From Gilvimarinus algae (GTDB taxonomy: Bacteria; Pseudomonadota; Gammaproteobacteria; Pseudomonadales; Cellvibrionaceae), in the NCBI RefSeq assembly GCF_030518215.1, contig NZ_JAULRT010000059.1:62001-126000 (forward strand): a stretch of 64,000 bases of DNA. The letters run 5' to 3'. Shown piece by piece: positions 1-64,000 of the stretch; within the stretch, counting starts at the first letter, position 1; every line of letters starts with the position of its first letter. The notes beneath the pieces were generated by a model. It had not been told where the DNA came from and did no database searches. It saw only the letters and a program-made list of their open reading frames with translations. A program made the translations under genes and the position numbers.

Positions 1-1389
1 GGTACGGCCTCTATTGAAACATCCGAGGAGATGTCCAAACGCCTGAAAAAGGCCAAGATTCCCCATCAGGTTCTTAACGCTAAGTACCACGAAAAAGAGG
101 CCGAAATTATTGCACAAGCAGGCCGCCCCGGTGCGGTGACCATCGCCACCAATATGGCCGGTCGCGGTACGGACATTGTGCTGGGTGGTAATTGGGAGGC
201 CGAAGTCGCGCAGTTGGAGAATGCGACTCCCGAGCAGGTTGAGAAAATCAAAGCAGACTGGAAGCTACGTCATGAAACCGTTTTGCAAGCCGGTGGCTTG
301 CATATTATCGGTACCGAGCGACATGAATCCCGCCGAATTGATAATCAGCTGCGCGGTCGCGCCGGTCGCCAGGGGGATCCGGGTGTGACCCGTTTTTACC
401 TCTCCCTGGAAGATAACCTGATGCGGATTTTCGCCTCAGACCGCGTGCGTAACTTTATGCAGGCGCTCGGCATGGACAAAGGCGAGGCCATTGAGCATCG
501 CATGGTAAATAATGCAATCGAGAAAGCTCAGCGCAAAGTTGAAGGGCGCAATTTCGATATCCGCAAACAGTTGCTTGAATTTGATGATGTGGCCAACGAC
601 CAGCGCCAGATCGTATATCATCAGCGCAATGAGTTACTTGAGGCGGAAGATATTTCTGAGACGATTACCAATGTGCGCGCGGATGTGGTGGATGATCTAG
701 TCAGCGCTCATGTGCCGCCTCAGTCTATTGAAGAGCAGTGGGATATCACCGGCCTTGAAAAGCAAATCGAGGCAGATTTCGGGTTGAAGCTGCCTGTGCA
801 GCAATGGCTCGATGAAGACGACAATCTGCACGAGGAGAGCTTGCGCGCGAAAATCCTGGCGGAAGTGCAGGGCGCCTATGACGCCAAGTGCGAGCGTATT
901 GGCGGCTCTGTCGGTGATGCCAATGCCATGCGGGAAATCGAGCGGCAAATTATGCTGCAGGTTCTCGACAATGCCTGGAAAGAACAGTTGTCCAGCATGG
1001 ATCATCTACGCCAAGGGATTAACCTGCGTTCCTATGCCCAGCGCAATCCAAAGCAGGAGTACAAGCGCGAGGCCTTCTATTTGTTCCAGGAAATGCTGCA
1101 AACGGTAAAACGCGAATCGATCAACCTTTTGGCGCGCGTGGAGCCTGTGACCCGCGAGCAAATGGAAGAAATGGAGCGCCGTCGTCGTGAAGTTGAAGAA
1201 CGCTCGCGCCAGCAAATGCAGCTTCAGCACGAGCAGGCGTCTGCCATGGGCGAGCAGGCCCAAGCCCCAGAGCCGGGACAGCCAGGGGCCTCGCCCTACA
1301 CTCGAGATGGCCGCAAGGTCGGACGCAACGATCCGTGCCCCTGTGGCTCGGGTAAAAAGTTCAAGCAGTGTCACGGGACGTTAAGTTAA
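1..1389 (+). CDS. secA: Preprotein translocase ATPase SecA, C-terminal half (5' end outside window)
   Basis: This is the C-terminal half of the SecA motor, the cytoplasmic ATPase that drives unfolded preproteins through SecYEG. The frame is open from base 1, so the gene starts upstream; 462 codons are present, about half of a usual 900-residue SecA. The second nucleotide-binding fold is visible through [13 protein letters not shown] and [20 protein letters not shown] (helicase motifs V and VI), followed by the helical scaffold and wing regions. The end carries the zinc-binding SEC-C motif ([14 protein letters not shown]), which binds SecB and phospholipid. A Gln/Glu-rich linker precedes it. 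argJ follows after 14 bases. The identification is firm; only the start is missing. Confidence 0.98.
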
Positions 1390-1403
1390 CAGAGAGCACA
1401 AAC

Positions 1404-2624
1404 ATGGCCGTAGGTGATTACCCTTTCCCTGAAATGCCGGCGATTGCCGGCGTTGCTATTGGTGTTGCTGCCGCTGGTATAAAAAAGCCGGGCCGTAACG
1501 ATGTTTTGTTGTTTGCCCTGGCTGATAAAGGCTGTGCGGCGGGGGTGTTTACTAAAAATGCCTTTTGCGCTGCACCGGTGACGATCTGCCGTGAACATCT
1601 GGGCGCCGAGAAGACGCGCTACCTAGTGATCAACTCCGGGAATGCCAATGCCTGTACGGGCGAGCAGGGCCGCGTGGATGCGCTGACGGTTTGTTCCGCT
1701 GTGGCAACTGCTGGTGGTGCGCAAACTGCACAGGTGTTGCCGTTCTCTACGGGGGTTATTGGAGAGCCTCTGCCTGTCGGAAAAATTGAGGCGGTGATTC
1801 CTGCACTCTTTGACAGTTTGCAGGAGTCAAATTGGGAGGCTGCCGCTCGAGCGATTATGACGACCGACACTCGCCCTAAAGGAGCTACACGACAAGTGGA
1901 TATTGAAGGGGTGACGGTCACGGTCAACGGTATCAGCAAAGGTGCTGGTATGATCAACCCAAATATGGCGACGATGCTCGGTTTTATCGCGACTGACGCT
2001 GCGGTGGAACAGGCTGCTCTGCAGGGGATTGTGCGCGAAGCCGCGGGACTCTCGTTTAATCGCATAACGATTGACGGCGATACCTCGACCAATGATGCCT
2101 GTGTCATCATGGCCTCAGCCGAGGCGGGCAATCCTGTGATCAGTGACACTCGATCGGCGGCGTTTGAGAGCTTAAAGCAGGCGGTGACGGAAGTGTGTAC
2201 CGAGCTGGCACAGATGATTGTGGCCGACGGGGAGGGCGCCACCAAGTTTGTCACTGTGGATGTCACCGGCGGTGCCAGCCATGATGAATGCCTTAAAGTG
2301 GCCTACGCCGTTGCGCACTCGCCCCTGATCAAGACCGCGCTTTTCGCTTCAGACCCAAACTGGGGGCGCATTGTCGCTGCGATTGGCTACGCCGGAGTGG
2401 AAGATCTTGATCCTACAACGGTAACCGTCCATCTGAATGATGTGTTGATTGTTAAAAACGGCGGGAGGGCCTCTTCTTACACCGAGGCCCAAGGCCAGGC
2501 CGTCATGAGCGGTGATAGGATCGGCATTTACATTGATCTTGGGCGGGGTGATTGCCGCGAGCTGCTCTGGACCACAGATTTGTCGTATGAATATGTGCGA
2601 ATAAATGCCGACTATCGCACCTGA
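1404..2624 (+). CDS. argJ: Bifunctional glutamate N-acetyltransferase / ornithine acetyltransferase ArgJ
   Basis: ArgJ transfers the acetyl group from N-acetylornithine to glutamate and can also make N-acetylglutamate from acetyl-CoA, recycling acetate in arginine synthesis. The 406-residue protein has the family's usual length. The self-cleavage site is visible as NPNMATMLGF; Thr190, counted from the chosen Met, would become the N-terminal nucleophile of the beta chain. Also seen are GDTSTNDACVIMAS and a C-terminal SSYTEAQG segment. An in-frame GTG at 1368 would overlap secA; the ATG at 1404, preceded by an AGAGAG stretch, gives the normal N-terminus. The next gene overlaps its 3' end by 20 bases, suggesting coupling. 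Confidence 0.97.
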   Translation: MAVGDYPFPEMPAIAGVAIGVAAAGIKKPGRNDVLLFALADKGCAAGVFTKNAFCAAPVTICREHLGAEKTRYLVINSGNANACTGEQGRVDALTVCSAVATAGGAQTAQVLPFSTGVIGEPLPVGKIEAVIPALFDSLQESNWEAAARAIMTTDTRPKGATRQVDIEGVTVTVNGISKGAGMINPNMATMLGFIATDAAVEQAALQGIVREAAGLSFNRITIDGDTSTNDACVIMASAEAGNPVISDTRSAAFESLKQAVTEVCTELAQMIVADGEGATKFVTVDVTGGASHDECLKVAYAVAHSPLIKTALFASDPNWGRIVAAIGYAGVEDLDPTTVTVHLNDVLIVKNGGRASSYTEAQGQAVMSGDRIGIYIDLGRGDCRELLWTTDLSYEYVRINADYRT

Positions 2625-3573
2625 GCGCGCGAAAACAATTCATGTCGCTGTGGGTGTAGTGACCGACGGCGAGGGGCGGGTGCTGATTGCCAAGCGTCCG
2701 GAGCACGCCCACCAGGGTGGCCTATGGGAGTTTCCCGGGGGCAAAGTGGAGGCGGGAGAAAGCTTGTTCACAGCGCTCGATCGGGAGCTCTTCGAAGAGC
2801 TGGACATTCGAGTGTTGGCGACCGAGCCCGTCATTGAAATAATCCACGATTACGGCGCCAAAGTTGTACGACTCGATGTTCATCGGGTTTCCCGGTTCAG
2901 CGGTGTACCGAGGGGTAAGGAGGGTCAGCCCCTGCTCTGGGTGAGGTGCGATGACTTGCCCGGCTATGACTTCCCAGCCGCCAATGCGCCCATCTTACAA
3001 GCGCTGTCCTTACCCGATACCTTATGCATAACCGGATCTTTTGCGTCGGAAGAGGTGTTTATCGAGTGCTTACAGTCGGCACTGGGTAAAGGCTTGTCAC
3101 TGGTTCAGTTGCGGGCACATGAGCTATCGGATGAGCAATATCTGGTTCTTGCACAAAAGTCGCTTGATCTTTGCGATCAAGCCGGTGCGCGTCTGCTATT
3201 GAACCGCCGCTGTTTGCCTGAGAGCCTGAGGGAGCGCGTCAGCGCCCATGGTTTGCACTTGGATAACACTTCGCTCGCAAACCTGGCAGAGAAGCCTGAG
3301 GCGGGCTTAGTGGGGGCATCCTGTCACAGTCTTGAAGATTTGCAGCGCGCAGCGGCATTGGGGCTCGATTACGCCACACTATCACCCGTCGCTGCGACAG
3401 CTTCACATCCGCAGGCGGCGCCTATGGGTTGGGCGCGCTTTGCCGAGTTAGTCAGGCAGGCAAAGTTGCCGGTGTATGCCTTGGGCGGCATGAAACAAGA
3501 GGATCTCGGCAAGGCGAAAGCGAGCGGCGCCCAAGGTATTGCTGCCATCCGGGCCTTCTGGGCGGCCCCCTAG
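2605..3573 (+). CDS. mutT: Nudix (MutT) hydrolase fused to thiamine-phosphate-synthase-like domain
   Basis: This is a two-domain protein of 322 residues. Residues about 10-130 are a MutT-type Nudix hydrolase with a full Nudix box (GGKVEAGES followed by RELFEEL), expected to hydrolyse 8-oxo-dGTP and prevent A-to-C transversions. Residues about 145-315 resemble a ThiE TIM-barrel (QLRAHELSDEQY, GLHLD, GASCHS, LSPV, ALGGM). This fusion is known in Pseudomonas and relatives next to argJ, and the second domain's activity is not certain there either. The gene overlaps argJ by 20 bases. It ends one base before the convergent yacG, with no terminator hairpin between them. Confidence 0.93.
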   Translation: MPTIAPERAKTIHVAVGVVTDGEGRVLIAKRPEHAHQGGLWEFPGGKVEAGESLFTALDRELFEELDIRVLATEPVIEIIHDYGAKVVRLDVHRVSRFSGVPRGKEGQPLLWVRCDDLPGYDFPAANAPILQALSLPDTLCITGSFASEEVFIECLQSALGKGLSLVQLRAHELSDEQYLVLAQKSLDLCDQAGARLLLNRRCLPESLRERVSAHGLHLDNTSLANLAEKPEAGLVGASCHSLEDLQRAAALGLDYATLSPVAATASHPQAAPMGWARFAELVRQAKLPVYALGGMKQEDLGKAKASGAQGIAAIRAFWAAP

Positions 3574-3574
3574 G

Positions 3575-3760
3575 CTATTGCTCGTCGTTTTGCGCCAATG
3601 CGTCCTCTCCTGGGATGCGGTGCCCTTCGGTCGCCCACTCCCCCAGGTCAATCAACTTACAGCGTTCACTGCAAAAGGGTCGGAAAGGAAAGTGCTCGGT
3701 CCAGGCCACCTGCGCCTGGCAGGTGGGGCATTGCAGCATAATAGGCTTGTCTTCACTCAT
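3575..3760 (-). CDS. yacG: DNA gyrase inhibitor YacG (small zinc protein)
   Basis: A 61-residue protein with the four-cysteine zinc site of YacG: CPTC, then CSERC after about 15 residues, followed by [17 protein letters not shown], the part that contacts GyrB in the E. coli protein. It is the last gene of the leftward pilB-pilC-pilD-coaE-yacG operon and overlaps the end of coaE by 4 bases (ATGA), which indicates translational coupling. The same arrangement is found in Pseudomonas. Confidence 0.95.
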
Positions 3761-4380
3761 AGGGCAGTATGTTTGGCAAGGGAGGTGTAGGTCGCGTGCA
3801 GAGTTTGCACCTGCGCCTGAAGCTCTTCTAGCGAGCCGTGATTGTGCAGAATGTCATCCGCTCTTGCAAGGCGCTCCTGACGATTTATCTGGCTGGCGAT
3901 TATGGTTTGTATCTGCTCACGTGACGCTGTGTCGCGCAGCATGGCTCTATAAATTTGGTCCTCCTCAGGACAATCCACCACCAAGATGCGGTTTGTCAGG
4001 GTGTGTTGATCGGTTTCGAGCAGCAGGGGGGATACCAGCAGGCAGTAATCGGAGCTCGCGGCGTGAAGCTCTTGGATCAACTGTGTCCGAATAGCCGGGT
4101 GAAGTTGAGACTCTAACCAGGCTTTCTCGGTGGGGTCGGAAAAGATAATCTCTCTCAGAGCCCTGCGGTTGAGCGTACCATCGCCTTGCAAAACCACTTT
4201 GCCATAGCGCTCGGAAATCGCTGTCAGCGAGGGCTGGCCGGGTTCAACAACGGCCCGTGCGGCAAGGTCGGCATCGGCAACGGTTACGCCTTGGTGGGCG
4301 AAAAATGCCGCTGCCGCGCTCTTTCCGCTGCCGATACCCCCCGTCAAACCAACGACGAAGGGTCTTCTGATCGTCGCCAT
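3757..4380 (-). CDS. coaE: Dephospho-CoA kinase CoaE
   Basis: CoaE phosphorylates the 3'-hydroxyl of dephospho-CoA, the last step of coenzyme A synthesis in the cytoplasm. The 207 residues match the family length. The P-loop [11 protein letters not shown] lies at residues 11-21, followed by DADLAAR and the CoA-binding helical lid (HPAIRTQ). The family motif LLETD appears in the centre. It sits 6 bases after pilD and overlaps yacG by 4 bases. Confidence 0.97.
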
Positions 4381-4386
4381 GACTTG

Positions 4387-5241
4387 CTAGCCGATGTTGG
4401 CAAGCTGAAGATAGCGCGCTGTGATCTCATCGCCCCACAAGAGCGCAATCCAGCCGGCAATGGCGAGGTAGGGGCCAAAGGGAATGGGGATATTTTTGTC
4501 GCGCCCTTTAATCAGAATCAAACCAATACCGATGACGGCCCCGACAAGGGATGAGAGGATGATAATCAATGGCAGCATCTGCCAACCCATCCAGGCACCA
4601 AGGGCCGCGAGCAACTTGAAATCACCGTAACCCATACCCTCTTTACCGGTCAGCAGCTTAAACAGCCAAAAAACCGACCAGAGCGACAAATAACCAAAAA
4701 TAGCGCCCCAGAGGGCGCTAGGCAAATCGGTAATCAGGCCGAAGTAATTAACAATTAGCCCGAGCCAGAGCAGAGGCAGGGTGATGCAATCGGGTAATAG
4801 CTGAGTGTCAAAATCGATGACCGTCAGTGTTAACAGTGCCCAAGTTAACACCAAAACAGCCGCTGACGTCCACGTTAAGCCAAACAGGTATACTGCGGTA
4901 ACTGAGAGAACTGCTGTGGCTATTTCAATAATTGGGTAGCGTGGTGATATCCGGGTTTTGCAGCTCGCGCATTTCCCGTTTAGCAGCAGATAACTTATTA
5001 CTGGTATGTTGTGCCATGCCTTAATGGGCGCTTTGCAGACGGGGCAGTGTGAGGCTGGAAATGCCAGGCCCAGTTTTTCCTGCTGAGGTGCATCCTGCTC
5101 AAGAAGCTCACAGCATTGAGCACGCCAGCTCGCCTCCATAATTTTGGGGAGCCGCAGTATTAAAACGTTTAGAAAGCTGCCTAAAGTAAGTCCAAATAGT
5201 CCTGCAAATAGAAAGATAAACCAAGAAGGTAGCTCCGACAT
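4387..5241 (-). CDS. pilD: Type IV prepilin leader peptidase / N-methyltransferase PilD
   Basis: PilD cleaves the short leader of type IV prepilins and type II secretion pseudopilins on the cytoplasmic face of the inner membrane and methylates the new N-terminal Phe. The 284-residue protein has the N-terminal zinc/methylase loop with two CxxC pairs (CPVCKAP and CASCKTR). The two catalytic aspartates of the TFPP family lie in DFDTQLLPD and GYGDFKLLA. About eight membrane helices are apparent. It lies 6 bases downstream of pilC and would process the PilA encoded at 8718. Confidence 0.98.
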   Translation of the reverse strand: MSELPSWFIFLFAGLFGLTLGSFLNVLILRLPKIMEASWRAQCCELLEQDAPQQEKLGLAFPASHCPVCKAPIKAWHNIPVISYLLLNGKCASCKTRISPRYPIIEIATAVLSVTAVYLFGLTWTSAAVLVLTWALLTLTVIDFDTQLLPDCITLPLLWLGLIVNYFGLITDLPSALWGAIFGYLSLWSVFWLFKLLTGKEGMGYGDFKLLAALGAWMGWQMLPLIIILSSLVGAVIGIGLILIKGRDKNIPIPFGPYLAIAGWIALLWGDEITARYLQLANIG

Positions 5242-5247
5242 CGCCTG

Positions 5248-6519
5248 TTATCCCACCACATTGCCGAGTTGGAAAATCGGTAGATACATTGCAATGAGAA
5301 GCCCGCCTACTAGAACGCCCAAAATCGACATAATCATGGGCTCTAGCAGTGCAGATAGGCTATCGACTTTGTTATCAACCTCTTCTTCATAGTAGGTGGC
5401 TACCTTGTCCAGCATCTCGTCTAGGGCGCCAGACTCTTCGCCAATCGCGGCCATTTGAATGAGTAATGGTGGAAAAATACCTTGGTTTCTTATGGCGGTG
5501 TTTAGCTGAAGACCGGTTGATACATCCTCTCGGATCTTTATAACAGCCTCACTGTATATTTTATTACCGGCTGATCCCGCTACAGAGGTCAGGGCGTCGA
5601 TTAACGGCACCCCGGCAGCGAAGGTGGTAGAGAGCGTACGAGCAAATCGAGCGAGAATTGACAAATATAGTATGTCACCAATCACCGGGATTTTAAGAGA
5701 AGTTCGGTCTAAAAAATACACAAATTTGGGGCTTCTAAGTTTGAGCTCGCGAAAGACAAAGCCGAAAGCTATAATTCCTACCAGAACGTGCAGCCAGTAT
5801 GCCTGTGCCAAGTCTGAAAGGTGCAAAACAAATAGGGTAAACGCTGGAAGCTCTGCCCCAAAACCTCCAAATGTGTCTGCAAACTGAGGAACGACTTTGA
5901 TTAGCAAAATCGCCGTTACGATTAGGGCGACAATTACAACGGCCGTTGGATAGGTCAAAGCTTTTTTAATTTTCTTCTTCAGTGCTTCTGTTTTCTCTTT
6001 GTAAGTGGCAATTCTATCAAGCATGGTTTCCAGGGCACCGGATTGCTCACCTGCTTCTACAAGGTTACAGAATAGATCATCAAAGTACCTTGGATGATTA
6101 CGTAGTGCTGGCGCGAACCCTCCTCCTGCCGCTACGTCTTCTCGAATTTTGAGGATTAACTCTTGCATGGATCTATTCTCTAGACCATCGGCGACAATCT
6201 CAAAAGACTGTACAAGAGGCACGCCTGCTTTCATCATTGTTGCCATTTGTCTTGAGAACACGGCAATATCACTGGGCTTAATTTTCTTTTTGCCACCACT
6301 TAACAAAGGCTTCGGCTTTTTTTTGATCGATTTTACTACTAGACCTTGTTTCTGAAGCTGAGCACGAATGATAGCAGGATTTGTACCGCTCATTTCGCCC
6401 TGTAAAGTCTTCCCCTTTTTGTCTTGCACTTTATAGGTATAAATACTCGCGGTAGAGCTCTTGGAGCGATTCGTTGCCGAACTGTTTTTGCTGGATTTTT
6501 GAGCAGTTGCAGTGGCCAT
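5248..6519 (-). CDS. pilC: Type IV pilus inner-membrane platform protein PilC
   Basis: PilC is the polytopic membrane protein on which the PilB and PilT motors act during pilus assembly and retraction. The 423 residues carry a Ser/Thr/Lys-rich N-terminal tail (about 1-27) and two copies of the T2SSF fold. The repeated signature is visible as AGVPLVQSFEIVADG with EAGEQSGALETMLDRIA, and AGVPLIDALTSVAGSAG with AIGEESGALDEMLDKVA. It lies 3 bases after pilB and 6 bases before pilD in the same operon. Confidence 0.98.
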   Translation of the reverse strand: MATATAQKSSKNSSATNRSKSSTASIYTYKVQDKKGKTLQGEMSGTNPAIIRAQLQKQGLVVKSIKKKPKPLLSGGKKKIKPSDIAVFSRQMATMMKAGVPLVQSFEIVADGLENRSMQELILKIREDVAAGGGFAPALRNHPRYFDDLFCNLVEAGEQSGALETMLDRIATYKEKTEALKKKIKKALTYPTAVVIVALIVTAILLIKVVPQFADTFGGFGAELPAFTLFVLHLSDLAQAYWLHVLVGIIAFGFVFRELKLRSPKFVYFLDRTSLKIPVIGDILYLSILARFARTLSTTFAAGVPLIDALTSVAGSAGNKIYSEAVIKIREDVSTGLQLNTAIRNQGIFPPLLIQMAAIGEESGALDEMLDKVATYYEEEVDNKVDSLSALLEPMIMSILGVLVGGLLIAMYLPIFQLGNVVG

Positions 6520-6522
6520 AAG

Positions 6523-8232
6523 TTAGTCCTTAGTGACTCGGTTGGCTTCTTCCAGGCTGGTTAAGCCCTGTGCAGCTTTTCGCAGTGCTGAAGTCCGCAA
6601 ATTGTTGAAGCCAGCCGCTTTAGCCGCCTTGGCAATTTGCAGAGAATTTCCCCCTTCCATTATAAGGGAGGCTATCTCGGGCGTGATGCGAACTACTTCA
6701 TATACGCCTACCCGGCCCTTATAACCTTTTAAGCAGACGTCACAGCCTACAGGATGATATAACTCAAACTCCTCCCTGGGAATGCCGATATCGTCAAAGC
6801 CTTCCTGGCTGAGAATTTCGTCTGGTATATCATCTGCCGGCCGTCGGCACTTGGTGCACAGTCGTCTTGCAAGCCGCTGGGCAATGATCAGGCTAACGCT
6901 GGTGGCGACGTTGAAAGCCGGTACGCCCATATTGAGGAGGCGGGTAAGGGTTTCAGGCGCGCTGTTGGTGTGCAGCGTAGAGAGTACCAAGTGCCCTGTT
7001 TGTGCAGCCTTAATAGCAATTTCGGCGGTTTCAAGATCGCGAATCTCCCCGACCATCACGATATCTGGATCCTGTCGCAAAAACGAACGAAGTGCTTCCG
7101 CAAAAGTCAGCCCTACCCTGGTGTTCATTTGCACCTGGTTGATGCCTTCCAGGTTGATTTCTACCGGGTCTTCCGCGGTGGAAATGTTGCGCTCTTCGGT
7201 ATTGAGAATGTTAAGGCCTGTATACAGAGATACCGTTTTACCGCTGCCGGTAGGCCCGGTCACCAAAATCATACCTTGAGGCTGTTCTAGGGCAGAAAGG
7301 TACATTTGCTTTTGTTCGTCCTCATAGCCTAGTGCATCAATGCCCAGCTTGGCGGAGCTGGGGTCCAGAATCCGCAGTACGATCTTCTCGCCAAACAAAG
7401 TCGGCAGCGTGTTGACCCGAAAGTCAATCGCTCGCGTTTTTGACACTTTCATTTTTATGCGCCCATCTTGAGGTACTCGGCGCTCGGAGATATCCATTTG
7501 CGACATAACCTTCAGGCGCGCCGCGAGGCGTGTAGCAAGGCTGGTCGGTGGTTTGGACATTTCCCGCAAAATTCCGTCAGTCCTGAATCTAACGCGGTAG
7601 GTTTTTTCGTAAGGCTCGAAGTGTATGTCTGATGCCCCGATTTTGATGGCATCCAAAAGAATTTTATTAATAAAGCGCACGATAGGAGCTTCGTCGGCCT
7701 CGTTGGCCTCTTCCTCTGCATGTACATCAGCAGAGTCGGCCTCAAGCCCCTCGAGACCTTCGTCGTCGAGCCCTCCAAGAGCATCGCTGAGGCTCTCTTC
7801 ATTTGCATTGATATAGGCTTCAATCGCAATGCTCAGCTTATCGGCCTCTACCAGAACAGCTTCTGTGTTAATGCCGGTGTTGAACTTGATTTCATCCAGA
7901 GCGCGCAAATTGGTGGGATCCACCACACCGACAAACAGGCGGTTTCCACGGCGCATCAGCGGCAAGGCGTGATGCTTTTCAATTAGCTTTGGGTCGACAA
8001 GCTTTTTTGGTAGGGAGAGAGGGCTGATCGCCTTAATGTCGAAGACGGGTGTTCCGAATTCGTCCGCAGCGATCTGGGCAACAGTTCTGGCATCTAGCAA
8101 ATCATTTCGCACGAGATACAGTGCGAAGGGTAGCTTTTGCTTATTAGCTTCCGCCTGGCTGTCGGCGGCCAAGGATTCATCGAGAACTCCGTCGCTCACC
8201 AGTCGCTTTGCCAAACCTGTCAACGCTGCCAT
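6523..8232 (-). CDS. pilB: Type IV pilus assembly ATPase PilB
   Basis: PilB is the hexameric cytoplasmic ATPase that powers pilus extension. The protein has 569 residues: an N-terminal MshEN-type domain (about 1-150, the region that binds cyclic-di-GMP in some relatives), an acidic linker (DDEGLEGLEADSADVHAEEE), and the secretion ATPase core. The core shows Walker A GPTGSGKT, the Asp box, Walker B VGEIRD and the His box HTNSAPET. A tetracysteine zinc site (CTKC and CDVC) lies near the C-terminus. It is the first gene of the leftward operon and diverges from pilA across a 485-base gap. Confidence 0.98.
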   Translation of the reverse strand: MAALTGLAKRLVSDGVLDESLAADSQAEANKQKLPFALYLVRNDLLDARTVAQIAADEFGTPVFDIKAISPLSLPKKLVDPKLIEKHHALPLMRRGNRLFVGVVDPTNLRALDEIKFNTGINTEAVLVEADKLSIAIEAYINANEESLSDALGGLDDEGLEGLEADSADVHAEEEANEADEAPIVRFINKILLDAIKIGASDIHFEPYEKTYRVRFRTDGILREMSKPPTSLATRLAARLKVMSQMDISERRVPQDGRIKMKVSKTRAIDFRVNTLPTLFGEKIVLRILDPSSAKLGIDALGYEDEQKQMYLSALEQPQGMILVTGPTGSGKTVSLYTGLNILNTEERNISTAEDPVEINLEGINQVQMNTRVGLTFAEALRSFLRQDPDIVMVGEIRDLETAEIAIKAAQTGHLVLSTLHTNSAPETLTRLLNMGVPAFNVATSVSLIIAQRLARRLCTKCRRPADDIPDEILSQEGFDDIGIPREEFELYHPVGCDVCLKGYKGRVGVYEVVRITPEIASLIMEGGNSLQIAKAAKAAGFNNLRTSALRKAAQGLTSLEEANRVTKD

Positions 8233-8717
8233 GAGTGCCCCAGTATTAGTTGTTTTGGGTATAAATTAGTAAAATTCAGAACGTTGAACCTACAGAGCAG
8301 CGGGTTAGAGCCTCATCCTGCCGCAGCTATTGGCCTCGCCCAAGTATCGGGGGTCGCCTATGCCTTTGGCATGACTTCAATAAAGTCCTGTAACATATTG
8401 TCTGCAAAGGCGAAAGTTCTTTTGTCAGGCCTTACTTTATTCGTTAGCGCGTGGTAAGGCAATGCCTTGGCGTTTTAATCCCTTTTTTTGGTTCGCGAAA
8501 ATACGACCTTATCGGATAAGGTGTGACAGAATTTGTCACATTTTGCTGCTTAAGGGCTGCCATGCTGCAGGGCAATAGGTAGCAAAGCCAATTCAGGGCT
8601 AGTCTGCGGTCGAACTGAGGGTTGGCCTTTTTTTTGCTTCCTGTTGTGTAGGTTGGTGGCAAACTAACCCTAACGTTAAAAATGGTTGTCAAACAGTGAG
8701 CGTTTCTGGAGGCTCTA
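8233..8717. other. Divergent intergenic region pilB / pilA (485 bases)
   Basis: This region separates the leftward pilBCD operon from the rightward pilA. On the plus strand it holds the sigma-54 promoter at 8623-8638 (listed separately). An AAGGC-AAT-GCCTT imperfect dyad lies near 8455-8467 and a GCC-TTTGG-C dyad near 8358-8370; their meaning is unclear. PilR-binding sites would be expected upstream of 8600 but no clear repeat was recognised. No good sigma-70 promoter for pilB could be assigned. ORFs over this stretch look non-coding. Confidence 0.7.
8623..8638 (+). promoter_or_regulatory. Sigma-54 (RpoN) promoter of pilA
   Basis: The -24 element TGGCCT (8623-8628) and the -12 element TTGCT (8634-8638) flank five Ts. 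The invariant GG (8624-8625) and GC (8636-8637) are separated by exactly 10 bases, the diagnostic spacing. Transcription would start near 8649, about 70 bases before the pilA ATG. In Pseudomonas pilA is transcribed by RpoN under PilS/PilR control, so the site agrees with family knowledge; rpoN itself is at 44148-45659. Confidence 0.9.
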
Positions 8718-9092
8718 ATGAAAAAGCAACAAGGTTTTACATTGATCGAACTGATGATTGTTGTAGCAATCATCGGTATTCTGGCGGCTATCGCACTGCC
8801 CCAGTACCGAGACTACACTCAGCGCTCAGCAAACGGCGCTTGCCTGGCAGAAGCTAAAGCGTACATGAGTGCTGCTGTATCCGATGCGGCAGATAACAGG
8901 GCGCCGACTGCGTTTACCGCTAGTGCTTGTACTACGGGCGCGACAATGTCTGTGGCAGATTACAATGCCGGCAATAGTTTGACGTTTGCCGCAAAGACAC
9001 AAGGTAACGCGTCCATCAAGCAAGACACAACTTGCGATGCTGGTAAAGGCTCTTGCGAGCTGGCTGCAGCTGGCGGTGGCGGTGGTACCTGA
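8718..9092 (+). CDS. pilA: Type IV major pilin PilA, short form with Gly5-Thr C-terminus
   Basis: This is the precursor of the structural pilin. The leader MKKQQG ends in Gly6; the mature protein begins [20 protein letters not shown] with Glu at position 5, the standard class IVa N-terminus for PilD processing. The mature chain is only 118 residues, shorter than the usual 140-160. Cysteines occur at 42, 71, 106 and 113; the last pair would close the C-terminal disulfide loop. After Cys113 come CELAAA, five glycines and a terminal Thr, an unusual flexible end that could be a glycan acceptor (inference). An AGGAGG-like site (TGGAGGC) precedes the ATG. It has its own sigma-54 promoter and terminator. 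Confidence 0.96.
9072..9086 (+). repeat. Five GGY codons at the end of pilA
   Basis: The stretch GGC GGT GGC GGT GGT encodes the oligoglycine tail of PilA. A trinucleotide repeat of this kind could change copy number by slippage without breaking the frame, altering tail length only. Confidence 0.8.
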
Positions 9093-9115
9093 GTTTAATC
9101 TAACGCGGGTCCCTC

Positions 9116-9142
9116 AAAGGCGTGCTTTGCACGCCTTTTTTA
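9116..9142 (+). terminator. Rho-independent terminator after pilA
   Basis: The stem AAAGGCGTGC pairs with GCACGCCTTT around a TTT loop and runs into a T tract. It lies 24 bases after the pilA stop codon and should isolate the abundant pilin transcript from the following gene. Confidence 0.92.
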
Positions 9143-9196
9143 TATGCTGTCTGTGATTTAACTACACATTATGTATGCCTCTATAAGGTGTGAGCA

Positions 9197-10933
9197 GTGT
9201 CGATAAAAATCTATTACGATGGCAAGTGTCCGTTCTGCCGCTCCTACACCCAGTATCTGCGCTTAAAAGAGTCTCAGGGGGAGCCTCAGCTTATCGATGT
9301 GCGGATCGACGAAGCGTCTCGGTTGATGCTCAGGAGCGAAGGATTTGATTTGGATCGAGGTATGGTCGTTGATGTAAAAGGGCGGTTATACAGCGGTGAA
9401 AAAGCTGTTGCTGTACTGGCTGGTTTGAGTAGTAAATCAAACCTGTTCAATCGTATTAATGGTTGGCTGTTCTCTTCAGTATATCTCGCTGCAATATTTT
9501 ATCCGGTGTTAAGGCTTGGGCGAAACTTGGTATTGCTGGTTTTGGGGGTTCGCCCTGTCAACGAAAATCCTGAAAATCAAAATTTAATACTTTTTTCATG
9601 TTGCTGGGGCTTCTTTAGTGTTTTGCACGTTCTGGTTTACTCCTACCAGTACGGGGTTGACCTATTTTGGTCTACCTATTTGGTGGCTGCTGCCGGCTTT
9701 CTACTCTTTGTTCGGCCGGATAAGGTTCTTTTGCTTCTTGCGTTGTTGTTGCTTGGCGTTTTTGACGCTTGGCTACAAATGCCATCTTTTTCTAATCACA
9801 CGATTATAAAAAACTTTTTTTTGTTGGCAATAATTTTCTCTGGGTTGACCTGCGCGTGGCGGGGTGACTCTTGGTCCGACTGGTTTGAGGTGGTTGCGCC
9901 AGTAGGTCGAGCTCTTTTGCTAATGATGTATGTATTCGGTGTGTTCCATAAGTTGAATAGTGGCTTTTTGGATCCGTCAGTCAGTTGTGCCGTGGAGTTG
10001 TGGCGTAGCATGCCTTGGCCATTGTACTTGGTCGATTGGGGCTGGGCTAGGTATTTATTTATATATGGCACTTTGATTGCAGAGGTGGCGATTCTAGTTT
10101 TCTTATTGGTGCCGCGGTTTCGCCATTGTGGCGTCTTGCTTGGTATAGCCTTTCATATGATGTTGGCGTTAAGTAATTACGCCATGTATACCGCCTTTTC
10201 GATGTTATCCGTAGTCTTACACATATTATTTATATCGCGGGCAAGTGCAAAAGCAATTATCGAGGACCCGTTAAGTCGACGGTTTTTATCGTTGTCTCGC
10301 TCTTGGAGGGGCTGGATTATAGCAGCTGCCTATCTTTCCGTGATTCGGGTTTTGGCGTGGATGAATGTATTTTGGGCGGTGACATTAGTTTGGTTCTTTT
10401 GGGTGGTGCCGTTTTTGTGGATTGTATTTAAGTATGGGAAAGACAAGCGTGATCATAGAGTCTCAGCTGTATTTTTTTCTAAAAAGCCGCTGTTGAATGT
10501 AATATCTCTGCTGTTTTTCGTTAATTGTATTACCCCTTATCTGGGATTAAAAACCGCGCAGTCCATTAATATGTTTGCAAATCTTCGCCTGGAAGACGGG
10601 GTCAGTAATCACTTGGTTCTCTCGTCGCCGCCCGGTCCATTTCTCTACCTCGAAAATGTAGTTAGAATTGTAAGTAGCACGGGAGTCGATTATTTCAATT
10701 ACGTAAAGGCAAATCAGCTATATATAACATACTACGACTTTTTAAATCGCCTTGAGCAGCATCCTGCTGCAATAGTAAGTTATGAACGGGAAGGCCATAT
10801 CTACTTGGATAAGACGGCCGAAGACCTTAGTGTGGAGATGGAAAAAGTGTTACACCCCGAATGGGTGAGAAAGTGGTTTCACTTTATTCCTGTTGATTTA
10901 AATACACCGAAAGCTTGCGCTTTAGATAGGTAG
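9197..10933 (+). CDS. Membrane protein: DCC thiol-oxidoreductase domain fused to HTTM-like domain
   Basis: A 578-residue protein whose N-terminal 110 residues look like a DCC family (DUF393) thioredoxin-like domain with the motif YYDGKCPFC. The rest is a polytopic membrane domain of about ten helices. Its motifs resemble the HTTM (vitamin-K gamma-carboxylase-like) family: HKLNSGFLDP, then GTLIAEVAILVFLLVPRFRH and FHMMLALSNYAMYTAF. A soluble tail of about 110 residues follows (NMFANLRLEDGVSNHL onward). It starts at GTG 9197 with AAGGTG upstream. It is the first gene of the AT-rich island after the pilA terminator. The substrate is unknown; a role in oxidising or modifying an envelope protein or lipid is conceivable but unproven. 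Confidence 0.75.
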   Translation: MSIKIYYDGKCPFCRSYTQYLRLKESQGEPQLIDVRIDEASRLMLRSEGFDLDRGMVVDVKGRLYSGEKAVAVLAGLSSKSNLFNRINGWLFSSVYLAAIFYPVLRLGRNLVLLVLGVRPVNENPENQNLILFSCCWGFFSVLHVLVYSYQYGVDLFWSTYLVAAAGFLLFVRPDKVLLLLALLLLGVFDAWLQMPSFSNHTIIKNFFLLAIIFSGLTCAWRGDSWSDWFEVVAPVGRALLLMMYVFGVFHKLNSGFLDPSVSCAVELWRSMPWPLYLVDWGWARYLFIYGTLIAEVAILVFLLVPRFRHCGVLLGIAFHMMLALSNYAMYTAFSMLSVVLHILFISRASAKAIIEDPLSRRFLSLSRSWRGWIIAAAYLSVIRVLAWMNVFWAVTLVWFFWVVPFLWIVFKYGKDKRDHRVSAVFFSKKPLLNVISLLFFVNCITPYLGLKTAQSINMFANLRLEDGVSNHLVLSSPPGPFLYLENVVRIVSSTGVDYFNYVKANQLYITYYDFLNRLEQHPAAIVSYEREGHIYLDKTAEDLSVEMEKVLHPEWVRKWFHFIPVDLNTPKACALDR

Positions 10934-10980
10934 GCTAGCCTAAGTATTCTCCCAGAGCAGTGTAATTTTCCTATTAACAA

Positions 10981-12846
10981 ATGGTTACCCCTGTGGATTT
11001 TTCTGACAAAGAGTTCTTAAGTTTGAGATCTGTCCAAGTATTAAGCATCAGTTTGGCATTGCTTCTTGCTATTGCTGTATTTGTCCCGGGCCTAGGGGGG
11101 GAATTTATTCTGGATGACGGCATAAACATTATTCAAAATCGCCTTCTATACCTGGAAACACTGAGCGTGGATGGTTTGCGGAATGCGGCTTTTAGTTTCC
11201 ACGATGGGCGGGGAAGCCGGCCGATACCGATGGTGAGCTTTGCAATGGATTACTGGCGCGCTGGAGGGATGCATGCGTCGACCTTTAAAGCAACTAATTT
11301 GGCTTTTCATGCGCTAACGACTTTCATTCTTATTTTTTTCTTGAGGCGCTTACTGCTGTTAATGGGTTGGGATTCGAGTCGTGCGTTCTGGGTGGGTCTA
11401 GGTTTGGCTTTAGCATGGGCTGTACATCCGTTGCAAGTGTCATCAGTTCTCTACGTTGTACAGCGTATGCAGACTATGGCTACGCTCTTTATACTGCTCG
11501 CAATGTGGTGTTATGTGGCTATGAGGCAGTTTCAGATAGATGGCGTCGGCCGCGGACGCCTGCAGGGCGTGGGTGTTATTATCTTTGGTCTACTGGCATT
11601 AGCATGTAAAGAAGATGCGCCTTTGCTTTTTGCGTACGTTTTGGCTCTTGAGTTGTCACTTCTGCGCTTTCAGGCTGCTGACGAAAAGGTATCTAGAGGA
11701 CTAAAACAAAGCTTCATAGTGCTTTCTTTCGTGGTTCTGTTTGGATACTTTTTTATCTTATTGCCCCAATACTGGCATTGGGCTGACTATCCTGGTAGAG
11801 AGTTCTCTTCCTGGGAGAGATTGCTGACGCAAGGGAGGGTTTTGATTATGTATTTAGGACAAATTATTGTCCCTCTACCGGATAATATGCCGTTTCTATA
11901 CGACAATTATGTCGTTTCAAGGGGCTTGCTGAAGCCATTAACGACTCTCCTTTCAATTTTACTAATTGTCGGAATACTGCTCTTGGCGTGGTTGTGGCGC
12001 TGTTATAGACCCTTGTTTTCCTTCGGTGTGCTCTTATTTCTATTTGGCCACTCCATTTCAAGTAATGTGATCCCACTGGAGTTGGTTTTCGAGCACAGGA
12101 ATCACTTTCCGCTTATTGGAGCTTTGATAGCAGTTTTTGAGCTACTAAAATTAGTCTGCGATCGCTTGACAGTAGAGAAATTTTCCAGACTGGCTTGCTT
12201 TGGTGTGGTGCTTATGTTGTTGATGTTTCTTACATTGCTGCGCTCCTTCACCTGGGGAGATCCCGTCCGACATGGCGAGAAGCTAGTTGAGCTGGCAGCT
12301 CAGTCCCCTAGGGCTTGGGCGCAACTTGGTGGCGCGTACTACGACAAATACAAAGAGTTAAGGGAAGAACGTTACTTGATTAAAGCAATTGAGGCAAATG
12401 AGACTGGGCTAGAGCACGTTCAAGCCCCATCATTGGCCACCAATATCGTAGTATACAAATCCATCTTAGGTCAGCCTGAGAGGGATGACTGGAATCTTCT
12501 ATACCGGATGCTTCGAGAGGGGACTTCTGAGTTGCAGAGCAAGCTGGCGGTTTGGACTTTGCTGGACAATGTGCGAAGAGGTACAAATTTAAGCGTTGAG
12601 GAGGTCGTTAACGCTATCGAAATTCTTGCGGAGAGTTTCGAGCTTGGGGCTGCGGAGTATTTGCAGTTGGCCGTTTTTGTGTTTAAAAGTGCCGATGCGG
12701 AAAGGTCGCTCCCTCTTTTTCTGGAATTTTCTCAAAGTGCTGAGGCGAATGATCCTAGGGTGGCGCGTATCGCTAAAGAGCTAGAAGGCGTCGGTAAGCT
12801 GGATTGGGCTAAAGAAATTTTGGCTGTAAATGTAGGCAAAATGTAG
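10981..12846 (+). CDS. GT-C (TMTC-like) membrane glycosyltransferase, copy 1
   Basis: A 621-residue protein with about ten membrane helices and a soluble C-terminal part of about 190 helical, TPR-like residues. After the first helix it has FILDDGINI, with Asp45-Asp46 in the position of the catalytic acidic pair of GT-C enzymes (PMT, TMTC). RPIPMVSFAMDYW and FKATNLAFHA then match the RP...SFA...N..H pattern of TMTC-like proteins, and HPLQVSSVLYVVQRMQT begins at His149. Such enzymes use polyprenyl-phosphate sugars on the periplasmic side. The gene has a tandem paralogue at 12914 and a DPM-synthase-like GT2 at 14785. A pilin or other surface protein is the suspected acceptor (inference). Confidence 0.72.
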   Translation: MVTPVDFSDKEFLSLRSVQVLSISLALLLAIAVFVPGLGGEFILDDGINIIQNRLLYLETLSVDGLRNAAFSFHDGRGSRPIPMVSFAMDYWRAGGMHASTFKATNLAFHALTTFILIFFLRRLLLLMGWDSSRAFWVGLGLALAWAVHPLQVSSVLYVVQRMQTMATLFILLAMWCYVAMRQFQIDGVGRGRLQGVGVIIFGLLALACKEDAPLLFAYVLALELSLLRFQAADEKVSRGLKQSFIVLSFVVLFGYFFILLPQYWHWADYPGREFSSWERLLTQGRVLIMYLGQIIVPLPDNMPFLYDNYVVSRGLLKPLTTLLSILLIVGILLLAWLWRCYRPLFSFGVLLFLFGHSISSNVIPLELVFEHRNHFPLIGALIAVFELLKLVCDRLTVEKFSRLACFGVVLMLLMFLTLLRSFTWGDPVRHGEKLVELAAQSPRAWAQLGGAYYDKYKELREERYLIKAIEANETGLEHVQAPSLATNIVVYKSILGQPERDDWNLLYRMLREGTSELQSKLAVWTLLDNVRRGTNLSVEEVVNAIEILAESFELGAAEYLQLAVFVFKSADAERSLPLFLEFSQSAEANDPRVARIAKELEGVGKLDWAKEILAVNVGKM

Positions 12847-12913
12847 CTACGGTCACCGTAAAAGGGGAAGGTTTGATGTGCAATTATAAGCGCCAAATTA
12901 AACTACTGAAAAG

Positions 12914-14788
12914 GTGAAGTCCTTGCACTTAAGTATTTGTTGGAATAGGTATTTATACGTATCCCTAGGCTTTACGATTGCAGTGGTTGCAGCAATTTTG
13001 CTGTCGATAGGCATAAATGGTGGTTTCTTTTTTGATGACCATTCAAATATCGTAAACAATACGGCGTTGAATGTGAGCGACTCAAGCAGTCTGAAAGACG
13101 TTATACGAGCTGCTTACAGTTTTGAAGCGGGCGGTGGGTCTCGCTCTCTAGCGATGCTTACTTTTGCTTTTGATTCGTGGCGATCTGATATGAATCCGGC
13201 TGCTTTTAAGGCAACCAATATTATCATTCATTGTCTCACCTGTCTTGTCCTATGCCTGTTTGTCCGGCAGCTACTTTTGCTTTCTGGTTGTAGTGTTAAG
13301 CGCTCTGAAATTTCAGCACTTGCGATCACTGCGGTATGGGCGATACATCCATTGCAGGTTTCATCTGTTCTGTATGTCGTACAGCGAATGCAGACCCTCG
13401 CCACATTGTTCACGCTACTTGCTCTGTTTCTATACCTTCGGATGCGGAATGCGCAGATGAAAGACCTGCATTGCCAAAGATATGGCATTTTGGCAGCACT
13501 TTCTGCGCTGCTTGCCTTCGCCTCAAAAGAGGATGCTGCATTAATACCTCTGTATTTGTTGGTTTTGGAAATAACAATTTTAAAGTTTAGGGGGAGTAAT
13601 GGTTTGGACTTGGAAGGGATGCGCCGAATCTATTATTTTTTGACTTTTATCGGCATCCTCATATATTTATTTGTTGTGATTCCCTATTTTTGGAGTTGGG
13701 AAAACTATTCTGGCAGAGATTTTAATAGTGTTGAGCGTCTATTGACTCAGGCTAGGGTTCTTACAGTTTACCTGCAGCAGATACTATTTCCCTGGCCAGA
13801 CTGGATGACATTTTTCTATGATCATATTTCCGTCTCCAGAAGCCTTCTGAACCCTCCGAGTACATTTTTTTCGATAGTGTTAATACTTATTGTTTTGGTG
13901 AGCGCTTGGTGTCTTCGTATCGTGCAGCCCGTATTCTCATTCGGGTTTTTGTTTTTTTTTGCAGGCCACTTCATGACAAGCAATGTCATAAGCTTGGATT
14001 TGGCCTATGAGCATAGAAATCATCTACCTATGGTCGGTGTATTCCTTGCAGTAGGAGATATTCTGTCGACAGTTGTCAGGCGCTATGGTTGGTTTTGTAG
14101 GAGTTCTCTGTTTTTTCTCTGTATTGTATTGTGTGTTGAAGGTCTGGCTACCGCTCGAAGAGCACACTATTGGGGGGATGATTTGCGGTTGGCTGAATAC
14201 CATAAACGCATAGCTTTGGAGTCTGAGCGCGCTTGGTTATCACTTTGCACCGCTCATTTTGAGAGGCATGGTATAAATAAGGATGGCAAACACCTCGCTT
14301 TAGCCATAGATGTTTGTCAAGAAGGGGCTAATCGTTTATCTCGATCTGCCATTTTGGTGAGTAACTTAGTTACCTACAAGGCAATCAATGGAACAGTTTC
14401 CTCGTCAGATTGGAAGCTATTAGAAAAGCGTTTGAGAGACGCCCCTATGAACATTCAGAATCAAGGGATTTTGTGGGCAACTCTTTTAAATGCCGAGCGA
14501 GGGCTTTTTAGTGAAAAAGATGAAAATGGTGTGCTCCAAACGATTAATATAATTGCAAGTAGAATTGAAATCCCCCCTGAGTCGTTGTTACGAATCGCTG
14601 TTTTTATCTTCAATGAAACGTATCAAACAGAAATGGCGCTCCCATACTTGAAGCGCGCTGCTTCTCAAATTCCTAAAGAGGATCCACTCATGGAGCTTAT
14701 TATTAGTAGGCTTTCTGAAGCTGGGAAGGATGATTGGGTGGAGCTTCTAAGAAATGTTAATCAGAAAAGTGTTAGGGGTAGTACATGA
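12914..14788 (+). CDS. GT-C (TMTC-like) membrane glycosyltransferase, copy 2
   Basis: A 624-residue paralogue of the preceding gene, starting at GTG. It shares the layout: first helix, FFFDDHSNI (Asp41-Asp42), HPLQVSSVLYVVQRMQT starting at His145, GRDFNSVERLLTQARVL, and EHRNHLPMVG before the last helices. The soluble tail differs more. Matching stretches use different synonymous codons, so the duplication is old, not an assembly artefact. Its stop overlaps the start of the GT2 gene (ATGA at 14785), which argues that both act together. Two copies may recognise different sugars or acceptors. Confidence 0.72.
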   Translation: MKSLHLSICWNRYLYVSLGFTIAVVAAILLSIGINGGFFFDDHSNIVNNTALNVSDSSSLKDVIRAAYSFEAGGGSRSLAMLTFAFDSWRSDMNPAAFKATNIIIHCLTCLVLCLFVRQLLLLSGCSVKRSEISALAITAVWAIHPLQVSSVLYVVQRMQTLATLFTLLALFLYLRMRNAQMKDLHCQRYGILAALSALLAFASKEDAALIPLYLLVLEITILKFRGSNGLDLEGMRRIYYFLTFIGILIYLFVVIPYFWSWENYSGRDFNSVERLLTQARVLTVYLQQILFPWPDWMTFFYDHISVSRSLLNPPSTFFSIVLILIVLVSAWCLRIVQPVFSFGFLFFFAGHFMTSNVISLDLAYEHRNHLPMVGVFLAVGDILSTVVRRYGWFCRSSLFFLCIVLCVEGLATARRAHYWGDDLRLAEYHKRIALESERAWLSLCTAHFERHGINKDGKHLALAIDVCQEGANRLSRSAILVSNLVTYKAINGTVSSSDWKLLEKRLRDAPMNIQNQGILWATLLNAERGLFSEKDENGVLQTINIIASRIEIPPESLLRIAVFIFNETYQTEMALPYLKRAASQIPKEDPLMELIISRLSEAGKDDWVELLRNVNQKSVRGST

Positions 14789-15645
14789 AGGAAATTTCTG
14801 TGATCCTCCCAGCGAAGAATGAGAGTGCTTCCGTGGGCCAAACAGTTTCACTGATTAAGAGTCATTGGGCTGGTGCTGAAATAATTGTTGTCGACGATGG
14901 CTCAACTGACGACACCGCCTGTGTTGCTGAGAGTTCTGGTGCGAGAGTTGTAACTCACCCCTATAGTAAGGGCAATGGTGCTGCGATAAAAACTGGTTTG
15001 CGCGCGGCGTCGAATAATATAGTTGTCTGTATGGATGCTGATGGACAGCACCGCGCTGAAGATATACTGGTTCTGTTGGAAAAGTTAGAGGCCGGCTTCG
15101 ACATGGTAGTTGGTTCGCGCAGTAGGCAGGGGCAGGCTGGGTTTCACCGATCGCTTGCGAATGGATTTTACAATCGATTTGCCAGCTGGATGGTAGGTCA
15201 CAAAATTGAGGATCTTACTTCCGGTTTTCGTGCTGTAAGGAAAGACAAATTCATGGAGTTTATTAGTTTGTTGCCTAATAAGTTTTCGTATCCAACGACT
15301 ATTACCATGAGCTTTTTCCGGGCTGGATACTCGGTTGGTTACGCTCCTGTAAATGTTTTGAGTAGGGCGGAGGGGTCAGCTAGTCATATTAGCCCGTGGA
15401 AAGATGGTGTTCGCTTTCTTTTGATAATTTTCAAGATCGGAACTTTGTTCTCGCCCTTAAAACTGTTTTTTCCAATTTCGTTGGTGCTAGGTTTAAGTGG
15501 GATTTCTTATTATGCTTATACTTATTTGACTGATGGAAGGTTTACTAATATGGGTGCGCTGCTATTCACTACGGCTATTCTCGTGTTTTTAATGGGGTTG
15601 GTTTCGGAGCAAATAACAGCGCTAATGTATAAGGGTAAAAATTAA
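14785..15645 (+). CDS. GT2 glycosyltransferase, polyprenyl-phosphate-sugar synthase-like
   Basis: A 286-residue GT-A enzyme resembling dolichol-phosphate mannose synthase. The N-terminal domain has ILPAKNESASVG, VVDDGSTDD, KGNGAAIKTGL and the metal-binding MDADGQH; SGFRAVRKDKF follows. Two membrane helices occupy the last 70 residues. Family knowledge suggests transfer of one sugar from a nucleotide donor to undecaprenyl phosphate on the cytoplasmic face. Translation is coupled to the upstream GT-C gene (4-base overlap), so it probably makes the donor for one or both GT-C enzymes (inference). Confidence 0.85.
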   Translation: MKEISVILPAKNESASVGQTVSLIKSHWAGAEIIVVDDGSTDDTACVAESSGARVVTHPYSKGNGAAIKTGLRAASNNIVVCMDADGQHRAEDILVLLEKLEAGFDMVVGSRSRQGQAGFHRSLANGFYNRFASWMVGHKIEDLTSGFRAVRKDKFMEFISLLPNKFSYPTTITMSFFRAGYSVGYAPVNVLSRAEGSASHISPWKDGVRFLLIIFKIGTLFSPLKLFFPISLVLGLSGISYYAYTYLTDGRFTNMGALLFTTAILVFLMGLVSEQITALMYKGKN

Positions 15646-15760
15646 GGGATCTCTTTCGCTGGGGGAAATGTGTCGCGGCGAATGGTCTCTTAGATTTTCG
15701 TTTAAGGTCATTTGCTTGAGAGCTTTTAATGGTATGTTTTAATGAAAATACGCGGCTTTC

Positions 15761-17014
15761 ATGACTAGTGGTGCTGTTGCTACAGCTACAATTCGAACTG
15801 GCTTGGTTCTTGGCGTGCGATTGCTCGTGCTGGCGGGAACGCTATTGCTTGTTGCGAGAATGCTTGGTTCTCAACAGTTCGGTGTTTTTGCTGGGGCGTG
15901 CTCTTTGGCGCTTTTTCTCGGCTCGCTTTCTTCATTTGGATCCCAGCTAATGATGCTGCGTGCAGTTTCAAAGAATGCAGAAAGTAGTGAGGAAATATTG
16001 TCCTATGCTATTCCCCTTGTGCTGCTCCTCGGCGCCATCGCTTTAGTCTGTTTCTTGGTCGTCATGTCGTGGGCTATTCCTTCCGCTCAAATTTCATTTG
16101 GCGTGCTATTGGCTATTGGATTCGCAGAAACCATTCTTCAGCCTTTCTTGGGATTGATGTCGGCCGAGCATCACGGTTTAGGGAGGGTTGCCAGGTCCCA
16201 AGCTTTGCAATTTTCTCCCTTAGCTTTAAGATTTATTTTTGCGTTGTTAGTATCCTTTATTGGCTTTCAGGATGTTCTGAGTGCTTATGCATTGGGCTAC
16301 TTCTTGGCATCAGTTGCGGCGTTGGTTTTAGGTGCATACTATCTTCCTAAGTCCTGGCCAAATTGGAGAAAATGGCGTGTTGTAACGCTTACTTATATCA
16401 GCGCTTCTTGCTCTTATGCTGCCATTAATTTCTGCAAATCTGGTTCCGCTGAGCTTGACAAAGCGGTTGCTTTAAAGCTCCTTCCGGTTGATCTGGTGGG
16501 TCTGTATGCGGCGGGGTCTCGTGTTTTGGGAGCGCTAATGCTTCCAGTTTCTGCTATGGTCGTTTCCGCAGTTCCTTATATATTTCGGTCTCAGGATGCC
16601 CATTTGCACGATACTCGTCGAATGGTTTTCTATATGTCTGGTGTCTCTTTTGCCTATAGTCTGTTTTTGCTGGTCGGGCTATGGATAGCTTCTCCATTCA
16701 TAGAAATAATTTTCGGAGATGGTTTCAAGGGGCTTTCGGAAATACTGCGCATATTTTGCTTTGCTATTCCTGGATTGTCGTTACGATTGGTTTCGGGGAA
16801 TGCTCTAATGGCGATTGGAAGGCCTTGGCTAAGGGTTGGCCTAGAGGTGATCGGGCTGGTTACTTTGGTGGCATCAAGTATATGTTTTGTTATTTTTGTT
16901 GGTGAAAAATACATGCCTTTTGCTGTCATTCTGTCTGAAAGCATTATGGGCGTTTTCGGCATCTTGATTCTTAGGTCTGTTCTGTATAAAAAGAGCATCC
17001 CCTCCTGCTTCTAG
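15761..17014 (+). CDS. Polysaccharide flippase (Wzx/MATE-like, oligosaccharide repeat-unit transporter)
   Basis: A 417-residue protein with about 12 predicted membrane helices and the polysaccharide-biosynthesis flippase pattern: an N-terminal LLVARMLGSQQFGVFAGACSLALFLGSLSSFG segment and a central RVLGALMLPVSAMV. Such proteins flip undecaprenyl-diphosphate-linked glycans to the periplasm. A 115-base gap with no recognised promoter separates it from the GT2 gene; asnB follows after 15 bases. No polymerase (Wzy) or ligase gene is recognised in the cluster. Confidence 0.82.
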   Translation: MTSGAVATATIRTGLVLGVRLLVLAGTLLLVARMLGSQQFGVFAGACSLALFLGSLSSFGSQLMMLRAVSKNAESSEEILSYAIPLVLLLGAIALVCFLVVMSWAIPSAQISFGVLLAIGFAETILQPFLGLMSAEHHGLGRVARSQALQFSPLALRFIFALLVSFIGFQDVLSAYALGYFLASVAALVLGAYYLPKSWPNWRKWRVVTLTYISASCSYAAINFCKSGSAELDKAVALKLLPVDLVGLYAAGSRVLGALMLPVSAMVVSAVPYIFRSQDAHLHDTRRMVFYMSGVSFAYSLFLLVGLWIASPFIEIIFGDGFKGLSEILRIFCFAIPGLSLRLVSGNALMAIGRPWLRVGLEVIGLVTLVASSICFVIFVGEKYMPFAVILSESIMGVFGILILRSVLYKKSIPSCF

Positions 17015-17029
17015 TGCCGAGGTTCTATT

Positions 17030-18553
17030 ATGTGTGGTTTCATCTTTCAGCTAAGTCAAAGGGCGAAATGTGCTGATGATTTTGGCAGGGCTTTAGAGCG
17101 AATTTCTTGGAGAGGGCCGGATGCTCAACGGATTGTCCGGTACAATCAAGGAAAAGTTCTTTTAGGCCACTGCCGATTGGCCGTAGTCGATTTGAGTGAT
17201 GATGCCAACCAACCAATGGAGTCCGTTTGCGGGCGATATGCTATTGTTTTCAATGGTGAAATATACAACCATGATTTTATCAGGAAAAAACTCAATTTAA
17301 AGTGTAAGACTAAGTCGGATACCGAGACTATTCTTGAGGGATACTCATTGGTTGGAGATGATATTTTCTCGCTCCTCGATGGAATGTTTTCTTTGGTCAT
17401 TTATAATCGAGCTACAGGCCAATGGACCGCTGCGCGAGATGCTTTTGGTATCAAGCCGCTGTTCATGTGGCGAAAAAATCAAGAGATAATTTTTTCTTCG
17501 GAGGCTTCAGTTGTTGCAAGCCTAGCAGGAGCCATTCCATGTCCTATTGCTTTAGCCGAATGGAGGGTGATTCGCCGACCGCTACCAGGGGCAAGTTTTT
17601 TTCAGGGTGTAGAGGAAGTTACCCCTGGCCAGGTCGTTAAATCGTCGGGAGAGACCTTTTTTCATTGGAAGTGGGCGGCGGCAAATGAGTCCTTCGAGCA
17701 AAGTGCTTTTGAAGAAAGGGTCAGGCGCAGCGTTGATTTGCATGGAATGAGTCATGTTGAAAACGTTTCTCTGCTAAGCGGAGGGTTAGATAGTGCTATT
17801 GTTGTTTCCTTGGCTGGCACCAGCGCTGCATACTCAGTAGGGCTTGAGTATAATAATGAGTTCGAAGGGGCGCAAGAGACCGCTGATCTGGTGGGAGCCT
17901 CTTTAAAGAAAGTATCGGTGTCAGAAGACGAGCTGGTCTCTACTTGGAAGTATCTGACCCGTCTTCGTGGTGAGCCGCTCAGTTTGCCAAATGAAGGATT
18001 AATTTACAATGTTTGCCGGAAAATGACCCCACAGCAAAAAGTTGTTCTTACCGGAGAGGGGGCGGATGAAATATGTTTTGGGTACGATCAGATATTTCGT
18101 TGGGCCTCAGGCTTGAATGAGCTTGACACGCATGCTTTTCTTGATCTGTACGGTTATTCTGCTGATTGTCGATCTGAACGTTTGGAGTCATTTGTAGATC
18201 TCCTGAAAAGAGGTAAAAGCCCCATAGAGTTTGTTGAGGATTTTTTCCTCTTAGTTCATTTGCCATGTTTGCTTAGACGAATGGATTTTGCGTCAATGGC
18301 CGCCTCTAAAGAGGCTAGAGTTCCGTTTGTTTCTAAATCACTCATAGGGTATTGCTATCGCCAGCCGTCATCGTTAAAAATCAATTCGCTAGAGTCTAAG
18401 CTCCCAATTCGAAAATTCGCAGAGAGGCTTGGTTTATCTGGAGCATTACAGCGAAAAAAAATTGGATTTTCTGCTCAATTTACTTCTAATGCTTCTAGAA
18501 AGGAGTCTTACAGAAGTTTTCAGGATATAGTTTTGGGGGAATTGAAATGGTGA
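17030..18553 (+). CDS. Asparagine-synthase-like glutamine amidotransferase of a glycan cluster
   Basis: A 507-residue protein with an N-terminal class II glutaminase domain (Cys2 of MCGF, RGPDA, GHCRLAVVDLS, NGEIYN, SDTETILEG) and a C-terminal AsnB-type ATP-pyrophosphatase domain (LSGGLDSAIV, GEGADEICFGY, EARVPF). It is shorter than usual AsnB (about 550-640). In surface-glycan clusters such enzymes amidate sugar carboxylates; the nucleotide-sugar dehydrogenase at 21300 would provide a uronic acid. Plain asparagine synthesis cannot be excluded. It overlaps the next gene by 7 bases. Confidence 0.85.
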   Translation: MCGFIFQLSQRAKCADDFGRALERISWRGPDAQRIVRYNQGKVLLGHCRLAVVDLSDDANQPMESVCGRYAIVFNGEIYNHDFIRKKLNLKCKTKSDTETILEGYSLVGDDIFSLLDGMFSLVIYNRATGQWTAARDAFGIKPLFMWRKNQEIIFSSEASVVASLAGAIPCPIALAEWRVIRRPLPGASFFQGVEEVTPGQVVKSSGETFFHWKWAAANESFEQSAFEERVRRSVDLHGMSHVENVSLLSGGLDSAIVVSLAGTSAAYSVGLEYNNEFEGAQETADLVGASLKKVSVSEDELVSTWKYLTRLRGEPLSLPNEGLIYNVCRKMTPQQKVVLTGEGADEICFGYDQIFRWASGLNELDTHAFLDLYGYSADCRSERLESFVDLLKRGKSPIEFVEDFFLLVHLPCLLRRMDFASMAASKEARVPFVSKSLIGYCYRQPSSLKINSLESKLPIRKFAERLGLSGALQRKKIGFSAQFTSNASRKESYRSFQDIVLGELKW

Positions 18554-18963
18554 TTGGTTATACGGCGGGAGTTTTTGATTTGTTTCATGTTGGGCATGTA
18601 AATGTTCTAAGGAACTCAAAATCATTATGTGATAGGTTAATAGTTGGCGTGACAGTTGATGAGCTGGTTGCATATAAGTGCAAAAAGCCTGTAATTCCCT
18701 ACGAGGAACGGGTCGAGATAGTGAGGTCGTGCAAGTACGTTGATTTGGCTGTGCCTCAGTTGTCTATGGATAAATTGGATGCGCACGATAGGTATGGGTT
18801 CAATCTTATGTTTGTGGGCGATGATTGGTATAAGACAGAGAGATGGAAAGATATTCAAGAAAAATTATCTAATAGAGGAGTTAAAATCATATATTTTCCT
18901 TATACTAGGACGACGTCATCAACGCTAATCAACTCTACTTTAGAGAGTCTTCGTTTGCTTTGA
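18547..18963 (+). CDS. Glycerol-3-phosphate cytidylyltransferase (TagD-like)
   Basis: A 138-residue cytidylyltransferase with the nucleotide-binding AGVFDLFHVGH near the N-terminus and the C-terminal RTTSSTLIN that corresponds to the RTxGxSTT motif. Length and motifs fit TagD, which makes CDP-glycerol from CTP and glycerol-3-phosphate. The likely user of CDP-glycerol is encoded on the opposite strand immediately downstream (18994-20154). Base composition is very AT-rich: bases 18841-18900 hold 14 G or C of 60. Other CDP-alcohols remain possible. Confidence 0.88.
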   Translation: MVIGYTAGVFDLFHVGHVNVLRNSKSLCDRLIVGVTVDELVAYKCKKPVIPYEERVEIVRSCKYVDLAVPQLSMDKLDAHDRYGFNLMFVGDDWYKTERWKDIQEKLSNRGVKIIYFPYTRTTSSTLINSTLESLRLL

Positions 18964-18993
18964 GAGTTGTTTTTTGAGTTTAAGGCCAGAGGC

Positions 18994-20154
18994 TCAAATT
19001 TTCTCGAGGATTCTTTGCGTGCACCTTTTGCTGGCATTGCCGTCGGCATAACTTGAATAAAGCTTGTTTTTTATTGATGCGCGTAGTGTTGAGCTGGCGT
19101 TTAGTGACTTTTCTGGGTTGCCTAAAGCAGTGTTCATCAATTCAATCATTTCGCTCGTGTTTTTTGCGATACTATCGAATCTAAACTCTGGACCGAGGAA
19201 GAACCCTTCTTTGAAAGGTGGTGGAACATCTAAAAATATCGTTGGGCGGTCGAGTAGCAGCCAATCAAACGCGATGGAAGACCAGTCGCAAATTAGAAGG
19301 TCGCAAATTAGCAGTAGTGATTCAGTGTTTGGATACTCTTCGAAAGATCTAAATATAATCCTATCTGAGTGGTATGAGGTTTTTTCTCTCGAGTTTAGGT
19401 GAGCTCTGACAATAATCACTGATTCTGATTGTTTTGCGAAGCAGTCTAGTTTAGAAAGCAGCGATGCTTTATGCTCCTCAAAAGGGAAGATGCTTCTATG
19501 TTTTGAATCTTGTTGCCAGGTCGGCGCAAATAATACGATTTTTTTCGACTGTGGAATTCGGAAATCGCTTTTAATTTTTTTTGTGTTCTCGCTGTTGTTG
19601 ATCAAGATATCTGTTCTTGCGTAGCCTGTTATTTTAACTTTGCTGGCGTTGAAGCCAAATTTTCCTGTATATAGTTGAGCTATATAAGGCGAGGTTACCC
19701 ATGTTTCATCGTACTTATGTTGTATTGAAAAGTTTTTTGGTTTGAATCCCTTGAAGGGTATTCCGTGCCAAACATCAAAAAATTTTATGCTGCTGAGAGT
19801 TGTCAATATGCTCATCGAGTGCAGTCCGTGACTGCTTACAATTGCGCTCGCTTGGCTGAGGAGAATGGCGGTCTTTGGGTGATAAGCTAGGTAGCTATTG
19901 TAGCCGCCTTTCCTAAGCACCCTATTATAGTTTGCGTCTAAAGTTAAGAATATGGGCTTGGTTGTTTTTGAGTGGTGATTTTCTATATCTGTATAGATCG
20001 CGAGTAGGTTTCCGCAAAGTTTATGTCCATAGAAAACGATAACTTTTCTATTGCTTTTTTTTTGTCTGATTCTTAGGGGTAGCGACAGAAAGGCGTTGAT
20101 TGCTAGCGCTGCCAACGATAAAAGATGAAGAGGGTTTTTTTTATCTACCTTCAT
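18994..20154 (-). CDS. CDP-glycerol glycerophosphotransferase-like protein (TagB/TagF family)
   Basis: A 386-residue protein with an N-terminal hydrophobic anchor (about 8-26) and the GT-B type CDP-glycerol transferase fold. Family markers seen are VWHGIPFKG, GYARTDIL, LFAPTW, CDWSSIAFDWL and the C-terminal YADGNASKR. TagB/TagF enzymes add glycerol phosphate from CDP-glycerol to lipid-linked or polymeric glycans. It is the last gene of a leftward three-gene unit and converges on the TagD-like gene with a 30-base gap. In a Gram-negative bacterium it would put glycerol phosphate on a surface glycan rather than build teichoic acid (inference). Confidence 0.85.
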   Translation of the reverse strand: MKVDKKNPLHLLSLAALAINAFLSLPLRIRQKKSNRKVIVFYGHKLCGNLLAIYTDIENHHSKTTKPIFLTLDANYNRVLRKGGYNSYLAYHPKTAILLSQASAIVSSHGLHSMSILTTLSSIKFFDVWHGIPFKGFKPKNFSIQHKYDETWVTSPYIAQLYTGKFGFNASKVKITGYARTDILINNSENTKKIKSDFRIPQSKKIVLFAPTWQQDSKHRSIFPFEEHKASLLSKLDCFAKQSESVIIVRAHLNSREKTSYHSDRIIFRSFEEYPNTESLLLICDLLICDWSSIAFDWLLLDRPTIFLDVPPPFKEGFFLGPEFRFDSIAKNTSEMIELMNTALGNPEKSLNASSTLRASIKNKLYSSYADGNASKRCTQRILEKI

Positions 20155-20164
20155 TGTTTTTGGC

Positions 20165-21325
20165 TTATTTGGCTATCGCTGCGCTAATGCGATCTTTAAA
20201 ATTATCCCAAGAGAAAGATTCTGCAAACTTAAGGCAATCTCTTTTATTTGTCGGGTTCTTCAATATTGTCTTGATGATTTCTGATAAGGCCTGATAGTTT
20301 CCTTGGCTTGCCAAGTGTCCGGAAACAGATTCGGCTACTGAATCAACGGTGCCCCCGGTTGAGAATCCCGCTGTGGGTGTTCCGCACGCTGCCGCTTCAA
20401 TCGCGACCATTCCAAATCCCTCCGGGTCTCCTTGTATCTCTCTTACAGGAAAAACATGCACGTCGCTAGCTGCATAGGCGATTTGTAGTGTTCTAAGGTC
20501 AGTTATGTTGCCCGTGAACACTAGGTTTGACGTTAGACCATGTTTTCCGGCTTCTTCTAAAATTTCTGATTTGGTTTGAGCTTTAGCGTAAAGAGAGTTT
20601 TGAGGGGTTTCGCCGACAATTAATAATTTTACGGTCGGAAACTCTCTTGCAATATCGGCTAATGATTTCGCGACAAATTCTTTGAGTCCCTTTCTTGTAG
20701 TTAGGCGCCCCACGGATAGCAATACCGGTCCTCCTTGCAAGCCATACAGCTGTTTGAAACTATTTACTTCCATTGCGCTTGGTTGCTGCTCAGGTATATC
20801 TACCCCTGGGTGAATAACGACGATTTTGCTTTCCAAAATTCCGCGCTCTACTAGTAAGGCTTTTGTTGGTTTGCTGTTGGCGATTACCGTATTCATTCGT
20901 CTTAGGCTAGGAATCCAGAAGCGTTTGTATAGCGGGTGTGCAACAGCCACATCCAGCCCATGTGTGTAGGTGATCGCCTTGGCGCCAATAAGCTTTGCGC
21001 AGACTAGAGCAATGGGAGCCGTTAGTCCGCTTCCGGCGATTATGTGTGTCGGGCGAAGTTTAAACGTGTGGAAGATTGCATTGAGCTGGGCGTATAGTAA
21101 AAAAAGCCAAATGGGCGTTAAGGGCGCGCCTGAAAATTGGACATTCGCGGGAAGACTGTCTCTCGAGATGCTCGGTCCGATTACGGCGACCTTGTTATGT
21201 TTCGCCAACCCTTTTGCCATATTCAAATTCAGTCTTTCCATTCCCCCGATCAATGGCGGCAGATTGCGGGTTACAATTAGAATCCTATTGTCTGAAGTCT
21301 TAGGCTTTGACAACGTTTTCACCAT
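20165..21325 (-). CDS. GT4-family glycosyltransferase
   Basis: A GT-B glycosyltransferase of about 386 residues. The N-terminal fold has [14 protein letters not shown] and the donor-side fold has [10 protein letters not shown] and [17 protein letters not shown], the E-x7-E signature of GT4 enzymes. These build glycans from nucleotide sugars at the cytoplasmic face of the membrane. A TTG at 21349 would extend it by eight residues; the ATG at 21325 is preferred, though neither has a clear ribosome-binding site. It overlaps the dehydrogenase gene by 26 bases, so translation is probably coupled. The sugar specificity cannot be read from the sequence. Confidence 0.85.
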
Positions 21326-22619
21326 CAAGTCGGTTACGTGTGTCAACAATCGTCAAGCTGTGTTCTTGAAGCTGAAAGTAATCGAAATCATCGTGGTCTG
21401 TGGCCAAGACTATGCAGTCGTATGACCGTAATCTCTCCGGTGTTAATGCCACGCTTGATAGGTCAAAGTGATAGTCTCGCTTATTTGGAAATGTGGGCAC
21501 ATATGGGTCTGAGTACTCAATAAGTGCGCCCTTGTTCTGTAGCTGCGCCATTATTTCCACTGCGGGAGACTCTCGTGTGTCGTCTATATTCTTTTTGTAC
21601 GCGAGACCAAGCACCAAAATCCGACTGCCGTTTATTGATTTCTTTCGCAGGTTGAGCGCTTCCGATACCTTGTTCACCACCCACTCCGGCATCTGGTGGT
21701 TTACCTCGCCGGCTAATTCAATAAACCGTGTATTTATGCCGAATTCTTTGGCCTTCCAGGTTAGGTAAAAGGGGTCTATGGGAATGCAGTGCCCTCCCAG
21801 ACCAGGGCCGGGAGTGTAGGGTACAAAGCCGAAGGGCTTAGTGGCGGCAGCTTCTATAACCTCGTGTATGTTTATACCCATTTTATCGGCGACTATTTTC
21901 ATTTCGTTTACCAGGCCGATGTTAACGGCCCGGTGTATGTTCTCCAGAAGCTTAGTCATTTCTGCCACTCTGGTGTCACTAACGGGTACAAGGGTGTTGA
22001 TGGCGTGGGCGTAAAGGGCTTTCCCTAGTTTTAAGCAGTTCGGTGTCATACCGCCAAGAACCTTGGGTATCGTGGCCGTTGTATAGTTGGGGTTGCCTGG
22101 ATCTTCGCGCTCAGGGGAGTAAATCAAAGCGCAATTTTTGCCGGCAGTAAAACCTTGCTTCTTCAATCTGGGGTGCAACAACTCTTCTGTTGTGCCCGGC
22201 CATGTTGTGCTCTCCAAGGAGAGTATTTGTCCGGCACGAAAATAAGGTAATATAGAGTCTACTGTGTTGGTGACGAACGATAGGTCTGGTTGGTGGTGTT
22301 GATCCAATGGCGTAGGCACGCAGATAATCTGCGCGTCCACCTCTGTACTTTTGCTAAAGTCGGTGGTGGCGTAAAACCCATTGTTGAGGGCAGCGGTTAT
22401 ATCGCCTCCACTTATGCGCTTTATATAGCTCTTTCCCGAGTTTAGCTGATCTACTTTGTTCTGATCGATGTCAAAGCCGGTGACTTTTACCCCTGCCTCG
22501 GTAAAGCGCAAGGCCAGAGGTAGACCCACATAGCCCAGGCCGTAGATTCCCACATGGAAGTCGCCCGACGCCAGTCGTCCTTCTAGTTGCTTAAGGGGGT
22601 TATTGTCTTCGACTGACAT
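21300..22619 (-). CDS. Nucleotide-sugar 6-dehydrogenase (UDP-HexNAc dehydrogenase, TviB/WbpA type)
   Basis: A 439-residue NAD-dependent enzyme that oxidises C6 of a UDP-sugar to the uronic acid. It has the Rossmann motif [23 protein letters not shown], and the catalytic cysteine in [12 protein letters not shown]. The absence of the KKDTxDxR-type UDP-glucose dehydrogenase pattern, and the [13 protein letters not shown] segment, fit the UDP-N-acetylhexosamine branch (WbpA, TviB, WecC). It is the first gene of the leftward unit with the GT4 and glycerophosphotransferase genes. UDP-GlcNAc or UDP-GalNAc cannot be told apart here. Confidence 0.9.
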
Positions 22620-22726
22620 ATTTTGCTCTTTGAGGCTTCAAGTTTTGGTTCAATTCGATCATCGCAGAAGTTCGTGGGAGGAGCAAGCAGTGTCACGGGC
22701 TACCTGGCTGTTGCATATTTGAAGCG

Positions 22727-23599
22727 TTAATCAAATGATGCGATGACTCTCATGGATAAATCTACGGCCTTACAGTGTTTGGTCAATGCCCCCACTGATA
22801 TGCGGCTGATGTTTTCAAGCACTGCTCTCTGGGTTTCCAGTTGGGAGATGTTCAAACCGCCGGATAGCTCGAGGTGGGAGGTTAATCCGCGGCCTTGTAA
22901 ATGTTGATTAATCTCTGTTAGCTCCATTTCATCCAGCATAATAATTTCGGCGCCTGCAGCGATGGCCCTATCCAGCTCATCCAGAGTTTCCACCTCTACC
23001 TCCACCGGTTTACCGGGTGCTAACTCGCGAGCCTTCTTGATCGCTTGGGCGATGCTGCCTGCCGCTGCGATGTGGTTTTCCTTGATTAAAAAAGCGTCGT
23101 AAAGCCCCAGTCGGTGGTTGTGGCAGCCTCCGCAGGCGACGGCGTATTTTTGGGCGCTTCGCAGCCCGGGTATGGTTTTACGCGTGTCGAGTATTTTGAT
23201 GGGCAGGTCTTTGACCAGGTCGGCGTATTGTCGGGCCGTGGTGGCTGTGCCGGAGAGTAGTTGGACGAAGTTGAGCGCGGTTCGCTCGCCGGTTAATAGG
23301 GAGCGTGCCCGGCCCTGGAGTTCAAAAAGTACACTGTCGGCGGCTGCCTTCCCGCCATCGTCGATGTGCCAAGTGATTGTGACCTCGGGGTCCAACTGGC
23401 GGAAGGTTTCCTCTACCCAGTCTTTACCGCAAAATATGCAGTCTTCACGGGTGATGACCTCGGCTTTGGCGAGTTGCTCGGCTGGAATCAGTTGAGCGGT
23501 GATGTCGCCTGAACCCACATCCTCTTCCAGGGCGGCTGTCACGTTCTTGATGATGTCGCGGCGCAGGTTGGGGATGGTATCGGCATAAAGCTTGATCAT
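22727..23599 (-). CDS. nadC: Nicotinate-nucleotide pyrophosphorylase NadC (quinolinate phosphoribosyltransferase)
   Basis: NadC converts quinolinate and PRPP to nicotinate mononucleotide in NAD synthesis. The 290 residues show EEDVGSGDIT, GERTALNF, LDTRKTIPGLR, GGCHNHR and LIKENHI, all standard. A longer frame starts at 23680, but the ATG at 23599 is preceded by AGAGAG and gives the normal N-terminus. It is the first backbone gene on the far side of the pilA-linked island; in Pseudomonas nadC also lies next to the pilA locus. Confidence 0.97.
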   Translation of the reverse strand: MIKLYADTIPNLRRDIIKNVTAALEEDVGSGDITAQLIPAEQLAKAEVITREDCIFCGKDWVEETFRQLDPEVTITWHIDDGGKAAADSVLFELQGRARSLLTGERTALNFVQLLSGTATTARQYADLVKDLPIKILDTRKTIPGLRSAQKYAVACGGCHNHRLGLYDAFLIKENHIAAAGSIAQAIKKARELAPGKPVEVEVETLDELDRAIAAGAEIIMLDEMELTEINQHLQGRGLTSHLELSGGLNISQLETQRAVLENISRISVGALTKHCKAVDLSMRVIASFD

Positions 23600-23878
23600 G
23601 GGGCTCTCTCTGGATGTCCGGTGTGTGACGCTATTGTACTCAAGGCGGCGGAGGCCTGCCCGAACTTCCGCTTGGCACATTAAGTTACCTTGTTGGTCGC
23701 GGCGACATTTTATATAACCTGGATTCTGGGTTCTCAGTGGATCAATAGCTTTCAGTTATTTTCCTTACGGCTTTTTAGCGGCAAATGTGATATTCCGCTC
23801 ATTGTGTCAAACTCTGGCTGTGCTTGCCGATACAGATACCTATACTAGTCAGTGAAAGGTTCCCATTGGGTTGTCATC

Positions 23879-26251
23879 ATGAACAAATCTCGATCAAACG
23901 GCCACGAAAACGTCGTCCATCTCAACCCGGAGCACAAGCGTCCGGCCGAGGTGGCCTTGGCTCGTATGCCTGCCGCTATGCATCAGTTGCGCGAGAAGGC
24001 CCGGCTGAAGCTGCAGGCACTGCTGCGTGGGCTGTTTGATAAGGCCGATGACGCGCTTTTTGAGCTGGCAGACCAAGCGACCAACAACCACGAGCAGAAC
24101 CTGTATTTTGATTCGATGCGCCAAGTACGCCTGCGCCGCAAGGAGACAGAAACCGAGTTTTTCCGTCAGCTGGATATCGGCTTTGCCCGGTTGGTGGACC
24201 CGGCCGCTTTTCCTGTGAAAGACGAGCAGGACGACGAGGCCCCTGAGAATCTCGCGCTCGTGGGTAATGATGAGCTTGAGGAAATGGTCGCGAGCGAAAC
24301 CATGATCAACCGGGCTAACGAGCAGTTTGCAGAGCAGGTGCAGCACCTCACCTTGCGCATGGACCAGCTCGTGCCCGTGAAGGTGTACCAGAAAAACAAC
24401 CCTGTTGGCCCCGACGTTGTCTGCCACGCCTTTGTTGAAGCTGCCAGTCAGATTGATGTCGACGTCAAGGCGCGTCTGGTAGTGTTTAAGCTGTTCGACC
24501 GTATGGTAATGAATCAGCTGGCCGAACTCTACGCTCTGCTCAACCAGCAGCTCATCGACGCCAATATCCTGCCCTCACTGCGTGGTAATCCGGGTATCTC
24601 GCGCCCAGCGCGTCCCTCGAGCATGGCGGCGCCACACAAGTCGCAGGAGCGCTCCGCGACCAGCCAGGAGCGTGCGCGTGAAGAGGGCGCCGATGAAGGT
24701 GCCCAGCAGCTGCTGGGGACGCTGAGGGAGCTGCTCGGTAGTCAGCGCGGCGATTCAGCGGTCTCTGCAACTGATGCCTCCTCGGCTCCGAGTCTGTCGT
24801 CTCAGGATTTGGTGAGTGTGCTGACGCTGGCACAGCAGCGTGGTGGGGCTTCAGCAGAGTCGGTTGCCTCGCCGGAGCAAGTGAAAGCGCTGGTCTCGAA
24901 CCTGCTTCAAAGAAGCGGCAATGGCGAGCGGGATATCAATCAAGTCGATGAAGATGTGATCAACTTGGTCAGCATGATGTTCGAGTTTATTCTCGAGGAC
25001 CGGAGTTTGGCCGCTCCCATGAAGGCCTTGCTGGCCCGCTTGCAGATACCCATGATCAAAGTGGCGATTGCCGATAAGTCCTTTTTTGGTAAGGGCGGCC
25101 ACCCAGCCCGTCGTCTGCTGAACGAAATGGCTACCTCGGCGCTCGGCTGGCAGGATACCGGGGAAGAAAACCGCGGCAGGGATGCGCTCTACAAGAAAGT
25201 GGATGAGACCGTTAGCCGCGTGCTTACTGATTACACCAAGGACGTGTCGATTTTTGAAACATTGTTGCTGGACTTTCGCGCTTTTCAGGAAAAGGAAAAG
25301 CGTAGGGCGAAAATCCTGGAACAGAGAACCATCGATGCCGAAGACGGCAAGGCCAAATCCCAGCGCGCCCGAGCCGAGGTGGACGCCGCTCTGGCAGAGA
25401 TTTCTGCAGGCGTAGAGGTTCCACACGCGGCTGCGCAGCTATTAGCGGCGGCTTGGTCCAATGTGTTGTTTATCACCTGCCTGAAAGAAGGACCGCAGAG
25501 CGAAGTGTTTGAGTCGCAACTGCAGACGGCCCGGGATCTGGTGTGGAGCACCACGACGACCATGGATGTCGAAAACCGGCCTAAGCTTTTGAAGCTGGTG
25601 CCAAGGCTGCTTGCCAGCTTGCGCAAGGGGCTGGAAGACATTGCCTTTAACCCCTATCAGATGGGGCAAATGTTCAAAGCACTGGAAAAGCTGCATCTGG
25701 ATATTTTGCGGGGTAAGGCGCAAGACGCTGTTGAGTCCTCGGGCGTTGAGGCGGCGGAGTCTGTGGTTCAAGCGGCACCCGTTCAGGCCCCGGAGCTCGA
25801 GGCTCAGCCGACATCACCTCCCGTAGCTGCTACCCCGGATGTAGCTGCTACTCCGGCAGAGGCGCCAGCGAGTAATGCGCCGGCTCCAATTCCAACACTG
25901 GCTGAGCAGGCACACGAGCAAGCTCTGGTTGTGCCAGAAGCGGCTGCTGGCGAGGACGATGAGGTGAGTGGGCAGCATATGGCGTTGGTGTCAAACCTGA
26001 CGCAGGGCTCCTGGTTTGAAATGACCGCAGAGGGCGGCGAGAAGTGTCGCTGCCGCCTAGCGGCGATCATCAAGCCTACCGGCAAGTACATTTTTGTTAA
26101 CCGCACCGGGATGAAAGTGGCCGAGCAGACCCGGGAGGGCTTAGCGCGCGCCTTGCGCGATGGCCATATGCTGCTACTGGATGATGGTATGTTGTTTGAC
26201 CGGGCTCTTGAGTCCGTGATTGGCAACCTGCGCCAGTCTCGGGGTCACTAG
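23879..26251 (+). CDS. DUF1631 family protein
   Basis: A large cytoplasmic protein of about 790 residues of the DUF1631 family, located between nadC and ampD as in Pseudomonas, where it is often mislabelled thymidine phosphorylase. The body is alpha-helical and charged, with a low-complexity Ser/Gln/Ala stretch around 250-320. A Pro/Ala-rich linker (about 640-690) leads to a compact C-terminal domain (GSWFEM, FVNRTGMKV, LDDGMLFDRALE) that looks PilZ-like. No catalytic motif was recognised. A GTG at 23852 could also start the frame; the ATG at 23879 is chosen, without a strong ribosome-binding site for either. Function is unknown. Confidence 0.85.
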   Translation: MNKSRSNGHENVVHLNPEHKRPAEVALARMPAAMHQLREKARLKLQALLRGLFDKADDALFELADQATNNHEQNLYFDSMRQVRLRRKETETEFFRQLDIGFARLVDPAAFPVKDEQDDEAPENLALVGNDELEEMVASETMINRANEQFAEQVQHLTLRMDQLVPVKVYQKNNPVGPDVVCHAFVEAASQIDVDVKARLVVFKLFDRMVMNQLAELYALLNQQLIDANILPSLRGNPGISRPARPSSMAAPHKSQERSATSQERAREEGADEGAQQLLGTLRELLGSQRGDSAVSATDASSAPSLSSQDLVSVLTLAQQRGGASAESVASPEQVKALVSNLLQRSGNGERDINQVDEDVINLVSMMFEFILEDRSLAAPMKALLARLQIPMIKVAIADKSFFGKGGHPARRLLNEMATSALGWQDTGEENRGRDALYKKVDETVSRVLTDYTKDVSIFETLLLDFRAFQEKEKRRAKILEQRTIDAEDGKAKSQRARAEVDAALAEISAGVEVPHAAAQLLAAAWSNVLFITCLKEGPQSEVFESQLQTARDLVWSTTTTMDVENRPKLLKLVPRLLASLRKGLEDIAFNPYQMGQMFKALEKLHLDILRGKAQDAVESSGVEAAESVVQAAPVQAPELEAQPTSPPVAATPDVAATPAEAPASNAPAPIPTLAEQAHEQALVVPEAAAGEDDEVSGQHMALVSNLTQGSWFEMTAEGGEKCRCRLAAIIKPTGKYIFVNRTGMKVAEQTREGLARALRDGHMLLLDDGMLFDRALESVIGNLRQSRGH

Positions 26252-26281
26252 CGATAGGCTTCATCGCTTTCTCGTTCGTTA

Positions 26282-26312
26282 CGCCGGGTCTGGTCACCCG
26301 GCGAGTTTGTTG
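26282..26312 (+). terminator. Hairpin downstream of the DUF1631 gene
   Basis: The 8-bp perfect stem CGCCGGGT / ACCCGGCG encloses CTGGTC and is followed by AGTTTGTTG, a broken T-rich stretch. It probably ends transcription before ampD, although the T tract is weak. Confidence 0.6.
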
Positions 26313-26415
26313 CTGCCGAAAAAATCATCGCTTGGCAGCCCGCCTGAGATCGGCTTTCTCCTGACATTGCCCTCCCGTTATACTGCTTGAGCTTATATCA
26401 ATCAGGAAGGCGCTT

Positions 26416-26988
26416 TTGTCATTTAATTCGCAGGCGGTCAGCATCGAACGCGGGTGGGTCTCTACGGCGAGATCTTGCCCCTCTCCTAATTGTGGGCCCC
26501 GTCCAGAGGGGGCGCTCGTCAGTTTACTGGTGATTCACAACATCAGCCTGCCTCCCGGGCATTACGGCGGCGGTTGGATCGAACAATTCTTCACCAACCG
26601 GCTGGATCCCGCGGCGCACCCCTATTTTACCGAGATTGTCGACTTGAAAGTGTCGTCACACCTGTTGGTGACCCGTGAGGGTGAGCTGGTGCAGTTTGTC
26701 AATTTGGATGATCGGGCCTGGCACGCAGGCGCCTCTTGCTTTGAGGGTGTTACTGAGTGCAATGATTTCAGCATCGGCATCGAGCTGGAGGGTACCGACA
26801 CTGAGCCCTACACGGATGCGCAATATCGCACGCTCGGTGAAGTCAGTCGGGCTATAATGGCTCAATATCCCGCCGTCACTGCCGGGCGAATAGCCGGTCA
26901 CTGTGATATTGCGCCGGGGCGGAAAACGGACCCAGGCCCGGCTTTTGACTGGTCGCGTTATCGGCAGATCATTAACTCAGAGGCTTGA
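26416..26988 (+). CDS. ampD: 1,6-anhydro-N-acetylmuramyl-L-alanine amidase AmpD
   Basis: AmpD is the cytoplasmic zinc amidase that removes the peptide from anhydromuropeptides during cell-wall recycling and so keeps AmpR-controlled beta-lactamase genes silent. The 190 residues contain the expected zinc ligands His41 (VIHNIS), His162 and Asp172 (GHCDIAPGRKTDPG), with Lys170, Glu123 and Tyr50 in the catalytic positions. The start is a TTG supported by AGGAAGG a few bases upstream. ampE follows after 39 bases. No ampR or ampC gene is in the window. Confidence 0.96.
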   Translation: MSFNSQAVSIERGWVSTARSCPSPNCGPRPEGALVSLLVIHNISLPPGHYGGGWIEQFFTNRLDPAAHPYFTEIVDLKVSSHLLVTREGELVQFVNLDDRAWHAGASCFEGVTECNDFSIGIELEGTDTEPYTDAQYRTLGEVSRAIMAQYPAVTAGRIAGHCDIAPGRKTDPGPAFDWSRYRQIINSEA

Positions 26989-27027
26989 GTAGCGGCAGTA
27001 TCAACGACAACAGGAGGTGGTGCGACT

Positions 27028-27930
27028 ATGACATTTTTGAGCCTGGTGATTGTCCTGCTGTTGGTCCAGTGGTGGGGCTCTGGCAAGCCACTGCAGAGAG
27101 ACGAATGGTTTTACCGTTGGTGGCAATGGTTGCAGGCCCACGCCGGTGAGCGCCTTCCCGCTGGCGCCGTTGGCTTTCTTGCCGTAGCCTGTCCGTCATT
27201 GGTGCTTTTGGGGCTCGTGTTGGTGATTGGCTGGTATCTGCCGGCAGTTTGGCTGTTGTTGGTGAATGTCCCGGTGCTGCTCTACAGCCTGGGGCGCGGA
27301 GAGTTCAGTCAGTCTCTGCAGAAATACCTAGAGGCCGCCCGAGCTGACAATTCCGTTCGTGCCGCTCAAGTGCTGGATGAAATGAATTTGGACCCTGGCT
27401 TGCGCTGTGAGCGCGAGGGCGATAACTGGATGCAGCTTCACCAAGAGGCGTTGCGTGTTTTCAGTTATCGCGGCTTTGAGCGAATGTTCGCGGTACTGTT
27501 CTGGTTTTTGGTTGCCGGCGCTGTTGGGGCGCTGGTGTATCGGCTGGTGGTGCTTTTAAGGGCGCACCTGCTTGAGCAAAATGATCCGGCTGCGCGCTCT
27601 GTCAATTGCGCCGCCCATTGGCTGGAGTGGCCCGCGGCACGCCTTATGGGTGTGTCATGGGCATTGGTGGGAAATTTTGAGGCCTGTATCAAGCCCTGGC
27701 GACAGTATTGCTTGGATACCCGTGTCTCTACCCCGGTTTATCTTGCGGCCGTATTGAGCGGCGCTCTGGGCGATGAGCGACACTGGCCCGACAGTGACGC
27801 CGCTACAACGCAGGGGGCTCGTATCGAGCCTGCTTACAGCTTGCAGCTCGTGGCACATACAGGGGCGATGTTTTCCCGGGCGCTCCTGCTGTGGGTTTTT
27901 GCGGCAGCGCTGATAATATTGATTGTGTAA
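27028..27930 (+). CDS. ampE: Inner-membrane protein AmpE (CobD-like signalling modulator)
   Basis: A 300-residue polytopic membrane protein with about four helices, encoded directly after ampD as in enterobacteria and pseudomonads. Typical features are LLVQWWGSG near the N-terminus and SYRGFERMFAVLFWFLVAGAVGALVYRL. A good ribosome-binding site (AGGAGGTGG) precedes the ATG. AmpE is thought to modulate the muropeptide recycling and AmpD pathway, but its molecular activity is not established. Confidence 0.92.
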   Translation: MTFLSLVIVLLLVQWWGSGKPLQRDEWFYRWWQWLQAHAGERLPAGAVGFLAVACPSLVLLGLVLVIGWYLPAVWLLLVNVPVLLYSLGRGEFSQSLQKYLEAARADNSVRAAQVLDEMNLDPGLRCEREGDNWMQLHQEALRVFSYRGFERMFAVLFWFLVAGAVGALVYRLVVLLRAHLLEQNDPAARSVNCAAHWLEWPAARLMGVSWALVGNFEACIKPWRQYCLDTRVSTPVYLAAVLSGALGDERHWPDSDAATTQGARIEPAYSLQLVAHTGAMFSRALLLWVFAAALIILIV

Positions 27931-27943
27931 GGAGTCGTTATTC

Positions 27944-28426
27944 ATGCCATCATTCGATGTAGTATCCGAGGTGGATAAGCACCAGCTGACCAATGCCGTC
28001 GATCAGGCCAGTCGGGTGATCGTCAATCGTTATGATTTTAAAGGCGTTGATGCCAGCTTTGAGCGCAAGGATTACTTGGTCACCATGACCGCCGAGGCCG
28101 AGTTTCAGCTACAGCAAATGCTGGATATTCTGCAAAGTGCGGTGCATAAAAACCAGATTGATATTGCCTGCCTGGACGTCAAGCCCTGCAGGATGAGTGG
28201 TAAGCATATGACTCAGGAAGTGGTCGTCCAAACCGGTATTGAAACCGAGCTGGCCAAGAAACTCGTCAAGATGATTAAAGATGAAAAATTTAAAGTCCAG
28301 GCGCAAATTCAGGGGGATCAACTGCGGGTAACGGGCAAGAAGCGCGATGACTTACAGGCAGTGATCGCTTTTCTCAAAAGCGCCGATGTTGGGCTGCCCC
28401 TGCAGTTTTCCAACTTCAGGGACTGA
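27944..28426 (+). CDS. yajQ: YajQ family nucleotide-binding protein
   Basis: A 160-residue cytoplasmic protein of the YajQ (UPF0234) family starting MPSFDVVSEVD, with RYDFKGVD and KDEKFKVQAQIQGDQLRVTGKKRDDLQ. Members bind cyclic-di-GMP in some gammaproteobacteria and tRNA or GTP in others. The ATG at 27944 is preceded by AAGGAG; the longer GTG start within ampE is rejected. It converges on cysZ with an 11-base overlap of coding ends. Confidence 0.96.
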   Translation: MPSFDVVSEVDKHQLTNAVDQASRVIVNRYDFKGVDASFERKDYLVTMTAEAEFQLQQMLDILQSAVHKNQIDIACLDVKPCRMSGKHMTQEVVVQTGIETELAKKLVKMIKDEKFKVQAQIQGDQLRVTGKKRDDLQAVIAFLKSADVGLPLQFSNFRD

Positions 28427-29168
28427 CAGTGGTGGGTTGAGGGCGCAACTCCTCAACCCAGTAAACGGTAGCACCAGCGACGGCGATTGGCATTACAAAA
28501 ATATTGACTATCGGAACAATGCTGCCAAGCATCACCAGGGCGCCGAACGGGTAGCTGGTAAGAGGGCGCCGTCCGAGCTTTTTGCGAAGCGCCGGGAAGG
28601 GAGTTTGGTGATTGTCGGCCGGGTAGTCCACATACTGCACCGACATACACCAGGCTGCCCATAAGCCTGATATCAATAATACCAGCAAGTTGATTCCAGG
28701 GATAAACCAGCTAAAAACAATCAGCACCAAAATCAATAAGCCGCGGGTGATAAAGTACCAGAGTTTGATCAGTTCTCGCCCCAATGTGCGGGGAATGAGC
28801 TCGCCCCAGCTCTCTGGTGGCGGCGCTGCTCCGGTTAGGTGTTGCTCGATCTTTTCTGCCAGAACGCCATAAAACGGTGCTGCAATCAGATTGGTTATGA
28901 GATTGAAGCTGTAGCCATAGACAAACAAAACCGCGATAGCGAAGATGACCCACAACACCCAGGCGAGAAATTCCAACCAGCCCGGCAACCAATCCATCAT
29001 TAGCGCGAGGAAATCACTGAACAGGTGCACCAGCGCCACGGTGGTGAGCACAAAAACCAGCAGGTTGGCTACAAGGGGAACGACGATAAAACGCTTGAGC
29101 CCCGGGGCGGTAATGATATGCGCCCCGCGGCTCAAGTATTCAAGAGCCTTGGCCGGGTTGCCCTGCAT
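28416..29168 (-). CDS. cysZ: Sulfate transporter CysZ
   Basis: A 250-residue inner-membrane protein of the CysZ/EI24 family, a sulfate uptake channel that feeds cysteine synthesis. Seen are the N-terminal GAHIITAPGLKRFIVVPL, FNLITNLIAAPFYGVLAE, and near the C-terminus RPLTSYPFGALVMLGSIVPIVN, with about four to six hydrophobic segments. Its start directly abuts the stop of the PA4642-like gene, so it may be read from the gat operon transcript. Confidence 0.92.
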   Translation of the reverse strand: MQGNPAKALEYLSRGAHIITAPGLKRFIVVPLVANLLVFVLTTVALVHLFSDFLALMMDWLPGWLEFLAWVLWVIFAIAVLFVYGYSFNLITNLIAAPFYGVLAEKIEQHLTGAAPPPESWGELIPRTLGRELIKLWYFITRGLLILVLIVFSWFIPGINLLVLLISGLWAAWCMSVQYVDYPADNHQTPFPALRKKLGRRPLTSYPFGALVMLGSIVPIVNIFVMPIAVAGATVYWVEELRPQPTTVSP

Positions 29169-29465
29169 TTAGTGAGCGCCGGCCTGTTCCAGCGCCGCAA
29201 CATAGTCGTCTGCGTGCCGGTGCGCTTTGATTGTCTGCAGAAAGGTCTTGCCGTCCGGACCGGTGGCATTCAGGTCACGGCCTTGCTCCACAAAAAAGCG
29301 CACGAAGGTTGCAAAGTTTTCTTCCCGCATTCCCCGGTATGCCTTTTCCAGCAGGTGGTAGTCCTGATTTACGCCATCTGGCGCGGGATACAGGAAGAAA
29401 CTCTTGATGCGTTCGTCATCAAACACCTCTCCCAATACTTTTTGCTTGTCTTTTTTTACGGTCAT
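29169..29465 (-). CDS. PA4642-like conserved small protein
   Basis: A 98-residue soluble protein resembling the PA4642 family: [37 protein letters not shown], and a tail with [16 protein letters not shown]. The C-terminal half looks like a single ankyrin-type unit ([18 protein letters not shown]). Its start overlaps the stop of gatB by 4 bases, so it is translationally coupled to the amidotransferase genes. Function is unknown. Confidence 0.85.
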
Positions 29466-30910
29466 TGTTCGTCCAACTTCTTCAGTAGAATCTCGTTCAC
29501 AGCTTGAGGGTTCGCCTGCCCCTTGCTCGCCTTCATGATCTGGCCGACGAAAAAGCCCAGCATTTTCGGCCGTTTTTTCTCATCGGCCGCTTTATAATTG
29601 TCCACTTGGCTCTGGTTGTTGGCGATAACCTCATCCACCATTTTTTCCAAAGCCCCGGTGTCTGATACCTGCTGCAAGCCGCGTTTGTCGATGATCTGAT
29701 CAGCGGAGCCTTCGCCTTCGGTCATGGCCTCAAAGACTTGCTTGGCAATTTTCCCGGAGATGGTGCCGTCTTTGATGCGGCTGATCAGCCCGGCCAGGTG
29801 TTCGGCGCTCACTTTGCAGTCGGCTAGTGTTTGCTCGCTTTTGTTGAGGTGCGCGGCCAAGTCTACCATCACCCAGTTGGCTGCCAGCTTTGGTTCGCCG
29901 GAGGTTTTGGCGACGGTTTCGTAGAAATCCGCCGTGGCCCGATCGGCGGTCAATACGGCCGCATCGTAGCTTGAGAGCTGATATTCGCTGACAAACCGAT
30001 CGCGCTTGGCATCCGGCAGTTCGGGCAGTGACTGTCTGATCTGCTCAATGTAGTCGTCGTCCAGGATCACCGGCAGCAGGTCCGGGCAGGGGAAGTAGCG
30101 ATAGTCGTTGGCCACTTCTTTACTGCGCATTGAGCGGGTTTCGTTTTTCTCTGAGTCGTAGAGACGGGTTTCCTGTACGACCTTGCCGCCATCCTCAATC
30201 AGGTCAATTTGGCGCTCTGCCTCGACTTTAATGGCTTTTTCGACAAACTTAAACGAGTTGATGTTCTTGATTTCGCAGCGTGTGCCGAGGGTTTCATCGC
30301 CCTTCAGGCGCACCGACACATTGGCGTCGCAGCGCATGGAGCCCTGCGACATTTCGCCGTCGGAAATGCCGAGGTAGGTAATGATGGAGTGAATTTTCTT
30401 TAAATAGGCCACCGCCTCTTCGGCTGAGCGCATATCCGGTTCGGAGACAATTTCAATCAGAGGCGTCCCTGCGCGGTTCAAGTCAATGCCGCTCATGCCG
30501 TGATAGTCTTCGTGCAGCGACTTGCCGGCGTCCTCTTCCAGGTGCGCATGATGCAAGCGGATAGACTTGCGCTCGCCGTTACCCAGCTCAATCTCTATCA
30601 CCCCTGAGCCAACAATGGGCTCAGCAAGCTGAGTGGTCTGGTAGCCTTTGGGCAGGTCGGGGTAAAAATAGTTTTTACGCTCGAACACTGAACGCTTGCC
30701 GATCTCGGCGTTCATCGCCAGGCCGAACATAACGGCAAAGCGGAAAGCCTCTTCGTTGGCCACGGGCAAGGTTCCGGGCATGGCCAGGTCAATGGCGCAG
30801 GCCTGGGTATTTGGCGAGGCGCCAAAGGCGGTGCTGGCACCGGAAAATATTTTCGATCGAGTGGCGAGCTGTACGTGAATTTCCAGCCCGATAACGGTTT
30901 CCCATTCCAT
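29462..30910 (-). CDS. gatB: Aspartyl/glutamyl-tRNA amidotransferase subunit B
   Basis: GatB binds mischarged Glu-tRNA(Gln) or Asp-tRNA(Asn) and activates it for amidation in the GatCAB complex. The 482 residues show the N-terminal cradle motifs [12 protein letters not shown] and [13 protein letters not shown], then [29 protein letters not shown], and the C-terminal YqeY-like tail ([18 protein letters not shown]). It follows gatA by 15 bases. Confidence 0.98.
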
Positions 30911-30925
30911 GTTCGCTACCTCTAT

Positions 30926-32380
30926 TTACGCTGTTTCCGGGGCCAGCTGCTGATGAAAGTCAGTGGCGAGCTGGAATTGATGGGCGGCATTCAACAGTCT
31001 ACTTTCGGCGAAGTAATTGCCAATCAGTTGCAGGCCCACGGGTTTGTTGTCGACCAGGCCGCAGGGAATGGAGAGTCCAGGCAAGCCGGCCAGGTTGGTG
31101 GCGATGGTGTAGATGTCTTCCAGGTACATGGCCACGGGGTCGTCGCCTTTGGCGCCAAACTCAAACGCTGGATTGGGAGCGGTCGGGCCGACAATCACGT
31201 CGACGTCTTTGAAGGCCTCGACAAAGTCCTGTTTGATCAGGCGACGCACTTGCTGAGCCTTGTTGTAGTAAGCGTCGTAGTAACCCGCTGACAAAGCGTA
31301 GGTGCCAACCAGTATGCGGCGTTTTACCTCGTCGCCGAAAGCTTCGCCGCGCGAGCGCTTGTAGAGGTCGGCAAGGTCTTTCGGTTCGGCGCAACGGTAG
31401 CCGTAACGTACGCCATCAAAGCGTGACAGGTTGGCCGAACACTCGGCTGGTGCGATCACATAGTAGGCTGGCACCGCCAGGTGAGTATGAGGCAGGCTGA
31501 TGGCTTTCACCTTGGCGCCGAGTGATTCATACACCTTGATAGCGGCCTGCACCCGCTCGGCCGTCTGCGGGTTGAGTCCTTCGCCGAAATACTCTTCGGG
31601 AATGCCGAGGGTGAGTCCGTCAAGTTTGTCGCCCAGTGGCGCTGTGTAGTCTTCCAGAGGCTGATCAACACAGGTTGAGTCCTTGGCATCAAAGCTTGCC
31701 ATGGCGTTGAGCATTATGGCGGCGTCTTCGGCGGTGTGGGTGAGCGTGCCCGCCTGGTCGAGGCTTGAGGCAAAGGCAATCATACCCCAGCGCGAGACCC
31801 TGCCGTAGGTGGGTTTGATTCCTGTCAGCCCGCACAGTGCCGCCGGTTGGCGAATCGAGCCGCCAGTATCGCTGGCGGTGGCGGCCGGCGCCAATAGAGC
31901 GGCTACCGCCGCGGCTGAGCCGCCGGAGGAGCCGCCGGGCACGCACTGGGTGTTCCACGGGTTCTTTACCGGACCGTAGTAGCTGGTCTCGTTCGACGAG
32001 CCCATAGCGAATTCGTCCATGTTGGTTTTGCCCAGCATGACCGCGCCAGCACGTTGGTAATTCTCGACGATGGTGGCGTCGTATGGGGCAATAAAGTTAT
32101 CCAGCATTTTTGAGCCACAGCTGGTGCGGACACCCAGGGTACAGAATATGTCTTTGTGGGCAATGGGAATGCCGCAAAGGGGTGAAGCGTCGCCTGCCGC
32201 CAGACGTTGGTCGGCCGCCTCGGCCTGCGCGAGGGCGATATCATCGGTGACGGTGACGAAGCTGTTGTACTTACTGTCCAGTGAGTTGATCCGGTCTAGA
32301 TAGTGACGGGTCAGTTCAACACTGGAAAAAGCTTTACTGCGCAACCCCGAGACGAGCTGGGCAATGGTTTTGGTATGCAT
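30926..32380 (-). CDS. gatA: Aspartyl/glutamyl-tRNA amidotransferase subunit A
   Basis: GatA is the glutaminase of the GatCAB complex. The 484-residue protein carries the amidase signature: catalytic Lys in IAHKDIF, the cis-Ser in [14 protein letters not shown], and the nucleophile Ser in [16 protein letters not shown] stands 8 bases before the ATG. It lies between gatC (52 bases upstream) and gatB. Confidence 0.98.
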
Positions 32381-32432
32381 GAACAGTATCCTTGGTAGGA
32401 GGGCTGTAAAAGTAGCTCAGGTGTCGCCGGGC

Positions 32433-32720
32433 CTATTCGACCACTCGCGGAACCAGATATAGACCGTCTTCAATGGCCGGTGCCATGGCTTGCAGGGAAC
32501 TGCGCTGGTCGGTTTCTGTGACTTCATCGGCGCGCAACCGCTGTACCGCGTCCAGAGGGTGCGCCATGGGAGTTACGCCAGAGGTATCCGCTGCCTGCAG
32601 CTGGCCGACCAGCTCCAGTACCTGAGATATGCTTTGCGCCGCAGCGCTGGCCGCCTCTGGGGAAATCTCCAGCCTGGCCAACTCTGCCAGTTTTTCAATG
32701 TCTGATTGATCTACCGCCAT
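32433..32720 (-). CDS. gatC: Aspartyl/glutamyl-tRNA amidotransferase subunit C
   Basis: GatC is the small belt-like subunit stabilising GatA-GatB. The 95 residues contain EKLAELARLEISPEA and GVTPMAHPLDAVQRLRADEVTE with the C-terminal YLVPRVVE, all typical. A frame extends upstream to 32894, but homologues start at MAVDQSDI, the ATG at 32720, preceded by a GGAG. It is the first gene of the leftward gatCAB operon, divergent from mreB. Confidence 0.97.
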   Translation of the reverse strand: MAVDQSDIEKLAELARLEISPEAASAAAQSISQVLELVGQLQAADTSGVTPMAHPLDAVQRLRADEVTETDQRSSLQAMAPAIEDGLYLVPRVVE

Positions 32721-34091
<1,371 letters not shown>

Positions 34092-34189
34092 GGCCCCCCC
34101 GGCCTGTCAGCGTGCCGGGTTGAGTAAGATCGAGTCCGCCGGCGCTGGGGCCTGCGGACCACTTTGCCGGTTACGTCGGAGCAAGAGCC

Positions 34190-35023
34190 ATTAAAACGCT
34201 TTTTACCAAAGGCCCCGCCGTCAGTTCTCGCTTTGCTCTGTTCAGCCTGATAGCGCTGTCACTGGTGTTGATGTCCCTTTATACCGACTGGTTGGATGAA
34301 CCCCGCCGACAGTTGAGCGCTGTTGCCAAACCCCTTTATCAAGTCACTGATTGGCCCCGCCGCATCAACGAGTGGCGCGAGGAGACGTTCGTCTCCCGAG
34401 CGACCCTGCTGCAGGAAAAGCAGCGGCTTGAGTCCGAGTTGTTGATTCACCAGCGTAAGTTGCAACAAATGGCGGCACTGGCGGCGGAAAATGTGCGCCT
34501 GCGGCAACTGCTGAATGCTACCGAGTTGCTGGAAGATGACGTTCTGGTGGCCGAGTTGATAGGGGTGTCGCCAAATCCACTGAGCCACACCTTGGTGCTT
34601 AATCGCGGTAGCGATGACGGTGTCTATGAAGGCCAGCCGGTATTGGATGCCAAGGGTCTTATGGGCCAGGTAATTGAAGTCAGCTCTGCCAGTGCCCGGG
34701 TGCTCTTGCTGACCGACCCCTCTCACGCACTGCCTGTGCAGGTTAATCGCAATGGCGTCAGAACCATCGCTGAGGGCACGGGTGATCTCTCGCGCCTTAA
34801 GCTCAGACATGTGTCCAATACCACGGACATACGTGAAGGCGACTTGCTGGTCAGCTCCGGGCTTGGCCAGCGTTTTCCCTCGGGCTATCCGGTGGCGGTT
34901 GTGGAGCAGATTATTCGCGACCCGGGGCAGCCGTTTGCGGAAATCATCGCACGGCCGATGGCGCAAATGGACCGGGCCCGCAACGTTCTTCTGGTGTTCG
35001 ATTCGCCGCTGGCAGGGCGTTGA
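34190..35023 (+). CDS. mreC: Rod shape-determining protein MreC, apparent ATT start
   Basis: MreC is the bitopic periplasmic scaffold of the elongasome. The conserved N-terminus of MreC (in E. coli MKPIFSRGPSL) aligns with codons 34190 onward reading IKTLFTKGPAVSSRF, then the single membrane helix (FALFSLIALSLVLMSLY), a coiled coil (about 60-100) and the beta domain (GSDDGVYEGQPVLD, PIQV-like PVQVNRNG, SSGLGQRFPSGYPVA). The codon at the expected Met is ATT, with GGAG 8 bases before it; no ATG, GTG or TTG occurs in frame until GTG 34265, which would delete the anchor. About 277 residues, shorter than E. coli MreC because the Pro-rich tail is missing. Confidence 0.88.
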   Translation: MKTLFTKGPAVSSRFALFSLIALSLVLMSLYTDWLDEPRRQLSAVAKPLYQVTDWPRRINEWREETFVSRATLLQEKQRLESELLIHQRKLQQMAALAAENVRLRQLLNATELLEDDVLVAELIGVSPNPLSHTLVLNRGSDDGVYEGQPVLDAKGLMGQVIEVSSASARVLLLTDPSHALPVQVNRNGVRTIAEGTGDLSRLKLRHVSNTTDIREGDLLVSSGLGQRFPSGYPVAVVEQIIRDPGQPFAEIIARPMAQMDRARNVLLVFDSPLAGR

Positions 35024-35026
35024 CAG

Positions 35027-35524
35027 ATGGGGGGTGACCGGCCTGTCACATACGCGTTGGTGCTGGCGACAATCCTGCTGGCCACGCTACTTGATATCTA
35101 CCCGCTAGAATTCGAGCATCAGATCTTCCGTCCCCAATTTGTGCTTTTGGTGGCCATTTACTGGATTTATGTGCTACCTCAGAGTACCAGCATGACGCTG
35201 TTACTCATTCTCGGGCTGCTGCAAGACGTTATTGTGGGCACGCCGCTGGGCCAACATCCGCTTATGCTGACACTGGTGGGTTATCTCTGCCTGCGCTCCT
35301 ACCGTCGAATGCGCCATTTTGCCCGCTGGCAGGAAGCGTTGTGGGTGTTCGTCCTTGTCGTGCTGGCCCAGCTGGTGGCCTACTGGGTGCAATCGCTTGC
35401 CGGCAGGGAGTTTGCCGGGCTCGAATTTATGATGCCGGCTCTGGCCAGCGCCAGTGTCTGGCCCATGCTGGCGTTGATTCTCGATGCGGTTCGTCGGCGT
35501 TATCGTATATCGCGGCAGATATAG
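35027..35524 (+). CDS. mreD: Rod shape-determining protein MreD
   Basis: A 165-residue polytopic membrane protein with about five helices, encoded 3 bases after mreC. It shows the MreD features [25 protein letters not shown] and [17 protein letters not shown]. It links MreC to the rest of the elongasome. Confidence 0.95.
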
Positions 35525-35532
35525 GAGCCAAT

Positions 35533-36135
35533 ATGAATTCCAGCCAGGTCACACCACCCCCTCTGTATTTGGCCTCCGGCTCTCCCAGGCGCCGGGAACT
35601 GCTCAGTCAGATAGGCGTGCGGTTTGAAGTGCTTAGGGTGGACGTGCCCGAGGTACGCGCCGCCGCTGAAACGCCTGAGTCCTACGTCCAGCGACTGGCT
35701 CTGGATAAGGCGCGCGCGGGCCGTGCGCGGCTAGCCGGTCAGCCGGGGGTGGTACTCGGTGCCGATACCCTGGGCGTGCTCGACGGTGAAGTGTTGGAAA
35801 AGCCGCATCATCGCGACGATGCCCACCGCATGTTGAGTGCCATGTCCGGGCGGGAGCACACGGTGCTGACTGCCGTCGCACTTACCGATGGGCGTCTCGA
35901 AGCTCAGGCTGTGGTTGAAACTCGAGTTAGGTTCCGTACTCTGGACGCTGGCGAAATAAACCGCTATTGGGATACCGGAGAGCCGGTCGATAAAGCGGGG
36001 AGTTATGCCATTCAAGGTCTGGGCGCCGTATTTGTCAGCCGTATTCAGGGCAGTTATTCTGCGGTCGTCGGTCTGCCGCTGGAGACGACAGCGCAGCTGC
36101 TGTCGCAGTACAATATCCCGGTGTGGCAGGTATGA
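35533..36135 (+). CDS. maf: Nucleoside triphosphate pyrophosphatase Maf (YhdE type)
   Basis: Maf hydrolyses dTTP, UTP and modified nucleotides to monophosphates as a house-cleaning enzyme and affects septation when in excess. The 200 residues contain [20 protein letters not shown] and [13 protein letters not shown]. The position between mreD and rng supports the YhdE subfamily. The longer open frame from 35341 overlaps mreD and is rejected in favour of the ATG at 35533, which follows AGGAG. Confidence 0.96.
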
Positions 36136-36181
36136 GCGAGTGTCAACAGGCCCGAATCCGGTGATCCCGAGTTAAGAGAGC

Positions 36182-37657
36182 GTGGCGGTGAGCGAAGAAA
36201 TTTTGATCAATGTGTCGCCGGTAGAGACCCGGGTGGCCCTCGTGGACAATGGCGTCTTGCAGGAGCTTCACGTCGAACGTATTCACCGCAAAGGCTTTGT
36301 CGGCAATATCTATAAGGGCAAGGTTGTGAGAGTGCTGCCGGGTATGCAGGCGGCGTTTGTCGATATTGGTCTAGAGCGAACGGGCTTTATCCATGCTCAG
36401 GAACTGACCCCGGAGCTGGTGGAGGGCGAGCCAAGACGCACAGAGCTTCCCGACATTCGCACACTGGTGCGCGAGGGGCAGACCCTTTTGGTACAAGTCA
36501 GCAAAGACCCCATCAGCACGAAAGGTGCGAGGCTTACCACCCACATCACTCTTTCTTCCCGGTATCTGGTGTACATGCCCAACAGCCCTCATATTGGGGT
36601 GTCCATTCGTATTGATGACGACAAAGAGCGCGAGCGCCTGCGCACAGCGGTGGAGTCCTCTGTCAAAGAGGGAGGTGGCCGTGGCGGGTTTATTGTCCGC
36701 ACTGTCGCCGAGGGCATCGAAGAAGACGCTGTGGTGGCCGACATTCCCTTTTTGCAAAAGCTCTGGCAAGACCTTAACGATAAGCTCTCCGCTGTGGAGG
36801 CGCCGGCGGTTATCTACGAGGATATGCCGCTGACTCTGCGCTCGCTGCGCGATCTGGCGCGATCTCCGATTGAAAAAATCCGCGTCGACTCACGTCAGAG
36901 TTGGTCGCAGATGCGCGAGTTTGCCAACGAGTATTGCCCTCAGCTGATCAATATTATCGAATGCTACCAGGGAGAGCGGCCGCTGCTTGATCTCTATGGT
37001 GTGGAGGACGAGATTGCCAAAGCGCTCGATACTCGTGTCGCGCTCAAATCGAGTGGCTATCTGATTATCGAACAGACCGAGGCCATGACCACCATCGATG
37101 TCAACACCGGTGCCTTTGTCGGGCGTCGCAATCTTGAAGAGACAATTTTCAAAACCAATATGGAGGCGGCGGGGGCGATCGCCCGGCAGCTTCGGGTGCG
37201 CAATATTGGTGGCATTATTGTTCTCGACTTTATCGATATGCAGGACCCAGAACATCAGCGCCAGGTGCTGCGCACCCTAGAAAAGGCGCTGGAGAAAGAT
37301 CACGCCAAAACCAAAATTACCGGTGTGTCTGAGTTGGGTCTGGTGGAAATGACGCGTAAGCGCACCCGAGAATCGCTGGGTCAGATGCTCTGCGAGACCT
37401 GTCCTGTATGCCGCGGCCGGGGCGAAGTGAAGTCGGCTGAAACCGTTTGCTATGAAGTCTTTCGCGAAATTTTGCGCGAAGCCCGGGCCTACGATAACGA
37501 AAAGTTTTTGGTGTTGGCCGCCTCGGTGGTGGTTGACCGTCTGCTCGATGAAGAGGCCGCCTATGTGGCCGATCTAGAGGCTTTTATAGGCCGTACCATC
37601 GAATTTCAGGTTGAACCTCTGTTCAATCAGGAGCAGTACGACATTGTCTTGGTGTGA
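36182..37657 (+). CDS. rng: Ribonuclease G
   Basis: RNase G is the endonuclease that matures the 5' end of 16S rRNA and degrades some mRNAs. The 491 residues have the S1 domain (GNIYKGKVVRVLPGMQAAFVDIG), the 5'-sensor, the metal-binding aspartates in TTIDVNTGAFVG and IIVLDFIDM, and the zinc link CETCPVC. It lacks the long C-terminal scaffold of RNase E. It starts at GTG 36182 (or GTG 36188) with AAGAGAG upstream. Confidence 0.97.
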   Translation: MAVSEEILINVSPVETRVALVDNGVLQELHVERIHRKGFVGNIYKGKVVRVLPGMQAAFVDIGLERTGFIHAQELTPELVEGEPRRTELPDIRTLVREGQTLLVQVSKDPISTKGARLTTHITLSSRYLVYMPNSPHIGVSIRIDDDKERERLRTAVESSVKEGGGRGGFIVRTVAEGIEEDAVVADIPFLQKLWQDLNDKLSAVEAPAVIYEDMPLTLRSLRDLARSPIEKIRVDSRQSWSQMREFANEYCPQLINIIECYQGERPLLDLYGVEDEIAKALDTRVALKSSGYLIIEQTEAMTTIDVNTGAFVGRRNLEETIFKTNMEAAGAIARQLRVRNIGGIIVLDFIDMQDPEHQRQVLRTLEKALEKDHAKTKITGVSELGLVEMTRKRTRESLGQMLCETCPVCRGRGEVKSAETVCYEVFREILREARAYDNEKFLVLAASVVVDRLLDEEAAYVADLEAFIGRTIEFQVEPLFNQEQYDIVLV

Positions 37658-37709
37658 CGTCTTTTCTACTGCTCACTTTTGCTTGAGCGAATGCGCGGGG
37701 AGCTGATTG

Positions 37710-40700
37710 ATGCGGCGGCTGCTCCGGACTCTTCTGAGAACCTTCTATCTAACTCTTGCCTTTGCGGTCATTCTGCTAGCGGTGGTTGTGCAACTCGGCC
37801 GCAGCTTTACCTATTTGGTGTCCGACTATAACGAACAGCTTGCAGCACTGTTGTCCGAGCAGACGGGCACACGGGTCGCACTGGGCGCCCTAGAGGGGCA
37901 CTGGGACGGTTTGCAGCCACTGCTCGATGTCGACGATATTGCTGTGTACGGCGAGCAGGGCGAGTTGCTCATTGCTCTGAAGCACGCTCGCCTAAGGCTT
38001 GATTTGCTGTCCAGCGCCATTGCCTTTACGCCAGTGTGGAGTAATGTCACCTTGAACGGTGGCAGCATGAGCCTGATTGAGGACGAGACGGGCCGCTGGC
38101 GCATTCGCGGGGCCAACACTGGCGATGAGGCCATGGCGCCGCAGATGCAGGAGAAGCTGGTGGACATTCTCCTGGCGGCCCGTCGTATCGGCTTCGAGCG
38201 CACTCAGCTCGATGTGCGGTTCCAAAGCGGTGAGCGCCTGAGTCTCGAGTCGCCCAGTTTGCTGTTGGAAAATCGCGGCGACTTCCATCGTCTGCTGCTG
38301 CACTTGGATGTGGAAGAACGCCCCAATGCGCTCTTCTTGCTGCTGGAGTCCAATGGCGATCCGCGTCTGGCTCGCAGTGAGATAGACGGGTATCTGCAGC
38401 TTCGAAAACTCCCCTTTAGTCAAACCACCTTTGCTGAATCTTCGGTGCAGGGCGCGGTGGATGCCAGTATCTGGTTGCATAAACCCCGCGGCGGTGAGCC
38501 TTACCAGTTGAGCGGAGAGCTGGCTCTGACTGATCTTAGCCTGCCTTCGCCGGCAGGGCGTCTTAATGTGGATCAGCTGCGCGCCGAGCTCTCCGGCACG
38601 CTCAGTGGGTCGCAGCACTGGCAGATTGGCACAGACTCTTTGTTTGTCGCGCTCAAGGGGCGTTCTCGCGGTGGGTTGAGCCTATCTATTGAGCGCGATG
38701 GCTCTGAGGCTCCGATGATCGCGCGTATGGCTCAACTGGATCTCGCCTGGCTCAGCGACTGGCTGCTCGGCGCCGGCGTGTTTGCCGAAGGAGGGCGCCT
38801 AGAGGCCCTGGTACAAGACCTAAACGCGCGCGGGGCGCTGACTCATGTGGCCGTGTCGTTCCCCCCTGCGGAACCTCGTGCGTGGGAGCTGCGGGCGCAG
38901 ATCGCCGATGTGAGCCTGGACAGCTGGAATCGGGCGCCTGCGTTTGAGCATATTCATGGCTATCTGCAAGTGGGAGCGACACAAGGGCAGGTGCAGATTG
39001 ATCGTCAGGGGCCCTTCGCAATGATTGTCGAAGAGGTCTACGATCAGCCCCTGAACTTTGACAGTGCCAGCGGGCAGGTGGCTTGGCTGTTGCGCCCGGA
39101 AGACAATCAGGTGGATGTTTATTCCGGGCCGCTGACGTTGAGCGACGGTGCCGAGCGCGCCCGCGGGCAGTTTCATCTGTCGCTTCCGTTTGAGCGCAAC
39201 ACCGGCTCCATTGATCTGACCATCGCGCTGGCGGCAATGGATGTGAGGGCAACTCAGTATCGCAAGTACCTGCCAGCTATAGTCCCTGAGTCACTGCGCG
39301 AGTATCTCGATCGCGGTATCGGCAGTGACAATCCGGGGCGGGCCACGCGCGGCAGCTTTGTCTATCGCGGTTCACTCAACGATCAAAGCGCACTGGCGCG
39401 CAGCGTCGGGCTGGATCTTACCGTGACCGATGGTTCGTTTATTTATCACGATAACTGGCCTCGGGTGCACGACCTGCAGGGACGACTCGTTATTGATGAT
39501 GGCGATGTGCACGGGCGTTTGCGCCAGGGGCGCGTATACAACAGCCGCGTTTACGATGCCAGGATTGCGATGACAGACAATCCGAGTGACGAGGGACGTC
39601 TGCTCGAAGTGGCGGGGCTGGTCGATGGCATCGCCAGCGACGGGTTGCGGATATTGCGCCAGAGCGTCCTGCGCCAATACGTGGGCAGCCATATGGACAG
39701 CTGGTACCTGCACGGTGAGTTGTCTGCTGCGATTGATCTGGCGATTCCGCTAACGGAAGGTAGTCGTGGCGGCCATCAAAAGCTGGCGTTCGATATCGAT
39801 GCCGAAACCTTTGCTTTGGATAACTTTCGGCTGGAGCTCGCTGATTTCAGCGGTCGTGTGACCTATGACAATACCAGCGGTATTCGCTCAGAGAAATTAC
39901 GCGCGAGTATGTTTGGTCATCCGACGACTATTGCCCTCAGCTCAAAACAAGGGGCTGATCAAGAAAACATCACAGTGATTGATGTAAGGGCGCAGGCCAG
40001 TGCCGAGCAGCTCGCGATCTGGAGCCGCCAGCCGGCACTGCTGTTCGCTCAGGGTGAGTTGCCACTGGATGTCCATGTCGAGCTCAATCATACCTCCTCG
40101 GCTGGGAAGGGTGCCTCGTCGGACCGGCGAGTGGCCGCCGTGGCCGTCAACGCGGATTTGGCGGATGTGGCGGTGGATTTGCCCGAGCCGCTGGGCAAGG
40201 TGGCCGGAGAGTCCGGGGTGCTGGCTGCCAATTACATCCTCGGGGCGCAGACCGCCCTGGTGGATGTCCATTATTTGGATGAGTTGCGCGCGCTATTGCA
40301 CCTTAAGGGGGGCAGCGGCGAATTGCTCAACGGCTCGCTAAGCCTTGGCGGTGAACCTGAGTTGACTCTGGCTCCGGAGTTCCATATTGCCGGTGAGCTG
40401 GAGTACCTGCAGCCAGAGCGCTGGTTGGATGTCATAGACCGCTATCGGCAGCAGCACGAGTCCCTTGGCAGTGACGGCGAAGCCGCGGGGCTCGGCGGCG
40501 GGCAGCTCGACGTCCCTCTGAGCGTGGATCTTGTGCTCGCGCGCCAGCCATTGGGGCCGATGGCGCTGACCAATTTGCGTCTGCGGGCGCGCCAACTCGA
40601 AGGTGGCTGGGACTTTTTGTTCAACAATCAAGCCGTGTCCGGCGAACTTTTCTGGCCTGCTGACAGCGCTGAACCTTTGCGCCTGTCTCTCGCTGAGCTG

Positions 40701-41630
40701 GATATACCCGAGTCTTTGTTGCCGGTTGAGAACGCCGATGAGCAGATAGGCGGCGATTTTGATGCCAGCCGCCTGGCGGGCTGGCGCGCCGCTGATGTGA
40801 CCATCGAGAGTTTAAAGCTCGCTGGCGGCGATTATGGTCGCTGGGCGTTTGCCTTCCGTCCCGCGGCCGATCGCCTGCAACTGGCCGACATCATTGGTGA
40901 TATTCGCGGCCTGCGAGTGGCCGGGCAGGGCGAAGCGCCCGGCGCGAATTTGACCTGGTTGTTGAGCGACATCAATCGCACCGCCTTCAGTGGCGAGGTC
41001 ACTACCGATGATATGGCTAAAGTGCTCAGGCTTTGGCAGGCCCCGCCTAACATTGAGAGTGATTCGGCCGAGTATCAGCTGGATCTCAGTTGGCCCGGCA
41101 GTCCTCTGGAGTTTGACTTGGTGACTCTTTCCGGGGTGATGGATACCCGGCTCGGTCGGGGGCGGTTTATTCGCGACGGTTCGGGTGCTGGGGAAGGCCT
41201 GTTGCGTTTAATGGGGTTGTTTAATTTCGACTCTTTAGCGCGGCGGTTGCGGCTGGATTTTTCCGACTTATACAAAAGCGGGCTAACCTTCGATAGCATA
41301 ACCGGCACACTGGTTTTTGATGAGGGGAGCCTGCACATTAAAAACCCGATTCAAATGCGCAGCCCCTCAAGCCGTATGCAATTGACAGGTTCCGTCGACT
41401 TGGTGGAGCAAACGCTGGATACACAGCTGGTGGCTACCTTGCCCATGGCGGGTAATTTGACGGTGATTGCCGCGTTGGCGGCCGGGCTGCCCGCCGCCGC
41501 CGGCGTCTTTGTCATCAGTAAACTGTTTGAAGAGCAAATGAACAAGGCCACTAGTGTTAGCTACCGGATCAGTGGGGATTGGGATGATCCGGTCAGCGAG
41601 TTTCAAAGCGCCGCAGAGGCCGGCGACTAA
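37710..41630 (+). CDS. yhdP: YhdP family AsmA-like phospholipid transport protein
   Basis: A 1306-residue protein with one N-terminal membrane helix (about 8-28) and a long periplasmic region of beta-rich repeats, ending in an AsmA-like C-terminal domain (GRGRFIRDGSGAGEGLLRLMGLFNFDSLARRLRLDFSD). DUF3971/AsmA-like proteins of this type (YhdP, TamB, YdbH) form hydrophobic grooves that carry phospholipids to the outer membrane. The ATG at 37710 follows GGGGAGC; a TTG immediately before it extends the frame by one codon. It ends 2 bases from the convergent yjgA. Confidence 0.94.
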   Translation: MRRLLRTLLRTFYLTLAFAVILLAVVVQLGRSFTYLVSDYNEQLAALLSEQTGTRVALGALEGHWDGLQPLLDVDDIAVYGEQGELLIALKHARLRLDLLSSAIAFTPVWSNVTLNGGSMSLIEDETGRWRIRGANTGDEAMAPQMQEKLVDILLAARRIGFERTQLDVRFQSGERLSLESPSLLLENRGDFHRLLLHLDVEERPNALFLLLESNGDPRLARSEIDGYLQLRKLPFSQTTFAESSVQGAVDASIWLHKPRGGEPYQLSGELALTDLSLPSPAGRLNVDQLRAELSGTLSGSQHWQIGTDSLFVALKGRSRGGLSLSIERDGSEAPMIARMAQLDLAWLSDWLLGAGVFAEGGRLEALVQDLNARGALTHVAVSFPPAEPRAWELRAQIADVSLDSWNRAPAFEHIHGYLQVGATQGQVQIDRQGPFAMIVEEVYDQPLNFDSASGQVAWLLRPEDNQVDVYSGPLTLSDGAERARGQFHLSLPFERNTGSIDLTIALAAMDVRATQYRKYLPAIVPESLREYLDRGIGSDNPGRATRGSFVYRGSLNDQSALARSVGLDLTVTDGSFIYHDNWPRVHDLQGRLVIDDGDVHGRLRQGRVYNSRVYDARIAMTDNPSDEGRLLEVAGLVDGIASDGLRILRQSVLRQYVGSHMDSWYLHGELSAAIDLAIPLTEGSRGGHQKLAFDIDAETFALDNFRLELADFSGRVTYDNTSGIRSEKLRASMFGHPTTIALSSKQGADQENITVIDVRAQASAEQLAIWSRQPALLFAQGELPLDVHVELNHTSSAGKGASSDRRVAAVAVNADLADVAVDLPEPLGKVAGESGVLAANYILGAQTALVDVHYLDELRALLHLKGGSGELLNGSLSLGGEPELTLAPEFHIAGELEYLQPERWLDVIDRYRQQHESLGSDGEAAGLGGGQLDVPLSVDLVLARQPLGPMALTNLRLRARQLEGGWDFLFNNQAVSGELFWPADSAEPLRLSLAELDIPESLLPVENADEQIGGDFDASRLAGWRAADVTIESLKLAGGDYGRWAFAFRPAADRLQLADIIGDIRGLRVAGQGEAPGANLTWLLSDINRTAFSGEVTTDDMAKVLRLWQAPPNIESDSAEYQLDLSWPGSPLEFDLVTLSGVMDTRLGRGRFIRDGSGAGEGLLRLMGLFNFDSLARRLRLDFSDLYKSGLTFDSITGTLVFDEGSLHIKNPIQMRSPSSRMQLTGSVDLVEQTLDTQLVATLPMAGNLTVIAALAAGLPAAAGVFVISKLFEEQMNKATSVSYRISGDWDDPVSEFQSAAEAGD

Positions 41631-41632
41631 AC

Positions 41633-42142
41633 TCAGTCGCGAGCGGCCAAGGTGTCTCGAAGGTAGCGAAACAGTTTGCGGGCGTGAGCGGGGGCTTTTT
41701 GTTGTGATTGCTCTTTTTGCGCCAGGCGGACAAGCTGTCTCAAGTGCTGAATATCCACCTCGGGGTACTGGCTGATAAACTCTGACAAGGCATCATTGTC
41801 GCTGAGCAGCCGATCGCGCCACTGCTCAATCAGATGTTGGCGCTGCACGCTGAGGGTGCCGGCGGACTTAATAGCATCGATGTCCGCTGCGACACGCTCT
41901 CCATCGACATTGCGCATCAGCTTGCCGATAAATTGCAGGTGCCGTCTCTTAGCCTCATTCTGTCGGATGCGCTGCATTTCTCTGACTGCGGTCAACACCT
42001 CTTCCGGCAGCTCGATGCTGGCCAGCTGGGATTCCTTGAGCTCGGTCAGTTGTCGGCCGAGCTCTTGCAGGGCGTGCATCTCGCGCTTGCGTTGGGTTTT
42101 ACTCGGGCCCAGATGTTCTTCGTCGTCGTAATAGTCGTTCAT
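41633..42142 (-). CDS. yjgA: Ribosome-associated protein YjgA (DarP, DUF615)
   Basis: A 169-residue highly charged helical protein with the family's PSKTQRKREMHALQELGRQL and ELPEEVLTAVREMQRIRQNEAKRRHLQFIGKLMR. It binds late 50S precursors and helps their assembly. It lies 2 bases before npr and appears co-transcribed with the PTS-Ntr genes. In Pseudomonas it lies between tldD and pmbA, which are missing here. Confidence 0.95.
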   Translation of the reverse strand: MNDYYDDEEHLGPSKTQRKREMHALQELGRQLTELKESQLASIELPEEVLTAVREMQRIRQNEAKRRHLQFIGKLMRNVDGERVAADIDAIKSAGTLSVQRQHLIEQWRDRLLSDNDALSEFISQYPEVDIQHLRQLVRLAQKEQSQQKAPAHARKLFRYLRDTLAARD

Positions 42143-42144
42143 TT

Positions 42145-42420
42145 TCAGTCTTCTTCGCTCTCTTCAAAACCGGACTCGATCAGGGCGCAAACCGCGTCCA
42201 GTGCCGCCTCGGAATCTTCGCCGTTGGTGTAGACGCAAATTTCGGTACCGAGGCCGGCGGCGAGCATCATCAGTGCCATCATGCTGGCACAGTCAGCACT
42301 TTTCTCCGGCAGGCGCAGCTCAACGGCGCAGTTGTACTCGCGCGTTAAGGCCACCAGCTTGGCGGCTGAGCGCGCGTGTAGCCCCTTGCGATTGACAATG
42401 GTAACCGTTCTTTCGGGCAT
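42145..42420 (-). CDS. ptsO: Phosphocarrier protein NPr (HPr-like, PTS-Ntr)
   Basis: A 91-residue HPr-fold protein with the phosphorylatable His15 in KGLHARSAAKL and Ser46 in CASMMALMML. It passes phosphate from EI-Ntr to PtsN in the regulatory nitrogen PTS. Its stop abuts the neighbouring genes, with rapZ ending one base away upstream. It forms one unit with rapZ, ptsN, hpf and rpoN. Confidence 0.95.
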   Translation of the reverse strand: MPERTVTIVNRKGLHARSAAKLVALTREYNCAVELRLPEKSADCASMMALMMLAAGLGTEICVYTNGEDSEAALDAVCALIESGFEESEED

Positions 42421-43299
42421 TTAATGGTGCTCGGTATGATCCTGATTCAGTTCGCGGTGACGTACCTGAACATTGTCCAGTTCTTGACTAAAGTGGCTCT
42501 GTAGTTTTTCGCACAAGTAGACAGAGCGGTGTTGGCCGCCCGTGCAACCGATGGCAATGGTTATGTAACTGCGATTGTTGGCCTGGTAGTGCTTCCACCA
42601 GCGTCCCAGAAAACCTTTAATATCTTCGTACATTTCCTGTACGAGCTTTTCGGCATCGAGAAAATCGATAACATCTCTGTCCAGACCTGTCTGCGTTCGC
42701 AAATGGTGCTCCCAGTGCGGGTTAGGCAGGCAGCGGGCGTCAAATACCAAATCGGCGTTACTGGGCGGACCATGCTTAAAGCCGAAGGATTCGAAGAGCA
42801 CAGCCATACCGTCGGCGTGGGGCTCGGCCACTCTGGACTTAATCAGTTCGCGTAGCTGGTGGAGGTTTAGCGCTGTGGTGTCGATCACCAGGTCGGCACT
42901 GTCGCGCATGGGTTCGAGCAGCTGGTGCTCGGTATTAATCGCTTCGGTCAGGTGCCGATGTTTATCGCTTAAAGGATGTTTGCGGCGCGTCTCGCTAAAG
43001 CGCTGGACAATTTTTTTGGTGTCTGCGTCGAGAAACAGCACGGTGAAAGGCAGGTGGGCGTCTTTCAATGTGCCGATCATGGACGGGAAAATCCCCAAGT
43101 CCTGCCAAGCATCGCGAATATCAATGCCTATGGCAAAGTTTTGGTTCTCGGCATCTTTGTGAATTTGGATCTGGGCGATCAGTGACGGTAGGAGGCTAAC
43201 CGGTAAGTTGTCGATGCAGTTGTAACCCGCATCTTCCAGAGCGTTGAGCGCGGTACTCTTTCCCGACCCGGAGAGGCCGCTGACAATCACTAAATGCAT
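42421..43299 (-). CDS. rapZ: RNase adaptor / nucleotide-binding protein RapZ
   Basis: RapZ binds small RNAs of the GlmY/GlmZ type and guides RNase E, so adjusting GlmS and amino-sugar supply. The 292 residues start with the P-loop VSGLSGSGKSTALN, include GIDIRDAW, FLDADTKKIVQRFSETRRKHPL, and end with the C-terminal domain motif IAIGCTGGQHRSVYL. It sits between npr and ptsN as in other gammaproteobacteria. Confidence 0.97.
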   Translation of the reverse strand: MHLVIVSGLSGSGKSTALNALEDAGYNCIDNLPVSLLPSLIAQIQIHKDAENQNFAIGIDIRDAWQDLGIFPSMIGTLKDAHLPFTVLFLDADTKKIVQRFSETRRKHPLSDKHRHLTEAINTEHQLLEPMRDSADLVIDTTALNLHQLRELIKSRVAEPHADGMAVLFESFGFKHGPPSNADLVFDARCLPNPHWEHHLRTQTGLDRDVIDFLDAEKLVQEMYEDIKGFLGRWWKHYQANNRSYITIAIGCTGGQHRSVYLCEKLQSHFSQELDNVQVRHRELNQDHTEHH

Positions 43300-43320
43300 A
43301 GGTGACTTTCCCGGTCAGTG

Positions 43321-43770
43321 TCAGTGATCGATGGCTGTCTGGTAGAGCACCGCGGCCGTATCGGCGCTGCGCAGCGCCTGACGAAATCCGTCGTCGTTAA
43401 GTGCACTGGCAAGCGATGCCAGGGTCTGCAAGTGCTCATCGTTGGCTTGCTCTGGCACCAGCATGGCAAAAAGTACGTCCACCGGCTCCCCGTCGACCGC
43501 ATCGAAATCAATGGGCTCTTTGAGGGTGATCAGTGCCCCCAGAGTGGCGGCGCAGCCGGGAATGCGACAGTGGGGAATGGCCACGCCGTGACCAATGCCG
43601 GTGGAGCCCAGTCGCTCGCGGGCAATCAGACGACGGAAAATGTCGTCCGCATCCAGTCCCTGCTCCTGCTCAGCAATGGTGTTGGCAAGAATTTCCAGAG
43701 CCCGCTTTTTACTGACCCCTTCAATATGGCTCAGTGTTCTTTGGGGCGCGAGTATTTGCTCAATGTGCAT
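43321..43770 (-). CDS. ptsN: PTS-Ntr EIIA component PtsN
   Basis: A 149-residue EIIA-type phosphoprotein; the active His67 is in GVAIPHCRIPG. In its unphosphorylated form it regulates potassium transport, carbon storage and other targets in relatives. It lies 5 bases after hpf and 21 bases before rapZ. Confidence 0.97.
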   Translation of the reverse strand: MHIEQILAPQRTLSHIEGVSKKRALEILANTIAEQEQGLDADDIFRRLIARERLGSTGIGHGVAIPHCRIPGCAATLGALITLKEPIDFDAVDGEPVDVLFAMLVPEQANDEHLQTLASLASALNDDGFRQALRSADTAAVLYQTAIDH

Positions 43771-43775
43771 GGTGA

Positions 43776-44066
43776 TCAGCGATGGCTTTTGAGTTTTTCT
43801 TTGTGCTTGATCAGTTGGCGATCAAGCTTGTCGGTCAGGGCGTCGATGGCCGCGTAGAGATCTTCTGACTCGGCATCTGCAAAAATATCCTTGCCATTGA
43901 CGTGAATCGTCGCTTCGGCTTTTTGCACCAGCTTTTCAACCGTCAAAATGACGTTAATGCTGGTAATAAACTCACTGTGATGGGTCAGGCGCTCAAGCTT
44001 GCTGTCCACATAGTTGTGAATGGCTTCGGTTACGTCGAGATGATGGCCGCTGATATTGACTTGCAT
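43776..44066 (-). CDS. hpf: Ribosome hibernation-promoting factor (short form)
   Basis: A 96-residue protein with the HPF/YfiA fold: MQVNISGHHLDVTEAIHNYVDSKLERL and DIFADAESEDLYAAIDALTDKLDRQLIKHKEKLK. The short length matches the form that works with RMF to make inactive 100S ribosomes. It lies 81 bases downstream of rpoN. Confidence 0.97.
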   Translation of the reverse strand: MQVNISGHHLDVTEAIHNYVDSKLERLTHHSEFITSINVILTVEKLVQKAEATIHVNGKDIFADAESEDLYAAIDALTDKLDRQLIKHKEKLKSHR

Positions 44067-44147
44067 AATCTGTCCTCTTGTCAGGGTGGTTTGCCCTTTT
44101 GTCCAGTAATTGCCTGTCTGCTATTCAGAGTACAGGCTCTGACTCAC

Positions 44148-45659
44148 TCACACCAGAGCCTTGCGCTCATTGGAAGGCGGTATGTTCAGAGACTCGCGGT
44201 ACTTGGCGATGGTGCGGCGAGCAACCTGAATGCCCTGCTCCGATAGCATTTCGGTGATCTTGCTATCGCTGAGGGGCTTTTTCGGGTTCTCGGCGGCGAC
44301 GAGCTTTTTAATAATAGCCCGGATTGCCGTAGACGAACACTCGCCGCCCGAGTCGGTACTGACGTGTGAGGAGAAAAAGTACTTGAGCTCGAAAATCCCC
44401 TGAGGTGTGTGCATGTACTTTTGCGTCGTTACCCGCGAGATGGTCGATTCGTGCATTTCCACCAGCTCGGCAATGTCGTGCAGAACCAGCGGTTTCATGG
44501 CCTCGGCACCGTAATCGAGAAAGCCGCGCTGCTTTTCTACGATGCAGGTGGCAACCTTGAGGAGTGTCTCGTTACGGCTCTGGAGGCTTTTGAGGAACCA
44601 GCGCGCTTCTTGCAGATTGTTCTTCAAAAAGGTGTTTTCTCGGCTGGAGTCGGCGCGCTTGACCAGCGATGCGTAGCCCGAGTTGATGCGCAGCCTCGGT
44701 GCGATATCCGGGTTGAGCTCAACGGTCCAACGTCCATCGCGCTTTTCGACAAAGACGTCCGGAACCACGTATTCGGTCTCACGGGTGTCGATAATTTCGC
44801 CCGGGTGGGGGTTGAGCGTTTTAATCAAGGCTACCGCCTGGGCCAGTTCCGGCTCCTTGAGGCGGGTCTTGCGCATTAGTTGGCGATAGTCGCGGCTGCC
44901 CAGCAGCTGCAAGTGGTGCTGAACAATTTGCCGTGCGGCATCCAGGTATGGGGTGTCTTTGTCGAACTGGGCCAGTTGTACCAGCAGGCAATCCACTAGG
45001 CTCTCACTGCAGACGCCACAGGGGTCGAACTGCTGAAGCCGATGCTGGACGGCCTGTACTTCGTCCAGTTCCAGCTCTTCCAGGCTGTTGGCCAGCCCTT
45101 CATAGATGTCTTCAACGCTGGTGCTGAGCAGACCGCTTTGCTCTACCGCATCGATAATGGCCATAGCGATGATTTCATCGCGCTCCGACAGGGGGGTCAG
45201 GTTCAGCTGCCACATCAAGTGGTCGTAGAGTGATTCGGTGCTGCCCCGGCGGCTTTCGAAGTCCGAGTCGTCGCCCTCGTAGTTGCTGGCCGGAAGTGTC
45301 GGACCGGAGGTGTCGTAGACATCGTCCCAGCTGGTGTCCACGGGCAAATCCTGGGGGATAGCCTCGCTCCATTCACCGTCAGCCGTGTCGCCCTCGTCGT
45401 TGCGCTCCTCCCGGGTTTTTACGGTCTCGCCATTGCCAAGGTCGGAGCTCTCGTCGTTACGGGTGTTGTCGTCACTGGCGGATTTGTCAACTTCGCCGTC
45501 GAGGTTTTCCTCTACTTCCAGCATTGGATTGGAGTCCAGCGCTTCCTGGATTTCCTGCTGTAAGTCCAGCGTTGACAGTTGCAGCAGGCGAATAGCCTGT
45601 TGCAACTGAGGCGTCATGGTCAGTTGTTGACCCAGCTTGAGCTGTAGCGATTGCTTCAT
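44148..45659 (-). CDS. rpoN: RNA polymerase sigma-54 factor RpoN
   Basis: RpoN recognises -24/-12 promoters and needs AAA+ activators. The 503 residues contain region I ([31 protein letters not shown]), a long acidic region II (about 50-120), the core-binding domain, the helix-turn-helix and the RpoN box [11 protein letters not shown] at the C-terminus. A matching -24/-12 promoter stands before pilA in this window. A strong sigma-70-like promoter lies 45 bases upstream (listed separately). Confidence 0.98.
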
Positions 45660-45703
45660 AGTTAACCGATCAATTCGACACGATGTAACCGCAGAGTTTA
45701 GTC

Positions 45704-45732
45704 AGCATACCGCTTGCAAGCAATACTGTTAA
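45704..45732 (-). promoter_or_regulatory. Putative sigma-70 promoter of rpoN with a dyad in the spacer
   Basis: Reading on the minus strand, TTAACA (45732-45727) and TATGCT (45709-45704) are separated by 17 bases; the hexamers match the -35 and -10 consensus at 5 and 4 positions. The spacer includes the 10-base perfect palindrome GCTTGCAAGC (45712-45721), which could be an operator. Transcription would start near 45697, about 38 bases before the rpoN ATG. Confidence 0.6.
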
Positions 45733-45810
45733 GCAAGCTTTGTGCCTATGAACGTAGAATTTGCAAATGTCAAGATGTTGGCGGCAGATGGGGCCGCTTA
45801 TTTGTGCCGC

Positions 45811-46536
45811 TTAGAGAACAAAGTGTTCCCCGAGGTAGACTTTGCGAACCTTGGCGTTACTCAACACCTGCTCGGCGCTGCCCTCGGCGATAATGTGTCC
45901 CTCAGAGACGATATAGGCCTTCTCACAGATGCCCAGGGTTTCCCGTACATTGTGGTCGGTGATTAAGATGCCGATATTGCGGTCCTTCAGGTGGCGCACA
46001 ATCTGCTGAATGTCGCTCACGGAGATGGGGTCCACCCCGGCAAAGGGCTCATCAAGCAAGATAAACGCGGGTTCTGTGGCCAGTGCCCGGGCAATTTCCA
46101 CACGCCGTCTCTCACCGCCGGACAGGGCCATACCGAGGCTGTCGCGTATATGGGTGATGTGAAACTCCTGCAGCAGGGACTCGAGATGCTGCTCGCGAGC
46201 GCTGCGATCCAGGTCTTTGCGGGTCTGCAAAATGGCCATGATGTTGTCGGCGACGGACAACTTTCGAAACACTGAGGCTTCCTGAGGCAGGTAGCCGATG
46301 CCGGCGCGGGCGCGACCGTGAATCGGCATGCGTGTCAGGTCTTTGTCGTCCAGGGACACCTTGCCGCGATCGGCCTGCACGAGACCTGCGATCATGTAAA
46401 AACAGGTGGTTTTACCGGCGCCGTTGGGGCCGAGTAGGCCGACAATCTCGCCGCTCGAAACGCTCAGCGAAACGTCGATGACGACTTGCCGACCCTTGTA
46501 ACTCTTGGCGAGGTTGCTTGCGTTCAGTGTCGCCAT
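45811..46536 (-). CDS. lptB: LPS export ABC transporter ATPase LptB
   Basis: LptB powers extraction of LPS from the inner membrane by LptFG. The 241 residues have Walker [10 protein letters not shown], the Q-loop PQEASVF, the signature [15 protein letters not shown] and Walker [15 protein letters not shown] longer frame from 46596 overlaps lptA; the ATG at 46536, one base after the lptA stop, is chosen. It is the end of the leftward kdsD-kdsC-lptC-lptA-lptB run, with 151 bases before rpoN. Confidence 0.97.
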
Positions 46537-46537
46537 A

Positions 46538-47059
46538 CTACTGCTCAATGACTGCCGGTGGAATGACCATTCTGATCGGCTCGCTCGATTCGCCATCGCC
46601 CTCGGCGCTCACCAACTCGCGGGTCAAGTCATAGTGAATGCTGTGGCCTTCCATTACCGCACCATCCTGCTCTAGGCGGGCCTTGACGCTCATGGAGACG
46701 GTATTTTTCTCGCTGTTATAGACAATCTCTTGAGCTTGGGCGGTGACGATGCCGCGCTCGAGGCTGGGCTGCTGTTGAAAGTGAGCCGGTGAGCCAGTAG
46801 CGGTAATTTGTTTGACGCTGTTGTCGGCGGCAAACTCAACGACGATTTGATCGGCGTTGATGATCAGCGAGCCCTGTTGCAGGCGCGCCGATCCGGTATA
46901 GGTGACCCGGCCATTTTTTTGGTCAAAAGTCTGCTGATCGGCCTGCAGCTGGAAGCTCTGTTGTCGGTCTTCCGGCAAAGCACTGGCGCCGGCCGCGGCC
47001 AGTACCAGTAGCAGTGCGAACAGCCTGCGTGGCGCGCGGCGCCATTTACTGGGGTTCAT
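46538..47059 (-). CDS. lptA: LPS transport periplasmic protein LptA
   Basis: A 173-residue periplasmic OstA-fold protein with a signal peptide (about 1-29, ending ASA-LPED) and [39 protein letters not shown], typical of LptA, which polymerises into the bridge carrying LPS across the periplasm. Its start overlaps the end of lptC by 14 bases. Confidence 0.95.
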
Positions 47060-47624
47060 AGATACCTTGTACCTCGGATAACAACTCCACGCGGCCGCTT
47101 TCGAGTTCGGCGTTCAGGCCCACCGCGCTGGTGATCCCGCGGGCGCTTCGCATGGTAACAGGTTTATCGGTCTGGGCGAATTGCCGCACCGTGTCGATCA
47201 GCAGGTCGTCAGTATCCACGGTAATGCGGCCAAATTCCGGGTGATCGCTGTAAGCGGTAACATTGTTTTTCAGGGTCAGGGTGTTGCGCTGGGTGTCCGC
47301 GACGCCGCGCTCGGCCCTAAGGTGCCAGGGGGGGCTATCGCTCTGAGCAAAGAACACCAAATGGGGCTGTTCGACGAAGCCTTTGGTTTGTCCCTGTTCG
47401 GTGTAGTAGATCACCCGCTCGGCATTCAGGGTGTGCCTGAGCGTGCCGGTGTCCGCGTAGGCCCGATCGCTCATGCCTTCGATGTAGGTTTCGGGGTAGC
47501 GCGCTTGGCTGTCCTCGGTATCCGGCCCCATCAGATCGCGGGGCGAGTACTGCAGCGCGACATAGACCAGTGCGCTGCACAACGCAATCAATAGGATCCA
47601 GGATTTGGGCTGGCGCGGACGCAT
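47046..47624 (-). CDS. lptC: LPS export protein LptC
   Basis: A 192-residue bitopic protein: one membrane helix near residues 8-24, then a periplasmic beta-jellyroll (YIEGMSDRAYADTGTLRHTLNAERVIYYTEQ). LptC hands LPS from LptFG to LptA. It lies 2 bases after kdsC and overlaps lptA. Confidence 0.93.
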   Translation of the reverse strand: MRPRQPKSWILLIALCSALVYVALQYSPRDLMGPDTEDSQARYPETYIEGMSDRAYADTGTLRHTLNAERVIYYTEQGQTKGFVEQPHLVFFAQSDSPPWHLRAERGVADTQRNTLTLKNNVTAYSDHPEFGRITVDTDDLLIDTVRQFAQTDKPVTMRSARGITSAVGLNAELESGRVELLSEVQGIYEPQ

Positions 47625-47626
47625 GT

Positions 47627-48163
47627 TCAGTCGTCCTGCCCGAGGTAGGGCGCCAGAGCGGTGGCATAGGTCTCCTGAGCCTGCATAATCAGGTCGCAGG
47701 CGTCGCGCACGGCGCCCTCGCCACCGGCGTTGTGGCTAACCCAGTGGGCGCGCTCGGCTACCGCACTGTGCGCGTTCGGTACGGTCAGTGCCAAGCCGAC
47801 GCGGGTCATGACTGACAGGTCCGGCCAGTCGTCGCCCATATAAGCGATGTCTTGGGGGGCGAGCTGCAACTCGGGGAGCAGCTCCTGCAGCGCCTGCCAT
47901 TTATCTTCGCGGCCCTGAACCAGCAGGCCGATGCCTAGATCGCGGGCGCGTCGTGCGACCAGCTCACTGGTGCGCCCAGTGATAATGCCCACCCTTACGC
48001 CACTCTTTTGCAGAGTTTTGATACCGTGGCCGTCGAGGGTGCTAAAGGCTTTCATTTCATTGCCGTTGTTGTCGAAGTAAAGTCGTCCGTCGGTGAGCAC
48101 ACCGTCGACGTCCAACAACAGCAGTTTGATACGGCGCGCCAGCGCCAAGGTTTGTTCGGTCAT
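47627..48163 (-). CDS. kdsC: 3-deoxy-D-manno-octulosonate-8-phosphate phosphatase KdsC
   Basis: A 178-residue HAD-family phosphatase with the nucleophile motif LLLDVDGVLTDG, GIITGRTS and the Mg-binding YMGDDWPDL. It releases Kdo from Kdo-8-phosphate for LPS inner-core synthesis. It stands between kdsD and lptC in the order used by other gammaproteobacteria. Confidence 0.97.
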   Translation of the reverse strand: MTEQTLALARRIKLLLLDVDGVLTDGRLYFDNNGNEMKAFSTLDGHGIKTLQKSGVRVGIITGRTSELVARRARDLGIGLLVQGREDKWQALQELLPELQLAPQDIAYMGDDWPDLSVMTRVGLALTVPNAHSAVAERAHWVSHNAGGEGAVRDACDLIMQAQETYATALAPYLGQDD

Positions 48164-48176
48164 AGACGATTCCGTA

Positions 48177-49145
48177 TTACATCACGCCGGCGCGCAGCAG
48201 GTCGTGCATGTGCAGAACTCCGACCACGGCACCGTTATCAGATTCCACGACCAGAGCGGTAATTTTGCGATCTTCCATGATTTTCAACGCTTCGGCTGCG
48301 AGTGTATCTTGCTGAATGGTTTTTGGGGCCGGCGTCATAACATCGCGAATGTGCGCCGTGCGAATGTCGACATCGCGATCAATGCTGCGGCGCAGGTCTC
48401 CGTCGGTGAAAACGCCCAGTAGCCGGCCGCCCTCTTGCACCGTGGTCATGCCAAAACCTTTGCTGCTCATCACCAGCAGGGCGTGCGAAAGGCTGTCCGA
48501 GGGCGAGACCACTGGCAGCTCGGCCCCGGTGTGCATTACATCTTCAACTTTTAGTAGCAGTCGCCGCCCGAGCGCGCCACCCGGGTGAGAGAAGGCAAAG
48601 TCTTCGGCGGTAAATCCCCTCGCTTCGAGCAGGGCAATGGCCAGCGCATCACCCAGCACGGTAGTCACGGTAGCGCTTGAGGTGGGTGCCAGTGCCAGCG
48701 GACAGGCCTCACGCTCAACGGCAATAGAGAGGTGGACATCCGCCGTCTTCGCCAGTGTTGAGTTGGGGTCGCCCGTCATGGCGATCATGGCGACGCCCAT
48801 GCGCTTAATAAGCGGCAGCAGGGTGATTAACTCGGCCGAGTTACCGGAGTAGGAAATGGGGATCAGCAGGTCGTCGCGCGTGAGCATGCCCAGGTCTCCA
48901 TGGCTGGCTTCGCCGGGATGCATAAAGAACGCCGGTGTCCCTGTGCTGGCCAGTGTGGCCGCGATTTTCTTGCCCATGTGTCCGGACTTGCCCATGCCAG
49001 AGACGATAACCCGGCCTTTACACTCGAGAATACGCTCGCAGGCGTGGGTAAAGGCTCCGTCAATACGCTCGGCTAGGGTGGCGACGGCCCGCGACTCAAG
49101 CTCGATGGTGCGCCGCGCGGAGGCTGTAAAGTCAAATGAACTCAT
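48177..49145 (-). CDS. kdsD: Arabinose-5-phosphate isomerase KdsD
   Basis: A 322-residue enzyme that makes D-arabinose-5-phosphate from ribulose-5-phosphate, the first step of Kdo synthesis. The SIS domain shows VSGMGKSGHMGKKIAATLASTGTPAFFMHPGEASHGDLG, and two CBS domains occupy about 205-320. It starts 47 bases from yrbG and 13 bases before kdsC. Confidence 0.97.
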   Translation of the reverse strand: MSSFDFTASARRTIELESRAVATLAERIDGAFTHACERILECKGRVIVSGMGKSGHMGKKIAATLASTGTPAFFMHPGEASHGDLGMLTRDDLLIPISYSGNSAELITLLPLIKRMGVAMIAMTGDPNSTLAKTADVHLSIAVEREACPLALAPTSSATVTTVLGDALAIALLEARGFTAEDFAFSHPGGALGRRLLLKVEDVMHTGAELPVVSPSDSLSHALLVMSSKGFGMTTVQEGGRLLGVFTDGDLRRSIDRDVDIRTAHIRDVMTPAPKTIQQDTLAAEALKIMEDRKITALVVESDNGAVVGVLHMHDLLRAGVM

Positions 49146-49192
49146 AGGCGTTGTGTTCGTCCGGGCCAGTCATTATACGCAATGATAGGCAA

Positions 49193-50155
49193 TCAACCGA
49201 GCAAGAGTACGTAGTAGCCAGCATAGAGTGCGAGCAGCAGCAAGCCTATGGCCTTGCCAAGCCTCGCGCCGCCGCGATGGCGGTGCAATAAGCCGCTGGC
49301 ATAGAGAGCCAGTGCCAAGAGCGCCGTCAGTCCGCCCATGGCCAGATAGTCGCGGCTGAACACGTCTGTCTCCATGGTTAGCGGCTGGATGATGCCGGGA
49401 ATTGCCATCACCGCCAGCAGGTTAAACATGTTGGAGCCGATTACATTGCCAATAGCGATGTCGTGATGCCCCTTGATAGCGCTCGCCACCGAGGCGGCCA
49501 GCTCCGGTAGGCTGGTGCCTACCGCTACCACCGTTAGGCCGATGATCAGTGGGCTGACCCCAAAAGCCAGTGCCAGCTCGCTGGCGCCGCGCACAAGCAG
49601 GTCAGAGCTGATGATGAGTAGTACCAAACCAAGAGCAAACCAGAAAAAGGCTCTGCCGCGGGTCATGGTGGGGATCTCTTCGTCCACTTCTTCAGGGTGG
49701 TGGCGCTTGCTCCAGATGATGATGCCCATGGCGCAGGGCAGCGTCAGAAGCAAGAGCCAGCCCTCAAGCCGGCCCAGTTGGGCGTCAAAGAGGAACCATC
49801 CGGCCAATGCGGTGACCAATAGCAGCAGAGGCACTTCCACTTTTAGCAAATGGTTTTGTACGGGCAGGGCGGCAATCAGGGCGGTCACGCCCAGTACCAG
49901 GCCGATGTTGGCCAGGTTGGAGCCCAGCGCGTTGCCCACGGCCAGATCGCCGGCCCCGCGCAGGCCGGCGTTAATCGAAACGATCACCTCGGGAGCGGAA
50001 GTGCCAAAGGCGACAATCGTCAGGCCAATGATGAGCTTTGAAATGCCAAAGTTACGCGCCAACGCTGCGCTACCCCCGACAAAGCGATCGGCACTCCATA
50101 TGAGGCCGACAAAGCCAATCAGGACAAGCAAAGCGGGAAACCAGAGGTCGGTCAT
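49193..50155 (-). CDS. yrbG: Calcium/sodium antiporter of the CaCA family (YrbG)
   Basis: A 320-residue membrane protein with ten to eleven helices and the two inverted alpha repeats of Na+/Ca2+ exchangers: VAFGTSAPEVIVSINA and VAVGTSLPELAASVAS. The family moves Ca2+ or other cations against Na+ or H+; the substrate is not known here. It is the first gene of the leftward Kdo/Lpt unit, divergent from mlaC with 168 bases between them, as in E. coli where mlaFED would occupy this side. Confidence 0.94.
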   Translation of the reverse strand: MTDLWFPALLVLIGFVGLIWSADRFVGGSAALARNFGISKLIIGLTIVAFGTSAPEVIVSINAGLRGAGDLAVGNALGSNLANIGLVLGVTALIAALPVQNHLLKVEVPLLLLVTALAGWFLFDAQLGRLEGWLLLLTLPCAMGIIIWSKRHHPEEVDEEIPTMTRGRAFFWFALGLVLLIISSDLLVRGASELALAFGVSPLIIGLTVVAVGTSLPELAASVASAIKGHHDIAIGNVIGSNMFNLLAVMAIPGIIQPLTMETDVFSRDYLAMGGLTALLALALYASGLLHRHRGGARLGKAIGLLLLALYAGYYVLLLG

Positions 50156-50323
50156 AGAAAACTCTCAGGGTGTGGAACGAATCTCGGATTGTAACGGTCA
50201 GAGGCAGCTCAAATAGTATCGACCGGGCGCAAATGGTATAGTGTTACGCCTCACGCAGCAATTGTCCGCGCCGCTCCCGGTGCACAGATCACTGTCAACT
50301 TGGTTCAGCAAAAGGAAAGAAAG

Positions 50324-50944
50324 ATGAAGAATTCGGGCTTTGTGGCTGTTGCCGGCCGCCTGTGGGTAATGGTGCTTTTGGCGTTGCCGATCAGTGGTGT
50401 CTTCGCCCAGGAAGCGGACCCCTACAAGGTGGTCAGCCAGGTCACCGATAAACTGGTCAGTGCGGCGCGTGCCCACAACAGCGGCGGCGATAAAGCCGCC
50501 TACGATGCTCAGGTGCTCCAGGCGCTGGAGCCAGTGGTGGCCTTTGATTACATTGCCCGGGTGGTTATGGGCGACTATTACAAAGCCGCCTCCGAGGAGC
50601 AGCGCAAAGCGTTTGCCGAGAAATTCAAGACCGGGCTGGTTTCTACCTATGCCAAGGGCATTGCTACCTATGCCGACAGCGATATTCGCGTGCTGCCGGC
50701 CAGCGAGTCCGTGGGTGATAAGCGCCGGGTGACCGTGGATCAGGAGGTCAAGTATCAGGGGGCGACCCACAAACTCTCCTACACCATGGGGAAAAACCGC
50801 GAGGGTCAGTGGAAGCTGATCAATCTGGTGCTCAATGGCGCCAACCTTGGCAGCTCCTTCAGCAGCCAGTTTGAGCAATTGGCGAACAAGTACAAAGGCG
50901 ATGTGGCCAAAGTCATTGACCACTGGGACGCCGATAAAGCCTGA
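50324..50944 (+). CDS. mlaC: Phospholipid-binding protein MlaC
   Basis: A 206-residue periplasmic protein with a signal peptide (about 1-27, GVFAQEADPY) and the MlaC fold: EPVVAFDYIARVVMGDYYKAASEEQRKAFAEKFKTGLVSTYAKGI and NREGQWKLINLVLNGANLG. MlaC shuttles phospholipid between MlaA-porin and the inner-membrane MlaFEDB. The ATG at 50324 follows AAAGGAAAG. The usual mlaF, mlaE and mlaD upstream and mlaB downstream are absent here. Confidence 0.94.
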   Translation: MKNSGFVAVAGRLWVMVLLALPISGVFAQEADPYKVVSQVTDKLVSAARAHNSGGDKAAYDAQVLQALEPVVAFDYIARVVMGDYYKAASEEQRKAFAEKFKTGLVSTYAKGIATYADSDIRVLPASESVGDKRRVTVDQEVKYQGATHKLSYTMGKNREGQWKLINLVLNGANLGSSFSSQFEQLANKYKGDVAKVIDHWDADKA

Positions 50945-50960
50945 TCTCCCCTCGCCGGGG

Positions 50961-50976
50961 TGCGCCGCAAGGCGCA
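50961..50976 (+). other. GNRA-loop hairpin between mlaC and ibaG
   Basis: TGCGCC and GGCGCA form a perfect 6-bp stem capped by the GCAA tetraloop. No T tract follows, so it may be an mRNA-stability element or the weak end of the mlaC transcript. Confidence 0.5.
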
Positions 50977-51009
50977 ATCCGGTAAGATTCCCACCCTCAG
51001 ATTGAAACC

Positions 51010-51028
51010 GCCCGCACTGGTTGCGGGC
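51010..51028 (+). other. Second hairpin ahead of ibaG
   Basis: GCCCGCA and TGCGGGC form a perfect 7-bp stem around CTGGT, ending 20 bases before the ibaG start codon. No T tract follows. It could affect ibaG translation or mark a processing site. Confidence 0.5.
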
Positions 51029-51047
51029 CTTGCCCTATGGGGATTCT

Positions 51048-52563
<1,516 letters not shown>

Positions 52564-52574
52564 CAGAGACCGCC

Positions 52575-53210
52575 ATGAGTGAAATGATCACCATCGCCCT
52601 GACCAAGGGCCGTATCCTCGAAGAAACCCTGCCACTGCTGGCGGCGGCCGAGATTCATCCGGAAGAGGACATCGATAAAAGCCGTAAGTTGGTCTTTGCC
52701 ACGAACCAACCAGATGTTCAGTTGCTGGTGCTGCGCGGCGCCGATGTGCCCACCTATGTGCAATTTGGCGCAGCGGATATGGGTATTTCTGGCAAGGATA
52801 CACTGATGGAGAACGGCGCCGACGGTCTCTACGAGCCCCTGGATTTGAACATCGCCCGCTGCAGACTGATGACCGCGGCAATCAAGGGTGCACCGCCCAA
52901 ACACGGGCGTATTCGTGTGGCGACCAAGTACGTCAATATCGCCAAGCAGTACTATGCGGCCCAGGGCAAGCAGAGCGATATCATCAAGCTTTACGGCGCT
53001 ATGGAGCTTGCGCCTATTATGAGCCTGGCCGATGAGATTGTGGATATTGTCGACACGGGCAATACCCTCAAGGCAAACGGTCTGGAACCGCGCGAACACA
53101 TCGCCGACATCAGTTCGCGTTTGATCGTGAACAAGGCGTCTATGAAGATGAAGCATGTGCGTATTCAGGCTATTATCGATGGTATAGCGGCCGCCGTAAC
53201 GGCTGGCTGA
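52575..53210 (+). CDS. hisG: ATP phosphoribosyltransferase, short (HisZ-dependent) form
   Basis: HisG condenses ATP with PRPP to start histidine synthesis. The 211-residue protein lacks the C-terminal regulatory domain of long HisG, so it should need HisZ. Motifs include [36 protein letters not shown] and [17 protein letters not shown]. hisZ is not in this window. hisD follows. Confidence 0.97.
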
Positions 53211-53257
53211 AGCTAAATCAAATTCCCTTTTGTAGAATGTGTAACGAGCGACACGCA

Positions 53258-54550
53258 ATGATCAGCCGACTCTCAACCCTGGATGCCGACTTCAGCCAGC
53301 GCCTCAATGCGCTATTGGCCTGGGATTCCGTGTCGGACCATAAAGTGGCTGAAATCGTCGCCGAAATTATTGAGGCGGTTAAAAGCCGCGGCGATGCCGC
53401 CGTGGTGGAATACACCAACCGCTTTGATCGCCGCCAGGCCGGCTCTCTATCAGAGTTTGTGATCAGTGCTGCTGCCTTGAGAGAGGCGCTCGGTGCCATC
53501 GCCCCCGAACAGCGCGTCGCGCTGGAAGAGGCGGCCCGGCGCGTGCGCGCCTATCACGAGCATCAGAAGCAGGATTCCTGGCAGTACACCGAGGCCGATG
53601 GCACAGTGCTCGGGCAAAAAATTACGCCCATGGAGCGCGTCGGTTTGTACGTTCCCGGAGGCAAGGCATCTTATCCGTCATCGGTGCTGATGAACGCGAT
53701 ACCCGCTAAAGTGGCGGGTGTGGATGAGCTAACCATGGTGGTGCCCGCCCCCGATGGCGAATTGAACAACATGGTGTTGGCGGCGGCGGCCATTGCCGGA
53801 GTGGATCGGGTGATCACCATCGGCGGCGCCCAGGCGGTAGCCGCGCTTGCCTATGGCACTGAAACGATCGCCCGTGTGGACAAAATTGTCGGGCCGGGCA
53901 ACATTTTTGTGGCCACCGCCAAGCGCGCCGTATTTGGTCAGGTAGCCATCGATATGATTGCCGGTCCCTCGGAGATTCTCGTGTTGTGCGATGGGCTGAC
54001 CGACCCGGACTGGATTGCCATGGACCTGTTCAGTCAAGCCGAACACGATGAGCAGGCGCAGTCGATTTTGATCAGCCCGGACGCTGAATTTCTCGATAAG
54101 GTCGAGGCGGCAATGAGGCGCCTGCTGCCCGGTATGTCGCGCCAGGCTATTATCCAGCAGTCGCTTGCCGGGCGCGGCGCATTGATTCTCGCCCGGGATA
54201 TGGATGAGGCTGTGACTCTGTCAAACCGTATCGCGCCCGAGCATCTCGAAGTGTCCGTCGCTGAGCCCGAGGCGCTTTTGCCTCGTATCCGCCACGCCGG
54301 AGCCATTTTTATGGGCCGCCACACCCCCGAAGCGCTCGGTGATTACTGTGCAGGCCCCAACCATGTGTTGCCCACATCGGGCACAGCACGCTTCTCTTCA
54401 CCACTGGGTGTTTACGACTTCCAAAAGCGCAGCTCCATTATTTTTGCCTCACCCGAGGGTGCCTCTATATTGGCCGAGACTGCCTCGGTGTTAGCCCGCA
54501 GCGAAGACCTGGAAGCTCATGCCGTTTCGGCAGAGTATCGCAAGCGATAA
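53258..54550 (+). CDS. hisD: Histidinol dehydrogenase HisD
   Basis: HisD oxidises histidinol to histidine in two NAD-dependent steps. The 430 residues contain [51 protein letters not shown] and the zinc-site region APEHLEV with [21 protein letters not shown]. An ATG at 53237 adds seven residues; family starts (MISRLST) favour 53258. The usual next gene hisC is not present. Confidence 0.97.
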
Positions 54551-54664
54551 GCGAATGAGAGTTGGCCGCTGATGTTTGTTGTCGGGCTTAGGCGCTGGCA
54601 GGCGCAATAGGCCTGTCGTCCAACCAAAACTAAAAAGGAAAGACCGTTCGGAGGGGGCAGGGCT

Positions 54665-55279
54665 GTGGTGGCTGGTTACTTATTGTACATTTGTGTGGCG
54701 CTCGCGACCATTGCCCTGCCTGGGCCTGCGGTGATGCTGACGTTAAATAATGCCGTCCAGCGTGGGTTGCCAAAAGCGCTTGCCGGTATATTTGGTATCT
54801 CACTCGGAGTTCTTCTGGTGGCCCTAATTTCCGCCTCGGGGCTGGGCGTGATTATTGAGACTTCGGCCATGGCATTTACGGTGATTAAAATCGCCGGCGC
54901 TGCCTATTTGATCTATCTCGGTCTCAGAATGTTGCGTGTGAAATCGGTTCATACTAGCCCGTTGTGTGATCACGGGAGCTCTTTTGCAAAGTGTTTTGGT
55001 GAAGGTTTCCTAGTTTCAGTAACTAACCCCAAGGCGGTGGTTTTCTTTATTTCTATACTGCCCCAGTTTGTAACGCCCACTGAATCGCACAGTGATCAGC
55101 TGGTGGTGCTGTCACTTACATTTAGTGTTTTGGTTGTCTTGGTGCATACAGCGTATGCTTTGCTGGCATCGGTGATTAAATCACAATTGATGTCTTCAGC
55201 AGTTAGGTTGGTTTTCAGTCGAATCAGTGGTGGTCTGTTTATTAGTTTTGGCCTCGCGCTTGTTGGAGCCAGTCGTTAG
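54665..55279 (+). CDS. LysE/RhtB family amino-acid exporter
   Basis: A 204-residue membrane protein with six helices and family features: LATIALPGPAVMLTLNNAVQRGLPKALAGIFGISLG, KIAGAAYLIYLGLRMLR and FLVSVTNPKAVVFFISILPQFV. It exports amino acids or derivatives of unknown identity. The GTG at 54665 follows a strong purine-rich site (GGAGGGGGC). It sits where hisC lies in Pseudomonas, between hisD and algW. Confidence 0.92.
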   Translation: MVAGYLLYICVALATIALPGPAVMLTLNNAVQRGLPKALAGIFGISLGVLLVALISASGLGVIIETSAMAFTVIKIAGAAYLIYLGLRMLRVKSVHTSPLCDHGSSFAKCFGEGFLVSVTNPKAVVFFISILPQFVTPTESHSDQLVVLSLTFSVLVVLVHTAYALLASVIKSQLMSSAVRLVFSRISGGLFISFGLALVGASR

Positions 55280-55319
55280 GCTTGTCGAATTTTACCCGTG
55301 GGCGCAAGGCGGTTAACGC

Positions 55320-56462
55320 CTAAGTCCTGACGCTGCCATCCAGTGGCCGTTCGGCCACAGTCACTTCAAACTCCAGTTCCAGCGGTGCGCTGCCGGGTCT
55401 TGGGCGCAGTACGCGCACATTGACCTTGGTGCCGGGGGCGAGATCGGCCACTTCGTTCAGTCCTTGGCGTTCGGTACCGATGGGCTGACCGTCAATGTGG
55501 GTGAGAATATCGTTGCGGCGAATGCCGGCGTTAAAGGCCGGGTCGCCGGGGCTGGATTGGGTCACCAGTACCCCGGCAATGCTGCCAAGGCCAAGCTCGC
55601 TGACGATGGCGGGGTTGAGGCGCTCAACGGTTAAACCCAGCCAGCCGCGCACAACGCGACCGTATTGAATAATATCTTTGAGTGATTTCATGGCATCGTC
55701 CACCGGGACCGCGAAGCCGATGCCGACGGTGTCGAAAATAATAGCGGCGTTGATGCCGAGCAGATTGCCCTCGGAGTCGATGAGCGCGCCACCGGAGTTG
55801 CCGGGGTTAATCGCTGCGTCCGTCTGGATATAATTTTCGTAAACGCTGATGCCTAAACCGTAGCGACTCAGGGCGCTGACAATCCCCTGTGTGACCGTTT
55901 GCCCCACGCCAAAGGGGTTGCCGATGGCCAGCACGACATCGCCCACTCGTATCTTGTCCGGGTTGCCCAGCGCGATGGGTGTAAGGTTGTCCAACTCAAT
56001 TTTCAGCACTGCCAAATCGCTTTCCGGGTCGTTGCCAATAAATGTGGCGCTGGCGCGCCGTCCGTCGTGCAGCAAGACAAGAATTTCATCGGCGCCGTCA
56101 ATGACATGGTTGTTGGTGAGCAGGTAGCCCTCTTCATTGACGATCACCCCTGACCCCAGTGCTGACTGGATGCGCTTTTGCTGATCCGGGTTGCGGTAAA
56201 GCTGCTCGTAGAGTGGGTGATTGGCCAGTGGGTGGCGCCGGGTCTCAATGACTTTGCGCGAGTAGATGTTCACCACCGAGTTGGTAGCCTTGTCTACCGC
56301 ATCGGCATAGGAGGTCACCAGCTGCGGTGCGGGGCGGGGGAGGAGTTTTTCTCCACCACTGCCGGGCAGCAACTGGGGAAAAAAGGCGAACACAGCCAGT
56401 GCGACCACCAGCCCGGCCAGTGCTGGCCAGGCGAGAAATTGCAGCAGGCGTATGAGGGGCAT
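55320..56462 (-). CDS. algW: Periplasmic site-1 protease AlgW/DegS
   Basis: A 380-residue membrane-anchored serine protease with one PDZ domain. The anchor helix spans about 12-28; the catalytic triad is His119 (TNNHVIDG), Asp149 (ESDLAVLK) and Ser223 (NPGNSGGAL); the PDZ domain covers about 285-375. In relatives it senses misfolded outer-membrane proteins and cleaves the anti-sigma factor MucA/RseA to release AlgU/RpoE. A longer frame from 56561 runs over zapG and is rejected. It converges on the lysE-like gene. Confidence 0.96.
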   Translation of the reverse strand: MPLIRLLQFLAWPALAGLVVALAVFAFFPQLLPGSGGEKLLPRPAPQLVTSYADAVDKATNSVVNIYSRKVIETRRHPLANHPLYEQLYRNPDQQKRIQSALGSGVIVNEEGYLLTNNHVIDGADEILVLLHDGRRASATFIGNDPESDLAVLKIELDNLTPIALGNPDKIRVGDVVLAIGNPFGVGQTVTQGIVSALSRYGLGISVYENYIQTDAAINPGNSGGALIDSEGNLLGINAAIIFDTVGIGFAVPVDDAMKSLKDIIQYGRVVRGWLGLTVERLNPAIVSELGLGSIAGVLVTQSSPGDPAFNAGIRRNDILTHIDGQPIGTERQGLNEVADLAPGTKVNVRVLRPRPGSAPLELEFEVTVAERPLDGSVRT

Positions 56463-56493
56463 GAGCGTTTCCGTGTTGTTATTGTGTGGTATG

Positions 56494-56988
56494 TCAGCGC
56501 GCTTGCGGTGGATCTTTCTCTTCAGCTTCTTCAACGCTGGCAAAATTGCCGGTATCCCCATCGTGCAGGCCGTAATCTTCGCTCAGGGTACCCTTGCTGC
56601 CCTGGCGCTTGGGCGCCCAGTCACGCGGAGCCTCGACACTGGGTTGATCAATCTCCTGGCCCTTGTGGCCGGGCAGTTGGTGCCGGGCATCGGCCAGCAG
56701 TTGGCGGCTGATCTCCGGGGTGCTCAGCTTGAGCGCGCTTGAGGCCAGGTGCTCGTGCATGTCCCGGTAGCTTTCGTTGAGGCTATTGACCAGCTCGGTG
56801 GTGCGGGCAAAGTGTTCGGTGACATCGCGCTGATAGTTGTCCAGCGCTTGCTCGGCATCGGTGAGCCGCTTTTGCAGATCGCTGCTTCGGGTGCTGCTGG
56901 CACCGGCGCGCGATAACATATAGCCGGCGGCGCAACCGACGAGCAGGGCGATAAGAGCGGTGACAATAACCGTGGTTAATTCAAACAC
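56494..56988 (-). CDS. zapG: ZapG/YhcB family inner-membrane protein (DUF1043)
   Basis: A 164-residue protein with an N-terminal membrane helix (TTVIVTALIALLVGCAAGYMLSR) and a coiled coil (about 35-85) containing LQKRLTDAEQALDNYQRDVTEHFARTTELVNSLNESYRDMHEHLA, the DUF1043 core. YhcB/ZapG links cell division, wall synthesis and envelope control. The GTG at 56988, 8 bases after AGGAG, fits best; the ATG at 57030 would add 14 residues of unlikely sequence. It lies 31 bases upstream of algW on the same strand. Confidence 0.9.
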   Translation of the reverse strand: MFELTTVIVTALIALLVGCAAGYMLSRAGASSTRSSDLQKRLTDAEQALDNYQRDVTEHFARTTELVNSLNESYRDMHEHLASSALKLSTPEISRQLLADARHQLPGHKGQEIDQPSVEAPRDWAPKRQGSKGTLSEDYGLHDGDTGNFASVEEAEEKDPPQAR

Positions 56989-57122
56989 AAACACATCTCC
57001 TGAAAATGGACAGCATCCAGAGTCTTGCATGTTAGGTGGGTATACCGTGCGTGTAAAACTCTGAGCCGTTATTATACGGCCTTTTCCCCACTAAAGAGAG
57101 GCCGAGTGCCCAGTAGTGATTC

Positions 57123-57794
57123 ATGAGTGATTTGTTTTACCATTCCGGCTCCCATGTGATTGAAGGTCCCGTCGGCCCTCTGGAGGTGGCGGCTATGGCT
57201 GGCGGCGCCGAGGCGCCATACAGCGGGCGACACGCCTTTGCCCTAATCGCGCATCCGCACCCCCTGCACGGCGGCACCATGGACAATAAAGTGGTGACTA
57301 CCCTGGCGCGCGCCTACCGGGATCTAGGGTTGCCAGTGCTGAGGTTTAATTTCAGAGGCGTGGGCCAAAGCGGCGGTGAGCACGATCACGCCCGCGGTGA
57401 GGTGGACGATCTGCTGGCCGTGGCCGCTGCTGGTTTTGAGGCTTTGCCTGGCGCGCGCGTGCTTCTGGCAGGGTTTTCTTTCGGCTCGTCGGTGGCGGCG
57501 CGTGCCAGCTACCGACTCGATTGCCCGCATTTGACCTTGGTGGCGCCGCCAGTGCCGCGCTACGAGTTTACCGAGGGCAAGGGGTTTGCCATGCCCGTAT
57601 GCGTACTGCAGGGGGAGGCCGATGAGCGGGTGGAGGAGGCTGCGGTGCGACAGTGGGCGAAGCAATTGCAAGGGGATGTGTCCTATCACCGCTTCGCCGA
57701 CACCGGCCACTTCTTTCACGGTCGTCTGCCTGAATTAAAAGAGCAGCTTGGCGCGACCCTGCGGCGTCAATGTCCACCGGAGGCGCTGCAATGA
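57123..57794 (+). CDS. Alpha/beta hydrolase, COG2945-like
   Basis: A 223-residue cytoplasmic hydrolase of the alpha/beta fold. It has LIAHPHPLHGGTMDNKVV, RFNFRGVGQSGG, the nucleophile Ser119 in GFSFGSSVA, the acid in LQGEADERV and the His in GHFFHGRL. This small subfamily usually lies next to zapE in gammaproteobacteria; the natural substrate is unknown. Its stop overlaps the zapE start (ATGA). Confidence 0.92.
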   Translation: MSDLFYHSGSHVIEGPVGPLEVAAMAGGAEAPYSGRHAFALIAHPHPLHGGTMDNKVVTTLARAYRDLGLPVLRFNFRGVGQSGGEHDHARGEVDDLLAVAAAGFEALPGARVLLAGFSFGSSVAARASYRLDCPHLTLVAPPVPRYEFTEGKGFAMPVCVLQGEADERVEEAAVRQWAKQLQGDVSYHRFADTGHFFHGRLPELKEQLGATLRRQCPPEALQ

Positions 57795-58897
57795 CGGCGA
57801 ATGCGTTCACGCCCGAACAGCGCTACCGTCGCGACCTGGAAACAGAGGGCTTCCAGTACGACCCGGCGCAGGAGCGTGCCGTTGCCGAGCTTCAGGCTCT
57901 CTACCAGCGCCTTCTGGCGCCACCGCCCAAAGTGGGGCTGTGGGCCCGACTTACGGGTCGTCAGGCCATCGAGCCGGTGCGTGGCCTGTATTTTTGGGGC
58001 GGTGTCGGGCGCGGCAAAACCTACTTAATGGACAATTTCTACGAAAGCTTGCCTTTCGAGCAAAAAATGCGGGCGCACTTTCATCGCTTTATGCGCCGGG
58101 TACACGCCGACCTGAAGAGTCTTGCCGGTCAAAAAAATCCGCTGGAGCAGGTGGCGGCCGGTATCGCCGCTGAGGCTCGGGTGATTTGTTTTGATGAGTT
58201 TTTTGTCAGTGATATCACCGATGCCATGATTTTGGCGGGGTTGCTGGACGGGCTCTTTCGCCGTGGGGTGACCCTGGTGGCGACCTCTAACATCGAGCCC
58301 GCCGGCCTCTATAAAGACGGCTTGCAGCGCGCGCGTTTTCTGCCCGCCATCGCTCTGCTGGAAAAATACACTCAAGTGGTGAATGTCGACGGCGGGGTGG
58401 ATTATCGGCTCCGGGCGCTGGAGCAGGCCGAGCTGTACTACTCGCCGCTGGACGACTCGGCCCGTGAGGGCTTGCAGGCGGCGTTTGAGCGCTTGTGTCC
58501 GCCGGGGGCCGAGGTGCGTGAGGCGCCTCTGCTCGAGGTGGAGGGGCGGTCGATCCGGGCGCGGCGCCTGGCCGATGATGTGGCCTGGTTTGATTTTGCC
58601 GAGCTGTGCGATGGTCCGCGTTCGCAGAATGACTATATAGAGCTGGCCCGGGAGTTTCACGCGGTTCTGGTCTCGGATGTGCCGGTGCTGGGGCGTGAGC
58701 GCGACGATCAGACCCGGCGCTTCATCAATCTGGTGGATGAGTTTTACGACCGCCATGTCAAGTTGGTGCTTTCCGCTGCGGTCGGACTGGATCAGCTCTA
58801 TGCTGGGGGCCGGCTCAGCTTTGAGTTTCAGCGTACCGCCAGCCGGCTGCTGGAAATGCGCAGTCATGAGTATTTGGCGCGGCCGCACCGCCCCTGA
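57791..58897 (+). CDS. zapE: Cell division ATPase ZapE (AFG1-like)
   Basis: A 368-residue AFG1-type AAA-like ATPase that destabilises FtsZ polymers late in division. Walker A is GGVGRGKTYLMDNF, Walker B VICFDEFFVSDITDAM, and sensor VATSNIEP; FHRFMRRVHADL lies between them. The ATG at 57791 overlaps the hydrolase stop, so the longer frame from 57770 is rejected. Confidence 0.96.
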   Translation: MTANAFTPEQRYRRDLETEGFQYDPAQERAVAELQALYQRLLAPPPKVGLWARLTGRQAIEPVRGLYFWGGVGRGKTYLMDNFYESLPFEQKMRAHFHRFMRRVHADLKSLAGQKNPLEQVAAGIAAEARVICFDEFFVSDITDAMILAGLLDGLFRRGVTLVATSNIEPAGLYKDGLQRARFLPAIALLEKYTQVVNVDGGVDYRLRALEQAELYYSPLDDSAREGLQAAFERLCPPGAEVREAPLLEVEGRSIRARRLADDVAWFDFAELCDGPRSQNDYIELAREFHAVLVSDVPVLGRERDDQTRRFINLVDEFYDRHVKLVLSAAVGLDQLYAGGRLSFEFQRTASRLLEMRSHEYLARPHRP

Positions 58898-58982
58898 GCA
58901 TTTGCCGGCAAGCCCCGTGGCGCGCGGGTTCTCCAGGTTAGCAAAGGAGATTTGCGGCGCTTAAAAAAACCGCATAAAAGGC

Positions 58983-59011
58983 TTGAAAAGCCTTGCCGGC
59001 TTATGTAGTAT
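58983..59011 (+). promoter_or_regulatory. Sigma-70 promoter of rplM-rpsI
   Basis: TTGAAA (58983-58988) and TAGTAT (59006-59011) are 17 bases apart and match the -35 and -10 consensus at 5 and 4 positions. Transcription would start near 59018, leaving a leader of about 39 bases in front of rplM, the region where L13 might act on its own mRNA. Confidence 0.75.
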
Positions 59012-59056
59012 TCGCGCTCTTTTGTGGGAAGCACCACCCTAGTAGGCAGGTATAAC

Positions 59057-59485
59057 ATGAAGACATATAGTGCTAAAGCAGAATCGGTCGCTCGCGACTG
59101 GTTCGTGATTGATGCAGAAGGTAAGACTCTGGGCCGTATGGCTGCGGAGATCGCTACTCGTCTGCGCGGAAAGCACAAGCCTGAGTACACTCCCCATGTG
59201 GACACCGGCGACTACATCGTAGTCATTAACGCGGAGAAAGTGCGCGTTACCGGCAACAAAGCGACTGACAAGATGTATTACCACCACACCGGTTTTATCG
59301 GTGGCATCAAGTCAATCAGCTTTGAGAAGCTGATCGATAAGGCCCCAGAGCGCGTTTTGCAAAATGCTGTTAAAGGCATGTTGCCGCGTGGCCCGCTCGG
59401 TCGAGCTATGTTCAAGAAGTTGAAAGTGTACGCAGGTAGTGAGCATCCGCACACTGCTCAGCAGCCGCAAGAACTGAATATCTAA
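59057..59485 (+). CDS. rplM: 50S ribosomal protein L13
   Basis: A 142-residue ribosomal protein of the large subunit, starting [16 protein letters not shown], with [31 protein letters not shown] and [21 protein letters not shown]. The upstream in-frame GTG (59024) lies inside the promoter leader and is rejected. It precedes rpsI by 14 bases in the universal rplM-rpsI operon. Confidence 0.99.
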
Positions 59486-59499
59486 ACGGAAAGCTGATT

Positions 59500-59892
59500 A
59501 TGGCAGTTACTCAATATTACGGTACCGGCCGTCGTAAGACCTCGACCGCTCGAGTGTTCATTACCCCCGGCACAGGTACAATCACCATCAATGGTCGTCC
59601 GCTGGATCAGTATTTCGGCCGCGAGGTTGCACAGATGGTTGTGCGCCAGCCGCTGGAAACCGCCGATCTGACGGACAAATTCGACGTTAAAGCCACTGTT
59701 GCAGGTGGTGGCAGCTTTGGTCAGGCGGGCGCCATTCGCCACGGTCTGACCCGCGCGCTGATAGAATACGATGAGACCTTGCGTCAGTCTCTGCGCGCCG
59801 AGGGTTATGTGACCCGCGACTCGCGTGAAGTAGAGCGTAAGAAAGTCGGTCTGCGTAAAGCCCGTAAGAAGCCGCAATTCTCCAAGCGTTAA
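59500..59892 (+). CDS. rpsI: 30S ribosomal protein S9
   Basis: A 130-residue small-subunit protein with [14 protein letters not shown] and the conserved C-terminal tail [14 protein letters not shown] that reaches the P-site tRNA. It follows rplM and is ended by a strong terminator at 59931. Confidence 0.99.
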
Positions 59893-59930
59893 TTTGGCTT
59901 GTTGCTGCCTTATGGCAGGATCGATCGAAA

Positions 59931-59960
59931 GCGCTCAGGGTGCTCCCCTGGGCGTTTTTT
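59931..59960 (+). terminator. Rho-independent terminator after rpsI
   Basis: CGCTCAGGG pairs with CCCTGGGCG (one T-G pair) around TGCTC and is followed by six Ts. It ends the rplM-rpsI transcript before petA. Confidence 0.92.
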
Positions 59961-60011
59961 GTATGTACCGCCAAATGACCCGAATGTTTTTTGTGCCATT
60001 GGCTCGCAGCC

Positions 60012-60050
60012 CTTACAGGGCGCGGGTTTGCGCCCTTATTCTTGTAAGAG
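60012..60050. other. Second stem-loop between rpsI and petA
   Basis: AGGGCGC (60017-60023) pairs with GCGCCCT (60030-60036) around GGGTTT; an outer CTTACA / TGTAAG pair can extend it. It may be a backup terminator or part of the petA leader; no good petA promoter could be fixed in the AT-rich stretch that follows. Confidence 0.5.
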
Positions 60051-60159
60051 GCGCGTAATTTCATTAAGATTGGCCAATTTTTAACGACAATAACATCAAT
60101 CTAAATCGTTGAAATTCAGTGATTTTTAAGCCGTCGATGCTGTTAGGGGAGAAGTCGTC

Positions 60160-60753
60160 ATGACCAATGACGTTGTCAACAAGACTCGCCGTCGCGTGCT
60201 CACCGGCGCCACCACTGTGGTGGGCGCAATCGGTGCAGTGGGTGCTGCGGTTCCTTTTGTCGGGTCCTGGAACCCGAGCGCAAAAGCCAAAGCGGCCGGT
60301 GCTCCGGTCCAGGTGAACATCAGCAAGATTGAACCCGGTGCCATGATCACCGTAGAGTGGCGCGGTAAGCCGGTGTATATCGTCCGTCGCAGCGAGCAGG
60401 CCATCGCCAACCTCGACAAGACCGATGAACTGGTCAGCGACCCCAACTCTGAAAATCCTCAGCAGCCCGCCTACGCTCAAAATCACACCCGTTCGATCAA
60501 GCCCGAAGTGCTGGTATTGCTGGGTCTGTGCACGCACCTAGGCTGCGCACCGATGTTTCGCCCAGAAGTGGGCGCTCAGGACCTCGGTGGCGACAAGTGG
60601 CAGGGCGGCTTTTTCTGCCCGTGTCACGGCTCCAAGTTTGATCTGGCGGGCCGGGTGTACAAAGGTGTACCGGCTCCTGTCAACCTCGAAGTGCCGCCTC
60701 ACAAGTATGACAACGATAATCTGCTAACCATCGGCGTGGATCAGGAGGCGTAA
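60160..60753 (+). CDS. petA: Ubiquinol-cytochrome c reductase Rieske iron-sulfur subunit
   Basis: The 197-residue Rieske protein of the bc1 complex. A twin-arginine type N-terminus (KTRRRVLTGATTVVGAIGAVGAAV) forms the membrane anchor for Tat export. The [2Fe-2S] ligands lie in CTHLGCAP and CPCHGSKFD. It transfers electrons from ubiquinol to cytochrome c1. The stop is one base from the start of the cytochrome b-c1 gene. Confidence 0.98.
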   Translation: MTNDVVNKTRRRVLTGATTVVGAIGAVGAAVPFVGSWNPSAKAKAAGAPVQVNISKIEPGAMITVEWRGKPVYIVRRSEQAIANLDKTDELVSDPNSENPQQPAYAQNHTRSIKPEVLVLLGLCTHLGCAPMFRPEVGAQDLGGDKWQGGFFCPCHGSKFDLAGRVYKGVPAPVNLEVPPHKYDNDNLLTIGVDQEA

Positions 60754-60754
60754 C

Positions 60755-62806
60755 ATGAAGTGGATGAAAGGTCTGTGGAATTGGGTTGACGCCCGCCTGC
60801 CGGTTCAGCGCGCCTGGGATACCCATATGGGTAAGTACTACGCGCCGAAAAACTTTAATTTCTGGTATTTCTTTGGGGTTTTGTCTCTGCTGGTGCTGGT
60901 CAACCAGCTGCTTACCGGCATCTGGCTGACCATGAACTATACGCCCAGCGCCGAGGAGGCCTTTGCCTCGGTTGAGTACATCATGCGCGATGTCGATTAC
61001 GGCTGGATTCTGCGCTATATGCACTCCACAGGTGCCTCGGCTTTCTTTGTGGTGATTTATCTGCACATGTTCCGCGGCTTGATGTACGGCTCCTATAAGG
61101 CGCCACGAGAGCTGGTCTGGATCTTCGGTATGACCATTTATTTAGTGCTGATGGCTGAGGCCTTTATGGGCTATGTGCTGCCCTGGGGCCAGATGTCCTA
61201 TTGGGGTGCACAGGTGATTGTTTCGCTGGTCGGCGCAATCCCCGTCGTAGGTGAGTCGTTGGTAGAGTGGATTCGCGGTGATTACCTGATCTCCGGTATT
61301 ACCCTTAACCGCTTCTTTGCCCTGCACGTTGTCGCCTTGCCGATTGTGCTGCTGGGCTTGGTGGTATTGCACTTGCTGGCTCTTCACGAAGTGGGTTCCA
61401 ACAACCCCGATGGCGTGGAAATCAAAAAGAACAAAGATGAGAACGGCGTACCCAAAGACGGCGTGCCTTTCCATCCCTTCTACACCGTGCACGACTTAGT
61501 CGGTATTACCGTCTTCCTGTTCGTGTTCTGTTTTGTGATGTTCTTTATGCCGGAGATGGGCGGTTTCTTCCTCGAATACGCCAACTTTGAAGAAGCCAAC
61601 AACCTGAAAACCCCGGAGCATATTGCGCCCGTATGGTATTTCACGCCTTTCTACGCCATCTTGCGGGCGATTAACTTCCCCATCGGGCCGCTCGATGCCA
61701 AGTTCCTCGGCCTGGTGGCCATGGGCGCTGCGATTGCGATTCTGTTTGTTCTGCCCTGGCTGGATCGCAGCCCGGTGCGGTCGATTCGCTACAAAGGCAA
61801 CTTCAGCCGTATTGCGCTGATCGTCTTTGCCGCCGCTTTTGTGATTCTGGGTTATCTGGGGGTGAAATCACCTACTCCTGGGCGTACCTACCTGGCCCAG
61901 GCGTGTACCTTCCTGTACTTCGCCTACTTTATCGGTATGCCGTTCTGGACCAAGCGGGAGAAAACCTTGCCTGAGCCTGAGCGGGTGCAGATGAAGGGTC
62001 TACCATTGCGCTTGGTACTGGGTGGCTTTGCGCTCTTCGCTATCCTGGTGGTGGTACCGATCAAGGCCGTGGGCGCCGAGAGCCACTTTGCCTGCGGCTC
62101 CATCCCCTGCGATACCATGGAGCCTGACCTGGAAAACAAGGCCTCGCTGCAGCGCGGTGCCAAGTATTTCGTCAACTACTGCATGGGGTGCCACTCGGCG
62201 AAATTCTCCCGCTATGAGCGCGTTGCCGATGATCTGGGTATTCCCCACGATCTGATGATGGACAACATGGTCTTTGGCGATAAGCGTATCGGCGATCTGA
62301 TGGACAACGCCATGAGCGCCGATCACGGCAAGCAGTGGTTCGGTGCCGCACCGCCGGATTTGACGCTGGTAGCGCGTGCCCGTTCGCCTGAGTGGCTCTA
62401 CACCTACCTGCGTAACTTCTATAAGGATGAGTCGCGCCCCTTGGGTGTGAATAACCGGGTGTTTGCCAATGTGGGTATGCCCCATGTGATGATGGAGCTG
62501 CAGGGTCTGTACGAGTGTGGTGCCGGCCCGAAGCTTGACGCTCACGGCCATGCTGAGCGTGATAACCTGGGCAACCCGGTAATGGATGAGCACTGTGGTG
62601 CGCTGGTCGAGGGCGAAACCAAGGGCAGCATGAGCGCGGAGGAGTTTGATCGCGCCATGTTTGATCTGGTGAATTTCCTCGAGTATGTCGCCGAGCCCTA
62701 TCAGTTGGATCGCAAGCGCATTGGTGTTTTTGTTCTCCTGTTTCTCTGTGTGCTGTTCGTCTTTACCTACCTGTTGAACCGTGAGTACTGGAAAGGTATT
62801 CACTGA
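60755..62806 (+). CDS. petBC: Cytochrome b - cytochrome c1 fusion protein of the bc1 complex
   Basis: One uninterrupted frame of 683 residues joins the two subunits that are separate PetB and PetC in Pseudomonas. Residues 1 to about 411 are cytochrome b: RYMHSTGASAFF, YLHMFRG, FFALHVVALP and VVLHLLALHEVG hold the haem histidines, and the Qo-site PEW-type motif region is TPEHIAPVWYFTP. Met413 starts what was probably the c1 signal sequence (MKGLPLRLVLGGFALFAILV, with a possible cleavage after AVGA441). The c1 part has the haem-binding CMGCHSAK, the Met ligand region NVGMPHVMMELQG and a C-terminal anchor (about 660-677). A fused fbcH is known in Bradyrhizobium, where it is cleaved. Confidence 0.95.
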   Translation: MKWMKGLWNWVDARLPVQRAWDTHMGKYYAPKNFNFWYFFGVLSLLVLVNQLLTGIWLTMNYTPSAEEAFASVEYIMRDVDYGWILRYMHSTGASAFFVVIYLHMFRGLMYGSYKAPRELVWIFGMTIYLVLMAEAFMGYVLPWGQMSYWGAQVIVSLVGAIPVVGESLVEWIRGDYLISGITLNRFFALHVVALPIVLLGLVVLHLLALHEVGSNNPDGVEIKKNKDENGVPKDGVPFHPFYTVHDLVGITVFLFVFCFVMFFMPEMGGFFLEYANFEEANNLKTPEHIAPVWYFTPFYAILRAINFPIGPLDAKFLGLVAMGAAIAILFVLPWLDRSPVRSIRYKGNFSRIALIVFAAAFVILGYLGVKSPTPGRTYLAQACTFLYFAYFIGMPFWTKREKTLPEPERVQMKGLPLRLVLGGFALFAILVVVPIKAVGAESHFACGSIPCDTMEPDLENKASLQRGAKYFVNYCMGCHSAKFSRYERVADDLGIPHDLMMDNMVFGDKRIGDLMDNAMSADHGKQWFGAAPPDLTLVARARSPEWLYTYLRNFYKDESRPLGVNNRVFANVGMPHVMMELQGLYECGAGPKLDAHGHAERDNLGNPVMDEHCGALVEGETKGSMSAEEFDRAMFDLVNFLEYVAEPYQLDRKRIGVFVLLFLCVLFVFTYLLNREYWKGIH

Positions 62807-62811
62807 CAATC

Positions 62812-62836
62812 GAGCGGGCAGTAACGCTGCCCGCTC
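62812..62836 (+). other. Hairpin between the petBC fusion gene and sspA
   Basis: GAGCGGGCAG and CTGCCCGCTC form a perfect 10-bp stem around TAACG, starting 6 bases after the stop codon. What follows (TCTGTAATT) is not a real T tract. It could be a partial terminator or protect the 3' end of the pet mRNA, reducing but not preventing readthrough into sspA. Confidence 0.65.
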
Positions 62837-62867
62837 TCTGTAATTGTATTGATATTGAGGTGACCCA

Positions 62868-63506
62868 ATGGGTGTTGTGACCAAGCGCTCATCCATGACG
62901 TTTTTTTCTGATTCAGGCGATCACTACAGTCATCGGGTGCGTATCGTTCTGGCCGAAAAAGGTGTTTCGGTGGATATGGTTGAGGGCAGTGCCGGCAACA
63001 AGCCCAGTGAATTGGCAGACCTGAACCCCTACAATTCATTGCCCACACTCGTGGATCGCGATTTGTCCCTGTATGAGTCCAAGGTCATCATGGAATATCT
63101 GGATGAGCGCTTTCCTCATCCTCCACTACTGCCCGTTTATCCTGTGGCCCGCGCGCAAAGCCGGCTTTGGATGTACCGGCTGGAGCGCGATTGGGCACCT
63201 CTGGTGGATATCATTGTCGCCAGCGACGACGCCAAACAGGTGGAGCGGGCACGCAAAGAGCTGAGCGACAGCCTGCTGACCATCGCGCCGATTTTTACTG
63301 AAATGCCGTTCTTTATGAGCGAGGAATTCACGATTGTGGACTGCTGTCTCGGGCCCATTCTCTGGCGTCTTGAGGCTCTGGGCATTACCCTGCCCAATAC
63401 CCGTCAAAGCCAGCCGCTCAAGCAGTACATGGAGCGGCTCTTTTCGCGTGACTCGTTTCAGCAAAGCCTGACCGAGCCCGAGCGAGAGATGCGTCCGCAA
63501 GCCTGA
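62868..63506 (+). CDS. sspA: Stringent starvation protein A
   Basis: A 212-residue protein with a glutathione-transferase fold (FFSDSGDHYSHRVRIVLAEKGV, NSLPTLVDRDLSLYESKVIMEYLDERFPHPPLLP) that binds RNA polymerase and alters transcription in starvation. GST activity is not expected. GAGGTG precedes the ATG. sspB follows, as in Pseudomonas and E. coli. Confidence 0.97.
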   Translation: MGVVTKRSSMTFFSDSGDHYSHRVRIVLAEKGVSVDMVEGSAGNKPSELADLNPYNSLPTLVDRDLSLYESKVIMEYLDERFPHPPLLPVYPVARAQSRLWMYRLERDWAPLVDIIVASDDAKQVERARKELSDSLLTIAPIFTEMPFFMSEEFTIVDCCLGPILWRLEALGITLPNTRQSQPLKQYMERLFSRDSFQQSLTEPEREMRPQA

Positions 63507-63568
63507 GGGCTTGCCAATCCACAGGCCGGAGTGTGATGCCGGCCGCTGCCGATATCAGGAGCGCCACA

Positions 63569-63964
63569 ATGTCGATGAGTTCGAGCCGCCCCTATATGAT
63601 TCGCGCTCTGTACGAGTGGATCGTAGACAACCAATGTACTCCCTATATTCTCGTTAATGCGCACGCCAGAGGCGTAGAGGTGCCGCAGGAGCACATCAAC
63701 AAAGAAGGCCAGATCATTCTCAATGTCTCCCCGACCTCGGTGGTGGGGCTGGAGATCGGTTTGGAAAGCATTGTGTTTAGCGCTCGCTTTGGCGGTATTC
63801 CTAGAGATTTATTTATCCCCACCTACGCGGTGCTGGGCATCTATGCCCGCGAAAACGGCCAGGGCATGGTGTTTGAAGCCGAGCCTGAGCCGCCAACGCC
63901 ACCAGAGCCCCCCAAGCCGGAGGGCAGTGATGACAAACGCCCCAGCCTGCGGGTGGTTAAGTAA
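63569..63964 (+). CDS. sspB: ClpXP adaptor protein SspB
   Basis: A 131-residue adaptor that delivers ssrA-tagged proteins to ClpXP. The substrate-binding domain has RPYMIRALYEWIVDNQCTPYILVNA and ILNVSPTSVVGL; a Pro/Glu-rich linker leads to the C-terminal RPSLRVVK, the ClpX-binding tail. The ATG at 63569 follows AGGAGC; the GTG at 63533 is rejected. Confidence 0.97.
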   Translation: MSMSSSRPYMIRALYEWIVDNQCTPYILVNAHARGVEVPQEHINKEGQIILNVSPTSVVGLEIGLESIVFSARFGGIPRDLFIPTYAVLGIYARENGQGMVFEAEPEPPTPPEPPKPEGSDDKRPSLRVVK

Positions 63965-64000
63965 CGGGGTGTTACCCCGTTGCTACCTCATATTTCCTAG

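Follow-up and report, generated by a model that had tools for sequence, protein, structure and literature searches.

TfpW-related GT-C enzymes in a pilA-linked gene island of Gilvimarinus algae, a probable pilin O-glycosylation cassette

The stretch of Gilvimarinus algae DNA analysed here (64,000 nucleotides, termed the window) raises the question of what a block of AT-rich genes between pilA and nadC makes, and whether its product is destined for the adjacent pilin. The observed basis for an answer consists of gene content, a variable interval, linkage to pilin genes, homology and conserved motifs, from which we infer catalysis, donor, acceptor and the order of steps. On this basis the island is probably a pilin-accessory cassette that O-glycosylates the pilin encoded beside it.

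Composition of the island and the region following pilA

Ten open reading frames, from 9197 to 22619, lie between pilA (8718-9092, plus strand) and nadC (22727-23680, minus strand), with nadC forming the right border and pilB (6523-8232, minus strand) the left border of the hot spot. Both the reading frames and the base composition bear out the preliminary description of ten AT-rich genes at this position, and its local counts (14 G/C of 60 at 18841-18900; 35 of 60 at 36841-36900) are exact. The island has 44.6% G+C compared with 56.5% for the rest of the window; 1-kb windows outside it have a mean of 56.6% (s.d. 3.2), and among island-length stretches taken in steps of 500 bases, that starting at 8501 has the lowest G+C. 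Nine of the ten genes had been named in that description, the omission being the gene at 9197-10933, directly after pilA.

The pilA product is a short four-cysteine pilin (124-residue precursor; PF07963, N_methyl) and is the proposed acceptor. Directly 3' of pilA, at 9116-9138 on the plus strand, is an intrinsic-terminator-like hairpin with a 10-bp stem followed by TTTATAT. Similar hairpins are present at 59 of 63 distinct pilA/GT-C junctions, compared with 4% of shuffles; the possibility that such a terminator marks accessory cassettes was, however, rejected as it is not specific to GT-C loci. Because a hairpin of this kind also follows 55 of the 71 pilA genes whose loci have no GT-C, it is no evidence for glycosylation; terminator-like sites are not in excess over the region as a whole.

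The gene omitted from the preliminary description (9197-10933, plus strand) encodes a DCC1-like thiol-disulfide domain (PF04134, E 5e-7) on a multi-TM protein, the membrane part of which we take to be HTTM. In sister cassettes the GT-C gene is directly 3' of pilA, and in the window the DCC1-like gene intervenes; it is absent from this position in the two sister cassettes. A pilin-modifying role was considered and dropped, since only two of the five genomes found to have full-length relatives (the window and G053) have the gene at pilA. Because the other three (G491, G868 and G870) carry it away from pilA, it is treated as probable cargo.

The GT-C proteins and their relation to known transferases

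GTC1 (10981-12846) and GTC2 (12914-14788), encoded in tandem on the plus strand and 38-39% identical, have no Pfam or NCBIfam match at E 0.01. Judged by their motifs and their homology to TfpW, they are predicted GT-C membrane glycosyltransferases, with a C-terminal TPR region assigned to GTC1 from the family profile. In an alignment of 39 such proteins, D45, R80, H110, Q161, R162, K210, E371, H372 and R373 are invariant. The DD, RP and KE motifs are conserved to differing extents (D45 in 39/39, D46 in 38/39; R80 in 39/39, P81 in 24/39; K210 in 39/39, E211 in 37/39). Pfam matches to the 39 proteins are mainly to TPR families, with one weak PMT_2 match. A PDB sequence search with the GT-C membrane domain alone gave no match up to E 10.

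TfpW of P. paraeruginosa PA7/Pa5196 resembles the island GT-Cs in its length, in having a pilA locus of the same kind and in the DD, RP and KE motifs. PA7 TfpW matches the GT-C profile at E 3e-18, and profile alignment with hhalign gave Prob 99 over 395 columns at ~20% identity, compared with Prob 3 for an ArnT control. By sequence, the island GT-Cs are thus distant TfpW homologues over the membrane domain, and the proposal that the system differs in type from TfpW is for this reason only half right: the relationship is distant, yet it is one of homology. Two weakly matching GT-Cs that are not located at pilA (L030 and L031) outscore TfpW against the same profile (86 versus 64 bits).

There are also differences. 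TfpW retains the aspartate of an RxD motif (RFD), whereas at the equivalent position 164 the 39 GT-Cs have T (17), Q (14), A (4) or V (4), and never D. The island has two tandem GT-C copies, and a GT2 donor synthase inside the cassette, whereas the available part of PMC12369383 places arabinofuranose genes, including ubiA, elsewhere in the PA7 genome. TfpW itself has been described, in a small number of pseudomonads, as a pilin arabinosyltransferase.

The O-mannosyltransferases TMTC1-4 (GT105) likewise combine a GT-C with TPRs and have DD, RP and KE motifs, as set out in the accessible text of PMC7801869. By contrast, the island proteins lack the RxD motif and have EHRN where TMTC has ERxxY; the TMTC family is not among the 25 listed of the 27 Pfam families matched by the 39 GT-Cs. 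TfpO, TfpM, PglS and PglL share with the island a role in pilin glycosylation, proposed in the case of the island, and the genes for the first three adjoin those of their targets, according to the portion of PMC12645811 available. These are, however, O-antigen-ligase-type enzymes, and none was found in the island. The distinction originally drawn from TfpO stands: Pfam scans of nine island proteins gave no Wzy_C match, the remaining protein is the dehydrogenase (assigned by NCBIfam), and the one Wzy_C protein of the genome is encoded outside the island.

Linkage to pilin genes and the candidate acceptor

Within the genus the interval between pilB and nadC ranges from 1.6 to 19 kb (eight genomes, three of which have a GT-C); in 61 genomes of the family the range is 0.9 to 28 kb (lengths, and the number 61, counted by eye). 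The cassette core consists of pilA, GT-C and GT2, and of 18 intervals that carry a GT-C, 15 have the GT2 gene immediately after the GT-C gene or genes. Among 30 family genomes with a GT-C match, each of the 27 with E <= 1.2e-19 has at least one GT-C located at a prepilin gene; the others comprise one fragment and two weak matches. At the level of the order, 56 genomes besides the window have a GT-C match and 41 were checked for neighbours: 35 have the GT-C at a prepilin gene, in three the locus is truncated by a contig end and three (L187, L189 and L191) have no prepilin gene nearby. Linkage to pilA is kept where nadC does not adjoin pilA (L104-L109); one genome (G131) has an additional GT-C copy away from pilA and another (G122) a copy at the nadC end. 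The chance level of weak co-occurrence was estimated by judgement.

Thus the comparison of interval content that had been suggested as a check of a pilin-linked glycan hot spot comes out positive, and the GT-C core is not found mostly away from pilA, as would be expected were the link spurious. The description of the system as lineage-specific, by contrast, does not hold, since a GT-C with the same pilin class is found in Marinobacter, Alcanivorax, Acinetobacter and a Lysobacteraceae record; a close GT-C with a GT2 is also present in the genus to which PA7 presumably belongs.

In other genera, too, pilins of the window's class are linked to a GT-C (57-84% identity, seven relatives). Compared with Marinobacter, the pilin past residue 30 is 75% identical and pilB 67%; in the five sister species without a GT-C, pilB is 83-92% identical and the same pilin region at most 36%. 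Across 63 loci, each pilin junction being represented by one GT-C of at least 560 residues, with a gap below 400 bases (2500 for the window), the pilin variable region and the GT-C covary with a Mantel r of 0.48 that includes any effect of relatedness. With nadC as control the covariation is weak (partial r 0.23, p 0.03, 13 usable loci).

The acceptor residue is not evident from eight pilins, in which the only invariant Ser/Thr residues are Ser37 and Thr8. N-Glycosylation was rejected, as the invariant Asn97 is in an N-X-S/T sequon in only three of the eight, and a C-terminal Thr of the TfpM type was rejected as a general site, as among them it is present in the window pilin only.

Proposed pathway and alternative readings

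The GT2 (14785-15645, plus strand; PF00535; two hydrophobic C-terminal segments by a simple hydropathy count) is, by family resemblance, a putative polyprenyl-phosphate-sugar synthase of AglJ/GtrB/ArnC-like type. Its best NCBIfam model is AglJ (133 bits, cutoff 325); it is also matched by ArnC, GtrB-type sll0501 and DPM synthase structures. The window GT2 is 54-78% identical to 20 hand-picked relatives, while the GT-Cs diverge; the resulting alignment of 21 leaves out the L106 GT2, which follows a GT-C and is 27% identical. The flippase (15761-17014, plus strand; PF01943, Polysacc_synt, E 3.5e-11) is not present as Wzx in all loci, L042 and L071 carrying LPG_synthase_TM proteins that, as a guess, act as flippases.

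These components match, by family resemblance, those of three-component GT-C systems (O-antigen glucosylation and the ribofuranose system that founded GT136), in which a polyprenyl-phosphate-sugar synthase, a flippase and a GT-C modify O antigen, as described in the part of PMC11127046 available. Those systems act on O polysaccharide, whereas the island GT-C is linked to pilin. In the mechanism we favour, GT2 would form an undecaprenyl-phosphate-sugar, the flippase would translocate it and a GT-C would O-glycosylate the neighbouring pilin; the remaining genes would produce and decorate the glycan with uronic acid, amidation and glycerol phosphate, and alleles would be swapped jointly with pilA at the pilB/nadC site.

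The putative tailoring genes begin with an asparagine-synthase-like amidotransferase (17030-18553, plus strand; PF00733 with GATase; TIGR01536 281 bits, cutoff 267), which possibly amidates a uronic acid. It is followed by a TagD-like cytidylyltransferase (18547-18963, plus strand; PF01467; TIGR01518 83 bits, below the cutoff of 165). On the minus strand are a CDP-glycerol glycerophosphotransferase-like enzyme (18994-20154; PF04464, E 4e-42), a GT4 (20165-21349; PF00534 and PF13439) and a nucleotide-sugar 6-dehydrogenase (21300-22619), probably acting on UDP-HexNAc (it exceeds the TIGR03026 cutoff; the models that follow, for UDP-ManNAc dehydrogenase, are not reached). The GT4, amidotransferase and CDP-glycerol genes are left unexplained by a plain GT-C system.

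It may be that two systems adjoin here, with GT-C and GT2 acting on pilin and the nadC-side GT4, dehydrogenase and CDP-glycerol enzymes making an unrelated surface polysaccharide at the same hot spot. The strand switch at 18963/18994 is consistent with this division, as is variation of the nadC-side genes among loci, small ones (L071, L076) being without most of them. However, the TagD- and TagF-like genes straddle the proposed border on opposite strands, and relatives of the nadC-side genes recur in GT-C pilin loci: the CDP-glycerol enzyme with a short TagD-like protein in L083 and L203, and with a partly TagD-like 442-residue protein in L066; GT4 relatives (45-67% identical) in L032, L033, L035 and L064; and the dehydrogenase (79 and 85% identical) in two GT-C-bearing sister genomes. 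Division into two systems is possible but unlikely.

Refining the favoured mechanism, an oligosaccharide might be begun on undecaprenyl phosphate by the AglJ-like GT2 and extended by GT4 and other enzymes; after decoration and flipping, the GT-C would transfer it en bloc to pilin, in the manner of the Haloferax pathway that employs dolichyl phosphate and AglB. AglB itself is Asn-directed and belongs to a different GT-C group, which argues against the parallel. In its favour, AglJ is the best NCBIfam model for the window GT2 and matches all 21 aligned GT2s, yet its score is far below cutoff, and PpgS, ArnC and other models match all 21 too. A search of the genome for initiators of the Bac_transf family found none, a result that bears on this family and not on WecA-type initiators, and the single Wzy_C protein is encoded outside the island. 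The variable accessory genes, often GT4, GT2, methyltransferase and nucleotide-sugar enzymes (119 of 156 accessory proteins scanned; 25 of 87 families listed), belong to families with roles in the Haloferax pathway, as far as the accessible text of PMC3871713 describes it. By contrast, TfpW is reported to add arabinofuranose, and the glycan to which the tailoring genes contribute may be a different one. We regard en bloc transfer as unlikely.

That GT-C and GT2 act instead on lipopolysaccharide or another envelope glycan, with the pilA linkage reflecting only a shared recombination hot spot, has a precedent in the three-component systems that modify O antigen (PMC11127046, in the part available). 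It is nevertheless quite improbable, given that the GT-C keeps beside pilA even with nadC elsewhere, that its sequence varies together with that of the pilin and that it has TfpW, a reported pilin transferase, as a relative. Loss of glycosylation, leaving the GT-Cs as TfpY-like pilin assembly helpers, accords with their accessory position and with TfpX/TfpZ-family genes at the same site in sampled relatives (L048 and L058 exceed the cutoff of NF041437, which covers TfpX/TfpY/TfpZ, and L044 falls short of it), but is very improbable in view of the catalytic-type residues invariant in 39 proteins and the conserved GT2 that co-travels; no NF041437 match was obtained at E 0.01 among the ten island proteins.

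Returning to pilin O-glycosylation, a more far-reaching and rather doubtful form of the proposal is that the island parallels, in a bacterium, the dolichyl-phosphate pathway of archaea and represents a further mechanism of pilin glycosylation. Assembly of an oligosaccharide with amidated uronic acid and glycerol phosphate on undecaprenyl monophosphate would begin with an AglJ-like step, and a TfpW/TMTC-like GT-C with TPRs would transfer the product en bloc to pilin Ser/Thr; a conserved donor synthase would thereby work with a rapidly evolving transferase fitted to each pilin allele.

The TfpW relatives described here constitute a family nearly without Pfam or NCBIfam annotation, located at pilin genes in 35 of the 41 genomes of the order examined. 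The natural pairs of GT-C and acceptor provide a panel for tests of acceptor recognition. If the proposal is correct, pilin glycosylation from lipid-phosphate sugars would be common, and each pilin allele would move as a unit with its transferase, perhaps, we suggest, under phage pressure, which has been reported for TfpO and TfpW.

Content and variability of the pilB-nadC interval

The window forms part of contig NZ_JAULRT010000059.1 of a 4.2-Mb genome, and ORF calling finds ten genes (9197-22619) between its pilA (8718-9092) and nadC (22727-23680), with a G+C content of 44.6% compared with 56.5% in the rest of the window; the AT-rich accessory genes of the preliminary description are thus borne out. 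The plus strand encodes, in order, a DCC1-like multi-TM protein, two TfpW-like GT-C membrane proteins (GTC1, 10981-12846; GTC2, 12914-14788), a GT2 (14785-15645), a flippase, an asparagine-synthase-like amidotransferase and a cytidylyltransferase, after which the minus strand encodes, in order, a CDP-glycerol-type transferase, a GT4 and a nucleotide-sugar dehydrogenase. The DCC1-like domain is on a membrane protein with approximately 10 hydrophobic segments, encoded between pilA and GTC1 (9197-10933); a 51% identical relative lies behind a beta-lactamase-family gene at the pilA locus of genome G053 (L102:3023-4798, where L-numbers denote fetched loci and G-numbers searched genomes).

Across 144 genomes of the family, pilB (6523-8232 in the window) was matched in 132 and nadC in 136, and the search tables place the two ≤30 kb apart in 61, with gaps of 0.9-28 kb; in eight Gilvimarinus genomes the gap is 1.6, 1.8, 2.2, 2.5, 3.6, 11.9, 14.5 (window) and 19 kb. 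The remaining 60 intervals were retrieved and ORF-called (that of G113 in part only), and a GT-C is present in 18 of the 61, such that the comparison of interval content among related genomes, proposed in the preliminary description, is positive for variability. Four of five sister species without a GT-C hold two pilin genes in the interval, one of these with an extra ORF, and in the fifth a pilin gene is accompanied by a TfpZ-like gene and one for an MdoB-like phosphoglycerol transferase. TfpX/TfpZ-family genes occur in other intervals that were sampled, as do genes for MdoB-like or beta-lactamase-family proteins; one such interval encodes a PglL-like Wzy_C protein.

The MdoB-like phosphoglycerol transferase gene adjoins pilA in L044:1999-4205, where a TfpX/TfpZ-like gene (below cutoff) follows, and in L051:1761-4095; phosphoglycerol modification of pilin is possible in these relatives. 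L048, L050, L053, L054 and L072 have the common order pilin, 409-419-aa ORF, 231-237-aa ORF, second pilin, the two intervening ORFs of L048 encoding beta-lactamase-family and TfpZ-family proteins. The pilA-nadC intervals of L047, L062, L080 and L086 contain very long ORFs (1593-1959 aa).

Association of the GT-Cs with pilin genes

GTC1 has matches in 30 of the 144 family genomes, at E ≤1.2e-19 in 27, all of which have a copy at a prepilin gene; the window is among these 27, but its DCC1-like gene separates pilin and GT-C. The other three comprise one contig fragment and two weak matches. In G142 (L112) the GT-C behind pilA is in two ORFs (271 and 374 aa) and, being split, may be broken. A GT2 gene lies immediately 3' of the GT-C(s) in 15 of the 18 GT-C-bearing intervals, the exceptions being L059, L089 and L098.

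An order-wide search with a profile from an alignment of 39 GT-Cs matched 57 of 332 genomes at E 1e-25. Of the 56 matched genomes other than that of the window, 41 had their GT-C neighbourhoods inspected, and in 35 of these a prepilin gene is beside the GT-C (2 on the opposite strand, 1 with an intervening ORF); 3 end at contig ends by the GT-C, and in 3 no prepilin gene is near it. GT-Cs are at pilin genes in Marinobacter sp. F3R08, Alcanivorax sp. S6407 and Acinetobacter sp. KCTC 92772, and likewise in records of a Lysobacteraceae bacterium and Luteimonas kalidii. The Acinetobacter locus (L036:9495-13138) has the interleaved order pilin, GT-C, second pilin, GT2. Because the GT-C stays at pilA in L104-L109, where pilA is distant from nadC, it is linked to pilin rather than to nadC; against this stand an additional GT-C copy away from pilA in G131 and one at the nadC end in G122.

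The pilin of the window is one of a class of short four-cysteine pilins; its C terminus (9060-9092) has a glycine-rich tail with a terminal Thr, a form absent from seven compared relatives. It is 84% identical to the Marinobacter pilin (75% past residue 30), with pilB only 67% identical, whereas the five GT-C-less sister species have pilB 83-92% identical to that of the window and pilins ≤36% identical past residue 30. Over 63 loci, identities of the pilin variable region and of the GT-C are correlated (Mantel r 0.48, p 0.0002, relatedness not being controlled), with r falling to 0.34 without the eight four-cysteine loci; controlling for nadC, which was possible at 13 loci, gives a partial correlation of 0.23 (p 0.03). 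Within one genus, L064 and L075 are 93% identical in nadC, 31% in GT-C and 46% in pilin. From these sequence comparisons, pilin and GT-C appear to travel together.

Relation to TfpW

Alignment of the 39 GT-Cs reveals invariant D45, R80, H110, Q161, R162, K210, E371, H372 and R373, with D46, E211 and D308 varying rarely; the C-terminal part is TPR. Compared with the human TMTC O-mannosyltransferases, as presented in the available text of PMC7801869, the DD, RP and KE motifs correspond to M1, M2 and M4, whereas RxD is absent from these GT-Cs and EHRN replaces ERxxY.

A pilB search of 25 genomes of a pseudomonad genus gave 24 matches, and the region upstream was retrieved for 20 (one stretch of 468 bases only). 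The locus taken as that of PA7 encodes pilA, a 641-aa and a 245-aa protein, in agreement with the order pilA-tfpW-tfpX in the available text of PMC12369383. PA7 TfpW matches the GT-C profile (E 3e-18, positions 7-464), and profile-profile comparison gives 99% (E 3.8e-18, 395 columns), compared with 3% for an E. coli ArnT control (sequence up to the end of the retrieved stretch). Since proteins of L030/L031, which are not at pilA, outscore TfpW on the GT-C profile (86 versus 64 bits), the GT-Cs and TfpW are sisters in a wider group, not orthologues. The preliminary view of a type different from TfpW is half right, as the GT-Cs are distant TfpW homologues. The close GT-C plus GT2 type is also present in 2 of the 20 pseudomonad loci (L207, L222), both with a prepilin gene close upstream.

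Proposed donor synthesis and glycosylation route

Between the window GT2 and 20 chosen relatives, identity is 54-78%, and the aligned GT-Cs are 20-53% identical to GTC1; the GT2 of L106 is only 27% identical to that of the window. Read from the sequences, a single kind of lipid-phosphate sugar would serve many acceptors. The AglJ model matches all 21 GT2s and is the best for the window GT2, yet far below its cutoff, and several other models likewise match all 21; the nearest solved relatives are GtrB-type, ArnC and dolichyl-phosphate-mannose synthase chains. The available text of PMC11127046 describes three-component systems of like make-up and refers to undecaprenyl-phosphate-arabinofuranose as a proposed donor for pilin glycosylation.

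The GT2 probably makes an undecaprenyl-phosphate-sugar, which the flippase would then turn, with GTC1 and GTC2 as the probable transferases to Ser/Thr of pilin. Glycosyltransferases, methyltransferases and nucleotide-sugar enzymes are numerous among the tailoring genes at the family loci (119 proteins scanned), and the tailoring genes favour a preassembled oligosaccharide as the transferred unit; the TfpW precedent, by analogy, favours stepwise arabinose. Bac_transf has no match anywhere in the genome, and Wzy_C matches one protein, outside the island. Several pilin loci in other genera also carry TagF-like together with TagD-like genes (L083:12166-13751, L203:9575-11132, L066:8216-11321, the TagD-like part of the last being inside a 442-aa protein), a hint of glycerol-phosphate decoration of pilin glycans.

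No description of the GT-C/GT2 pilin cassette was found among the listed open-licence titles and abstract beginnings, a scope outside which the primary TfpW papers fall. We rate the cassette, which is widespread and unannotated, as a putative pilin glycosylation system of TfpW-like type that brings its own donor synthase.
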